A DNA stretch of 64,000 nucleotides from contig CM068828.1 of NCBI GenBank assembly GCA_028554795.2, positions 19,429,936 through 19,493,935 on the forward strand, in the 5' to 3' direction. Of this stretch, positions 1-64,000 are shown piece after piece; the stretch's first letter is position 1, and each line of letters begins with the position of its first letter. The notes under the pieces are model-generated. The model had not been told where the DNA came from. It saw only the letters and a program-made list of their open reading frames with translations, and searched no databases. The translations under genes were made by a program, and so were the position numbers. The stretch comes from Sinohyriopsis cumingii (Eukaryota > Mollusca > Bivalvia > Unionida > Unionidae).

Positions 1-183
1 TAGTTCAGAGCAAATTGTACGCTGTAATCCAGGCTTGCATCCAAAGGCCTGTGCATAACTGTATACTTTCTGGGTTATAGACACATCATGGACAAAATTC
101 ACCTAAGAAATTCATTTGGAACACATCCAAGGTCTAAAGATAAAAAGGAAGGCAATTTTGAGAGTCAAAAGCAGGAACAACCA
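1..183. other. AT-rich DNA, no gene seen
   Basis: Unique-looking sequence before the first minisatellite. No open frame of note on either strand and no recognisable repeat. Confidence 0.5.
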
Positions 184-1910
184 AAGTGAAAATTTATATT
201 TAGCTTGCACACAGTGAAAATTTACATTTAGCCTGCACACAGTGAAATTTTATATTTAGCTTGCACACAGTGAAAATTTACATTTAGCTTGCACACAGTG
301 AAAATTTACATTTAGCTTGCACACAGTGAAAATTTATATTTAGCTTGTACACAGTGAAAATTTACATTTAGCTTGCACACAGTGAAAATTTACATTTAGC
401 TTGCACACAGTGAAAATTTACATTTAGCCTGCACACAGTGAAAATTTACATTTAGCCTGCACACAGTGAAAATTTACATTTAGCTTGCACACAGTGAAAA
501 TTTACATTTAGCTTGCACATAGTGAAAATTTACATTTAGCTTGCACTTAGTGAAAATTTATATTTAGCTTGCACACAGTGAAAATTTACATTTAGCCTGC
601 ACACAGTGAAAATTTATATTTAGCTTGCACACAGTGAAAATTTATATTTAGCTTGCACACAGTGAAAATTTACATTTAGCTTGCACACAGTGAAAATTTA
701 CATTTAGCTTGCACATAGTGAAAATTTACATTTAGCTTGCACACAGTGAAAATTTACATTTAGCTTGCACACAGTGAAAATTTACATTTAGCTTGCACAA
801 GGTGAAAATTTACATTTAGCTTGCTCACAGTGAAAATGTACATTTAGCTTGCACACAGTGAAAATTGACATTTAGCTTGCACACAGTGAAAATTTATATT
901 TAGCTTGCACACAGTGAAAATTTACATTTAGCTTGCACACAGTGAAAATTTATATTTAGCTTGCACACAGTGAAAATTTACATTTAGCTTGCACACAGTG
1001 AAAATTTACATTTAGCTTGCACACAGTGAAAATTTACATTTAGCCTGCACACAGTGAAAATTTACATTTAGCTTGCACACAGTGAAAATTTACATTTAGC
1101 TTGCACACAGTGAAAATTTACATTTAGCTTGCACACAGTGAAAATTTATATTTAGCTTGCACACAGTGAAAATTTACATTTAGCTTGCACACAGTGAAAA
1201 TTTACATTTAGCTTGCACACAGTGAAAATTTACATTTAGCTTGCACACAGTGAAAATTTATATTTAGCTTGCACAGGGTGAAAATTGACATTTAGCTTGC
1301 ACATAGTGAAAATTTACATTTAGCTTGCACACAGTGAAAATTTACATTTAGCTTGCACACAGTGAAAATTTACATTTAGCCTGCACACAGCGAAAATTGA
1401 CATTTAGCTTGCACACAGTGAAAATTTACATTTAGCTTGCACACAGTGAAAATTTACATTTAGCTTGCACACAGTGAAAATTTATATTTAGCTTGCACAC
1501 AGTGAAAATTTATATTTAGCTTGCACACAGTGAAAATTTACATTTAGCCTGCACACAGTGAAAATTGACATTTAGCCTGCACACAGTGAAAATTTACATT
1601 TAGCTTGCACACAGTGAAAATTTATATTTAGCTTGCACACAGTGAAAATTGACATTTAGCTTGCACATAGTGAAAATTTACATTTAGCTTGCACACAGTG
1701 AAAATTGACATTTAGCTTGCACACAGTGAAAATTGACATTTAGCTTGCACACAGTGAAAATTCACATTTAGCTTGCACACAGTGAAAATTTATATTTAGC
1801 TTGCACACAGTGAAAATTTACATTTAGCTTGCACACAGTGAAAATTTATATTTAGCTTGCACACAGTGAAAATTTACATTTAGCTTGTACACAATGAAAA
1901 TTTATATTTA
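184..1910. repeat. 28-bp minisatellite, about 61 copies
   Basis: Tandem repeat with core GTGAAAATTTACATTTAGC followed by TTGCACACA; the 28-bp period is constant over the whole array. Units differ mainly at a few positions (TTTACATTT, TTTATATTT or TTGACATTT; GCTTGC or GCCTGC), giving variants scattered along the array. There is no long reading frame, so a coding role is unlikely. Confidence 0.97.
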
Positions 1911-1936
1911 AATGGATACATTCACTCATCAATTTT

Positions 1937-2210
1937 GATACCAGTCTGGCAACCATTTGATGCAATCAACATGAAATTGTCAAGGTCAAAAATACCAATC
2001 TGGCAACCATTCGATGCAATCAACATGCTGTTGTCTTGGTCTAAAATACCAGTGTGGCAACCATTTTTGATGCAGTCAACATGCTGTTGTCATGATCTAA
2101 ATTACCAGTCTGGCAACCATTTGATGCAATCAACATGATGTTGTCTTGGTCTAAAATACCAGTCTGGCAACCATTCGATGCAATCAATATGCTGTTGTCT
2201 AAACTATTTG
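1937..2210. repeat. 54-bp minisatellite, about 5 copies
   Basis: Starts about 27 bp after the 28-bp array but is unrelated to it. Each unit carries CTGGCAACCATTYGATGCAA and a TGTTGTCTTGGTC-like tail. Short open frames on both strands are a by-product of the repeat. Confidence 0.93.
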
Positions 2211-2497
2211 GTGCACAAAGCATAAGGAATATTGTCACAGAATAAGGCAAGAAATATCTTCAGTGGTTTTGCCTTAGAACGATTTGATCATTTTCGTCAT
2301 ACAAGTGTACAACGTTACCTAGGGTGGATAATTGTTTTTCTAGTTAAGTGACTGAACTAGCATGTATCTTGTTGTAGATCGCTTGCAGCAAGAGACACAA
2401 AAACACGGTATGCATGGGTTACTTTTACCCTTACTAATACTCGTTCTTCTGTAGTTTTAAGGCAAGCTTCTTCTCTAACTGACACACTGAAACAGTA
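2211..2497. other. AT-rich DNA, no gene seen
   Basis: No coding frame and no clear repeat; it leads into a LINE 3' end. The last part, from about 2450, may already be degraded LINE sequence. Confidence 0.4.
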
Positions 2498-2711
2498 TCA
2501 GCAGGAACAGACTTAAAGACCTAATAATGTTTCCTTACCTTAAATATTTTCAGCATGTTTTTATTTCTAATTTCATGGTGTTTGTTTTCTTGTTTTTTGT
2601 AATCATATCATTATATATTGTTTTTAGGTGTTGTCTAATGTTGTATTAAGCACTTAGAGCTTCTAAAGATTAGGCGCTATACAAAGTCCTCATTATTATT
2701 ATTATTATTAT
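2498..2711 (+). mobile_element. 5'-truncated CR1/L2-type LINE, 3' end
   Basis: About 210 bp closely matching the 3' untranslated end of the LINE at 40185-40927. Both carry ACTTAAAGACCTAATAATG, then TTAGAGCTTCTAAAGATTAG and a CATTATTATT tail. Only the extreme 3' end was copied, the usual outcome of target-primed reverse transcription. The tail is an ATT repeat rather than poly(A). Confidence 0.85.
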
Positions 2712-3877
2712 CTAAAAGTACCTAATTAGTTTTAAATACTTAGTGTGAAATGATACTGTTAGATATAACTGTCAGTGACATTTAATGAAATTTACAGAAC
2801 TACAGATACGATAAAATTTGCGATGCTGTGTGTGGAATGAACTATGACAGAAAACACAGACTACACACATTAATGACTACAAGAAATGAAAAATCCAAAC
2901 TCTCTCAGGAGCTACTGCAATGACCGCAACAATTAGAAATATGTTATATCAGACCTGCCTTCTTCAAACTTTGTCTAACACTCCAAACAGCAACAGATGA
3001 AAACATTGTAGAAAATGAAAATTCCTGCACTTAGCATGCAGAGTGGTTCATTCATCAGTCCACATGCTATTCCACAAGATTTCCATGCAGCGTGTCATTC
3101 AATGCACTATTAATAACAACACTTGCCATATTTCCATGAAAAAAAATATTAATTTCCAAGTATATCATGAATTAGAAATCTGATCCATCATGACACACTT
3201 AGTTCGAAGTGTATGGTAGTTTGTACCTAGTAATGTAATTTATTGTACCTTTCTGACCGTAGAATTGTTTCCAAATTACAACTGATGAAAGTTCAAAGTT
3301 ATCTCTATAAAAGATATTAAATACTTATTGAAATTTCATATGACACCCATTGATTGAATGTGATAATACAGTAATGTTTCTATTTTCTTGTGCATATAAC
3401 TTATTTACTTAGGGTCAACAGGTCGCCTCATTGCCCTCATTAACATATTTGTATAAATGCAAAGTACTGTATTTTGAACAACAATTGCATGTGGCTTGAA
3501 AAGCTCATTGTGCAATACTTCCAACACTTATAATTGTAACTTTTTTCTTGATTTTTTTCCCTTTTCTAAGAATGGCACATATAACTAGATTTTACTAAGA
3601 TAATTATTCAGATTTTCATAAAACAAGTATAAGACCTGATGAGCTTTATATAGAGTGAGAATCATTATTAATACTTGATGACTAATACTGTATTTTGACT
3701 CTGTTAATGAAATTGCAAAAGTGCAGGGTTATTTTAATTTAATTTAAAAACATTGGGTAAGAAAAATAATCTGTCAGTATCTGTACCAAGACAAGGAAAT
3801 CCCAGTTGCAGGGTTACATTTTTTGTCCTCGGCAGAACCTCATGGGGAAACAAATAATGTAACCTATTGGATGAGAT
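2712..3877. other. AT-rich DNA, no gene seen
   Basis: About 1.2 kb without a credible coding frame or clear tandem repeat. Confidence 0.4.
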
Positions 3878-3995
3878 TTCCTTGTTTCTGTGCAAACTAC
3901 AACACAGATTCTCTTAATCCCTGATGTGTGGAAAATAGAAAATATTGCAGCCATCTTCAAATATGGAGAAAGATTCAAGGCCAGCAATTACTGAC
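3878..3995 (+). pseudogene. CR1/jockey-like LINE RT fragment, 5' piece interrupted by insertion
   Basis: Conceptual translation of about 3925-3993 reads like the region just before the first RT motifs of jockey/CR1-type elements: W-K-I-x-N-I-A-A-I-F-K, then a Ser-Asn-Tyr-stop-Pro stretch that corresponds to the usual N-Y-R-P. The reading frame is broken by a shift near 3920 and a stop. The next expected RT segment is absent here but resumes at 8042, so an RTE-like LINE landed inside this older one. The 5' limit is uncertain. Confidence 0.75.
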
Positions 3996-6900
3996 CTGCC
4001 CCCCTTATATTGTGGTCTAAGGTTGACATTGCCCGGGGTGGGAGTGGGAGACAAGCGCCCCAATCCTCCAAAATGCCCCATACGGCCTGCGTCTCTTACT
4101 GCTTCTGTCAACTAAAATCCAGCTCCTGGCCTTCGTGAGTGGCTTAGATTTGAAGCCCGGCAGACCATGTTTTCTACTAACAGGAGAAGGGGTGAAGGCG
4201 GCCCACTGGCGCCTTAAAACCAGTTGCTTCAGGTAGATGGGACTCGTAAACCTTGGATGGTAGCTCATCTAGGAGAAGGAAAACTCCGATTCCAAACCTC
4301 TGCTGCCTTGTGGCTATACCCACTCATGGGAAAGGCTAAGGGAGTAAACCCCGACAGAAAATCCGGAGATGGAGTCCCTAAGGCGGTATGACATTGACTT
4401 CAACATCATTCCGGCAACTCCTGCGACGCCGTTGGTGCCAAGCTGTATCGGCATTCGTCGTTCCCTTGGGCACACCAGCTGCGTGGAGAGGGGGGATCTG
4501 CTGCATGGGCAACAGCTGATTCTCCATACCACCCTGCCCAGGCTTCATAGCTCCACTGGAGAGGACACTCCAGCGTCGTCGTACGGCGTCGGCACAACAC
4601 GAGAAGTAGCAGTTTACCGGTTCTAAGTCAAAGCTTGATTGGCGTAGAGCTTGGCGCCAGGGGTTACTTCTGACGGTGGGAGAGATCATCAGGTCTCACT
4701 GGACAGCTACCGCCCGCCTCAAGCTGGGCAGCCCCCAGTCAGTAAGGTGCTGCCCGCCATGGCCTGCCTGCTTCACTGGGTGCGTGGAGCTTAGAGAACC
4801 ATCTCGACAAGTGGGCCACAAAACTCTGCACCAGGAAAGACTAAAAGAAGAAATAAAAAGACTCCAACTCTTCGTTTTGCAACCTGGAACATCAGGACCG
4901 TGTGTCCTGGATTGACCACTGACCTACAGCAGATCGACGATGCACGGAAGACTGCCGTCATTGACAGAGAACTCTCCCGACTGAACATCGACATTGCCTG
5001 CCTCCAGGAGACCCGACTGGCTGACAGCGGCACCATCAGGGAAGCCAATTACACATTCTTTTGGCAGGGGAAGCCCTTGGATGAACCTAGGCAGCATGGT
5101 GTAGGCTTTGCCGTCAAGAACACGCTAATCGCCTTCATTGAACCTCCATCATCAGGTACTGAGAGAATCCTTGCCCTCCGGCTGTCAACATCCTTAGGCC
5201 CGGTCAACATCTTCAGTGTGTACGCCCCAACCCTCTACTCCACCTACGAGGAGAAAGACAAGTTTTATGAGGCTCTGGATCAGGCAATATCCAGTATCCC
5301 CAACAATGAAAGCCTTTACTTACTAGGAGACTTCAATGCTAGAGTGGGAGCTGACCATGAGGCCTGGTCCACCTGTCTCGGCTTTTACGGAAGGGGCAAG
5401 ATCAACGAGAATGGTCAGCGACTGCTGGAGATGTGCTGCTCCCACAGCCTATGTGTGACAAACACTTTTTTCAAATGCAAGGAGACCCACCAGGTGTCGT
5501 GGAGACACCCACGTTCACGCCACTGGCACCAGCTAGACCTCGTCATCACCAGGCGTGCAGAACTGGCCAGTGTCCTCCTTACCCGCAGCTACCACAGTGC
5601 CGATTGTGACACGGACCATTCCCTCGTGGCCAGCAAGGTGCGAATATTACCCAAGAAGCTGCACCACGCCAAGAAGAAGGGTCACCCACGTATCAACACC
5701 TACTGTGCAAGCAACCCAGAGAAAACACAGCAGTTCATCAGCAAACTGAAGGAAGCCCTCACCAAAGTGACACCTGATGACACCATTGATTCCAAGTGGT
5801 CCCATATCCGTGACTCTGTGTACAAATCAGCCATCACAGCTTACGGGAAGAGGGAGCGAAAGAATGTCAACTGGTATGAGGCAAACTGGGAGGAGATGGA
5901 GCCCGTGACTGAGGCAAAGAGGAAAGCCCTTCTGGCATACAAGGCTGCACCTAGCCCCAGAACACTACAAGCCCTCAGGATTGCAAGGAATAATGCCCAG
6001 AAGACCGCCCGCCGCTGTGCCAACACCTACTGGCTGAACCTTTGCAACAGTATACAGACAGCTGCTGACACCGGGGATACAAGAGGAATGTATGAGGGTA
6101 TCAAAAAAGCGACAGGCCCCCCCAGCTACAAGACCGCCCCCCTCAAGTCCAAGACGGGCGAAGTCATCACAGACCAGGGGAAACAACTGCAGCGATGGGT
6201 TGAGCACTATCTTGAGCTATATGCAACCCAAAACAATGTCACTGGAACTGCCCTGGACGCCATTCCAGACCTGCCTGTCATGGAGGAGCTAGACACACAG
6301 CCCACCCTGGAAGAGCTCGGAAAAGCCATCGATTGCCTTGCCTGTGGGAAGGCTCCTGGAAGCGACGGCATTCCACCTGAAGTCCTCAAGAGCGGAAAAC
6401 CAGCACTGCTCCAGCCCCTACACACACTCCTCTGCCTTTGCTGGGAACAGGGATACATCCCACAGGACATGCGTGATGCCAACATCGTCACTTTGTACAA
6501 AAACAAAGGAGACCGTAGCGACTGCAACAACTATCGGGGCATCTCCCTCCTCAGCATCGTCGGAAAGGCCTTCGCCCGTGTTGCTTTGGCACGCTTGCAG
6601 ATCCTAGCCTCCCGCGTCTACCCAGAATCCCAGTGTGGATTTCGAGCCGGCAGGTCAACTGTAGACATGATCTTCTCACTACGTCAGCTGCAGGAGAAGT
6701 GTCGCGAGCAGCGGATGCCCCTCTACATTGCCTTCATAGACCTGACGAAGGCGTTTGACATGGTTAGTCGGAGTGGACTCTTCAGACTCCTGCAGAAGAT
6801 CGGCTGCCCCCCACGTCTGCTTGCTGTCATTATGTCGTTCCATAAGAACATGCACAGCACAGTGTGCTTCAATGGCGCAACATCTGAAGCATTCCCAGTC

Positions 6901-7977
6901 GTTAGCGGAGTCAAACAAGGCTGTGTCCTTGCACCGACGCTTTTTGCCATCTTCTTCTCCATGCTTCTCCAGTACGCATTCAAGGACTGCAGCGAGGGAG
7001 TGTACATCCATACCAGGGCTGACGGCAAGCTGTTCAACATCGCCCGTCTCCGTGCTAAGACTAAAGTCACAGAGGTACTCATCCGTGAATTGCTCTTTGC
7101 CGACGATGCAGCCTTGACATCACACACGGAAGATGGACTTCAGCAGCTGGTATGCTGCCTCTCCCATGCATGTAAGGAATTTGGACTGACCATCAGTTTG
7201 AAGAAAACAAATGTCATGGCACAGGACACAGACTCCCCTCCCTCTGTCTCCATCGATGGGTACAATTTGGAAGTTGTCGAGAACTTCACATACCTCGGGT
7301 CTAACATCTCCAGCTCACTCTCCATTGATTCTGAGGTGGGCGGCAGGATTGCCAAGGCAGCAGCAGTGATGGCCAGACTTAACCAGAGGGTCTGGAACAA
7401 CCCCAACCTCACAGAGAAGACCAAACTGCGTGTCTACCAAGCGTGCGTGCTCAGCTCACTTCTCTACAGCAGCGAAACATGGACCACCTATGCAAGACAC
7501 GAGAGGAAACTCAACAGCTTCCACCTGAGATGTCTGTGGCACATTCTGCACATCCAGTGGCAGGACAAAGTACCCAACACAGAGGTTCTAGAACGCGCCA
7601 ACATGAACAGCATGTTCTCCATACTCAGCGAGAGGCGCCTTCGCTGGCTCGGCCATGTCATGAGAATGGACCCAGGTCGCATTCCCAAGGACCTGTTATA
7701 TGGGGAGTTAGCAGAAGGTGCACGACCAACTGGACGACCACATCTGCGCTACAAAGATGTTTGCAAGAAGGATATGAAGACAGCAAACATCAATGTCAAT
7801 GACTGAGAGAGCTGTGCAAACAACCGTTCCAGCTGGCGTCTAGCTGTCAGGCAGGGAGTTCAAAACGCAGAGGAAAAGAGAAGAATAAAACAAGCTGAAA
7901 AGAGAGCTAAAAAGAAGGATAAGCAAAAGCGTACTTTGGAGTTATGCCATCGTCTCTCGTAGACGGACGGATGCCAA

Positions 7978-7978
<1 letters not shown>
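3996..7978 (+). mobile_element. Nearly full-length RTE-like non-LTR retrotransposon
   Basis: A GC-richer block of about 4 kb in AT-rich surroundings. It has a leader of about 760 bp, a single long ORF with apurinic-type endonuclease and reverse transcriptase, and a short 3' end running directly into a TA microsatellite. The 3' microsatellite in place of poly(A) fits RTE-type LINEs. Its target was the RT of an older LINE (3878-3995 and 8042-9440). The precise 5' end is judged from where the older LINE's protein homology stops. Two in-frame stops (4792, 7804) suggest the copy is inactive. Confidence 0.82.
4759..7962 (+). pseudogene. Endonuclease-reverse transcriptase ORF of the RTE-like LINE, two nonsense codons
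   Basis: The frame is uninterrupted from 4795 to 7803. It holds an APE-type endonuclease (T-W-N-I-R-T-V at 4879-4899, then Q-E-T-R-L, V-Y-A-P-T, G-D-F-N-A-R and a D-T-D-H-S catalytic end), then the RT domain (N-N-Y-R-G-I-S-L, F-I-D-L-T-K-A-F-D, G-V-K-Q-G-C-V-L and the active-site F-A-D-D near 7096). The C-terminal part has R-W-L-G-H-V-M-R-M and G-R-P-H-L-R, common in RTE-type proteins. The APE motif lies upstream of any in-frame ATG in the open stretch. The same frame reaches an ATG in excellent Kozak context (GCCGCC-like, CCCGCCATGG) at 4759, but a TAG at 4792-4794 intervenes. At the 3' end a TGA (7804-7806) replaces an expected Trp codon; 51 basic, coding-like codons follow to a TAG at 7960. 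The inferred ancestral protein is about 1067 residues. It could still be a stop-readthrough copy, but two nonsense codons argue for a dead one. Confidence 0.88.

Positions 7979-7979
<1 letters not shown>

Positions 7980-8041
<62 letters not shown>
7980..8041. repeat. TA dinucleotide microsatellite
   Basis: Pure TA run of about 62 bp at the 3' terminus of the RTE-like LINE, at the junction with the older LINE. Confidence 0.97.
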
Positions 8042-8043
<2 letters not shown>

Positions 8044-9440
8044 GCTGCAAAATGCTTGAACACATCATAATTAGCAACATGATGCATCATCTAGATCATT
8101 TCAACATCCTAACAGACTGCCAACATGGTTTCTGAGCCAGCTCATAACTCTTGTGGATGAGCTAACCAAATCCTCACGATCCTTGGCTTTAGTAAGGCTT
8201 TTGATCATGTCCCCCATGAAAGACTCCTTTGTAAGTTGGACCACTATGCATCATGAGTAAAACTCAGAAATGGATCAGAGATTTCCTGACAGATCACAGA
8301 GAGTTATAGTAGATGGAGTAACATTGGACCCAGCACTGGTTGTTAGCAGGGTAGTAGTACCTCAACGAAAGTGTTTTGGGTCTCATCCTCTTCCTGGTGT
8401 TCATCAATGATCTACCTGCGAGTGTCAAAACCAGCACAAGACTGTTTGCAGGTGACTATATTGTCTACCAGGAAATTAATGACCCCAAGAACTGTGAGAT
8501 CTACAAGAAGACCTGAACCAACTGGCCCTCTGGGAAAGAACTTGGAGTATGTCATCCAACACCAAAAAATGCAGCATCCTAAGAGTTTACAGGAAGAAAT
8601 CACTGATTTTGTCTAAATATAATCTTAAGGAGCATAATCTAGCTAATTAGCAGGTAACAAAATATCTTGGGGTGGAATTGTCCCGAGACCTCTCTTAGAA
8701 AAGGCACATAGACAAGATGGTGACAAATTTTAGGGTACAGTATAAACCTCAGTTTCCAGTGCCGCAACCTCCAAACCAGCAATGAAGAAGTAAAAAGTGA
8801 AGCATATTTTTCCCTTGTATGACCTGGCCTTGAGTACTGCTCAAACATGTGGAACATACATAATAAAGACCTAATAAATAAGATAGGTTGGTTCAGAGAA
8901 CTGCTAGATTCACCACAAACAGATATCATAATACTAGCAGCATCCGTGCAATGTTGAACCATCTCCAGTGGGAATCACATGAATCCAGGAAAACCAAGGC
9001 CCAGCTGACCATGTTGTAAAAGATAATGAACAACCTAGTGGACATACCTGCAGACAAATACTAGACCACAGCATATAACCAAAATAAGGCAAACCGCTAA
9101 AGTGCCAGTTAAAGTCAGCATCAAAAACTTGTTTAAAGTTCAGCTTCTTTCGGAGTTGGAACAAATTACCATCAATAATTGCAGAAGCTCCTGACTTGGT
9201 ATCTCACCAACTGGAGCTTTCCAAAATCACATTCTAATGAACTAATCAGAAACAAGTAAGACCTGGTGATTCTCAGAGCTATGCCATTGAGGTTCATTAT
9301 CTTATCGCTGCTATGGTAGCCAGATTGGTCTGAATATGAAGGGATGAAAATGTAGTCTGACACTCTTCTACCTAATTCTGCCTTTCCTACCATTACTCTT
9401 CTGCCTGTCCTATTGCTACTGTCTTTACTTTATCTTTGAC
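8042..9440 (+). pseudogene. Decayed CR1/jockey-like LINE reverse transcriptase, 3' piece
   Basis: Conceptual translation in shifting frames gives successive RT segments of a jockey/CR1-type element: C-K-M-L-E-H-I-I at 8050, D-C-Q-H-G-F near 8120, a K-A-F-D-H-V-P-H-E-like segment near 8190, an L-V-F-I-N-D-L-P-like segment near 8400, and a Y-L-G-V-E-L segment near 8665. Many stops and frameshifts show long decay. It continues the RT begun at 3878-3995. The 3' limit is approximate; no clear tail was found. Confidence 0.8.
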
Positions 9441-9581
9441 CACGCAACACTCGTTGCTTAATAGTCAAGTGCAACTGTGTCAACATATTTACTGATACAT
9501 ATCTCAAATGGGCAATAGTTATCTAATTTATAAAAGCAAGTATTTTTTTGCCTTGATTGAGACTACTGTGTAAATTATTAG
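9441..9581. other. AT-rich DNA, no gene seen
   Basis: Short spacer between the decayed LINE and the next minisatellite. Nothing recognisable. Confidence 0.4.
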
Positions 9582-9717
9582 TTATGTCTCAAATGAGCAA
9601 TAGTTATATCTCAAATGAGCAGTAGTTATATCTCAAATAAGCAATAGTTATGTCTCAAATAAACAATAGTTATGTCTCAAATGAGCAGTAGTTATATCTC
9701 AAATAAGCAGTAGTTAT
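9582..9717. repeat. 22-bp minisatellite, about 6 copies
   Basis: Units are built on ATGTCTCAAATGAGCAATAG with alternations ATGTCTC/ATATCTC and GAGC/AAGC. A single related unit lies just upstream near 9503, which suggests the array grew from a local seed. Confidence 0.9.
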
Positions 9718-10680
9718 TTAATTTCCAAAAACATTTTAAGATATCCCAGATATTGATCTCCTATTAAATTAATAACATGGAAAATATGGAGAAACATTAA
9801 CCCAAAATAGAAGAGACCCTCAAATTCTATTTACATGAGGAGTGGTATTTTTAAGAACCTAACTCCCTCGATAACTTGCGCCCTGATAACTCGCAAACCC
9901 ACTTATAATGCAGGGTCAGGCATGGATCCCATTTAAAAAAAAAAATTGATCCCTATTTGTTGAACTTGCAGAAAATCGCAATCAAAATTGGTAACAGAAA
10001 CTTTGATATTCCAGTCCTGTAGCAGAATTCTGTGGACTTTCGGGCGGTTTGTTTCGTGTGTGCCACTGCAAATGAAAATCAGAAGACTTTACTTCTCAAA
10101 GGAAATTTTGATCAATGAAAATGTCCCTTATGCCTAGTGGAGGCAGTACTTTAATAAATAAATACCAATGAAATATTTTTTTTTAATTGAAATTTGTGTT
10201 CTAGTTCTATCTTTTAGTTCCTTTTAAGTGTAATCACCATAAATGCAATGTGTCCTCTTGTAATTAAATGTAAAATGTGTCAATCTGCCACAACAGCTAT
10301 GTCCGTAAGTGTTTCTCTGAGAACCTAATTAAGTGCCAATCATGTTTCTTTTATTCCATCCCTTAATTTCATATTTTATTTGATTATTTTCTCAATCCAG
10401 GTAATAACACCATGGTCAGTATACAAGATAATGAAAACTAAAGCACCATAACAGGTGGTGGGTTCATATCATGTATCTCTCCCCCTCCCACATACCATCC
10501 ATATGCCATTAAAAGCCATGAATTCTGGGCATATCCATCCATTTTCCATAAAGAGTCAAGTAGAATTTCAGATTAAAAATGTATGATTTTGATCCCTTTG
10601 TTGAAATTTTGTTTTGAGTGACATGAATGACAAAACAATCTAGAAAAAAAAAACATTCCTATATTTATGCTTTCTTTATG
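9718..10680. other. AT-rich DNA with a terminal-repeat-like fragment
   Basis: No coding frame. At about 9863-9925 the sequence CTCCCTCGATAACTTGCGC and the following CTTATAATGCAGGGTCAGGC resemble segments at 39.4 kb and 63.8 kb, so this is probably a degraded piece of a pogo/Tigger-like or other MITE end. The rest is unremarkable. Confidence 0.45.
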
Positions 10681-11049
10681 TTAACCAGTCAGTCATCATC
10701 ATCACTATGCATACTAAATATGTACCACATAAAAGTCAATGTTAACCAGCCAGTCATCATCATCACTATGCATACTAAATATGTACCACATAAAAGTCAA
10801 TGTTAACCAGTCAGTCATCATCATCACTATGCATACTAAATATGTACCACATAAAAGTCAATGTTAACCAGCCAGTCATCATCATCACTATGCATACTAA
10901 ATATGTACCACATAAAAGTCAATGTTAACCAGCCAGTCATCATCATCACTATGCATACTAAATATGTACCACATAAAAGTCAATGTTAACCAGCCAGTCA
11001 TCATCAATCATCACTATGTCTACTGATATGTACCACATAAAAGTCAATG
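10681..11049. repeat. 61-bp minisatellite, 6 copies
   Basis: Units begin GTTAACCAGYCAGTCATCAT and end in ACCACATAAAAGTCAAT. Copies are almost identical (a single T/C change in CAGTCAG/CAGCCAG), except for the last, which has an ATCA insertion and other changes. This points to recent expansion. Confidence 0.95.
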
Positions 11050-11583
11050 TTTCTGCATTGTAGGTAAAGGATGATTAAATTTTCATTTCATAAAAATCAT
11101 CTATTTGTAAAATCATCATGGAGTGACTGGTTTTATAATATCTGAACATATAAAGACCATTACAGGCAGTTTGAACAACAGTAATACCTATTTTATCCTG
11201 GATGTAATATATGACAGGCACTAAAATTCCCTATTGGGCTCAAACCAACAAGTTGTTTTCCATAGACAACAATGTAAATGTTTGAGGAGACCCGCCCCCC
11301 CCCCCCCAAAAAAAAACAACTGTCACTAGAACCAGTATATAATGCATGTATTTCATGACAAATAATGCACATTAATGCATTTTTAATTCTAATCAAAGAA
11401 ATGTACTTTGTAACTTTTCTCCAAGATGGGTCTTTTATTAAGATAAATGTCCTATATTTTCAGCTGGGTAACCAGTCAAAGCTTCCTTAATCAACAGTTT
11501 CACAACAGGAAAACAGCAGGTACTTTTGGCCTGCTTGAGAAAAAAAAAAACATTAAATCATGCACATTCACAAACAGAATCTA
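11050..11583. other. AT-rich DNA with a C/A homopolymer tract
   Basis: No gene seen. A run of about 14 C followed by A occurs near 11295-11318. Confidence 0.4.
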
Positions 11584-11855
11584 TGTAGGATTTGAAAGGT
11601 CTGATAAATTTCCATGCTAATACTGTAGGATTTGAAAGGTCTGATAAATTTCCATGCAAATATTGCAGGATTTGAAAGGTCTGATGCTAATACTGTAGGA
11701 TTTGAAAGGTCTGATAAATTTCCATGCTAATACTGTAGGATTTGAAAGGTCTGATAAATTTCCATGCTAATACTGTAGGATTTGAAAGGTCTTAAATTTC
11801 CATGCTAATATTGCAGGATTTGAAAGGTCTGATAAATTTCCATGCTAATATTGCA
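11584..11855. repeat. 40-bp minisatellite, about 7 copies
   Basis: Unit core GGATTTGAAAGGTCTGATAA followed by ATTTCCATGCTAATA. One unit lacks about 12 bp (near 11680) and another a few bases; otherwise copies are nearly identical. Confidence 0.95.
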
Positions 11856-12099
11856 GCCAATGGCTTGATCATTAAGAATTATGTATGGCATCTAATGTTC
11901 TATGAAACTTGTACAATAGTCAGTTAATACTCAGTGGTAAAAGCCCAATATAAATAAATCATTACTAATTTAGAATATCAATGCATGAAACTTGGAAGAA
12001 AATTGGCATATAAGAATTTATCCAAGGGACTGATGTTCAACTGGCTGAAAAGAAGTTCCAGAAATTCAAGGTAAGACCATTTCTTCCACTGAACTGCAG

Positions 12100-12735
12100 A
12101 TTGCTGAAACCATCTTTGATCTTTTTCAGTGATAACTTGATTTTTGAAATAGCTGCTATGGTGGACATAGTGAATGTCCACTTGATGCTATTTTCATTTA
12201 TGATCAACAAGGCATCAAAAGAAGTCTTCTGGAAGTACACCCATGTTGATACGACTATCTGTTTTGGAGAAGCAATGATAACAAGAGTTTCAATATGGAT
12301 GCCATAGTGGTCATAACTGACATCAGATTGGAACAATTTTTATAAAGTACCAGCCAGGCATTATAAGAAGTCTTTTGGTGAAAGCATAATGTTGACATGA
12401 CCAGTCATCTTGGGGAAGTGATAATGAGATTTTCAAGGTGGCCATTGTGGCAGTGATATTAAAAGTTAGATCAGCACCAGTTTCCTTTATGAGCCACTAA
12501 GCATCGTAAGAAGACTTTCGGTATAAAAAAAAAACATTCTGATATGACCATTCATTCAGGAGAGTGATAAACCAAGTTTTCAAGATAGCCATTGTGGCAG
12601 ACAATATGGAATGTATGAATGGCACCATTGGAACCAACTAGATATTACAAGATGTTGTTTAGTATAAATCCCATGTTGATATGACCATATATGCAGCAGG
12701 TGTAGTGATAACAGCATTTTCAAAATGGCCACTGT
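12100..12735. repeat. Degenerate tandem repeat of about 160 bp, 4 units
   Basis: Each unit contains, in order, an A-AGAAGTCTT-like block, CATGTTGATATGACCAT-like sequence, GTGATAA, and TTTTCAAGATGGCCATTGTGG. Divergence is high. A further unit lies apart at about 13612-13735, so this is also an interspersed family. Short open frames here lack any coding character. Confidence 0.75.
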
Positions 12736-13979
12736 TATGTATATTTAATTTGTATTATTTGCTGGTTTTTCTTAATGACCATATTGTATGTACATCTGTA
12801 TTTTGTACTTTACTTTGTCCAAAATCAAGGTCATGGTGAACCTGACCAGTAACATTTATTTTATAAACAACTTAATACATAACTAATATTCTCTATCATT
12901 GTGGATTAAATATCAAGATCATTATCAATGGAGGTAAATGTGTTTATTTGGGTCTGGGTCTAGGACATCAGATATTCACTTGGAAATTCCAAAACTTGTT
13001 AACAACTTTCAGTGTTTTATAGAGGAGACTGATGTACATCATGGCTCTATTATTGTGCCTTACCTTTTTTATATTTTGTTGTTTACTTGAAACATTACTC
13101 ATTCTTGCCTTAACATCCAAAGCAGAATCAGTTATACTGTTGGGTTCAGTCTTTAATTTGGGTGGATTTATTTATTCAAATTATTAATTACTGGAATTAC
13201 AAAGTACTGAATAATATTCTTGAACTAAAACATAAATTGGAATTAAAGTGAATTCAGACAAGGACATTTTGAATTATATTACTGTGATACATCAAAAGAC
13301 TGTTAACACATTACCACATTCCAGGCCATTGGTATATTAGCACATCTGAGACTACATGCACATCAACACATTCAATATTGGAATTCATCTGGAATTCCAC
13401 TGGAATTCAATTGGAACTCATACATTTGCACTTGTGATAGAACTTTCAGGACTATTTGGTATTTATTTCACAATACTTTAAGTTCTTTCAAATTTCCACT
13501 TTGTATTCTTGGGAAATAAATTATTTGTTGAATTTTATAAAACTTGATGGTTTACATTTGTTTCTGTTACTAAACTTAAGACTATAGGGTCGTAAGAAAT
13601 CAGCCTGACGCTATTTTCATTTAGGACCAACTAGATATCTTAAGAAGTCTCCTGGTGGAAACCCATGACAATATTACTTTTCATTCCAGAAAATGAACAA
13701 TAACAAGCATTTCAAGATGGCCATTGTGGCAACTTTATCAGACATCAGTGATATAAAACTTGTGTTAATGGACAGGCAAGTGATGGACAACAGATGACAG
13801 ATGAAGGACAACAGAACATCTCACAAGCTCTTCTGGTCTAAAAATTAAACAGGTCTGCTCAATAATTACATCCAACATAGATTCTTAACAGCAAATATAT
13901 GCACTGGCTAGATGAGATACTGACTGAGTGAGAAATACGTTCATGGAAAAGAAATATCTTGCCAATTCCTCTTTTGCAA

Positions 13980-13980
<1 letters not shown>
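12736..13980. other. AT-rich DNA with one stray unit of the 12.1-kb repeat
   Basis: No gene. About 13612-13735 matches the degenerate repeat at 12100-12735 (AGAAGTCTCCTGGTGGAAAC and TCAAGATGGCCATTGTGG). About 13770-13840 is rich in GATGGACAACAGATGACAG-like sequence. Confidence 0.5.

Positions 13981-14052
<72 letters not shown>
13981..14052. repeat. Compound A / TA / CA microsatellite
   Basis: A run, then about 17 TA units, then about 15 CA units. Confidence 0.97.
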
Positions 14053-14054
<2 letters not shown>

Positions 14055-14384
14055 TAAGTATTGTTTGACTGTTTGGTGACTGACAGCAATCAACACACTA
14101 AAGGTTATATCTTTCTGACACATTTGCAGTAAAGTGTCTTGTCCTGATGCACACAACCTGACCTGGCTCTGCATTCATAAACATTCTCAACCTGAATACA
14201 CACTCAAACCCAATACTGTTTTATGATGAACATAAAATTTGTGAAACTTTCATACAACAAACTACATTATATTTAATAACATTCTCATTCTACAAAATTT
14301 TTAGCATTTGAAGCTTTAAAAATTCACCTCTCATTATCAAGCATTAGAAGCTGAATTCGAGTGCAAGGGTCAACTGAGGAGTTG
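14053..14384. other. AT-rich DNA, no gene seen
   Basis: No coding frame or repeat recognised. Confidence 0.4.
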
Positions 14385-14845
14385 TGTGAAAACAGGGACT
14401 GATCAAGGCAACTGTGTGAATACATGGACTGATGAAAGCCAGTCTGATTAAAATCAGATCTTCACTGTTATACATGAAGATCTCATAGCAACCACTTAGG
14501 GGTCATGTTTTGACTGATGGAAGGCAGTTGTATAAATATGGGGACTGATCAAGGCAACTGTGTGAATACAGGCAGTGATCAAGGTAGTTGTGAGAATAAA
14601 GGGACTGATGAAGGCAAGTGTGAATACAGGGACTGATCAAGGCAGTTGTGTGAATACAGGGATTGATCAAAGCAGTTGTGTGAATACTGGGACTGATGAA
14701 GGCAATTGTGTGAATACTAGGACTGATGAAGGCAGCTGTGTAAATACATGGATTGATCAAAGCAGTTATGTGAATACTGGAACTGATGAAGGCAACTGTG
14801 TGAATATATGGACTGGTAAAGGCAGATGTGTGAATACAGGGACAG
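14385..14845. repeat. 30-bp minisatellite, about 13 copies
   Basis: Units read like GGGACTGATCAAGGCAGTTG followed by TGTGAATACA, with GATGAAGG/GATCAAGG alternation. An interruption of about 90 bp near 14435-14515 separates the first two units from the rest. Frames through it (for example 14575-14868) exist only because 30 is a multiple of three. Confidence 0.93.
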
Positions 14846-15020
14846 GATTCACACCAGCACTTTCCTAATTACAATTCTGTGTCATGCTAGCCAAAGCCAG
14901 TATAGTTCCAAAACAAAAATTGCCATTATCAAAGATGATCTTTTTGGCCTGGAATTTGACAAGAAAATGCATCTTAAGCATGCTTCTTTCATCCACTGAA
15001 AATGATGTTTGCAAAATATA

Positions 15021-15040
15021 TGAGAGAGAAAGAGACAGAA

Positions 15041-15094
<54 letters not shown>
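15021..15094. repeat. AG microsatellite
   Basis: Imperfect GAGAGAAAGAGACAGAAAGA leading into a pure AG run. Confidence 0.97.
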
Positions 15095-15098
<4 letters not shown>

Positions 15099-15107
15099 CA
15101 TCATAGG

Positions 15108-15187
15108 GTCTTTCGCGAGATTAGCTGAATTTATCTAATTGAATTGCTCTCTTTAAATAAAGACATTATTGTTATTATTATTATTAT
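15108..15187 (+). mobile_element. LINE/SINE 3'-end fragment
   Basis: Contains CTCTTTAAATAAAGACATTA and an ATT-rich tail. It resembles the tail of the LINE fragment ending at 43062 (CCCTCTTTAAATAAAGTCATT). Only the 3' end is present. Confidence 0.6.
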
Positions 15188-15829
15188 ACATAGCCCTAAT
15201 TCATTATAACAACTTACTTATTGGGGGGGATATGGTATATTGAATATATTATTCACTATACCCTGCCAAGACAAAATAGAAGTCTGATCAGGAATTTAAT
15301 ATTTGTGGATTAATAGTCTGATGCTGTTCCAGATGTGCTACCATGGCTACCCTTTTGATAACAGGTGATATAAACAGCATGGTTGTTTAATTTATAAAAT
15401 GTAAACCTCTTATGTGGTAATCATGGAGGCAGATTTTAATGAAATTTTGTTTATAAATATTTGTTTCAATGCCTATAACTTGCTTAGAAAATAAACTTCT
15501 GCAAGAAATTGACAAAACAATTGAAAAAGTTTCAGTGAAAACATGAAGGTTTCCCATAATTTTTCTTGTTTCCTGATTTAATTTAAGCCTACATTAAACT
15601 GTTTTTTCTTTATCCAGCTGTTCAGGTAAGTTACAAAAGAGCCCCATATTACAAGTGAGGGAACCTTATATTGATGTGTGCTTAACGAAGTTATGTCATT
15701 ATAATGCATATAAACAAAAAGCATAAAAAACTTTGGTGTAAAATAATATTATAATTGATTATCATTATCCAAGAACAAAAAAATTAAATGAAACAATTTA
15801 AGTAGCAATTATACAGCAAAGGTTAAATG
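15188..15829. other. AT-rich DNA, no gene seen
   Basis: A short GTGAGGGAACC-containing piece near 15655 resembles the array that follows. Nothing else recognised. Confidence 0.4.
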
Positions 15830-16265
15830 CTATATGGTTTGATGACCATACTCACATTGTAAGAGGGCTGTGGTACACCAAAGGGCTTTATAGTGAGGGA
15901 ATATTGTCATCCATGACCATCCTAACATTACAAGAATGTTGATGGTTTACCTATGGGCTTTATAGTGAGGGAATTATGTGATCCATGACCATCCTAACAT
16001 TACAAGAAGCTCAGTGGTTTACCAAATGGCTTTATAGTGAGGGAATATTGTGATCCATGACCATCCTAGCATTATACGGCATTGGTATAACAATAGGGCT
16101 ATATAGCGAGGGACCACTGTATATACTGGATCCATGACAATACTCGTGCTATAAGAGGGCTGTGGTACACCATTGGCTTCATAGTGAGGGAATATTGTAT
16201 CCATGACCATCCTAATATTATAAAAAGGCATTGGTTTACTAAGGGAGTTTTATAGTGAGGGACAA
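15830..16265. repeat. About 73-bp tandem repeat, 6 units, MITE-end-like
   Basis: Units contain ATCCATGACCATCCTAACAT and GGCTTTATAGTGAGGGAAT. They are related to the array at 23195-24170, and the shared TATAGTGAGGGACCACTGTA resembles an inverted-repeat end of pogo/Tigger-type transposons (read in reverse, CAGTGGTCCCTCACTATA). The transposon origin is inference. Confidence 0.85.
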
Positions 16266-16439
16266 GTGCATCATTCTTGGTTGTTCAATTAATCCAAGTA
16301 TCTTTTTTAAATAACTGCAGCATTACCAGCACACTGTTTTACATTGTACACAATGTCTTCCCTAAAGCAAACTAGTACAAAATCAGATATGCAATTACAT
16401 AACATTCTAATATATTAAGAAATTGTTCATTTTTTAAAA

Positions 16440-16712
16440 AAGATTTCATGAGACCTAGATCTGCTAGTGGATTATGCTCTCATGAGACATAGATCTATGA
16501 GTAGATTATGCTGTCATGAGATCCAGATCTGTAGGTGGATTATGCTTTCATGAGACTGATCTGTGAGTGGATTATGCTTTCATGAGACCCAGATCTGTGG
16601 ACAGATTATGCTTTCATGAGACCCAGATCTGTGGGCAGATTATGCTTTCACAAGACCCAGATCTGTGGGTAGATTATGCTGTCATGAGACCCCTATCTGT
16701 GAGTGGATTATG
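16440..16712. repeat. About 36-bp minisatellite, 7-8 copies
   Basis: Units contain TCATGAGACCCAGATCTGTG and GATTATGCTTT. Confidence 0.93.
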
Positions 16713-16759
16713 CAATAAGCAGTGTGTAGTTAGGTGCATTCTATAAACAAAACAATTAC

Positions 16760-17085
16760 AGTTTACCATATATATTAACACACAAGCTGGATCCAACTGT
16801 AAACTGTATAGACTGATCTACCATATATATTCACACACAAGCTGGATCCAACTGCAAACTGTATTGACTTATCTATGATCACAAAATATAATGGCAGATC
16901 TAGATCTATGCAATTTGTTTGGACTAATAAGTAGGACAAACAGCATATACCCTGATTTACCATTAGAAAATGCAATGGTAAATCTGGGTCTATGCAATGT
17001 TTTCTAGGAATAATCAGTAGAACAAACAACACAGATCCTGATCTGACATCACATTACAAGATGACAGATCTGGGTCTATGTTGCT
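16760..17085. repeat. Two short tandem repeat blocks
   Basis: First block: two copies of a roughly 54-bp unit with CACACAAGCTGGATCCAACT. Second block: about three units of roughly 80 bp with GATCTGGRTCTATGCAATKT and AATMAGTAGRACAAACARCA. Confidence 0.8.
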
Positions 17086-17924
17086 TGCAGCTGCATCCAA
17101 CTTCCATGCCAGTATATATACTAATGTTGCTTGTGTGAACCCAAACCTACAGGATTCATACAACTACATGCTATTATCCACATGTTCTATTTCATCAGTT
17201 TTCACTGTTGTGTCCTATATCACTCAGAATGGCAAAATGTTTGACATGAAATCCTGTCAACTGACTGATGAAACATTTTCTACAAGAAATTTCCATCTTT
17301 TAAGCAAAGCATTGATGGCAGGAAATATTCTGTTTTTGAAAAAGAAAATATTGGATTGGGTCAGGCATGTGCATCTTCCTCCAAGGCGTGGGTATGTTAG
17401 GGATTTTTAAATGTACCCATATGTAACCAGATAAAATCAAGTTGCGGGTCATAGGTTGCACATGCCTGAATTGGTTATTTTCTGTTTTATGATGAAGAAA
17501 ACTAATAATAAATGTGTATAATAACACATAAAAGTGGGCTAAATTTATCCATGAAAGGGACTGCAGTACCAAAAGATGAATATACCTCTCACAGATTATA
17601 GTATACCAACAGTATGGAAGTATTTTGCTGAAAAATAATTCTGATCAGAAATCACAACTGTAATTTCATCCAATACAAGGAGAGAAAGAAACAAGCCAAG
17701 TTCCACGCAATTTGTGTACAGGCTGGGATTTGAAATATTGCATCTTTATTTGTGCCCATCTTGATTTGCTTTCAGCTGCAAGTTAATTTTTCACCCACTA
17801 ATCACTGTAATAGTGTTTCCCCTGCAAACTCACCAGGCCATATTATATTAATCCCCAAGATAGTTTTAATGAGGGTCAAACCTCTGTACACTGTACATAC
17901 TGATTAATTAGTCATGTTAGGGGT
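17086..17924. other. AT-rich DNA with a small inverted repeat
   Basis: An open frame of 110 codons at 17078-17410 shows no recognised family or coding feature. TCAGGCATGTGCA at 17361-17373 is inverted at 17457-17469, which could be a small hairpin MITE of about 110 bp. Confidence 0.4.
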
Positions 17925-18000
17925 GGATGAGCAACAGCAGTCTAGTGGTTAAGGCAATGGACTTGTATTCAGAAGAGCAAAGGTTTGATTTCCACCTTCA
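17925..18000 (+). mobile_element. Possible tRNA-derived SINE head
   Basis: Contains GTCTAGTGGTTAAGGCAATG (A-box-like) and, about 35 bp on, AAAGGTTTGATTTCCACC (B-box-like). The spacing and order fit an RNA polymerase III promoter of a degraded SINE. The 3' body is not recognised. Confidence 0.5.
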
Positions 18001-18086
18001 GATTAGCCCTAATTGGCTACCATGGCATGTAAAGTGTTCCTGTGCTTTAAAACATCAAATCCAAAACCCAATTTTTTATTCCAGCA

Positions 18087-18582
18087 GTGCCCAGTTAAGG
18101 AATGTTTCAGTGGATTGTAGACTTTTTGGTCCCAGCAATCTCTAGTCCAGGAAAGTTTCAGTGGATTGTAGACTTCTTGATTCCGGCAGTATCCAGTCCA
18201 GGAAAGTTTCAGTGGATTGTAGACTTCTTGATTCCGGCAGTATCCAGTCCAGGAAAGTTTCAGTGGATTGTAGACTTCTTGATTCCAGCAGTACCCAGTC
18301 CAGGAAAGTTTCAGTGGATTGTAGACTTCTAGATTATGGCAGTATCCAGTACAGGACAGTTTCAGCGGATTGTAGACTTCTTGATTCCAGCAGTATCCAG
18401 GCCAGGAAAGTTTCAGCTGATTGTAGACCTTTTGGTGCTGGCAATATCCAGTTAAGGAAAGTTTCAGTGGATTGTAGACTTCTTGATTCCAGCAGTACCC
18501 AGTCCAGGAAAGTTTCAGTGGATTGTAGACTTCTTGATTCCAGCAGTACCCAGTCTAGGAAAGTTTCAGTGGATTGTACACT
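18087..18582. repeat. 51-bp minisatellite, about 10 copies
   Basis: Units: GTTTCAGTGGATTGTAGACT, then TCTTGATTCCAGCAGTA and CCCAGTCCAGGAAA. Because 51 is a multiple of three, all frames run open; these repeat-encoded frames (18102-18332, 18161-18631) are not considered genes. Confidence 0.96.
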
Positions 18583-20277
18583 AACATGGACATGTTCAAA
18601 TGAACAAGCCATCACTAGATCCTTAATGTAATCTAACTCTATAAGGCTGATGCTGAGGTCAGTCGATGTCAACTCTGTTTACAGCACATGTTTCCTATAA
18701 ACTGATAAGTGTAAATATTGAGGTCAGCAAAGCAAATGTAAACTGGAACCAGACCTCCAAGTTATATACAAAGCACTGCAACCAAACTAGTGATATTAAA
18801 CATTTTCATGCACTATGTTTTGATTAGAAAGTGTTTAGGTGGAACCTTATGTCTCCCTTGCTTCCATGTGTTGATCTGACTTGTAACTTTAACATGAAAG
18901 TCCAATATAACACTTCAATACAAAACTCTAACATAAAACTTTAACAAAACTGAAAAAAAAAACTCTAATTAAAAAACAGCTTCATAGCTACCTTTGCCAG
19001 CAGACAAGCGATACCTAAATGTCTTGCAAAGCTTACACTGGTGAAAACATAATCCTGGTCATTGTATATTGCAGAATTGTCCATTTTTCATACAATGCAG
19101 TTAATTTTTTTATAAAATAAAGTAACTGGAACAACGTTCCAGATATATGTACCATACTTTTTCAATAATAAACTATTTTTGATGAATATGTCCATATACC
19201 ACTTGTACCTAATTTTACAAAATTCTGATGTTAAACATTTTTCAGCGACTCTTTTAGATAACTCTATCCTTTTTAAGAAAATGTACAGGTCCCACCACCA
19301 CCACTCACCATAGATGAAATAGTGCATTCCATAATTTTTTTTACAATCTAGAATTTTCATTAGTCTTTGTCTATTCAATAATCATTTTGTGACAATAACA
19401 AGCATTGCTGGAAACACCCAAGTGATGAAAGAAAATATTGGTCATATATATGCTTTCATTTTATTATGGCAGGAACTATAGCATATTACCCAAAATTCAA
19501 CTAGAACTTCTCTTGCTTCTTACACAGGAACTAAGCTGCTGTCAAGAAGCAGCCAAAACTTTATCAGTGAAGTTCTCCTCACAAAGATTGAGTAATCAGA
19601 GTTTATCTGAGATCAGAAGAAAAATGTGTGCTTGTTATTGTTCATACATTAAATGGGAACACCATAACATCAAGGAAAGTTTTTCCTTGTAACCACTGCC
19701 ATTAGCTGGTAAATAGCTGTGAAGTCCTCACTGTCCAAATGGCTGACACTCGTTCATGGCTATAACTAATAGCTGTGAAGTCCTCACTGTCCAAATGGCT
19801 GACACATGTTCTTGGCTATAACTGATTTAATGAAGAATTGTAGATATTGAAAATAATCAAGAATTATTGCAAACGGTTCACACATAAGAAAAGTAGCCTG
19901 GATATTTCCATTCCTTAAAGTTGCAAATTCTAGCAAAAAATATTTGTATCATGGTATCCTGTGGTATTTCTGAAATTACCACAGTACATACCGTGGTACA
20001 CCACAATTATATTGGGGACCAACAATTTAATATTATTGGGCAGAGGCCTTTACACATTTTTCTAATTTTTAAGCAAAATAACACTATATTTTATATCCAT
20101 TATGTAATTTGACGAAAAAATGAATTTCTCTTGAGATAAGATACAAACTTTCTTGCTGACAGAAACTCCTTTAGTACTGGTACAGTTCTAAGGTACTGTG
20201 GTACCTACTTCCATATAAAAAATACCACTGTAAACCAGTATACCAGTAATTCCATGCATCTTGACCACAAACATGCT
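18583..20277. other. AT-rich DNA, no gene; one 56-bp duplication
   Basis: Two direct copies of about 56 bp containing AGCTGTGAAGTCCTCACTGT lie at 19712-19823. Nothing else is recognised; short frames have no coding character. Confidence 0.45.
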
Positions 20278-20885
20278 GTAGTATTGCCTTATTCCAGACT
20301 GGGAACAAGAATTCTTACTGCGATATTCCAGTATAGGAACAAGCTTTCTTATTGCCTTATTCCAGACAGGGAACAAGCTTTCTTATTACCTTATTCCAGA
20401 CTGGGAACAAGCTTTCTTATTGCCTTATTCTGGACTGGAAACAAGGTTTCTTTATTGCCTTATTCCAGACTGGGAACAAGCTTTCTTACTGCCTTATTCC
20501 AGCCTGGGAACAAGCTTTCTTACTGCCTTATTCCAGACTTGGAACACATTTATTACTGCTTTATTCCTGCCTGGGAACAAGCTTTCATACTGTCTTATTC
20601 CAGATTGGGAACAAGCTTTCTTATTGTCTTATTCTGGACTGGGAAAACATTTCTTATTGCCTTTTTCAAGCCTGGGAACAAACTTTTTACTGCCTTATTC
20701 CAGACTAGGAACAAGCTTTCTTATTGCCAAATTCCAGACTGGGAACAAGCTTTCAAACTGCTGTATTCCAGCTTCGGAACATGCATTTTTATTGCCTTAT
20801 TCCAGACAAGGAACAAGCTTGCTTAGTGCCAGATTCCAGCCTGGGAACAAGCTTTCTTATTGCCTTATTCCCGACTTGGAACAAG
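20278..20885. repeat. 34-bp minisatellite, about 18 copies
   Basis: Units: TTATTGCCTTATTCCAGACT followed by GGGAACAAGCTTTC. All three forward frames stay open for 118-190 codons because of the repeat. I do not call a protein. Confidence 0.96.
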
Positions 20886-21128
20886 TAAGAAACAAGTACT
20901 GAAAGAAACCAGTGATTCCCTTTATCTGCTGTAGAATTATTTATGTGTCATAAAGATGAGACACTGCTTTAAATAGTTTAGTAGAGACATCCCTGGGTGG
21001 GTAAAATAATTACAAATAAAGGAAATCCATAATTTCTAGGTTTGGTAAGTCAAGAGATGATAGCAGGCTAAAAAACTAAACCAGGCATAAAACAGACAAA
21101 TGTTTATGAACCATATCATGAAATCTAA
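20886..21128. other. AT-rich DNA, no gene seen
   Basis: Spacer between two minisatellites. Nothing recognised. Confidence 0.4.
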
Positions 21129-21585
21129 ATCCAATTTGGTCTAGGTTTCTATGATAAGATGGATATAACAGTATCACATAATTTGGTCTAGGTTTTTATG
21201 ATAAGATGGATATAACAGTATCACATAATTTGGTCTAGGTTTTTATGATAAGATGGATATAACAGTATCACATAATTTGGTCTAGGTTTTTATGATAAGA
21301 CGGATATAACAGTATCACATAATTTGGTCTAGGTTTTTATGATAAGATGGATATAACAGTATCACATAATTTGGTCTAGGTTTTTATGATAAGACGGATA
21401 TAACAGAATCAGATAATTCGGTCTAGGTTTTTTATGATAAGACGGATATAACAGTATCAGATAATTCGGTCTAGGTTTTTTATGATAAGACGGATATAAC
21501 AGTATCACATAATTTGGTCTAGGTTTTTTATGATAAGACGGATATAACAGAATCAGATAATTCGGACTAGGTTTTTTATAGGACT
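21129..21585. repeat. 47-bp minisatellite, about 9.5 copies
   Basis: Units: AATTTGGTCTAGGTTTTTAT, then GATAAGAYGGATATAACAG and TATCACAT. The early copies are near-identical, and later ones carry a shared variant (GATAATTCGG), which shows local homogenisation. Confidence 0.96.
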
Positions 21586-21887
21586 GATTAAATTTGAATA
21601 GATTCATCAACATTGAGATGAGCTCCTATTTTAATGCACATAACCATTAACAGTGTATTTTCTTACACATTTGACAACAGAATTCAATTCAACAAAATGG
21701 AGTAAATTTAAAATACACTATGTAATTCAACAATTGTATATACACTTTGTAGAAAAATAATTCACCAATAATTCACAGAAATTTTATGCAGGAAAAATTC
21801 CTAACTTACTCAGTTTGTGAAATGCAATGCTGTGTAACTATAACTTACTGTAAACAAAGAAGTCATTTTAATATGTCCACTAGAACT
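21586..21887. other. AT-rich DNA, no gene seen
   Basis: Nothing recognised. Confidence 0.4.
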
Positions 21888-22330
21888 GTGTGGCTTACTG
21901 GTTACCATGTCAGAGATGCTGTCTGAGAGATGATGTGGCACATTGGTTATTATGTTAGAGAGATGATGTGGCACATTGGTTATTATGTTAGATGATGTGG
22001 CTCAGTGTTTTTGTGTTGCAGAGATGCTGAGATTCAATGTTAAGCATGTCAGAGAGATGCTATGGTTCAATGGGTGTAGACATCCAGTGGCTCATTGATT
22101 AGTTTGTGTTGGAGAGATGCTGTGGCTGAGTGGTTAGCATGTCAGAGAGATAATGTGACTGAGTGGTTAGCATGTCAGATAATGTGACCGAGTGGTTAGC
22201 ATGTCAGAGAGATAATGTGACGAAAAAGTATGGTAAATGTGTCAGAGAGATAATGTGGCTAATTAGTTTGTGTTGGAATGATGCTGTGGCTGAGTGGTTA
22301 GTGTGACAGATGCTGTGGCTCAGTTGTTAC
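21888..22330. repeat. Degenerate about 33-bp repeat
   Basis: Poorly conserved units with GTCAGAGAGATAATGTGRCT and GAGTGGTTAGCAT. The GTGGCT-x-AGTGGTTAGCATGTC core resembles a tRNA A box, so the seed may have been a SINE head (inference). Confidence 0.8.
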
Positions 22331-22344
22331 AATTATCAGTTGTC

Positions 22345-23090
22345 AATTGTGACCTCATGTACAACATACCACAATATCAAGTGACCTTTCCATGTATAAC
22401 ATACCACAGTATTGAGTGACGTGAATATGTATAACATACCACAGTATCAAATGACCTCATTATGTATAACATACCAGTGTATCATGTGACCTCATTATGC
22501 ATGACATACCACAATATCAAATAACCTCACTATGTATAACATACCACAATATAAAATGACCTCACTATGTATAACATACCACAGTATCAAGTGACCTCAT
22601 TATATATAATATACCACTGTATCATGTGACCTCATTATGTACAACATACCACAATATCATGACCTCATTATGTACAACATACCACAATATCAAATGACCT
22701 CACTATTATAAATTACCACACTTATGAGTGACCTCATTGAACAAAACATATATTATCAAGCGACCTTATTATATATAACATACCACAGTATCAAATGACC
22801 TCATTATGTATAACATACCACAGCATCAAGTGACCTTACTATGTATAACATACCATTGTATCAAGTGACCTCATTATGCATGACATACCACAATATCAAA
22901 TAACCTCACTATGTATAACATACCACAATATGAAATGACCTCACTATGTATAACATACCACAGTATCAAGTGATCTCATTATCTATATTATACCACAATA
23001 TGAAATGACCTATGTATAACATACCACTGTATCAAGCGACCTCATTATCTATAACAAAACACATTATCAGGTGACCTCACTATGTAATGT
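22345..23090. repeat. 35-bp minisatellite, about 21 copies
   Basis: Units: CTCATTATGTATAACATACC followed by ACAGTATCAAGTGAC, with moderate divergence and a few shortened units. Confidence 0.94.
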
Positions 23091-23194
23091 TGTACACTGT
23101 TATGGCTCCCATAAATATCATTATACTCAGAGATCAAAGTAAATGGATAATGGATGTTCAGATAATAAAATTTTACTTTATAGTAAGGAAAATT

Positions 23195-24170
23195 TTATAA
23201 CAGATCCATGACCATACTCATGTTATAAGAGGACAGTGGTACATCAAGAGGATTTATAGCGAGGGACTACTGTATATGGAATCCATGTCCATTCTAACAC
23301 TGAAAAAGGACAGTGGTACACCAAGTGGATTTATAGCAAGGGACTACTGTATATGGAATCCATGTCCATTCTAACATTGAAAAAGGCCAGTGGTACACTA
23401 AGGGGATTTATAGTGAGGGACCACTCTATATGGAGTCTATGTACATTCAACACTGAAAAGGACAGTGGTACATCAAGGGGATTTATAGTATGGGACCACT
23501 GTATATGGAATCCATGTCCATTCTAACACTGAAAAAGGGCAGTGGTACACTAAGGGGATTTACAGTGAGGGACCACTCTATATGGAGTCTATGTCAATTC
23601 AACACTGAAAAGGACAGTGGTACACCAAGGGGATTTATAGCATGGGACTACTGTATGTGGAATCCATGTCCATTCTAACATTGAAAAAGGCCAGTGGTAC
23701 ACTAATGGGATTTATAGTGAGGGACCATTGTATATGGAGTCTATGTCCATTCAACACTGAAAAGGACAGTGGTACACCAAGGGGATTTATAGCAAGGGAC
23801 TACTGTATATGGAATCCATGTCCATTCTAACATTGAAAAAGGGCAGTGGTACACTAAGGGGATTTATAGTGAGGGACCACTGTATATGGAGTCTATGTCC
23901 ATTCAACACTGAAAAGGACAGTGGTACACCAAGGGGATTTATAGCAAGGGACCACTATATGGAATTCTAATATTGAAAAAGGGCAGTGGTACACGAAGGA
24001 GATTTATAGTGAGGGACCACTGTATATGGAATCCATGTCCATTCTAACACTGAAAAAGGACAGTGGTACACCAAGTGGATTTATAGCGAGGGACTACTGT
24101 ATATGGAATCCATGTCCATTCTAACATTGAAAAAGGGCAGTGGTACACCAAAGGGATTTACAGTAAGAGA
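23195..24170. repeat. About 75-bp tandem repeat, about 13 units, MITE-end-like
   Basis: Units contain GGGATTTATAGTGAGGGACC, ACTGTATATGGAATCCATG and TCCATTCTAACAYTGAAAAA. Two alternating unit types (GGAATCC and GGAGTCT variants) form a higher-order pattern. Related to the array at 15830-16265. Confidence 0.95.
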
Positions 24171-24184
24171 CCAATGCATTTGTT

Positions 24185-24300
24185 ATCCTTTAGGCACATG
24201 ATAGGCTGTTCATGGTGGCCAATATATTTCACTGATGAAGAGCCCATGAAGACTTAGGGAAGGACCAACTCATGAGAAGCTACTGACTGGAGTGTTCAGT
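24185..24300 (-). mobile_element. Degraded SINE fragment
   Basis: GCACATGATAGGCTGTTCAT and CATGAGAAGCTACTG match, with many changes, the 3' half of the tRNA-Leu-like SINE at 38518-38771 in the same orientation. Both ends are eroded. Confidence 0.65.
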
Positions 24301-24684
24301 CTCAAAGCATATGATATTCTAGTAAGAAAGGCTGCTGTGAGAAAAAAAAGCTGAATCTGTGATCTGCTGCACTGACCCTAGTCTTATCAAAACTGCAGCC
24401 AAGAGGTAGTGCAACATCACAAATAAGTAATTGTAACAACAACACAAGAAAGAAACAAATAGACATAACATAAACTCCTCTCAAATCAGGTCTAGTTATG
24501 CAAGACTATATGCTGGATGACACATATAGTCTTAATTAAAACAGGATGTGCCAGTAGCACATCATTAATTTGCCAGCAGCATATATACATAAGAATGTTC
24601 CTGTTTTGATTCCTTGCCAATTCCTTGTGCTTTGTGTTTTCTCTTTTACATTTATATACATGAAGAAATACCAATATCAGTAGA
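24301..24684. other. AT-rich DNA, no gene seen
   Basis: Nothing recognised. Confidence 0.4.
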
Positions 24685-25190
24685 CTGCTTCTTTCAATAA
24701 TCTACTAATGGAAACTGTGCTTCTTTCAATAAATTGCTAATGGAAATTGAACTTATTTCCATATACTGCTAATGAAAATTCTGTTCTTTCTAAAACCTTC
24801 TAATGCAAACTGAGCTTCTTTCAATAAACTGCTAATGAAAATTGAGCTTCTTTCAGTAACCTGCTAATGAAAATCTAGCTTATTTCAATAGCTGGCTAAT
24901 GGAAATTGTACTTGTTTCAATAGCCCGCTAATGGAAATTGTACTTATTTCCATAACTACTAATGAAAATTATGCTTCTTTCAATAACCTGCTAATGAAAA
25001 TTGTGTTCTTTCTACAACCTTCTAATGGAAATTGTACTTATTTCAACAGCCCAATAATAGAAATTGAACTTATTTCCATAAACTGCTAATGAAAAGTATG
25101 CTTCTTTCAATAACCTGCTAATGAAAATTGTGTTCTTTCTAAAACCTGAAATGAAAATTTAGCTTCTTTCAATAGCCTGCTAATGGAAAA
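24685..25190. repeat. About 31-bp minisatellite, about 16 copies
   Basis: Units: CTTCTTTCAATAACCTGCTA followed by ATGAAAATTG, with variants in every unit. This is an older array. Confidence 0.92.
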
Positions 25191-25649
25191 GTGTTTAATG
25201 CAATTTCTCTGTATTCATTTAAAGACGATGTGATTTTATAAACACACATTTGCATTTGAGAATAGATAAAACATCCAACCCAGTTGCTAATATTTCAACC
25301 TGGAAGCTAATATTCAACCAGAACTTCAACCTTTGGCAGGAACCAATAAGCAAATTCTGTGACATGTCATATCAATTACTACTCCATCTATAGGTTAAAA
25401 AAATATCCTCCTCAAACCTTGCTACCTGTTGATTAATTTGCAGATTTCTCCCCAGAAAATCAGTATCTGATGTGCTCCAAAATCAAATAATGTAAAAATA
25501 ATGCTACAAAAATATGTAAGTATCATATATAAATGTTAAGAAATCAAAATTTGACAAATATGACATATGAGGACAAACTTTTTTCTAAATTTTGTTATAA
25601 ACTGTTGATTTAATGAAGCATGGTTCAATTCAGGTTTCATACAAGTGAA
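25191..25649. other. AT-rich DNA, no gene seen
   Basis: Nothing recognised. Confidence 0.4.
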
Positions 25650-26130
25650 TAGATACAGCATTAATATATTAAGTCAGTATGTGTGGTATTAATCTATTAT
25701 TATAGTTTTAACATGGAGTATATACAGTATTAATATATTAAGTCAGCATGTGTGGTATTAATTTATTATTATAGTCTTATAACTGAGTATATACAGTATT
25801 AATATATATTAAGTCACTATGTACAGTATTAATTTATTATTATAGTCTTAAAACTGAGTATATACAGTATTAATATATTAAGTCACTATGTACAGTATTA
25901 ATTTATTATTATAGTCTTATAACTGAGTATATACAGTATTAATATATTAAGTCACTATGTACAGTATTAATTTATTATTATAGTCTTATAACTGAGTATA
26001 TACAGTATTAATATATTAAGTCAGTATGTACAGTATTAATTTATTATTATAGTCTTAGAACTAAGCATATACAGTATTAATTTATTACTACAGTATATAA
26101 GTGAGTATATACAGTATTGATTTATTATTG
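25650..26130. repeat. About 67-bp minisatellite, about 7 copies
   Basis: Units alternate TATACAGTATTAATATATTA and GTACAGTATTAATTTATTAT, so each 67-bp unit is itself built of two related halves around CAGTATTAAT. Confidence 0.94.
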
Positions 26131-26584
26131 AAGTCTTAAAAAGATTATTGTTAATCTGTAATTAATGCAACTGAAAAATATGTCACTTTCTATCATTTGA
26201 TTTCCTTTAGATTGAAATATACTAAAACAATATTGCTCACATAAAGCACAATACAGAGATTATAAATTTAGCCAAGTTTTACCTCTCGCTCATTTGTACT
26301 GTACAACTCAACCTCTGCATTTACAAAATAACACATTTATATTGTATTGTTCTGTGCTTATTTTTACTATATATCCTATTTTTGTGCAGTTTTATATGTA
26401 GCCAATATTCTGAAATCATTTCTAAGTTTATTTCCTTTCTCACAGACTCTTCATCCTGTAATGTTAATAGAAAAATTTCAAAATATAAATAAATTTACAT
26501 ATTCTCTTAAATACATTTTTCATAATAAATTGTTGTTTTTCCTGACTGTTTATGATCTTTACTAGACAAATTATTTTAAAGAAA
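26131..26584. other. AT-rich DNA, no gene seen
   Basis: A short open frame at 26347-26565 has no recognisable character. Confidence 0.4.
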
Positions 26585-26890
26585 TCGCCCCCTGCCCTCA
26601 CCTGGTTATGGAAAGACACCTACTGATTGTCCCCTGCCCTCACCTGGTTATGTAAAGACACCTACTGAAGACATGTCCCCTTTCCTCAAATAGTAATGGA
26701 AAAAGACACCTACTGATGACATGTCCTCTGCTACTCTCCCGCTTAAGTACAGACACCAACTGATGACATGTCCCTTGCCATTCTCCTACTTAAGTACAGA
26801 CACCAACTGATGACATTTTCAGTCCTTCCCCTGCATATGTAGAGACACCACTGCCATTCCCCTGCTTATGTACACACACCTACTGAATGT
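26585..26890. repeat. About 46-bp minisatellite, about 6 copies
   Basis: Units: CCCCTGCCCTCACCTGGTTA, then GTAAAGACACCTACTGATGA. C-rich compared with its surroundings. Confidence 0.9.
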
Positions 26891-27054
26891 ACCAATGATC
26901 CAGAACTTGCAATATTTATACTACTGTTGCTAGAACCAATGGAAATTGTGCCATCAATTTTTATACTACTTAGAGTACATTTTGTTTCTATAGTAACACA
27001 AGAAATATTCAATGCAGAAAATTCTAAGTATCAAAAGGCACATTTATGCAACCT

Positions 27055-27250
27055 GTTTGACAAGTGTACCAAGTTTAGTTTGATTAGGGTTGGGGTCAAC
27101 ATGCTTCACAAGTGTACCAAGTTTGGTTTGATTAGGGTTGGGATCAACATGTGTACCAAGTTTGGTTGAAATACAATGAACAGTTTGAGAGAATGTTTCA
27201 GAAATGAACATATTTACAGATGGACAGAGAGATCATGAATAGATATAATG
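27055..27250 (+). repeat. Interspersed repeat fragment, partly tandem
   Basis: Three short units with GTGTACCAAGTTTGGTTTGA, then a TTTACAGATGGACAGAGAGA segment. This wording (accaagtttggttga... then a purine-rich gacagac tract) is a familiar mollusc interspersed repeat; the family assignment is from general knowledge. Confidence 0.6.
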
Positions 27251-27904
27251 GAGGGATGAAAGATAGTGCAAAACAACTTGGTGGCAATATGGCGACCTTT
27301 AATCCAAAGGAATGCCTGGATTCACAGAACTTCAAATTCCCAGTGTCTGTAATGACTGACACATATTTATGGTATGTGTATTTTAAGAGCTCCAGACCAA
27401 TTTTGTATCCACTATGATGTTCAAAACACTAAAACAATGCCATATGTTTATAGTTTCATGGACAATTAATGTTTTTCAGACCTACATATACCATAAAATG
27501 GAAGATAATTGAAATATGTTTCCAGGACATAAGAAATATCAAGCTATTACAGCTTACATCAACAGCACAGACTCACCTTTCTTTCCAAAGGGATTGTCCG
27601 ATTTTCCAAAACTCTAAGATTACCTGGCACACAAATCCTCAGAAATTATATAATAACAAATTACAAAATAATATTTAACACAGGAAAAATTCAGTAATAA
27701 CAAGCTGTGGCTGGAATTTACAGGAATTTCCAAATAAGCCAAGGGAATTCTTCATCTGTTGTGTAGGTCTGAGTATGCTACTATGCAATCACTCCAAATA
27801 GTGGGTGAGTTATCCTGGGAGTGTACTAGGCCTAATGGTAGCATCTCCCTATTGCCTACTCATCTTCTGCATTCACCCTAACCACAGGAAGCTAACAGAG
27901 GCTG
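27251..27904. other. AT-rich DNA, no gene seen
   Basis: Nothing recognised. Confidence 0.4.
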
Positions 27905-28055
27905 CTTTCTCTCATTAGCATTCATCTGGGGGCTCTATAAGGGTTCACCTCATTTGCCAGTTGTCATCATAGGGTAAACATTACCAGTACAATGGGGGTT
28001 CTATAAGAGTACACCTCATCACCAATTATGGTCATAGGGTACACACCACCAGTAC
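27905..28055. repeat. Two-copy repeat of about 67 bp
   Basis: Two units with GGGTTCACCTCATTTGCCAG or its variant, and TCATAGGGTAMACAYYACCA. Confidence 0.75.
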
Positions 28056-28936
28056 AATTCAATTTAATTCTTTATGTATTTATAGATAAATATTCTAGAC
28101 ATGTTAGGAACATAAATAGAAGATTGACAAAATTTTACACCCATAATTAATATAAAGAGTACATTATTTTTGTATATGTTGTTTATCCATCAGGTATAAG
28201 TACTGTTACATACCCATTTAATCTGACATACTTGATCTAGCATTTGATGTTCAATCCATATTTCCATCTCACACCCCTATTTTTGAACTACTTAGTTGGC
28301 TTTTTTTTTACGTCAGTGCATAGATATTTTTAGAAGCAGTTAATTGAACATTTATAAATCCCTATTCACTCTGAATTTCATTTATTTAGTAAAAATTTTA
28401 GAAAGCATTAAAGGGGGTACATAATAAGTAAAAAAAAATACCACATTCCTGCTTTGTACCAAGTCAGGGGATGGAATTCATTGATATGGCATACAAATAT
28501 GTCTTGACCTGATAGTCTCGATGTTTGTTTATACCATAACAAACCTGTTCTTTCTAGTGACTCAGAACAAAGCATGTTTGCAATTTTGTGTACATATAAA
28601 ATGCAGCTTTCCTGGTTTTTGCACTTTTAAGTCTATTGCATAGGTGTACAAGTTTGTACAGATAAAGATGCCCTGTATGCCATTGTTTCGAAACAGAACT
28701 AACCAATGAGTGGTGTCATAAAATCCTGGGGTTGTATCCTAAATTAGAATGTTTCAAGTTTGGTAACAGAAGCAAAGTGGGGGAAAATGTAATTTTTTGT
28801 AAAGAATATTGCATATCTTTTAAAACAATACACTCAAAAAGAAAGTAAACCTCATCTTCAATATTTATATGAAACAGTTGACAAATATTTGTCCCAAGGT
28901 ATATTTCTGTATCTACCAGTGTATATCTATACAATG
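28056..28936. other. AT-rich DNA, no gene seen
   Basis: Nothing recognised. Confidence 0.4.
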
Positions 28937-29348
28937 TTTTCATACTGTATTGGCAGGTAAAATGAGTTTATATTGTATTGGCTGGTAATGTGTTTATGCT
29001 GTATTGGCAGGTAAAATGAGTTTATACTGTATTGGCAGGTAAAATGAGTTTATACTGTATTGGCAGGTAAGGAGTTTATACTGTATTGGCAGGTAAAATG
29101 AGTTTATACTGTATTGGCAGGTAAAATGAGTTTATACTGTATTGGCAGGTAATGTGTTTATACTGTATAGGTAGGCAATGTGTTTATGTTGTATTGGCAG
29201 GTAATGTGTTTATACTGTATTGGTTGGTAATGTGTTTATACTGTATTGGTAGATACAGTCTTACGCTGTATTGGCAGGTAATGTGTTTATACTGTATTGG
29301 TTGGTAATGTGTTTATACTGTATTGGTAGATAATGTGTTTATACTGTA
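28937..29348. repeat. 25/28-bp minisatellite, about 16 copies
   Basis: Units: GTTTATACTGTATTGGCAGG followed by TAATGT or TAAAATGA, so two unit lengths are mixed. Confidence 0.94.
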
Positions 29349-29565
29349 TAGTGATGCCACAGACAAGTATCATCATGTCCCACCCAGTCACATTGTCCTG
29401 ACACCAGGCTGAGGAGTCCTAACACTAACCTCTTAATGCTCAACACAAAGTGAGGCAGCTGTTAGTACCATTTTATAAAAATCTGTTATGACTCAGCAAG
29501 GGCTTCAAACCCATGACCTCCTGCATCCGAGGTGATGCTCTAACCACTTTAGGCCACTGTAGCAG
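29349..29565 (-). mobile_element. tRNA-derived SINE, family A, minus strand
   Basis: Reverse complement of the SINE at 32247-32552: the A-box part (GGCCTAAAGTGGTTAGAGCA) and B-box part (GGGTTTGAAGCCC) are readable on the minus strand, followed by the family body with TAACAGCTGCCTC. It is more diverged than the 32.2-kb copy and lacks part of the 3' end. Confidence 0.85.
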
Positions 29566-29719
29566 TCTTGCAGGTAATATATTTATAATATAATTTCTTC
29601 AGATGTCTGTTATTTGCTTTCATACTGTTTCAAATAGTCATTATCAAAAGTAGATTTTATTTTCATACATGTTATTTTGTAGTGATAGTGTGGCATCTTG
29701 CATGCAGACCTGGATTCAA

Positions 29720-29865
29720 TCTTTGAAATCAATGTATATAGGGATCAGAGGACATTCATCTGAGGTCTGTGGTTTCCTCAAAGCAGGAGTCAGAGGTCAC
29801 TCACCCAAGGATAGTGGTTTCATTCATACAGAGGTCAGATGTCATTCATCCAAGGTCAGTGGATT
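29720..29865. repeat. About 40-bp repeat, 3-4 units
   Basis: Units: GAGGTCAGAGGTCATTCATC followed by CAAGGTCAGTGGTTTC. Short frame 29669-29929 is repeat-driven. Confidence 0.8.
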
Positions 29866-29939
29866 CTTTTATGATGTCGAAGGCAGAAAAGTGGCCACTA
29901 TGTCACACTTCCCACTAAAGTGGGATTGATAAAAACTGC

Positions 29940-30065
29940 CCCACACCTAGAGTGATATAAAAATGTTAAAACACTTTTGCATACCAACAGAGTGATATCA
30001 AAATGTTAAAACACTTTTGCATACCAATAGAGTGATATCAAAATGTTAAAACACTTTTGCATACC
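29940..30065. repeat. 40-bp repeat, 3 units
   Basis: Near-identical units: AGAGTGATATCAAAATGTTA followed by AAACACTTTTGCATACCAAT. Confidence 0.93.
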
Positions 30066-30212
30066 AATGGAGCATCTCCAATCAAATTCCAAAGTTTCAT
30101 GTCTGTATTGTCAATGGTGTTGTAGGAAACACTAATGGACCAACATACCGATATGCAGTGGACTAAATGAAAAGACAGTGAGAGAAAACAATGCATCATA
30201 GCAAGACCAAGT

Positions 30213-30415
30213 ATGCACCAAAGTAACCAAGAATATCCAACTAATTCACTGCATATCCCAACCACCCTAGAAAACCTTAACCAAAGTAACCAAGAATATC
30301 CAACTAATTCACTGCATATCCCAACCATCCTAAACAACCTTAACCAAAGTAACCAAGAATATCCAACTAATTCACTGCATATCCCAACCACCCTAAACAA
30401 CCTTAACCAAACCTA
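30213..30415. repeat. 63-bp repeat, 3 units
   Basis: Near-identical units with CCAAAGTAACCAAGAATATC, CAACTAATTCACTGCATATC and CCAACCACCCTA. 63 is a multiple of three, so both strands show repeat-encoded frames that I do not treat as genes. Confidence 0.95.
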
Positions 30416-31054
30416 CAGCAGGCCATGGTTGTAGAACAACTTAACACTTGGCTTAAGTTTGTCAAAGATTAGCTCAGTATCAAATAACGCAACAATGAAA
30501 TTTAACTTTGACAAATACATAATTTAAGTTCATCATAAATGTGTACAGTTTAGACTTAAAAACTGTATTTCCTTTCAAAGTACAACTTTCAAAGGAAAAT
30601 CATTTGATATTTGCAAGGGATGATTATCTTACATGTAATCATTTACTATAGCCTTATCTCCAGTCTGGCCATACTCAGCTGGGTGTACTCTATCCCAGTT
30701 GGTGTGCTACTGCTTTCAGTGGTCAAATGTTATCATCACCAGGGAGTCTGGAGAAACACTTTAATTAGGCCAATTAGAATCTGAAAATACTATCAATCAT
30801 TGATTCTTATAACCTAGTCTCTGGTCTGACACTGATCCCTATGGTGCAGTTTGAAATAGCAAGTATAGAGAAAGTATAAAATAATCATTTGGGTTTGGTC
30901 TTCAATATGTCACAATTTATACTGAATATCTATATTAGCATTATTTATGATCTGTTTAAATGGGATAGAATGAGGGGATATGCAATTTTACATTAAAAAG
31001 AAATTATGATAGAGTTACAACAAACTGAAAGATGCAAATACCTCATTGTGCTAA
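30416..31054. other. AT-rich DNA, no gene seen
   Basis: Nothing recognised. Confidence 0.4.
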
Positions 31055-32235
31055 TGTGCCATTGAACCTTGTATACCATAAACTATTTTATGTGGTACAA
31101 ATTTATTGTGTATACCATGAACTATTTTATGAGGGATAAAAATTTACTGTGTATACCATGATTTTATGGGGAACAAATTTACTGTGTATACCATGAAATA
31201 TTTTATGGGGTACAAATTTACTGTGTATACCATGAACTATTTTATGTGGTACAATTTACTGTGTATACCATGAACTATTTTATGAGGAATACAGATTTAC
31301 TATGTATACCATGAGCTATTTTATGTGGTACAATTTACTGTGTATACCATGAACTATTTTATGTGGTACAATTTACTGTGTATACCATAAACTATTTTAT
31401 GAGGGATACAAATTTACTGTGTATACTATGAACTATTTTATGAGGGATACAAATTTACTGTGTATACTATGAATTATTTTATGTGGTACAAATTTACTGT
31501 GTATACCATGAACTATTTTATGTGGTACAATTTACTGTGTATACCATGAACTATTTTATGAGGGATACAAATTTACTGTGCATACCATGAACTATTTTAT
31601 GTGGTACAATTTACTGTGCATACCACGAACTATTTTATGTGGTACTGTGTATACCATAAACTGACTATTTTTCAAGTGCTACAAATTTACTGTGCATACC
31701 ATAAACTAATTATTTTCTATGTGGTACAATTTACTTTGTACACCATAAACTATTTTTCAAGTGGTACAAATTTACTGTGTATACCATAAACTGACTATTT
31801 TTCAAGTGCTACAAATTTACTGTGCATACCTTAAACTAATTATTTTCTATGTGGTACAATTTACTTTGTACACCATAAACTATTTTTCAAGTGCTCCAAA
31901 TTTTCTGTGTATACCATAAACTGACTATTTTTCAAGTGGTACAAATTTTCTGTGTATAACATAAACTGACTATTTTTCAAGTGGTACAAATTTACTGTGT
32001 ATACCATAAATTAATTATTTTTTTTACGTGGTACAATTTACTGTGTATGCCATACACTGACTATTTTTCAAGTGGTACAAATTTACTGTGTATACCATAA
32101 ACTACTTTTCATGTGGTACAAATTTACTGTGCATACCATAAACAACTTTTCATGTGGTAAAAATTTACTGTGTATACCATAAACTACTTTTCATGTGGCA
32201 CAAATTTACTGTGTATACCATAAAGTGACTATGTT
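31055..32235. repeat. About 39-bp minisatellite, about 29 copies
   Basis: Units: TTTACTGTGTATACCATGAA followed by CTATTTTATGTGGTACAAA. The second half carries longer unit variants (ACTGACTATTTTTCAAGTGGT). Two or three further units lie beyond the SINE at 33475-33600. Confidence 0.95.
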
Positions 32236-32246
32236 CTGAGGGTTAC

Positions 32247-32552
32247 AACTGCTCTGGTGGCCTAGTGGTTAGAGCATTTGCCTCGGATGTGGGAGGTAGT
32301 GGGTTTGATCCCCGGCCGAGTCATACCAAAGATTTACAAAAATGGTACTAACAGCTGCCTTGCTTGGCGCTCAGTATTAAGAGGCTAGTGTTAGGACTGG
32401 TTGGCCTGGTGTCAGGATAATGTGACTGGGTAGGACATCATGTTACATGTTTGCGGCATGATGCCCCAGTGCTAGACATCACTATAAACTACCACACTGA
32501 AGACATCATAGGGATATGACTGAATTTTTTTTAAAGCTACCTTAAAAATCAC
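32247..32552 (+). mobile_element. tRNA-derived SINE, family A, complete with target-site duplication
   Basis: Head with A box (TGGCCTAGTGGTTAGAGCAT) and B box (GGGTTTGATCCCC) spaced as in a tRNA, then a body of about 230 bp with no poly(A) tail. It is flanked by the perfect 13-bp direct repeat TTCTGAGGGTTAC at 32234-32246 and 32553-32565, which defines both ends and shows a fairly recent insertion. Confidence 0.92.
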
Positions 32553-32565
32553 TTCTGAGGGTTAC

Positions 32566-33474
32566 TGTCAGGTGTTTGTGGAGATGTGAGATCTCCCTTA
32601 CTCATTTTGGTTTTTGGTTAATATTTTCTAGGAGATGATTGACCATGGTGTTATTGCCTAGGGTCAAGTAATTAAAAAAAAAAAAATTTGAAATTAAGGG
32701 ATGGAATAACAGAGATCTGAACAGTGATATTGAATAGAACAACATGAGCCCCCATATGTAAAATACATCAATTTAACCAACTATATAAATAAAATTAAAT
32801 TGTATGTGACATTTGAATAATTCACTTTCTCTTAGAGTTACAAAATTTCTGCAAAACTAAATTAGCCACTTTGTTATACTGATGGAACAAATTTCATCAA
32901 ATAATCGAGTGACTGATCGAACTCAAATTGCTGGCATATCAGCATCACCTGGTTCATCTAGTCTTTTCCAAATCACTGTTGGTGATAGTCGGCATTTCCA
33001 TCTTTCTTTTCTTTCTCTTTCTCTCCTCTAGCCTCTTGGTTCATCAACCTCTTAGTTGCAGACTGTGCTCTTTCATTTGTGCAGTCAAGTATGGAGCTGT
33101 TCTTTCCTTGTGCTTTATCTGAAACTCGCATCTCCCTAAGTCAATTCTTCCTCCTTCCATCTCCTTACTTTCTGACACATGTCCTTGGACAATTTAATGA
33201 GAAATCTTATGTTTCCCAGAGATAAGATCAGGCTTGCTTCAGAAACTTAGACTGATTAATTTCACAAGGGGAATTTCTTAAAAGCCTGAATTTCATCTGG
33301 AAATACACAAGCACCCTTATTTAGCTTAGCCAATCTGGATTACTTCTTTTAACTGCCATAAACTGAATCACTCCCATCCAAGTCAGAATAATAACCTCTA
33401 GTCCGCCTTTATTAATAACTATTCTGGAAAATATCATTTTATGACACCTGTTTATTCTGCAAAATTTTGCATCA
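32566..33474. other. AT-rich DNA, no gene seen
   Basis: A pyrimidine-rich stretch occurs near 33000-33030. No coding frame of note. Confidence 0.4.
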
Positions 33475-33600
33475 ATACAGGTACAAATTTACCATATATA
33501 CCTGGAAATTACTATTTTTCAAGGAGTATAAATTTACTGTATATACCATGAACTAATTTTCAAGGGTTGAGGGGTACAAATTTACTGTATAGTGTGATCT
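33475..33600. repeat. Outlying units of the 39-bp repeat
   Basis: Two to three diverged units (ACAAATTTACCATATATACC; GTATAAATTTACTGTATATA) of the 31-32-kb array, about 1.2 kb beyond its end. Confidence 0.8.
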
Positions 33601-34139
33601 CACTACAGCATGCTCCATTATAGCATGAATTCAGATAAAACACAACCGTGGCAAGGCATCCAAAGTTTTATATGCAAGTACTTTTCTCGCACTGAAAAAA
33701 TTTCTTTTTTACAAACATGAAAAGTGTAAAAAGTTTATTATTATATTGGGGAAGATTGTAGTACGAGATGATTGTGGCATGGCTCCTGAAATTTCTTATA
33801 CATGTATTATTCTCATACATGAAAAAATAGTTTTTTCTTCTTCAAAATACAAAAAATAACATGTAAAAGTTTATTCAGGGATTGCACTGGGTTTCGCCAA
33901 TGTTACAAATTGTGAGTTTGTTTCCTTATTGACAAAAAAATATACCATCTGGTGATTTTCTTGTGTGATGTTGTTGGCTGTTTAAACGTGTATATTACAT
34001 TCTTGGGTTTGAAGAGGAGCAATTATGAGGCACCATGAAAGGAAGCCGCAAACTTTATGCAAAATGCACTGGAATTTATCTATTGTTAGATAAACAAAAG
34101 TTCTTGTTTATACTGACAAACCATCTTAACAGTGCATTG
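33601..34139. other. AT-rich DNA, no gene seen
   Basis: Nothing recognised. Confidence 0.4.
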
Positions 34140-34552
34140 TTATATCATAGTCTGCTTATGCTGACATCTGGCCTGAGTAATGTACACTGTGATACATTCA
34201 ATAGTTATGCTGACATCTGGCCTGAGTAATGTACACTGTGATACATTCAACAGTCATGCTGACATCTGGCCTGAGTAATGTACACTGTGATACATTCAAC
34301 AGTCATGCTGACATCTGGCCTGAGTAATGTACACTGTGATACATTCAACAGTCATGCTGACATCTGGCCTGAGCAATGTACACTGTGATACATTCAACAG
34401 TCATGCTGACATCTGGCCTGAGTAATGTACACTGTGATACATTCAACAGTCATGCTGACATCTGGCCTGAGCAATGTACACTGTGATACATTCAACAGTC
34501 ATGCTGACATCTGGCCTGAGTAATGTACACTGTGATACATTCAATAGTCAAG
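34140..34552. repeat. About 49-bp minisatellite, about 8 copies
   Basis: Near-identical units: GTCATGCTGACATCTGGCCT, then GAGTAATGTACACTGTGATA and CATTCAACA. Only the AGTAATG/AGCAATG site varies, so the array is young. Confidence 0.96.
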
Positions 34553-35721
34553 TTACTGGGACTAGCTACATTAAACCAACCTTTGAGGGCAGGAACAGAA
34601 ACTGTTCAATTGACCAAATGACAGCTAATTCCTGTTTTTTAAAAATATATACCCAGAAAAAATAGTTTTGCTATACTTCACAGAAAACTGATTACCTTTG
34701 AAGCATCTATCATTCTGTACAAATACTAAGCAAATGAAAAAATAATTCAGCCTTAATGTTCTACAATTAGTTTATATTGCCACTGCAATAAGAAATGGGC
34801 ATTTGTTTAGTCCTACAAAGCTGTCCTTTAGTGCTGACTTCAATAACCCTTCATCAAAGAAAGCAGACTATATTCTTCAATTAAAACAAAGAAGCTTTCA
34901 TCCAAGGAAGTCATGACAAACTTAAATAAAAACAATGGAATCTGATAGATTGTTGCATTTTCCAAAAGTGACTGGAATATGCTTATTTATACCGCAAAAG
35001 TTTCCTTTTTGCAGCAAAAAATTTATGCTTATGATCACTATCAATGGCAGCATTAAAAAAATGAAATTTACAGACTTTTGAAACCATAGATATCTGGCCA
35101 GTAAACTGAAGATGGGGTGTTATAAGTATGATTGCCTGTATCAGATTCTAGCTGTTAGTAGTGACAGTTCGCCAGAAAAGTAATCCCAGCATTCCGGCTA
35201 TTTGATACCAGAGACTTTTAACAGGTTCTGTTCTGTTGTTTATCTTCCCATGGCTAACTGAGCCTGGACCAGTTCATGCCCTTGGATAAGGCACAAATGT
35301 TAAATTAAGATCCCTTATCTCTAACCCTTACTAAAACAAGAGCAGAGTGGTAGAGCAGGCAGTTATGTAGATGGGCTTGGTATAGTAAGCAACACTGATT
35401 TTTAGTGTTTGTGAAGGTTTAGCTTTATTTTACATAAAGTTGTAGGACTCTTTTTTGGTGTTTGTGTGTCCTTTGAACCCGAATGTAACATGGGGTATTC
35501 ACAAAGGTGTTTGTGAACTTTATAATTTGCTCACAAGTTTTTATTTCCCTATGAATAGCCTCATCTCCTGGGTAGCCTCAGCAAGATGATAGTTGTATCC
35601 AGCTGACCAAAATCTATGCCAGTTTAAGTATATGTAGATGTAGCATGTAAACTGCTATAGACACTTGCTACTGAAACAATAGGATATCTTTCATAATCAA
35701 TAAATTAATTATTGATGAAAA
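34553..35721. other. AT-rich DNA, no gene seen
   Basis: Nothing recognised over about 1.2 kb. Confidence 0.4.
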
Positions 35722-35965
35722 TGTCATTTGTGAAAATTTATACCAATGAAAAGCCATTAAAATATTTGCCAAAGAAAACCCATGAAAATTTATACCAATG
35801 AAAAAGCCATTAAAATATTTGCCAAAGAAAACCCATGAAAATTTATACTAATGAAAAGCCATTAAAATATTTGCCAAAGAAAACCCATGAAAATTTATAC
35901 CAATGAAAAGCATGAAAATTTTAACCAACTTAAAAACCATGAAAATGTATACCAATGAAAATGAA
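35722..35965. repeat. 52-bp minisatellite, about 4.5 copies
   Basis: Units: CCAATGAAAAGCCATTAAAA, TATTTGCCAAAGAAAACCCA and TGAAAATTTATA. The last units are shortened. Confidence 0.93.
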
Positions 35966-36059
35966 TGAACAGTTACATATTAAATTTTCATGCATCCAAT
36001 CTGATTTTTCCCCATTTTGGGCCAAATACTGAAGCTGGGTATCACCAGCCATTATTGTT

Positions 36060-36795
36060 TCATGATACATATCATGAAAAATCATGTTTAATATAGTATC
36101 TATCATGAGAGTATTGAATACAGTATATATAATGACAGTACTGTATACAGTATGTATCAGGAGTATTGCATACCTTATATATTATGAGTATTGCATAAAG
36201 TATATATCATGACAGTACTGCATACAGTATATATCATGAGTATTGCATACAGTATACATGACATCATTGAATGCAGTATATATCATGACAGTATTGCTTA
36301 CAGTATATATCATGACAACACTGCATGCAGTATATATCATAACTATTGCATGCAGTACATATCAAGACAGTACTGCATGAAGTATCTATCATGACAGTTG
36401 CATACAGTATCTATCATGACAGTCTTGCATACAGTATACATCATAACTATTGCATGCAGTATATATCATGACAGTATTGCATGCAGTATATATCATGACA
36501 TTATTTCATGCAGTATCTATCATACAATATTGCATGCAGTATATATCATAACAGTCTTGAATGCAGTATATATTATGACAGTATTGCATACATTATGTAT
36601 GACAGTATTGCATGCAGTATGCATTATATATCATGACAGTATTACAAACAGTACATATCATGACATTATTGCATACAGTATATATCATGACAGCATTGCA
36701 AGCAGCATATATCATGACAGTATTGTATATAGTATATGCATGTATCATGATAGTATTTCATACAGTATTTATCATGATAGTATTTCATACACAAA
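36060..36795. repeat. 27-bp minisatellite, about 27 copies
   Basis: Units: GCATACAGTATATATCATGA followed by CAGTATT, with moderate divergence. The open frame of 166 codons at 36398-36898 arises from the 27-bp period and is not called as a gene. Confidence 0.94.
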
Positions 36796-37054
36796 TACAC
36801 TGACAAATATACAAGTGAATCCAACTTTACAAAGCAAGCTATTGGTTGTTTCATTACATAAATCCATGGTGGGATATGCTAACTTCCCAGAACAATAAAA
36901 CCATGTCTTCCTTTTCATTTTTCTTTCTTTTAAATCTTACTAGATGATCATGTTGCATTTGTTATTAAAATGTACAGAAAGACAGAAATGTTTATGTATG
37001 GATGGTTTATATAATTTATTTCAATCAACATTCTAGCTCTCATCCTGAATCAGT
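36796..37054. other. AT-rich DNA, no gene seen
   Basis: Spacer between two arrays. Confidence 0.4.
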
Positions 37055-38462
37055 AGTCAGTGTCTTTATTGTGATAGACTACTGCCATAGTAAATACTGT
37101 CATTCATTGATTGGGTAGGTATTGTGATAGACTACTGCCATAGTAAATACTGTGATTCATTGATTGGGTCTGTATTGTGATAGACTACTGCCATAGTAAA
37201 TACTGTGATTCATTGATTGGGTCTGTATTGTGACAGACTACTGCCATAGTAAATACTGTGATTCAGTGATTGGGTCTGTATTGTGATAGACTACTGCCAT
37301 AGTAAATACTGTGATTCATTGATTGGGTATGTATTGTGATAGACTACTGCCACAGTAAATACTGTGATTCATTGATTGGGCAGGTATTGTGATAGATTAC
37401 TGCCATAGTAAATACTGTGATTCATTGATTGGGTAAGTATTGTGATAGACTACTGCCACAGTAAATACTGTGATTCATTGATTGGGCAGGTATTGTGATA
37501 GATTACTGCCATAGTAAATACTGTGATTCAGTGATTGGGTCTGTATTGTGATAGACTACTGCCATAGTAAATACTGTGATTCATTGATTGGGTATGTATT
37601 GTGATAGACTACTGCCATAGTAAATACTGTGATTCAGTGATTGGGTCTGTATTGTGATAGACTACTGCCATAGTAAATACTGTGATTCATTGATTGGGTA
37701 AGTATTGTGATAGACTACTGCCACAGTAAATACTGTGATTCATTGATTGGGCAGGTATTGTGATAGATTACTGCCATAGTAAATACTGTGATTCATTGAT
37801 TGGGTCTGTATTGTGATAGACTACTGCCATAGTAAATACTGTGATTCATTGATGGGTATGTAGTATGATACACTACTGCCATGATAGTAAATACTGTGAT
37901 TCATTGATTGGGTATGTATTGTGATAGACTACTGCCATAGTAAATATTGTGATTCATTGATTGGGTCTGTATTGTGATACACTATCGCCATAATAAATAC
38001 TGTGATTCATTGATTGGGTATGTAGTGTGATACACTACTGCCATGATAGTAAATACTGTGATTCATTGATTGGGTATGTATTGTGATAGACTACTGCCAT
38101 AGTAAATAATGTGATTCATTCATTGGGTCTGTACTGTGATAGACTACTGCCATAGTAAATACTGTGATTCATTGTTTGGGTCTGTATTGTGATACACTAC
38201 TGCCATAGTAAATACTGTGATTCATTGAATGGGTCTTTAGGGTGATACACTATTGTCATAGTAAATACTGTATACTAAATAATACATGTACTGTGATTCA
38301 CTGATTGGGTCTGTATTGCAATACACTATTGCCATAGCAAATACTGTGATTCATTGATTGGGTCTGTATTGCAATACACTATTGCCATAGCAAATACTGT
38401 GATTCATTGATTGGGTCTGTATTGCGGTACACTATTGCTATAGCAAATAAAGTAATTCATTG
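37055..38462. repeat. 53-bp minisatellite, about 26 copies
   Basis: Units: ATTGTGATAGACTACTGCCA, TAGTAAATACTGTGATTCAT and TGATTGGGTCTGT. Variant units (GGGTAAGT, CCACAGTAAA, GGGCAGGT, GATAGATTAC) recur in the same order, giving a higher-order repeat of several units near 37.3-37.8 kb. Confidence 0.97.
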
Positions 38463-38517
38463 ATTGTTGATATCAAACCACTTCTATGCAGGACTGACAT
38501 ATTACTGGATGTATTGA

Positions 38518-38771
38518 TGTTGTTGTTGTTGTTTTAGGGTTTAACACCATTTTTCAGCACACGATAGGCTATACATGGCGGCCAGTATTAATGGTAGAGG
38601 AAGAACCCGGGAAAACCCCGGAAAGAACCACCGACCCACGAGAAGCTACTGGCAAGCTTTCTCACATACCCACATAGGCTGAATCCGAGACTCAAACCCA
38701 TGCAGACAGAGGTGAGTAGGCAGTGATCTGTAACGGAGAGCGCTTTAGACCACTCGGCCACTCGGGGCCCC
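38518..38771 (-). mobile_element. tRNA-Leu-like SINE, family B, complete with target-site duplication
   Basis: On the minus strand the element starts GGGGCCCCGAGTGGCCGAGT (A-box region of a Leu/Ser-type tRNA), has a B box GGGTTTGAGTC, and ends AAAATGGTGTTAAACCCTAA plus AAC repeats. It is flanked by the perfect 14-bp direct repeat ACTGGATGTATTGA at 38504-38517 and 38772-38785. This is the best-preserved member of the family in the window. Confidence 0.94.
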
Positions 38772-38785
38772 ACTGGATGTATTGA

Positions 38786-39417
38786 AATAATAATGAATTT
38801 GAAGTAATTATTATCAGTATTATACCCTGAGCAAGTGTAGGTACATTTTCCCATCCAAATTATCAATGTCCACCTAAATTCATCAGGTCCTCCAGTCTTG
38901 ATCATTATAGGGGGACAGAAGTACATAAAATGTCCCCTTGAAAGGGCAACCAAGGTGCAACACTTTTGTGAGCAGTGAGTATAAAAAATTGTCTTAAGAT
39001 AGTAATGAAGACATACCAGTTTTGATATACAAGCCTACATAATATGGCCACTATACGTAGTTTAGTTTCTTACAAATGTCAAAAACAATCCCCCTCCCAT
39101 GCCCAATAGCTCGATTTCCAGGAAAGTGAATATTAATTTGATTTATCTGAAAGCCATCAAAGAAAAAGCATAGTAATAGCAGTTGACTATATGTCTGTAT
39201 TCAGTCATAAAAATGATCTCCCTTTGCCCAAAAGCTCAGCCAAACACGAGGCAGGGCAGGACAACTGGTAGCTTTATCATTACATATTATCATTTGACTG
39301 CTTGACTGCTGAGTGAAATTCTCATTTGTAAAGGTTAAGAAAACTGATTCAATACCAGTGAATGAAGGAATTTGTTTTTACATTCAACTACAAAACAGAA
39401 CATTTGCACTCACTTAC
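38786..39417. other. AT-rich DNA, no gene seen
   Basis: Nothing recognised. Confidence 0.4.
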
Positions 39418-39920
39418 TATAACGCTCTTCATTATAACACAGTTCCAGTTATAAGGCAAGTATGGCCAGGCATCCCATTTCATTATAACACAGTTCCTGT
39501 TATGCAAATTTGGTCATGAATCCCATTTCCTGTTATAAGGCAAGTATGACAGTCGTTCCCATTTCATTATAACACAGTTCCTGTTATAAGGCAAAGTGTG
39601 ACCATGGTTCCTATTTCATTATAACGCAATTCCTGTTATAGGCAAGTGTGGTCATGAATCCCACTTCTGTTATAAGGCAAGTATGACCATGGTTCCCATT
39701 TCATTATAACAGTTCCTGTTATAAGGCAAAGTGTGACCATGGTTCCCATTTCATTATAACCCAGTTCCTGTTATAGGCAAGTGTGGTCATGGATCCAATT
39801 TCCTGTTATAAGGCAAGTACAACCATGGATCCCATTTCATTATAACACAGTTCCTGTTATAAGGCAAAGTGTGACCATGGTTCCCATTTCATTATAACAC
39901 AGTTCCTGTTATAAGGCATT
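39418..39920. repeat. About 51-bp tandem repeat, about 10 units, MITE-end-like
   Basis: Units: CATTTCATTATAACACAGTT, CCTGTTATAAGGCAAGTGTG and ACCATGGTTCC. CATTATAAC and its complement GTTATAAgG give each unit a small dyad. The CACTATAA/CGATAAC theme is shared with 9.87, 15.8, 23.2 and 63.8 kb. Confidence 0.9.
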
Positions 39921-40184
39921 ACTGCATTTCTTCCTTGATAAACTCAGGAACCAGACTATTAAATATCTGCCATTACTACTGTATTTCTTCCATGATAAAA
40001 TCATGAACCAGACCATTAAATTCATCAAAAAGTGTAGGTTGGCTTATTAGCAAACAAAAAATGTAGGACAGAATTAATAGCATGCAAATATGGAGGTTGG
40101 GCTAATCAGAAAACAAAAAATTAAACTGGGCTTATTAGCAAAACAAAGTGGAGGTTAGTCTTATGAGCAGACAAAGAAATTCTT
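39921..40184. other. AT-rich DNA with a short repeat
   Basis: Loose repeats of TTAGCAAACAAA-like sequence at about 40040-40165. No gene. Confidence 0.5.
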
Positions 40185-40927
40185 AGTAACAATTTGTAGT
40201 CTGTCACAGTTCATCCAAACAGATCCTGAGCTGAGATGCATCAGCTCTGTTCGCAAATATCTTTCAGCTGATGCCACTAAAACACTTGTATGTTCATTAG
40301 TACTTTCAAGACTGGACTATTGTAACTCAATTCTGCCTGGTTCATCTCAATATCTACTTCAGAAACTTCAGAAAGTTCAATACACAGCTGCTTGGATCAT
40401 ACTTAGAGTATCACGATCAGAGCACACCTCCCCGCTGCTCTGTACCATATACTAGCTATCCATTGATCCAGAATCAAACACAAAATTTGGTCTCTGTGCT
40501 AAGTAAAAATGATGGACTCCAGTCCAACATACCTATCTGACCTCACCCATGTGTACACACCAGCAAGATACTTACACTCCTCTTCTGACAATTGTATACT
40601 CATTATTCCCACTATGAAAACAAAGTCATATGAACAACATTCTTTTGCATACCAGGGCCCAGCAACGTGGAATGAATTGCCCACTGAACTTAGACACAAA
40701 GACACAGTGATCCCATTCAAAAGTGCTCTTAAAACTCACTTATCTCGACTGCAAGAACAAACTTAAAGACCTAATAATGTTCCCTACCTTAAATATTTAC
40801 AGCATGTTTTTTATGTTTTCTAATTTCATGGTGTTTGTGTTTGTAATCATATCATTATATTGTCTCATGTTGTAATGCGCTTAGAGCTTCTAAAGATTAG
40901 GTGCCATACAAAGTCCTCATTATTATC
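40185..40927 (+). mobile_element. 5'-truncated CR1/jockey-type LINE with RT C-terminus and 3' tail
   Basis: Conceptual translation shows the end of a reverse transcriptase: S-R-L-D-Y-C-N-S near 40308, L-Q-K-V-Q near 40370, and, in the frame at 40509-40766, a segment ending W-N-E-L-P-T-E-L-R and A-L-K-T-H-L-S. One in-frame stop (about 40452) and a frame change show it is dead. The 3' untranslated part (TTAGAGCTTCTAAAGATTAG, CATTATTA) matches 2498-2711. Confidence 0.88.
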
Positions 40928-40929
40928 TT

Positions 40930-41330
40930 AATTTGTCACAGTACTAGTAAGTAGACAATGTCTGTCAGCTGCTTTCCTGAGTTCCATTTTACTGCCTATC
41001 AGAAAATGACCGTCTACTGCTTTCTTGAGTTCCATTTTACAAATAGACAATGACTATCTACAGCTTTCCTGAGTTCCATTTTACAAATAGACAATGACTG
41101 TCTACACTTTCCTGAGTTCCATTTTACTTTCTAATAGACACTGACTGTCTACTGCTTTCTTGAGTTCCAATTTACTGTCTAATGGACAATGACTGTCTAC
41201 TGCTTTCCTGAGTTCCATTTTATTGTCTAATAGACAATGACTGTCTACTGCTTTCTTGAGTTCCATTTTACTGTCTAACAGACAATGACTGTCTACTGCT
41301 TTCTTGAGTTCCATTTTACTGTCTAATGTA
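40930..41330. repeat. About 46-bp minisatellite, about 8-9 copies
   Basis: Units: GACTGTCTACTGCTTTCTTG, AGTTCCATTTTACTGTCTAA and TAGACAAT. Confidence 0.94.
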
Positions 41331-41655
41331 AACATGCAACATCTTTCCCACCTAATGTAAACATGCAACATCTTTTTCCTACCTAATGTAAACGTTGCAA
41401 CATCTTTTTCCCACCTAATGTAAATATGCAACATTTTTTCCCACCTAATGCAAACATGCAACATCTTTCCCACCTAATGTAAACATGCAACATCTTTCCC
41501 ACCTAACGTAAACATGTAACATCTTTTTCCCACCTAATGTAAAGATACAACATCTTTTTCCCACCTAATGTAAACATGCAACATCTTTTTCCCACCTAAT
41601 GTAAACATGCAACATTTGTTTCCCCATGTAAACATCCAACATCTTTTTCCCAAAA
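41328..41655. repeat. 31-bp minisatellite, about 10 copies
   Basis: Follows directly on the 46-bp array. Units: CACCTAATGTAAACATGCAA followed by CATCTTTTTCC. The junction unit shares CTAATG with both arrays. Confidence 0.95.
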
Positions 41656-41872
41656 TGCATTACCTGATGCTACACAGAATAACCAAACTGTCCAGTTGCC
41701 AATTCATGACCTTTATCAATATAAGTGGCATTTTCTCCTCAGCTATAAGATCATACATTTTTGAGATACATATGTGCTGCCCACATTACCAAACCAACAC
41801 CTAATCACATCCTAGGAGAATTTGAATTCCTACATATAGTCAAACATCATCAGTCACCTTGTTTGTTACATT

Positions 41873-42366
41873 AGGTTCCCAAAGTCTACCTGACCATGCA
41901 AGGTAAATTCTTATGTACATTTTTATGTCAAAGTTGTATGTGTAACTCTTGACCGTGGCCCAAGACTTAGTGCTGATAAGCCAAGTGAAATCAATTATGG
42001 ATCTATTCTGGTATTGATTGTTTGAGATAATGATGCAATACAGTTCTTAGTACTGCAGAAAATGGCAGTGCACCTTACTGGCATAATGACAAGTTTGGAA
42101 CTCATGTGGGTGGTAGATCTCCACATACCATCATTAAAAATTGTTACCCTCCTGAGCCTCTTCTTTCTGCAGCTTCCACAATATAATAGATAATTTCTGT
42201 GTGATTGAATTCTTACTCAGGTTCCAAAATCTACCTGACCATGCAACGTAAATTCTTATGTACACATTTATGTCAAAGTTGTATGTATAACTCTTGATCA
42301 TGGCCGAAGACTTAGTGCTGGTAAGCCATATGAAATCAATTATGGATCTATTCTGGTATTAATTAT
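41873..42366. repeat. Direct duplication of about 150 bp (two copies)
   Basis: Copy 1 at about 41873-42022, copy 2 at about 42219-42366. Both run from AGGTTCC through CTACCTGACCATGCAA to TATGGATCTATTCTGGTATT. The space between holds other sequence and one unit of the roughly 60-bp repeat found at 43.1-43.9 kb. A LINE fragment follows copy 2 immediately. Confidence 0.85.
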
Positions 42367-43062
42367 TTGATTACTTGGTGATTTGGTTGATAATAACCTA
42401 TCATGGACTGAACATATCAAACATATCAGTAAAAAAGTCGATTCAAGTTTATGGCTTCTCAGTAGAATAAGACATTTTCTCCCTGAAAGGCACAGAAAAC
42501 TATTTTATAACGGTTACATACAACCCTATTTAGACTACCGTAATACTGTATGGGGTAATTCAAATGATAAAAACATAGCAAAGCTGGCACATCTTCATAA
42601 AAGAGCATTTGGGCTAATATCAATCCAGAAAGAAAGCAAGGAAAATTTAGCTGGCAAGTTAAAAATATTACCTATTAAAGACCAAATTCATTTGAGAGAA
42701 GCCAAATTAATGTACAGGATATCCAATAATAGTGCTCCTGAATATTTACAATTACTATTCGAGTATAGGCTACCTGGCAATACTCCCCACCTGTGATCCA
42801 TGTCTACCAAACAGTATAAAATTCTCAAACCAAAAAAGGAATTATTTTTTAAAAAAAGTTTCCAATACTCTGGAACTTTGCTCTGTAATAGTATTCCAGT
42901 TGAGAATAGAAATACCCCTCTATTTCCTTCTTCCAAACCCAATATATCCAGTGACTTAGAGATGCAGCTAAAATAAATAAATTCCTTTGCATGAGGGCCA
43001 CAAGGTAGATTAGTTCATAGCTAGTTGTATTACCCTCTTTAAATAAAGTCATTACATTACAT
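42367..43062 (+). mobile_element. 5'-truncated CR1/jockey-like LINE, 3' fragment
   Basis: An open frame of 137 codons (42383-42796) encodes the C-terminal part of a jockey/CR1-type RT: L-S-W-T-E-H-I near its start, then Y-I-Q-P-Y-L-D-Y and L-A-H-L-H-K-R-A, then stops. Downstream coding-like sequence in other frames leads to a 3' end with CCCTCTTTAAATAAAGTCAT and an ATTAC-type short tail at about 43040-43062. It inserted at the end of a duplicated block (41873-42366). Confidence 0.85.
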
Positions 43063-43252
43063 TATGTTACTCTGTGACAGTGGTCAACCTACACAATATA
43101 ATAGATAATTTTTATGTAATTGTATTCTTACTCAATGATAATGGTCAATCCACACAGTATAATAGAAAATTTCTGTGTGATTGTATTCTTACTCTATGAC
43201 AATGGTCAATCCACACAATATAATAGATACATATTCTTACTCTATGGCAGTG

Positions 43253-43490
43253 CCGAGTGGTCTAAAGCGCTCACCGTTCGGATCACCACCATCTCACTTC
43301 AGCCTGCGTGGGTTCGAGTCCAAGGCTCGGATAGCATGGGTACGTGGGAAAGCCTGCCAGTAGCTTCTTGTGGGTCAGTGGTTCTTCTCAGGTTTTCCAG
43401 GGTTCTTCCTCCACCAGTTATACTGGCCACCATGTATAGCCTATCTTGTGCTGAAAAATGGCGTTAAACCCCAGAACAATAACAACAACA
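43253..43490 (+). mobile_element. tRNA-Leu-like SINE, family B, plus strand
   Basis: Starts CCGAGTGGTCTAAAGCGCTC, B box GTGGGTTCGAGTCC, and ends AAATGGCGTTAAACCCC plus AAC repeats. Direct repeats ACTCTATGGCAGTG (43239-43252) and ACTCTGTGGCAGTG (43491-43504) flank it; because the insertion is inside a tandem array, part of that match could come from the array itself. Confidence 0.92.
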
Positions 43491-43537
43491 ACTCTGTGGC
43501 AGTGGTCAATCCACACAATATAATAGATTAATTTCTG

Positions 43538-43673
43538 TTGTTATTCTTGTTGTTCTTCTAGAGTTTAATGCCATTTTTCAGCACAAGATAGGCTATACAT
43601 GGAGGCCACTGAGGTGAGATGGCAGTGATATGGAATGGTGAGCACTTTAGATCACTCGGCCACTCGGGGCCCT
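43538..43673 (-). mobile_element. Internally deleted SINE, family B, minus strand
   Basis: Has the AAC-repeat end and ATTAAACTC region on one side and the GGGCCCCGAGTGGCCGAGTG head on the other, but the middle of about 100 bp is missing. Flanked by the direct repeat GATTAATTTCTG (43526-43537 and 43674-43685), so the deletion form appears to have been present at or after a genuine insertion. Confidence 0.88.
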
Positions 43674-43962
43674 GATTAATTTCTGTGTGATTGTATTCTT
43701 ACTCTATGGCAGTGGTCAAGCCACACAATATAATAGAAAATTTCTGTGTGATTGTATTCTTACAATCCACACAATATAATAAATTCCATATGATTGTATT
43801 CTTACAATCTACACAACAGATAATTTCCTTGTGAATGTATTCTTACTCTATCACAGTGGTCAATCCACACAATATAACAGATAATTTCTGAGTGATTGTA
43901 TTCTTACTTTGTAATAGTGGTCAATAGCCATCATGAACATTATTTGAATCGTCTGTTTTAAT

Positions 43963-43984
43963 ATATATATATATATATATATAT
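43963..43984. repeat. TA microsatellite
   Basis: Short TA run. Confidence 0.95.
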
Positions 43985-44155
43985 TTGAGTATGTACTCAG
44001 GTTGAGGATTGAGGAGTTCCATCAAAACTGGGATGGGTCATCAAGGTTACAGACTGTTTTTGCAACCGGATAAAAGCTCTTGTCTCCTTGACTGGTACTG
44101 CAGAAGTGCATTTTCTCACACCATTCATGAATCACTTTCCATTATTTATTCAAAC

Positions 44156-44689
<534 letters not shown>

Positions 44690-45150
44690 TAAATAAACTT
44701 GGGATATGGCTCTCCAAATTAAAATTAGCTTTACAAATAATACAAAATATGACTTTACTGAAAGTAAGACAAAGAGTTGCAGAAAATCAAAAAACTGGCA
44801 CGTACATGTAAAAGCAGTACAAGTTAGTTCAAAGACAAAATTGTATGCTCATATTTAAACCTGTGATGTATCTTTTAAAATTAAAATAAGCTTGAATCCT
44901 AGGCTTGTGCAATCAGCAGAAAATTTATTTTGGCTTTAAAAAGTACCAAATATGACTTTATTGGACGAGAGATGAAGAAATGTGATAAAACATAATAACT
45001 AAAATGTATTTAGAAAGTTGTGATGGAAAAGTAATTCAAGTTTTTTCAAAGATAGACGTTTGCTTGTGTTTAAACCTTAGATATGGCCCTTAAAATAAAC
45101 TCAATTCAAAACTTGAGTAATCAGCAGAAAATTTATTTAACTTTGATTTG
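44690..45150. repeat. Degenerate direct repeat of about 230 bp, 2 units
   Basis: Both units contain, in order, ATATGACTTTA, a GTTCAAAGA/TTTCAAAGA block, TTTAAACCT, GATRTRKCYYTTAAAAT and AATCAGCAGAAAATTTATTT. Strongly diverged. Confidence 0.65.
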
Positions 45151-45511
45151 ATAGCAAATAGAACATGATTTAATGTAAGATGGACTAATGCATCAAATGA
45201 TCAACATTGGAGATATTACTTTCCAAGTTAACAATCAATATCACACCCACCCCTTGAACTCATTACTGACGTGCTATAATTCTGTTCTCACAGAATATCA
45301 AAGAAAATATACAATTCTGTTCTCACAAAATATCAAAGAAAATATACAAATGAAAATACCGTTTTTATTTTTGTTTTAAATATGGATGACAAGTCCAAAG
45401 ATACTGCAGAACAATAAGATCAAACTGACTCTTGTGGTGCAATATAAAGATGCATTTTCTTTCTGTAGAACTTTATTACAATATATCTACCCTTACAGTG
45501 CTCTCACTTAA
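45151..45511. other. AT-rich DNA with one 33-bp duplication
   Basis: Two copies of AATTCTGTTCTCACARAATA followed by TCAAAGAAAATATACAA at about 45278-45348. No gene. Confidence 0.5.
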
Positions 45512-45622
45512 CCATGCAGAACAACATGATGTTATCAAGGTATCAGAGCCACATGATGTTATCAAGGTATCAGAACCACATGATGTTATCAAGGTATCAG
45601 AACCACATGATGTTACCAAGAT
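45512..45622. repeat. 27-bp minisatellite, about 4 copies
   Basis: Units: CACATGATGTTATCAAGGTA followed by TCAGAAC. Confidence 0.94.
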
Positions 45623-46749
45623 ATTTTGATAACAAAAGATCCAGCAGCTCAGTTGCCAACCTCTGTGTTATACATATTTCTGGAACAACACAGAACCAAG
45701 TCTACTGTTGCATAATGTCCCTGCAGATTTCATTATACATTGTAAGTAGATTAATGAATACAAGAGTACTCTTCCACATTACACAGACATGCTTGAGATT
45801 TTTGTGTTATTATGGAAGCACTTAACATGTTCTCCTTCTGTGGTCAAGTAGGTATGTATGAGTTACTGAATCTGCACCTAAACATATTTATGAGGCTGAA
45901 TAGTTTTGGCAATGGCTGATGGGCTGGTGAGTCAGCCTACCAAAATTGTTATATATGTCTACCAAATGAAGACAATAAGCTTTGTTTTGTACATCATCCC
46001 TGATAATAAAACTGATAGACAACAAATTAACTTCAAAATTATATTTTTCATCTTCATGTGAATGATTTTAAAAGACTTCTTTGTCTTTGAAGTAGGAGAT
46101 TATCTGAATGCACTTTTTTATTTTTCAAGTAAATAATCAACTCAAGTTTGTATAAAAAATGTGTCTGTCCTTTATCTTTCAAGTTGGGGATCTGTGGCTT
46201 CTAGTACATAATCATCTCTTAGTTTGTAAAAAAATATGTCTGTCTGTCTTTTAAAGTAATTTTTGTGATTTCAGTTTCTTGCCAGTGAAACAAAGAATGA
46301 CTGTCTTTAGGCCAATAACCACCATCCTACTACTATCTGATATGGCCACTATGCCACTGATGACAGTATCACATTGAAAATTGCCTCTAACAGAAAATAA
46401 TATGATTTTTATTTTACTGCTATTGGCATCTCAGTACACCATGTTTTCTGTAAACGAAAGTAGTCCCACATTAAATGGCTAAAAAATGGTACATACAACA
46501 GTTTTGGCAACAAAAAACACCTTACCCACCTTCAATATGGGAAAATATCAAGTAGTTTCTTTAATGCAAAATGAATGAGATTTTGTTCAAAGAATATAAC
46601 AAAGGAAATAAGTGACATCACTGAAAGCAAATGTTTTTAAAACAATATACACTGTACTCTGTTTATAGTGTATTACCTTATTATGTCACTGCCTCCGAGT
46701 TATTTGTTTCTTTCTTTGTTTTGGATATTTTAATGGAACTTTTCGCACA
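45623..46749. other. AT-rich DNA, no gene seen
   Basis: Nothing recognised over about 1.1 kb. Confidence 0.4.
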
Positions 46750-46764
46750 TTAATAGCTACCTTT

Positions 46765-46915
46765 ATACCAAGCTAAGGAAATGGTCGCTATGTGCTTTTT
46801 CCAGGGACATGATGAGGCATCCAACCCAAGCTGGTTAGGCAGGTATCAGACCCATGATCCTTGTGTTATGAGTCAAATGCTCTACCAGCGAAGGTAGAAT
46901 TGCTCCCTGTTTTAT
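46765..46915 (-). mobile_element. tRNA-Met-like SINE remnant
   Basis: Read on the minus strand: CTTCGCTGGTAGAGCATTTG (A box), ACTCATAACACAAGGATCAT (Met-like anticodon loop CTCATAA) and GGGTCTGATACCTGCC (degraded B box). It cannot fold as a functional tRNA with an intact T arm, so I treat it as a SINE or tRNA pseudogene. Confidence 0.65.
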
Positions 46916-47077
46916 AATGAAATACATGATACATGTAACTTTACTGTCACGTCATGATGCACTACTATCTGCCTTATGACTGGAACCATGCTAAAATGAA
47001 GGATCTTATAGTGAGGGAGTTCTGCAGGTATCATTAACCTTGATCTAACATTGTGGACACCACTCTTACTAAATGTG
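46916..47077. other. AT-rich DNA with MITE-like wording
   Basis: TCTTATAGTGAGGGAGTTCT near 47000-47020 echoes the TATAGTGAGGGA theme of the 15.8-kb and 23.2-kb arrays. Confidence 0.45.
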
Positions 47078-49925
47078 CAGGGTCTATATTGTCTAGGTTG
47101 ATTAGAATCTATATTGTCTATGTCAAATAGTGTCTATATGGTCTATGTCGATTAGAGTCTATATGGTCTATGTTGATTAGAGTCTATATGGTGTATGTCA
47201 AATAGAGTTTATATCTTCTATGTTGATTAGAGTCTATATGGTCTATGTCAATTAGAATCTAAATGGTCTATGTCAGAGTCTATATCATCTATTTTGATTG
47301 GAATCTATGTTGTCTACATCAAACAGAGTCTATATGGTCTATGTTGATTAGAGTCTATATGGTCTATGACATATATAGTCTATATGGTCCAAGTTGATTA
47401 GAGTCTATTTGGTCTATGTCAATTAGAGTGAATATGGTCCATGTTGATTAGAGTCTATATGGTCTATGTCAATTAGAGTCAATATGGTCCATGTTGATTA
47501 GAGTCTATATGGTCTATGTCAATTAGAGTCTAAATGGTCTATGTCAATTAGATTCACTATGATCCATGTTGATTAGAGTCACAGTGGTCTATGTCAGTTA
47601 GAGTCTATATGGTCTACATCAATTAGAGTCTATATGGTCTATGTCAATTTGAGTCTAAATGGTCTATGTCAAATAGAGTTTATATCATCTATATTGATTA
47701 GAGTCTATTTGATCTATGTCAATTAGAGTCAATATGGTCCATGTTGATTAGAGTCTATATGGTCTATGTTGATTAGAGTCAATATGGTCCATGTTGATTA
47801 GAGTTTATATGGTCTGTCAATTAGAGTCAATATGGTCCATGTTGATTAGAGTCTTCTATATGGTCTATGTTGATTAAAATCTGCATGATCTATGGCAGTT
47901 AGAGTCAATATGGTCCATATTGATTATAGTCTATATGGTCTATGTTAATTAGAGTCAAATGGTCCATGTTGATTAGTGTCTATATAGTCTATGTTGATTT
48001 CAGTCTATATGGTCTATGTTGATTATAATCTATATGGTCCATGACAATTATAGTTCATATGGCCAATGTTAATTAGAGTCTATATGGTCTATTTTGATTG
48101 GAGTCTATGTGGCCTCTGTTGATTAGAGTCTATATGGTCTATGTCAATTAGAGTCAATATAGTCCATGTTAATTAGAGTCTATATGGTCTATTTTGATTA
48201 GAGTCTATATGGTCTCTGTTGATTAGAGTCTATATGGTCTATGTCAATTAGAGTCAATATGGTCCAAGTTGATTAGAGTCTATATGGTCTATGTCAATTA
48301 GAGTCTAAATGGTCTATGTTGATTAGAGTCTATATGGTCTATGTTGATTAGAGTCTATATGGTCTATGTTGATTAGAGTCTAAATGGTCTATGTTGATTA
48401 GAGTCTATATGGTCTATGTTGATTAGAGTCTAAATGGTCTATGTTGATTAGAGTCTATATGGTCTATGTCAATTAGAGTCTAAATGGTCTATGTTGATTA
48501 GAGTCTATATGGTCTATGTTGATTAGAGTCTATATGGTCTATGTTGATTAGAGTCTAAATGGTCTATGTTGATTAGAGTCTATATGGTCTATGTCAAATA
48601 CAGTCGTTATGGTCTATGTCAATTAGAGTCTATATGGTCTATGTCAATTAGAGTCTAAATGATCCATGTTGATTAGTGTCTAAATGGTCTATGTTGATTA
48701 GAGTCTATATGATCCATGTTGATTAGAGTCTATATTATCTATGTTGATTAGAGTATATATGATCTACGTTGATTAGAGTCTATGTGGTCCATGTTGATTA
48801 CAGCCTATATGGCCTTTGTTGATTAGAGTCTACATGGTCTATGTTGGTTTGAGTCAATGTGGTCTATGTCAAATATAGTATTTATGGTTTTTGTTGATTA
48901 GAGTCTATATGGTCCATGTTGATTAGAGTCTATATGGTCTGTTTTGATTAGAGTCTATGTGGTCTATATGTCTATTAGAGTTTATGTGGTCTATGTTGAT
49001 TAGAGTCTATATGGTCTATGTTGATTAGAGTATATATGATCTACGTTGATTAGAGTCTATGTGGTCCATGTTGATTACAGCCTATATGGCCTTTGTTGAT
49101 TAGAGTCTATATGGTCTATGTTGGTTTGAGTCAATGTGGTCTATGTCAAATATAGTGTTTATGGTTTTTGTTGATTAAAGTCTATATGGTCCACGTTGAT
49201 TAGAGTCTATATGGTCTGTTTTGATTAGAGTCTATGTGGTCTATATGTCTATTAGAGTTTATATGGTCTATATTGTTTAGAGTCTATATGGTCTATGTTG
49301 ATCAGAATATGTATGTTCTATGTCAATTAGTCTATACAGTCTTTGTTGTTTATAGTCTATATGGTCTATGCAGATTCAAATCTATATGGTCTATGCTGAT
49401 CAGAGTCTATATGGTCTATGGTGATTCGAGTCTATATGGTCTATGTCTATTAGAGTCTAAATGGTTGTTGTTGTTGTTGTGGGGTTTAACGCCATTTTTC
49501 AGCACACAATAGGCTATGTATGGCGGCCAGTATCAATGGTGGAGGAAGAACCCAGGAAACCCCCGGGAAGAACCACCGACCCACAGTCTATATGGTATAT
49601 GGTGATTCGAGTCTATATGGTCTATGTCAAATATAGTCTATATGGTCTATGTTGATTAGAGTCTATATGGTCTATGTCTATTAGATTCTATATGGCCTAT
49701 GTCAAATAGAGTCTATATGGTCTATGCTGATTAGAGTCTATATGGTCTATGTCAAATAGAGTCTATATGTTCTATGTTGATTTGAGTCTATATCCTCTAT
49801 GTCAAATATAGTCTATATGGTCTACGTTGATTAGAGTCTAAATGGTCTATGTCAAATAGTCTATATAGTCTTTGTTTATGGTCTATCATGATTTGAGTAT
49901 TTATGGCTGATGTCAATTAGTCTAT
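47078..49925. repeat. 25-bp minisatellite, over 100 copies
   Basis: Units: TTGATTAGAGTCTATATGGT followed by CTATG, with variants GTCAATTAGAG, GTCAAATAGAG and GTCCATG. The segment at about 48749-48984 recurs with few changes at about 49026-49262, so a block of about eleven units was duplicated. A truncated SINE sits at 49464-49585. Confidence 0.97.
49464..49585 (-). mobile_element. 5'-truncated SINE, family B, inside the 25-bp array
   Basis: GTT repeats (the AAC tail in reverse), then GGGTTTAACGCCATTTTTCA and TATGGCGGCCAGTATCAATG; ends at ACCACCGACCCA, without the tRNA head. The insertion breaks the 25-bp repeat. Confidence 0.92.
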
Positions 49926-50069
49926 ATGCTGTTAGACCCAATAGCAGGGTCCAGGTCACAATATGGCCTGCTGGCTGTTAGACCCAAAAACTAGGATGTG
50001 CGAAATATTACATACTGCACTTACAGATCAGAATCTATTTAGTTTGTTGTTCTATTAATTACTTCTAGC
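49926..50069. other. AT-rich spacer
   Basis: Short stretch between the 25-bp and 46-bp arrays, with two partial copies of GGCTGTTAGACCCAA. No gene. Confidence 0.45.
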
Positions 50070-51490
50070 AAACTGCATGGATCCAGATCTGCTGATGCAT
50101 TATGTGAAGTTACATGGGTCAAGTGTCATTCTGACCTCATGTATCAGCTGGATGTCAGTACATTCAAGTGTCATACTGAACTCATGTAACAGCTGAATGC
50201 CAGTACCATTCAAGTGCCATACTGAGCACAAGTAAAAGCTGAATGCTAGTACCATTCAAGTATCATACTGAACTCATGTATCAGCTGGATGTCAGTACAT
50301 TCAAGAGCCATACTGAGCTCAAGTAACAGATAGATATCAGTACCATGCAAGTGTCATACTCAGCTCAAGTAACAGCTAAATGCCAGTACCATTCAAGTGT
50401 CATACTGAGCTCAAGTAACAGCTAAATGCCAGTACCATTCAAGTGTCATACTGAGCTCAAGTAACAGCTAAATGCCAGTACCATTCAAGTGCCCTATTGA
50501 GCCCTTGTAACAAATGAATGCCAGTACCATTCAAGTGTCATACTGAGCTCAAGTAACAGCTAAATGCTAGTACCATTCAAGTGCCCTATTGAGCCCTTAT
50601 AACAAATGAATGCCAGTACCATTCAAGTGTCATACTGAGCTCAAGTAACAGCTAAATGCCAGTACCATTCAAGTGCCCTACTGAGCTGTTGTAACAGATG
50701 AATGACAGTACCATTCCAGTATCATAATGAGCTCAAGTAACAGCTAAATGCCAGTACCATTCAAATGCCCTATTGAGCCCTTGTAACAAATGAATGCCAG
50801 TACCATTCAAGTGTCATACTGAGCTCAAGTAACAGCTAAATGCCAGTACCATTCAAGTGCCCTATTGAGTCCTTGTAACAAATGAATGCCAGTACCATTC
50901 AAGTGTCATACTGAGCTCAAGTAACAGCTAAATGCCAGTACCATTCAAGTGCCCTATTAAGCCGTTGTAACAGATGAATGCCAGTACCATTCAAGTGCCC
51001 TATTAAGCTGTTGTAACAGATGAATGCCAGTACCATTCCAGTATCATACTGAGCTCAAGTAACACTAAATGCCAGTACCATTCAAGTGCCCTATTAAGCC
51101 GTTGTAACAGATGAATGCCAGTACCATTCAAGTGCCCTATTAAGCTGTTGTAACAGATGAATGCCAGTACCATTCAAGTGCCCTATTAAGCTGTTGTAAC
51201 AGATGAATGCCAGTACCATTCAAGTGCCCTATTAAGCCGTTGTAACAGATGAATGCCAGTACCATTCCAGTATCATAATGAGCTCAAGTAACAGCTAAAT
51301 GCCAGTACCATTCAAGTGCCCTATTAAGCCGTTGTAACAGATGAATGCCAGTACCATTCAAGTGCCCTATTAAGCCATTGTAACAGATGAATGCCAGTAC
51401 CATTCAAGTGCCCTATTAAGCCGTTGTAACAGATGAATGCCAGTACCATTCCAGTATCATAATGAGCTCATGTAACAGCTGGATGGTAGT
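50070..51490. repeat. 46-bp minisatellite, about 31 copies, two unit types
   Basis: Type A: GTGTCATACTGAGCTCAAGT, AACAGCTAAATGCCAGTACC. Type B: GTGCCCTATTAAGCCGTTGT, AACAGATGAATGCCAGTACC. In the first half A and B alternate; in the second half runs of B occur with a periodic variant (CCAGTATCATAATGAGCTCA). A higher-order structure is evident. Confidence 0.97.
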
Positions 51491-51734
51491 ACCATAAGAT
51501 TAATAATTTACGGCTACTGTTTCAGCCCAATTCAAATATTTTATTCAGTAAATTTACAAGGTTTATATTCTTGGGGGGTACCAACTTTAGAGGTTTTAAC
51601 TTTCAGAGATGAATGAGAACCAGCTGAGGTGCTAATAATAGGGGCTAAATGATTAGTTGATATACTGATACTTTTTCCACAGTTAAACCCATACTGAAGA
51701 ATCAATGCAAAACAATAACTTGTACTATCCAATT
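51491..51734. other. Left flank of the large DNA transposon
   Basis: AT-rich DNA between the 46-bp array and the terminal repeat. A minus-strand open frame (51541-51732) has no recognised character. Confidence 0.4.
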
Positions 51735-51749
51735 CCCCAGCGAAAAAAA
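51735..51749 (+). repeat. Left terminal inverted repeat (candidate)
   Basis: CCCCAGCGAAAAAAA. Pairs with 62544-62558. Directly followed by GTTCTTAAGTTCATGAAC. Confidence 0.65.
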
Positions 51750-52110
51750 GTTCTTAAGTTCATGAACGCTTCATGAACTTCATGAACAGTTCATGAACTG
51801 GTTGTGAAAAGTCAAATTAATTCATGAACTGTTCATGAACATCAGTTCATGAAATTCAAGTTCTTGAACTTTTCTTTAGAGTTCATGAACTGTTCATGAA
51901 CATCAGTTCATGAAATTCAAGTTCTTTAACTTTTCCCCTGAGTTCATGAACTGTTCATGAACATCAGTTCATGAAATTCAAGTTCTTTAACTTTTCCTCC
52001 AAATTCACGAACTGTTCATGAAATTAAAGTTCTTGAACTTTTCCTTAGTTCATGAACTGTTCATGAATATCAGTTCATGAAATTTAAGTTCTTGAACTTA
52101 TAATAGTACA
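51750..52110. repeat. Left subterminal array of GTTCATGAAC palindromes
   Basis: About eight exact copies of the 10-bp perfect palindrome GTTCATGAAC plus many one-mismatch copies, arranged in units of about 62 bp (two palindromes, ATCAGTTCATGAAATTCAAG, then a GTTCTTGAACTTTTC box, itself a variant palindrome). Likely binding sites for a protein of the element; compare with the right array. Confidence 0.9.
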
Positions 52111-52949
52111 TGAACTGTTAAGTACTGAACCAAATAGGCAAACAAATTACAATTTTAGAAACTTGTTATGCATACTTGTAGTTCATCAACTGTCCTTGAA
52201 GCAATCCAGTTTATGAAGAATTAAATTTGAGAATTTTGATTGCATTTTCTTAAAAAAGGCGATGAACAAAATAGTAACTAATTTTTTAAGTTCCAAGAAT
52301 TGAAGATATCTGCAAAATGTGATTTAATCTGTTGAAATTAAATGTGATTGAAGATTAGCAGTACATGCTTACATACATCAACCTATTTCACAACAAATTA
52401 TGTCCAAATGAACACACTGGAAGTGCATTGTACCATATTCTTAAATACATTATGTATTATTCTAAATATATTCATGTTTCAGTACATGGCCTAATTATTC
52501 TGTATATACTTTTTAGACTTGTTATCAAGGAACAGCCCAGCCAAGTTTTGGATTTGTGTGCATCTCATTTTCATCTTTACCTAAGTGAAATTTTGTTACT
52601 TTTGGGCAAAAATTGTGATAAAGACCTTTAATTTCCTTCCAAAAGTAAAAAAAACTTCAATTAGGATTGTTGTAAAGGTGGGGAAAAGGTGCGTAAAATT
52701 CCATGTCTGTGCTGTTCCTCGATGGATGGTGTATTGTTTGTATTGTAGTCAAACATGCTAAAGAGGAACCAAAATAATCTATTCAATAAGAGTAAGGCTA
52801 TGGATTCTAAGTTTGATGTGAGTAAATAATTGTAAATTATCATTTTACATAAAAGTAACCAGTACAACATGTTTAAAGTGTTGACATTTGCATCCCATTC
52901 AGTCCCCATAAAGTACAAGTATATTCAGTCAACATTACTGATGCTAGAA
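52111..52949. other. Non-coding segment between left subterminal array and transposase stop
   Basis: AT-rich DNA; a short plus-strand frame (52365-52631) is not credible. Serves as 3' flank of the minus-strand transposase gene. Confidence 0.45.
52627..52632 (-). promoter_or_regulatory. Possible poly(A) signal of the transposase gene
   Basis: ATTAAA on the minus strand, about 320 bp after the stop codon. I found no canonical AATAAA closer on that strand. Confidence 0.35.
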
Positions 52950-55900
52950 TCATTTGAAAATGGCATGTCCATGACAGTTTGGCATCACTGCAACATATGC
53001 TTCTGCTTCAGGTGATGAAGAGGGACTGACATTTATGTAAACTAAAGTGTCGATCAACTCTTCAGCAGGTACCACATCTATTGTCAACATAGCTTTAACT
53101 GCTAACAGGTGTTTTCCAGCTGGTAGTTGTGAAAGTTTTGTTTTTGCAGCATCATATTTTATCAAAACTGCATGTACAGTCTTATTTGATGTATTGTATA
53201 CAAAATATTTAACACGTCCAATTTTGCTTTGGTTATATAGCACAACATTACAGACTCTTCTCTGCATTCTCAAGTACTGTGAAGAGCAGAATTGTTTGCT
53301 ACCTATGCTAATTCTGTCAACCTTTCTCAAATCCATATGACAGTCTAAATTTAATGTAGCCAAAACTTCATCTGTCACTTCACCGTCTCTAAAATATTTC
53401 ACCTTCCCTGATATATCACAAGTTGCAGCTTCAGCAGTCTTTTTCCAGAGTGTTGTTGATGCTGAATAAACACCCTTTCTGCACAAACTTGACACTGCTT
53501 GTTTGTACTTCATTACTTGCTTCGTAACATTACCCGTTCCATGTACAGACTGTAGCAACATTGCATTATTATCCTCAAATGGGAAACAGCTCCATGCCCA
53601 CATTGGTCCCCACAGCTTTACATACCAAACCAAATGAATACAAGCATTATGGACATTGAGACCACTTGAGCCTTGACCATATAAATCAGCAAAGGAAGAG
53701 TAAAACTTGTCAAAAAGAACAGCTGCTCTGTCCAATTGTCCTGGCAATATATTGTCTCCAAGAAGAATATACACAGCTTCTGATAGATATGCAAAATGTT
53801 TCAGATAAACTTCTGGTAGTATTCCATCTAAACATGGGAGTGCATAAAACAACAACCATGCTTGCAATTCTGTAGCTTTTAGGTTTGCATAATGTTTTTC
53901 CAAATCACGGGGTAATCTCTCAATACTGATTGGAGGTTGAATATTCTGAAGTCTTTTGGAAACAGTTTTAATATGTTTTCCAATAAAATAATTCTTACCA
54001 CTTTGTGTTGGTGAGAACCATTTGCTCAATAATGTATTTGTTATACCTAATAAAATCCCATGCATGTAATCTGGTACTACACCTTTAACCAGGTCAAAGG
54101 ACTGAAGAAATGCAAGACCAGACAAGCCCTTAAAACCTTTAATCCGTTTTGTCGTTGTTGCATTTTGCATGTTTTGCAAAACTTCCTGATTATTTCGTAG
54201 TGGATACTGTGTTTCAACAGTCCTGTGAGGATAACATCGCGATGTTCCTTTTCCTTGTTTTACAACAATACCAGGCTCTTCACAGGTAATGCATGCCTCC
54301 GTCCCATTAAAATATGTCATATTTAGAATACCTGCTTTAGCTGGTAGATCAAATACACCACAAATAACAGCAACTTTTGCAACAATTAATTTGTTGTCCC
54401 AATTAACTTCAACCCCTTCATTGTACAAACTATTCATTTCTTCACTGAAACTTGCCATATACTGTTTAAAAGGGGGTTTTCCCTTTCCTTGCCATATCCC
54501 AACCAATAACATGTTATCCCTCGAAAATCTTGCTTTGGGACTCAACTCATTTATAGCCATAAAAAGTGGCCACAATTCTATTTTCGAGGATGAATACAGA
54601 TTTACTCCATCTGTATTGATGATGGCACTTAAGCTGTATGGATGATGTAGAAAACCATCTTCATTCAGCATATCTCTGTACGCAAACCCATCAGTTATGT
54701 CTGTCAAAATTCTAGAGCTTTTTCTGTCCTCAAGTGCTGCCTTACAATTTTCAATTTCTTTCGAAATACCTGGAAAAGACAAGAAATAGAATTACTTCAG
54801 TTGAAGATTATATTTACAGGTAATTGTTCTTCAACAAAATAGAGCTACATTTAATGTATATGCCTTATTTGAACATAAGATTTGCTTAACTAATTTTGTC
54901 GGTATTAACCTTATTAAGTGCAAACAATTCATGATATTGCCCTATCAAACAAGAAATGTGCAATGCTCCTCAATAAATTTTCCCTTAGAACTATGTAAAA
55001 GTAATCACAGTTCTTCAGTTAAGGATTCTAAATATACAAGCATAAACTTATTTATACCTGGTGTCTCAAATAGATGTTTCAACTGTTTTTTGGTATCAGC
55101 CAGTATAAAACTTTTCCTCGGTTGTCGATCCTTTTTTTGTTGATCCAACAATCTTCCTTTGTAACGAAAGCCTCCACAATTTTCCAAGCTACATCTAAAT
55201 TCATCCAAGTTGTTTGGAAATACCTCGTCACATGTGTCACAATAGTGTATTTCTTTAATTGGGTGGATATCAACTAAAGAATATATATAATCCAAGTCTA
55301 GGACATCAACACATTTGGAGTTAGGGAACACACTTTTCATAGTTTGAAGAATGTCTTTACAGGCACTGGTTGTTAAATTATGTCTTTGAAAGAGGGAAAG
55401 AATTTTTAAGGCTTGCAGTTCATTTTCTGAAAGAGGCTGTGGTTGCATCTTTTTCACTTCATCACTGCTGTCTCTTCCTAATGAATTTGCATCTTCTTTA
55501 CTGCTGGTCTCCACATCAGAAAAATTATCAGAAGATTCAACATTTGAAGAGGTTTCCGATATTATAGAGTCATTTGAGTCTGATAGTACAGATGTGACCT
55601 CGCTTTCATTTGAATTGCATGTTGATAAAGAGCTACATGTATCATTATCTGTGTAGCATACATCGGCAGCTACATCATCTGGGATTATTGAGGATCCAGC
55701 TGTAGGATAGGTTAGAATTCTTTCTGAAGATGATGCATTCTTATCATCATCTGAAAAATAAGACAACTTTAAGCAATGTTGTTTACACTTGGTATGATTT
55801 CAGCATTAGGATTAAAATAAAGTAACATTTTGTGAGCTAAAGTCTGACTTTCGGAATACAACTAGCCATTTTCCTTAGTGAGAAAAGTTTGCAAGTTATA

Positions 55901-57073
55901 ATAAATTTAAATATGAATGTTAGGGAGGGTAAACAATGAACAGTATAATAATATACACTAAGTCTGTGATACTGTTTTCATTTCATAAAATGATAATGTT
56001 TTTATTGTTTCATTCAGCAATTTATTCTGATAACCACTGGTGGCTGTTGTAAAAATAAAATTTTCCTAAAAATAAACTACTTAATTGAGGCAGACATAAA
56101 TAACTTTTAGGTGAAATGTGAACTTGTTTTAAACAAGATCACAAATATGGCAATATTCATCAGTTAATGATTATGAAGTTGATCTATAAAAAACAATCAT
56201 AGTTTTTGCTTATGTTACCATATACTTTACTTCTGGCTAGTGCCGCTTCAAAGTAGAATTTATGATTTAGCATTATTTCATGACTAAAATCATGGGTATA
56301 TGCTTTTTACAACACTCTGTGCACTTACAATCTAATGGCATATTATCAGATTCATTGCAGCATGTAGCCATATCCTTTGACTGACTTGTCTTCCATCGAT
56401 AAGCTGTACGCACAGGAACTTTGACTGACTTGTCAAAAACATGCAGTTTGTAGATTCGTTTGACTGGAGCTATATAAAAAATGAGAAATACTAAGACACT
56501 AACTTAACAAAACAAAGCAAGTGATGGCAAAATGAAATGGAAAGGCAGTGATAATACACAAGTCTAATCAAAGCTTTTACATGAATCATCATTTTATTTA
56601 GTAATAGTTTCATTTCTTGTGATCATGACCTAAAGTGGAATTTTGAATAAGGATGCAATACATTCAATGTATTTTTTATAGTTCTCTGTGGTGTAGTGAT
56701 TAAAAACTGTCTGAAGAGTGACTGACAAGTCTCAATGCTGTGATTGTGGGTTTAGTCCTCAGATTTTGTAAGAATGTTTGCTTGTTACTTGTGCCACAAA
56801 TGGAAGCTAGTGTTAAGTTGTCTGAGGTCTACCTCCATCATTACAACTATTTGCCATATATAGCATATATTATGTGCTAAGACATAATTTTTTCCCCAAA
56901 AATTTTATATTTTTAAATATGTAAAAACATTTCTACTCACATAAACTGTGTACTCCACTTAAATGATGTAAGATGTTATGTTTACTGCCCACTATCCTTG
57001 TGCAAATCAAACACTGATACTTCTTTCGACCGTTTACAACTATTTCACTGTAACTGGTTTGTTTGGTCGCCAT
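52950..57073 (-). CDS. Tnp2/CACTA-type transposase with N-terminal C2H2 zinc finger, 4 exons
   Basis: Exons (minus): 57073-56941, 56469-56329, 55750-55058 and 54769-52950. All junctions are GT-AG, all introns are in phase 1, and together they give 928 codons plus stop. Start: ATG in CAGTATGG context. Residues about 19-42 form a C2H2 finger (C21, C24, H37, H42). About 92-196 is an acidic, Ser-rich linker. C262/C265/C278/C283 form a zinc ribbon-like site. From about 370 the Tnp2-family core appears: T-D-G-V (D376), R-D-N-M-L-L-V-G-I-W-Q-G, C-I-T-C (482/485), P-D-Y-M-H-G (D556), K-A-T-E (E623), and the C-terminal N-V-H...W-G-P-M-W-A-W-S-C-F-P-F-E-D-N-N block (about 694-727) shared with DUF4218-type sequences. 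D376, D556 and E623 are my candidates for the DDE catalytic triad. It would cut and join the element's ends in the nucleus. The gene is divergent from the BEN gene. No stops or frameshifts were seen, so it may be functional. Gene prediction is by eye. Confidence 0.9.
56688..56830 (+). mobile_element. Possible tRNA-derived SINE in transposase intron 1
   Basis: Contains GTGGTGTAGTGATTAAAAAC (A-box-like), GTGGGTTTAGTCCTC (B-box-like) about 60 bp later, and GAAGCTAGTGTTAAG. It lies between exons 1 and 2 in the opposite orientation to the gene. Degraded; the family is not the same as families A or B. Confidence 0.5.
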
Positions 57074-57919
57074 ACTGGATTGAACTGAAATAGAAATATG
57101 AAATTACTGCACCTAGTTCAAATTTTACCGGAATAGAGGTATTATGTTACAAAGTTATGCATAAAATTCCTTTTTCTACGAAGTTACAATGATATTTTAC
57201 AGCGAATTGTTCAGTATCAAACAAAATCACTGAAATTTTAACTAACCAAATAAAATAACAATACTTTGAGAACTTGCTGACTTTGGTGGTGCACCGTGTA
57301 TTTTTGTATAAAACTCAAAACAATAAATAAACTTGCCTCGAATATACAGTTCAGTCAAATATGGCGGCTCAAATTTCCCGCAATGCATCACTTCCAGTGA
57401 CCTTGGTCTTGAATATATATATATATATATAACCATTACAGATAAGAGTTACCGTGCTGAACTGGTTTAGAAGAAGAGTTATTTATTTTTAAACATATTA
57501 ACATACCCCGATTGTATCTGAACCTTCAAAGTATCCTTCCACTGGTTGGTGAAGTATAAATGTCGCAGAACATTGACATTTGTTTTCGTAAGGCTGCCAT
57601 TTTTTCTGGTACCGCAGACTCGGGTCCAAGCAGACATCTATCAGTTACCATCCTCCGTCGCAGAAAGCGCGCGAAGATTGTAAGCAAGCGATTGGCTAGT
57701 TGATATAATATTTTATTTCGTGCAAAATGTCGATGCTGTTTTCTTTAAGATTAAACGATGTTTGTAGATAAATATATTTCTTTGTTTTGGAACTTCATAA
57801 ATAACTACTATATATTGTTTACTAATAAAAGAAACAAAAACGGACAATTGTTGAGCATGCGCATTGCCGATAAACCGCACGTGTGAAACAAAAACCCACA
57901 CACACAACAAAAAAAAAAG
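57074..57919. promoter_or_regulatory. Shared divergent promoter region of the transposase and BEN genes
   Basis: Head-to-head intergenic region of about 850 bp. It has two GC-richer clusters in otherwise AT-rich DNA: about 57353-57400 (AAATATGGCGGC, a YY1-like motif; TTTCCCGC, an E2F-like motif; CACTTCCAG, an ETS-like motif) and about 57590-57690 (GCTGCCATTTT, then a CGCAGAAAGCGCGCG stretch). No TATA box at a convincing distance. The factor names are motif resemblance only. A short TA run lies at 57413-57431. Untranslated exons may lie here. Confidence 0.6.
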
Positions 57920-60900
57920 ATGGCAAGCAGTCGCAGCATCCTTGTTTACTGGACACAAGAAAACAACTGGTCTGTCTTGAAAGAAACCTGCATCAAGGAA
58001 GGTTCTTTAACTGTAGGAAGTACGGTGCAAGCATATTATCTGAGAAAAGTTTATCCGGCCATTTTAATTGCAATTTCGGGTAAGTTTGCATGTTTTCATT
58101 TAACAAAATCGAGGTCAATCTATCTTTTCGAACTTAAAAGTTAGCATTCCATATACAGAAGAGTTTTTAAAAAATATTTGTCTACGGCAAGCCTATATGA
58201 ACATCGATTAACGATAGAAAAGTAGCCTACAAGTTTGATGTCACATTTCACCATCGTCCACTTTTAAAAAAAAATACAATCATAAATGTTGCTATCGGTA
58301 TAGATATAAGAGATTTTGATCGCAATATATGAAACCTGATAAGCTAGTGAAATTGTACATGTGTATAGATCAGAAGCGGAATTTGGTTTATTTTCATTAA
58401 CTATTGGGTGTAAATGTTCGAACTGGAAGAGTGGTTAGCTTTAATACGGTAGCCGTGCATTGGATAATTTTCATACTTTTGAGGTCTAAAGAAGCGAAAC
58501 GGTAATAACGTGTTCAGTCTGTTAATGGACACATTTTTTAAAATCGAATTTCAGAGAACAAGTCATCTATAGAGAGGATTGAAGTGCATTTTAAAAAATT
58601 CCTCCTTGGAGTCAATGCACATGTAGATGAAGAAGAAGAGAGGATAACGAAAATCAAGAATGAATTCAGTGAGTATGTGTGTGTGTGTATACATATGCAG
58701 CCAATATAGATTCAGTTAGATTGCAATAATTCAAACTTGCATTACAGCACCAAACTTGGCTTATTTTAAGGTAGGGATGTGTAAATGATAACTTAATTGA
58801 ACATATATATTTACAAGCATACTTAAAGTTTTAATAACACTAAATTTGTATTAAATAGTGATTTAGTCCATGTAGGTACTATTTTTTCCAATATATCAAC
58901 TTTTTAGCACATTCTTTAAAATATTTCTCATGCAGTCCCATTCATGACTGACACACCAGTTGCTTCAACCAAGAAGGTTACAGCTACTCCAAAGACTGAG
59001 GAGAAATTGGGTGGATTGGTACCAGAAGGTATGACATTTTCAGAAAACTATACAGACTGTATAGACTTTAACTACAAATAATGAAAACTAATTTATATTA
59101 AACAAATCTTGATGAAAATAATAATGTCTTGCCAAAAGACAGTTGTTGACAATCTTATTTTAAACATTTTTATGACTGAAAAAATGAATATATGGATTAA
59201 AGTTGAACCTAAAATTAATAACTTAAACATTTATTTTACCAACAATATTTGCAAACACTAATGAGTTTAATACTTAATGACTGGGAAAATTCCCTATTGT
59301 CCTGCAAGAGTAGAACAGAAACAAAAGATCCATCAAGCAGTATAAGCTACCACCTTGGCTTGTTGTGTAACTGAAAATGAATATGCATATTAAAGCTTAA
59401 TTAAGAATGTTATTGTTTGATTAAATGCTGCCTTTCATTCAACCCACAGCAAATTCTTTAAAATATTTCTTATACAGTCCCATCAGTGACTGACAAACCA
59501 CACCTTTCAACCCCAAAGAAGAGTGCTGCAGTCCCAGAGAAGATGGCCACGCCAAAGAAGATAGCAACAAAGAAAACGGCCACTCCAAATATGATCACTC
59601 CAGAAAAGACGACTCCTAACAAGAAGTTACCCAAAATGGATGGATTGGTACCACAAAGTATGAAATGCTCCCATGTCTTATATTCTGTCTTTAATTATTT
59701 TTAAAGGACACCTACAAACTTAATATCCTTAAATTGCTAAATTTAATTGGATTCTGCCCACTGGTTTCAAATGAGTCAAGTTTAAATAGCTTTTCCCAAA
59801 CTGCTATTAGTCCATTTAATTATTTTCAGTCTGTGAGCAAAGTCTGAATTTTTCCAAAACTGCAAATATCATTTCATTTCTGTTTGTCAGGAATGTTATT
59901 TGGGTCACTCTGCTTTAAATTTATAAGTTTCATAATATTTTGATATCCAAGATGTTACCAGGTGATTGAATATTTTACATTGATTCTATTTGTAAAATGA
60001 ATAAGACTAAAGCTTGACATGTATATATGTATTGGGTTATTTAATGTACATCAGATTTGAGATGTTGATTTATAGCTTATCAAATATTAATTGCTTAACA
60101 GAAATGTACTTAAGAACTAGACTTACAATCTGAGCATGTTAAAAAATAATAGAAATGTAATAATGAGATTTACTTATGACGTTAAGTATATGAATGGGCC
60201 ATTAAAACAGCAATCTGTTCAACCAATATTGGTTGGCCATTAAATGTCCTGGTCATAATAGTTACATGTAAAACAAAACTTAAAATGAGTAGCTTTCTTA
60301 AGGGATGTTTCACATCTGATTACATAGTGATGACAGTTCCAATAAACTCCTGTATTTAACACGCACTTTTTAAATACACCTTCTCTTGGTTCAGTCAGTT
60401 TTGGGAAAAGTCGGCCACTATCGGAATTCATGTAAGAACCCTGCATTTTCTATAAATGTTCGTTTCCATAACTTGTATTCTTTTTTGATGCATGTAAATA
60501 TTCATCTAATTTATCTTCCTTTAACTTGCAGTAAAGGGATCAAATGAGGGAATAGACTACCTCAGAAAAGAAAGTGAGAGCAACAACTCCAGGTAAAATT
60601 GTATAGATATTCCATCAACTGAATATTTTTGCAAGGTTGACCTTTAGGGATAATAACATTGAAAGCATGTTACACTTACTAGCATGAAACTTGACAGTTA
60701 TATTGCCCCAGGGAGAAGCCCTATTGTTTTGGGGGTCAATGGTCAAGCTTTGCTATAACCTCATGTGGACATGGGCATTCTGTGCAATAAGCCAGGATAT
60801 ATAACACCCAGGGTCATGAAACTTCATAGTAAATTGCCCTTGGTGAGAGGAAGAACCCCTTTATGCTTGACACCATGAAGGAAAACATTGGTACACAGTG

Positions 60901-61813
60901 ACAACATGCACATAATTTTCACAGTATTCTGGTCTTTATTTTCACAAGTTACGGAATGGGTGGGGTGCTACCTTTCATCTTTACAATGAGATTTATAAAA
61001 ACTTCTATGCACAAAAAGCTAACTGGCAAAATGTCATTTAATTCTCCATTAGGTAATTTTTTTTATTCCCCCCCCCACACACACACATTGGTACTCCTGG
61101 TGTATTTTTATAATCATATCAGATTTTTATTAGGATAAGCTAGTTGCTACCCAGATTCGGCTGAAATGGAAATAGGGAGTTTAATAGGCTCTAGCTGTAT
61201 TAGAAATCTGTATTTTGCATTATCAAAACTATGCTTTGTGAAATCTGCAACATTTAACTGTTTACACACGATGACATCTAGTAAATATTAAGACATTAAC
61301 AAAATAGTATCGTTGTTGTTTATCGTCTTGCATCTAATTTTATACAGGGATAGACGCATTAAAAAACTTGAAGACAACGTTAAAGCACTCAAGGAAGACA
61401 ATAAGTATTTAAGACGGAAATTACGAAAACTTGAAGAGAGAAATTCTCTGCAGGATGTCAGTGGTGAATCGAGTGTTCAAGAAGTAAAACAGCCTGCAGG
61501 AGAGGGAGAATGCTGCAGTGTTTCTGCTCCAAAGGAAGACACTCTTGATGACATTAAAAAAAGTGTTCAACACATAAAATGTGATAAAGACATTTTTAAA
61601 GTGTTATGTCTGAAGATTTTCTCAAAGGATGAATTAAAGAATTCTTCAAGAACAGGGAAAAAAACCATTAAATGTGTGGGCACTGTAAGACCACCACTTG
61701 ATATTCAAAAACTGAGCAAGCTGGAATTGTTAGTTTTACAGTGTACCACAATGGACAAGGACTTGTTTTACAAGAAACTTGAAAACTTACAAAAAATCCT
61801 GAGGAGAAGTTAA
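57920..61813 (+). CDS. BEN-domain protein with Tudor-like N-terminus and coiled coil, 6 exons
   Basis: Exons: 57920-58079, 58555-58668, 58936-59028, 59478-59657, 60532-60592 and 61348-61813. All junctions are GT-AG, and they join in frame to 357 codons plus stop. Start ATG in AAGATGG context. Residues about 1-55 resemble the small beta-barrel found at the start of many invertebrate BEN proteins (I-L-V-Y-W near 7, V-Y-P-A-I-L-I-A-I near 45). Exons 3 and 4 are a duplicated pair encoding T-P-K-K-type basic, proline-rich repeats. Residues 203-240 form a charged coiled coil (I-K-K-L-E-D-N-V-K-A-L). About 281-336 is the BEN domain (F-S-K-D-E-L-K-N-S-S near 294, R-P-P-L-D near 317). BEN domains bind DNA, often at palindromes, so a role on the GTTCATGAAC arrays is a reasonable inference. 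It could instead be a captured host gene with its own targets. Two AATAAA signals follow the stop. Confidence 0.87.
58936..59657 (+). repeat. Duplicated exon (exons 3 and 4 of the BEN gene)
   Basis: Both exons start TCCCAT, then a few bases later TGACTGACA, and end with GGATTGGTACCA followed by GTATGA donors. The 20-odd bases before each (TTCTTTAAAATATTTCT...CAG) also match, so the copy included the acceptor. Exon lengths 93 and 180 are multiples of three and all junctions are phase 1, so the duplication kept the frame. Confidence 0.85.
60640..60875. repeat. Interspersed repeat in BEN gene intron 5
   Basis: Contains GCATGAAACTTGACAGTTAT, GGGAGAAGCCCTATTGTTTT, GGGGTCAATGGTCAAG and a second GTCATGAAACTT...TTGCCCTTGGTGAGAGGAAG copy. 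This wording is typical of a widespread mollusc interspersed repeat (assignment from general knowledge). It is a nested insertion, so the element has been resident long enough to be hit. Confidence 0.6.
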
Positions 61814-61890
61814 CAGGTTCTTTTATATATATATATACATCGGTCACCCTAATTGTGATCAATATCATTATGAAATGATAAAACATTTTT

Positions 61891-61911
61891 AATAAATTCT
61901 GTTCTAATAAA
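61891..61911 (+). promoter_or_regulatory. Poly(A) signals of the BEN gene
   Basis: AATAAA at 61891-61896 and again at 61906-61911, about 80-95 bp after the stop codon. Confidence 0.75.
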
Positions 61912-62249
61912 TTTGATATTTGTCAATGATTTTTAAATAGTGCTTCAATTTTAAACAGGATTGGCATAAATGTATTTTGACATTTGTGTGTTTCTAGAAA
62001 ACTAATCTGCAGTGCAACATTTAATCTAAAATTGTATACACCCATCTGCACACAAGGACTATTACTAAAGATGTTAGTAGTCAAAGGGAAAGTTATTTTC
62101 ACAGGAAAACTATTATTTGCTTTTTTGCTTTTTCAAAAGCTTTCCCGTGTATCTTTTCATAATCAGTATCATCAATCTGAGCTTCTATTTCACAGAAAGA
62201 GATGTTATTGAATTTCATGAAATTTACTTCCATAAACTATAAAGAACGG
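61912..62249. other. Non-coding segment between BEN gene and right subterminal array
   Basis: AT-rich DNA; a short frame at 61984-62211 has no recognisable character. Confidence 0.45.
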
Positions 62250-62545
62250 AGTTCATGAACAATAACATTAGTTCATGAACTAGATTTATGTTCTGTTCAT
62301 GAACAGTTCTTGATTTGTTCATGAATAGTTCATGAACTAGTTCATGAACCAGTTCATGAATAGTTCATGAACCAGTTCATGAATAGTTCATGAACAGTTC
62401 ATGAACTAGTTCATGAACAGTTCTTAATTTGTTCATGAATAGTTCATGAACTGAAGATTCATGAAGTGGCCATTTTCTGTTCAGGTACTAATTCATGAAC
62501 CAGTTCATGAACTAGTTCAAGAACAATTCATGAACAGTTCATGAT
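62250..62545. repeat. Right subterminal array of GTTCATGAAC palindromes
   Basis: About eleven exact copies of GTTCATGAAC, plus many GTTCATGAAT-type variants, mostly spaced 11-13 bp centre to centre in the middle of the array. The same core as at the left end but in a different and denser arrangement, so the two ends share the motif and not merely a duplicated block. Confidence 0.92.
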
Positions 62546-62558
62546 TTTTTCACAGGGG
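62544..62558 (-). repeat. Right terminal inverted repeat (candidate)
   Basis: On the minus strand CCCCTGTGAAAAAAT, pairing with 51735-51749 at 12 of the first 14 positions. Confidence 0.65.
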
Positions 62559-62935
62559 ATGTTACTTTAACCTTCAGCAGTTGTGAATAATTACTATTGC
62601 CGTTTTATTCTTTAAATTGAGAATTCATCTGTGACAACTGTAGCAGGCATATGCTTTTTTTTGCCAACAAGAAAGAAAACCACTCTACATCTACAAATTA
62701 ACAGAAGGCGACTAACTCAAATGATTCAAAATCTGCCCCACCCCCTTGCCAATTCCATGCTATGAATTGTATCCTGACAGCATGTCCAGCCACTGAAAAA
62801 ATACATACACATAAAAAAGACATTCCAGATTTGCTCTCCATGCATAACTTAAGTACTTTACTAATTATTTAATAACTACCTTTACTCAATGTTTTTCTGT
62901 TGCTTCACAACATGCATCTAAATGAACTCAGTTTT
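62559..62935. other. Right flank of the transposon, no gene seen
   Basis: AT-rich DNA without a recognised repeat. Confidence 0.4.
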
Positions 62936-63557
62936 AACACATTAACCCCTGGTGCCGAGTTTACGTGGCAGGAGGTAGTAGCCTACTGCCATGCTCTGTA
63001 GCATCAAGGTCATGTAAGACACACTAAAGTGGGTGGTATTATAGAAAGGTGGACAGATGTAGCTCTACAATGATACCAAATAACCTGGAATTTCTAGCTG
63101 CACTACAAATACAGAGGGAAAAAAAAATCATTTTTTGGACCAGATTTTTTTATCTATTCAAAATTCACCTGTGGTCAGAATTCGATTTTGTTTCCGGATT
63201 TTAGACTTTTTGGTCTCAGATCTAAGGCAGACTGGTATGAACTGCAAACAGACAGATGAACCTTTGCAAAAAGTAGGATAAGATGGGCATTTGGAATGAA
63301 GAGTGGTCTCGATATGAAAATAACGGGTCCATCAAGCAAAAAAAAAAAAAAAATGAACTCCAACTTTTACCCTTCTGCTCATGCACGAGCCAAATAGCCA
63401 ATGAAAAATGATGTTTCTAACACAACTAGGCATTATGTTATTGGAAAATCACCTGGAAGTTGATGTATTTGGATGTATTCAGAAATAGCTTTCAAAATGT
63501 GTTTCCTACTCGAATTTCAGACAAAAATGACAAAAACCTCCAGGGGTTAATGTGTTA
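62936..63557. mobile_element. Candidate MITE of about 620 bp with 16-18-bp inverted ends
   Basis: ACACATTAACCCCTGG (from 62937) is exactly inverted as CCAGGGGTTAATGTGT (ending 63555), and both sides are bordered by TA. The internal TTAACCCC...GGGGTTAA also fits a piggyBac-like TTAA end with the outer bases matching by descent, so the superfamily is unclear. No transposase inside. Confidence 0.7.
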
Positions 63558-63564
63558 CGGCTGC

Positions 63565-63701
63565 ACTTCCAGTGTGTCACACAGTGAAATTGTTACATTC
63601 ATTTCTGATTGAATGTTAATGTTCTTCTCGAGTCCAGGGTAAAACAATTAGCACCAGTTCGAACTAACTGTAACTTTTTTACTGTGTGGCACATTGGAAG
63701 T
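63565..63701. mobile_element. Candidate MITE of about 137 bp with about 31-bp inverted ends
   Basis: ACTTCCAGTGTGTCACACAG at 63565 and, on the minus strand from 63701, ACTTCCAATGTGCCACACAG; similarity continues to GTTAC. No clean target duplication was identified. Confidence 0.72.
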
Positions 63702-63802
63702 ATTGGCATCCAAACTATTTAAACAGATAGAAAGCAACAGAGAAATTTCTCACATAAGTAGAAGTAACCAATTAGGAATGTTGCCTTTTACTCTGACATA
63801 TT

Positions 63803-63881
63803 TGTCCCTCGATAACTCATGCATGACGGAGTCCACAAACATAGACTGCACTATAAGTGAGGCGTGAGTTACTGAGGGACC
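63803..63881. mobile_element. Small hairpin element with CCCTCGATAACTC ends
   Basis: TGTCCCTCGATAACTCATGC at 63803 faces, on the minus strand from 63881, GGTCCCTCAGTAACTCACGC. The same wording appears at 9863 and, less exactly, in the 15.8-, 23.2- and 39.4-kb arrays. Confidence 0.65.
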
Positions 63882-64000
63882 TCCAAAAATTGAAAAAAAT
63901 TGCTTTGACATCAAGAAAACTGTGGGATGGGGAGAGGCATTAGAAAACTGGGCTGTTTATTGACTGAATCCTCATTTTAAACTCACGTCGATAATAATTT

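Follow-up and report, generated by a model that had tools for sequence, protein, structure and literature searches.

In this study we show that the window, a 64,000-nucleotide stretch of Sinohyriopsis cumingii DNA, holds a real and recently mobile DNA transposon of an animal genome, which encodes its own transposase along with a BEN-type protein, the product of a second gene. The whole element (51735..62558, no strand assigned; 10,824 bp) is one of eight full-length copies of 10.79-10.82 kb that we found in this 2.9-Gb genome, all with the same ends. A 10.8-kb transposon with two divergent spliced genes, as proposed by a sequence-only reading which also anticipated several copies with common ends, is therefore what the genome contains. 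The copies differ from each other by 0-0.73% substitutions in pairwise comparison, and both spliced genes are open in seven of them, the transposase gene being open in 7/8 and the BEN gene in 8/8.

Ends, target sites and recent activity

The left terminus, CCCCAGCGAAAAAAA (51735..51749, + strand), is the same in seven of the eight copies, with one substitution in the copy on C7, and the right terminus, TTTTTTCACAGGGG (62545..62558), which reads CCCCTGTGAAAAAA on the - strand, is the same in all eight, so that every copy has CCCC..GGGG termini. Matched inverted ends had been claimed for the element, and these are indeed present, though the terminal inverted repeat is only ~14 bp long and imperfect. 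An exact 2-bp target duplication flanks six of the eight copies (chance ~4e-6, for a length picked after looking), while a perfect one is missing from the other two; a 3-bp duplication was rejected, as it occurs in 0/8 copies. The window copy lacks a perfect duplication because its left flanking dinucleotide is TT (51733..51734) and its right partner is AT (62559..62560). Empty sites, another expectation of the earlier reading, were found as paralogous sequences that agree with a 2-bp duplication for the C7 and C3 copies, the site of the window copy being ambiguous. Compared with its paralogues, the window copy has four extra flanking bases, which could reflect an older footprint or, alternatively, an indel combined with a duplication that has since mutated.

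Recent activity of the family is supported by the trio of copies on C6, which lie at different sites and are 0-1 substitution apart over 10,808 bp. The claim of recent or current activity thus holds for the family; as for the window copy, its transposase has four residues unlike those of the other six intact copies.

The transposase and BEN genes

The transposase gene runs on the - strand and comprises 928 codons plus stop in four exons, separated by GT/AG introns. Exon 1 (56941..57073) has the start codon and a C2H2-like finger that is common to homologues, with a Pfam E of only 0.39; exon 2 (56329..56469) has an SPVKR..VPVRT motif, likewise common to homologues; exon 3 (55058..55750) follows, and exon 4 (52950..54769) holds the Tnp2 core (PF02992), candidate D/D/E residues, C(2)C, H(4)H and the stop. 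The arrangement of an N-terminal finger exon and a small second exon (SPVKR..VPxRT) was found again in several annotated transposase homologues. The Pfam Tnp2 profile matches with an E of 1.2e-11 (44.7 bits vs a cutoff of 28.6). In the numbering of ORF 52950-54791, D61, D148, C167/C170, H381/H386 and E406 are invariant in 14 aligned sequences, the choice of the candidate catalytic D, D and E being our own assignment. The clam Mya arenaria has the nearest homologue (80%), and no relatives were found in the viral-contig and genome-contig collections. Within the family, changes were too few for dN/dS. In the C203 relative (91-96%), all alignable splice sites are kept, the first exons not being alignable.

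What is known of BEN domains comes mainly from chromatin and transcription factors of hosts, and from some viruses. The gene in question comprises 357 codons plus stop in six exons on the + strand, also with GT/AG introns, such that both frames close as the earlier reading had it: exon 1 (57920..58079, with the start codon), exon 2 (58555..58668), exon 3 (58936..59028), exon 4 (59478..59657), exon 5 (60532..60592) and exon 6 (61348..61813), the last coding for a predicted long helix, then the BEN domain and the stop. The start codons of the two genes are separated by 846 bp (57074..57919, no strand assigned), a candidate bidirectional promoter.

Against the Pfam BEN profile, the window exon scores 18.9 bits and the whole protein 17.0, vs a cutoff of 23.2. 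Three relatives, P0121-P0123, exceed this cutoff with 30.5, 36.2 and 42.8 bits, respectively. In the AlphaFold model of the BEN domain, blocks across residues 81-154 average 85-93, save for 67 at 101-110, and Foldseek gave nothing but BEN domains among the 15 best PDB hits, with probabilities of 0.85-1.00; the best E is 0.038, and no hit reached E 0.001. A model from one sequence was poor. Sequence searches of the PDB gave nothing significant, the lone match of one of them being the BEN domain of Bsg25A at E 0.69, and none of 3,188 candidates was a homologue of the full-length protein at E 0.001. From the relatives and the predicted fold we judge the second gene to code for a BEN protein, in line with the original call; that this call is a weak-profile artefact was rejected on the basis of the relatives' Pfam scores and the Foldseek hits. 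As estimated from sequence comparison, the BEN domain exon is under purifying selection between diverged loci: for exon 6, pN/pS is 0.22 vs C3d (Fisher 2e-8) and 0.27 vs C4d (9e-10). For exon 4, the same test vs C3d gave no significant result. The BEN acceptors of exons 3 and 5 depart from AG at C3d.

Subterminal palindromes and their linkage to both genes

Palindrome clusters near both ends had been described from the sequence, and counting confirms them. The left subterminal array of GTTCATGAAC (51758..52190) holds 8 exact palindromes, and 22 with at most one mismatch; the right array (62251..62535) holds 11 and 18, and the middle of the element has no exact one (neither array is assigned a strand). 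In the window, 36 of the 37 occurrences of TTCATGAA are inside the element. A spacing of 11-12 bp is regular at the right end (12/17 spacings), but not clear at the left (6/21).

The divergent BEN/Tnp2 layout, together with the arrays, was found again in three diverged relatives, C203, C6:121.97 Mb and C6:128.19 Mb, with transposase identities that range from ~95% to ~41-52%. At C6:121.97 Mb, the transposase is mostly 41-52% and the BEN 45% identical, with three exact TTCATGAA at each end; at C6:128.19 Mb, the transposase is 47-59% identical by segment, and BEN matches weakly (36-37% to P0123), with five TTCATGAA next to it. Moreover, P0016 (Tnp2) and P0121 (BEN) are both reported with three contigs, the longest of 3,092,853 bp. 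BEN exons just 31-46% identical to those of the window still adjoin TTCATGAA clusters, and at C4d, C7d, C12a and C12b BEN exons adjoin such clusters with no transposase found. On C1, each of the six BEN matches that could be checked has an array on its 3' side, at a distance of 305-479 bp, but these are not independent, since five of the six resemble copies from a single decayed family.

Four of ten further BEN loci (C3d, C6d1, C6d2, C6d3) are without three or more TTCATGAA beside BEN, and a transposase match is in range at only three of the ten (C203, C10d, C6d1); at C10d it is on the same strand as BEN, and at C6d1 it is weak and lies beyond the element's right end. Two transposase-first loci were fetched blind to any BEN match, and one of them, C13:36.66 Mb, is a fragment that lacks BEN. 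Near the open, distant Tnp2 genes at C2:170.49, C15:119.14, C55:5.99, C59:2.34 and C151:4.24 Mb, no BEN match was found in two comparisons, which scored 59/59 and 150/305 candidates. Unlinking of genes and arrays, which the sequence-only reading had named as evidence against itself, is seen in part, in the many BEN or Tnp2 relatives of this genome that are decayed and miss the other gene; three relatives keep the pair.

A putative end-binding partner of the transposase

As a whole, these observations are probably best explained by a recently active cut-and-paste transposon of the CACTA-Mirage-Chapaev-Transib (CMCT) group, for which the BEN protein serves as end-binding partner. The Tnp2 protein would cut and join at the CCCCWGYGA ends, while the BEN protein, which might oligomerise through its long helix, would bind the GTTCATGAAC palindromes at both ends and pair these for the transposase; regulation of the central divergent promoter may be a further role of this protein. 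As such, it would do the job of maize En/Spm TnpA with an unrelated protein. The target of the NACC1 BEN domain is described as palindromes with a CATG core in two reports (PMC7764960, PMC11472053), and by analogy with this human protein, ours plausibly contacts the CATG core of the palindromes. We lean slightly towards a broader reading, in which a clade of CACTA-like transposons in animals has long used a BEN protein as TnpA-equivalent, BEN and GTTCATGAAC-type arrays being co-inherited across transposases ~41-52% identical. Such a natural protein-site pair for end recognition could possibly have given rise to BEN transcription factors in hosts, or to the sites of these.

That the transposon is real but BEN a captured host gene or regulator (e.g. 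a repressor or anti-silencing factor), unneeded for end binding, would fit the known role of BEN proteins as transcription and chromatin factors (PMC11472053), the TET/JBP genes of fungal transposons, thought to aid escape from silencing (PMC12730594), and the distant Tnp2 genes without BEN among the matches listed. We nevertheless regard this as unlikely, in view of the purifying selection on BEN exon 6 and the layout kept from ~95% to ~41-52% transposase identity in three relatives, while BEN exons beside TTCATGAA at four loci without transposase are unexpected for mere cargo. Two separate elements or genes, brought side by side by chance in a nested or composite insertion, are hardly credible: some BEN-bearing fragments do have no transposase in range, but all eight full copies, at unrelated sites, hold both genes inside the same ends, on which ground a composite was rejected, and three relatives keep the pair.

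Segmental or assembly duplication instead of transposition could be suspected from the three C6 copies lying within 140 kb, two of them identical over 10,808 bp, and from likely duplicated contigs in the assembly (C391 and C637 match like C10:29.08 Mb). It is very improbable as the source of the near-identical copies, and segmental duplication was rejected, since the ~0.6-kb flanks of the eight copies have no similarity to each other; furthermore, the three C6 copies are flanked by exact 2-bp duplications of different sequence (AC, TA, AT), and the C7 copy has empty sites. A question of classification only, compatible with a transposon that uses BEN as end-binding partner, is whether the element belongs to a named sister superfamily (e.g. 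Mirage) or other CMCT lineage and not to a CACTA/EnSpm variant. The 2-bp duplications and termini not starting with CA make this possible, if somewhat doubtful, given that PF02992 Tnp2 is the family that matches best; the transposase tree comprised homologues from the search and this genome's relatives only.

Of the assignment to Tnp2/CACTA made in the earlier reading, the Tnp2 transposase stands, but the element is not canonical CACTA because of its CCCC..GGGG termini and 2-bp duplication, where CACTA or En/Spm elements have CACTA termini and a 3-bp one. Like maize En/Spm and soybean Tgmt* as described in PMC2613891, it has a Tnp2-type transposase with defective relatives, short imperfect terminal repeats (~13 bp in those elements), asymmetric subterminal repeat arrays, and a second, here predicted, DNA-binding protein. 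According to the same source, TNPA binds the subterminal repeats and is needed along with TNPD. Unlike in En/Spm, the subterminal repeats here are 10-bp palindromes, and while TnpA shares exons with the tnpD transcript, BEN comes from a separate divergent gene.

With the CMCT group the element shares C(2)C and H(3-4)H between the second D and last E (PMC12730594), and the group's 2-5 bp target duplications include the 2 bp of six of our eight copies, but the 5'-CA..TG-3' ends of most members are absent. Neither the PlavakaA (TGT..ACA) nor the PlavakaB (CATCA..TGATG) ends given in that source match those found here. ENS1_Cis of Ciona and the CMC-NA MITEs also combine 2-bp duplications with animal hosts; unlike our element they keep CAC..GTG ends, and no BEN gene is described for them in the part of PMC6004678 that was seen. 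Nothing close was found among the papers listed on animal CACTA elements. The fungal TET/JBP transposons likewise have an added chromatin-type gene beside the transposase, but it codes for a methylcytosine-acting enzyme (PMC12730594), and not for a DNA-binding domain with candidate end sites. NACC1/NAC1 shares the BEN fold, here predicted, but is a host transcription factor with a BTB domain, at 16-19% identity in the Foldseek alignments.

If it works as proposed, a BEN protein beside CATG palindromes would mean that unrelated end-binding partners of Tnp2 were recruited in plants and animals. Since both genes are open in most full-length copies, the two-protein requirement is directly testable in an animal system. 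Lastly, the decayed relatives mean that possible BEN-site arrays are scattered through this genome.

The element, its copies and its target sites

The sequence-only reading had proposed a 10.8-kb transposon at 51735-62558, and this element is real, with paired ends, palindrome arrays and two spliced genes. The left end, starting at 51735, reads CCCCAGCGAAAAAAA, and the right end, at 62558, reads CCCCTGTGAAAAAA inward on the other strand. All but one of the window's 37 TTCATGAA palindromes fall within the element (36/37), and the 10-bp GTTCATGAAC has eight exact occurrences at the left end, 11 at the right and none in the middle. Among sites with at most one mismatch, spacings of 11-12 bp, about one helical turn, make up 12/17 at the right end and 6/21 at the left. 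The two genes are divergent, with the transposase gene on the minus strand (four exons, 928 codons) and the BEN gene on the plus strand (six exons, 357 codons); both frames close, and every intron is bounded by GT/AG. The surroundings (185-51495) are very rich in minisatellites (108 tandem-repeat rows, some overlapping). A 25-bp unit fills about 2.8 kb at 47082-49852, and the array of a 46-bp unit at 50119-51495 stops 240 bp short of the transposon. At 4795-7806 (+) lies a non-LTR retrotransposon whose open 1003-aa frame encodes an endonuclease (E 1.4e-11) and a reverse transcriptase (RVT_1, E 3.6e-33).

That several copies in the same genome would share these ends was borne out. The 201-bp left end gave eight full-length matches at 98-100% (130 matches listed; 40 of 124 candidates scored), all of which are full elements of 10,785-10,824 bp, while the 301-bp right end gave nine near-complete matches at 92-100% (40 of 428 scored), namely the eight full copies and C7:128.8 Mb, which retains the BEN half only. 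The flanks of the eight copies (~0.6 kb) share no similarity, and pairwise substitutions amount to 0-0.73%. Three copies on C6 lie within 140 kb and are 0-1 substitution apart over 10,808 bp, yet their flanks differ, which suggests very recent local jumps. Both genes are open and all splice sites present in seven of the eight copies; in the C7 copy the transposase is disrupted and the BEN gene open. Recent activity, earlier read from intactness, is supported for the family. The window copy itself, set apart from the other six intact copies by four transposase residues, may or may not be competent to transpose. Contigs C391, C637 and C10:29.08 Mb match the left end and the transposase gene in an identical pattern, which suggests duplicated haplotype contigs in the assembly.

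An identical dinucleotide flanks six of the eight copies (CA, AA, AC, TA, AT, TT), with a chance probability of about 4e-6, the length being picked after inspection; a 3-bp duplication flanks none of the eight. Searching the genome with joined flanks (40 of 567 candidates scored) returned contiguous junction-spanning matches for three insertions, all in repeats. For C7, the dinucleotide is present once in each paralogue (4/4 read), as TT in three of them and as CT in the fourth, versus TT twice at the filled site, and the C3 paralogues (5/6 read) are consistent with a TC duplication with one base changed. These empty sites fit a 2-bp duplication, but the target site of the window copy is ambiguous, because both dinucleotides are absent from all five paralogues read of 12.

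A Tnp2-type transposase

The large exon of the transposase gene matches Tnp2 (PF02992, E 1.2e-11). Residues 330-928 as query matched 162 of 6,080 candidate proteins at E <= 0.001; among the 120 matches listed, the best is from Mya arenaria (80%), and others are labelled scallop, oyster, mussel, abalone, acorn worm and icefish. The small N-terminal exons recur in several annotated homologues. All alignable splice sites are conserved in C203, a 91-96% relative, and two BEN acceptors are not AG in C3d, which is more diverged. Across the window sequence and 13 homologues (numbering per ORF 52950-54791), the candidate catalytic residues D61, D148 and E406 are invariant, as are C(2)C (C167/C170) and H(4)H (H381/H386). 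PMC12730594 gives these motifs for the CACTA-Mirage-Chapaev-Transib (CMCT) group, and by its transposase motifs the element is assigned to that group. It is not a canonical CACTA, from which its ends and duplication differ. In a 36-row tree, the window transposase and that of a decayed element at C6:121.97 Mb, whose broken pieces were read through, belong to different clades, both well supported; the clade of C6:121.97 Mb also holds scallop and oyster sequences. The Tnp2 relative P0016 and the BEN locus C10d found no confident placement there.

Identity and probable role of the BEN protein

The last exon of the BEN gene scores 18.9 bits on the BEN profile, under the Pfam cutoff of 23.2, and its identity was therefore examined further. 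With a profile built from this exon and its diverged relatives in the genome, three of 700 candidate proteins matched at E <= 0.1, and all three exceed the cutoff (30.5, 36.2 and 42.8 bits). The 15 best structural matches of a model built on a four-sequence alignment (mean pLDDT 76) are BEN domains (Insensitive, Bsg25A, NACC1, BANP, BEND6), none reaching E 0.001 and the best at 0.038. The model also predicts a long helix ahead of the domain. Used as a query, the full-length protein (357 residues) had no homologue at E <= 0.001.

Maize En/Spm depends on both TNPD (Tnp2) and TNPA, the latter binding the subterminal repeats, and the second proteins of CACTA elements show little similarity between elements (PMC2613891). 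The NACC1 BEN domain selects CATG-core palindromes (PMC7764960), and the arrays of the element are likewise CATG-core palindromes; full-length BANP is described in PMC11472053 as a coiled-coil oligomer whose BEN domains bind paired sites. The BEN protein is probably the end-binding partner of the transposase, and may both pair the ends and control the promoter. The Tnp2/CMCT transposon type is known, and the BEN-protein gene carried within it appears to be new in the literature searched: the titles and abstract starts covered, from a largely open-access set without Repbase, describe no transposon encoding a BEN protein.

Linkage and constraint among relatives

Genome searches gave 25 matches to BEN exon 6 (59 of 59 candidates scored) and 145 to the BEN relative P0121 (150 of 305). 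Ten further BEN loci were fetched, one of which, C7d, is a truncated copy of the window element's own family. At least three exact TTCATGAA lie beside the BEN exon in six (C203, C4d, C7d, C12a, C12b, C10d) and fewer than three in the other four (C3d, C6d1, C6d2, C6d3); identity to the window's BEN exon is 31-46% in C4d, C12a, C12b and C10d. A Tnp2 match is in range at three of the ten: C203, with the layout of the window; C10d; and C6d1, where it is weak and past the right end of the locus. The Tnp2 search gave 79 matches (72 of 216 scored). Among these loci, C6:121.97 Mb, chosen for a BEN match 8 kb from its Tnp2, is a decayed, roughly 11.6-kb element (left end CCCCTGCGAAA, right end decayed, CACAGG) with three exact TTCATGAA at either end, Tnp2 mostly at 41-52%, BEN at 45%, and the divergent layout of the window. 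Two other Tnp2 loci were taken with no BEN match known beforehand. C6:128.19 Mb has a divergent layout and a weak BEN match (36-37% to the BEN relative P0123, E 6e-5 in a 20-kb database; none with the window's BEN as query) with five TTCATGAA on its 3' side, and C13:36.66 Mb is a fragment without a BEN match or TTCATGAA cluster. The packaging of the two genes together recurs as a divergent pair at C203, C6:121.97 and C6:128.19 Mb, but not at C13:36.66 Mb or most of the BEN loci fetched. In another assembly P0016 and P0121 are each on three contigs, the longest in both cases 3,092,853 bp; this hints that the two share contigs but is no proof of it.

A scan for triple TTCATGAA arrays counted 1,638 places, versus 756 for a reversed control; the places listed, which include other tandem repeats, cover part of chromosome C1 only. 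All six BEN matches in the listed part have an array 305-479 bp on their 3' side; two further C1 matches fall outside it. Because five of the six, with common stop counts and spacing, seem to come from a single decayed family, this amounts to roughly two independent cases rather than six. This genome also holds a repeated family whose BEN exon is decayed, at, e.g., C1:28234830, C1:30176602 and C1:134354468; many P0121 matches have four TGA and one TAG at about 37% identity, and TTCATGAA arrays adjoin the exon where checkable on C1. C12a (L037/L038, oriented 8900-12200) holds a ~3.2-kb element (left end CCCCTGTGA, right end CACAGGG) with TTCATGAA clusters at both ends, a decayed BEN exon and no transposase match, and is a BEN-bearing non-autonomous derivative. 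At C10d (L041/L042), a highly diverged Tnp2 (about 28%) shares its strand with a BEN exon that has TTCATGAA downstream, which reflects either another arrangement of the genes or a rearrangement of this copy.

For BEN exon 6, pN/pS between the window and C3d, C4d and C6d1 is 0.22, 0.27 and 0.40 (Fisher 2e-8, 9e-10 and 3e-6); for exon 4 against C3d it is 0.67, not significant, and for the transposase against C203 0.52 (P 0.009). Since C4d, C6d1 and C203 contain stops in the codons counted (1, 5 and 5), these values blend constrained and neutral time. Changes among the eight copies are too few for a verdict. C3d (L023/L024), a BEN-half relative with the lowest pN/pS, has no stops in the exon 6 codons counted, a frame-shifting alignment gap, and neither a TTCATGAA cluster nor a transposase in range; it is possibly a relic or a host-retained BEN gene.
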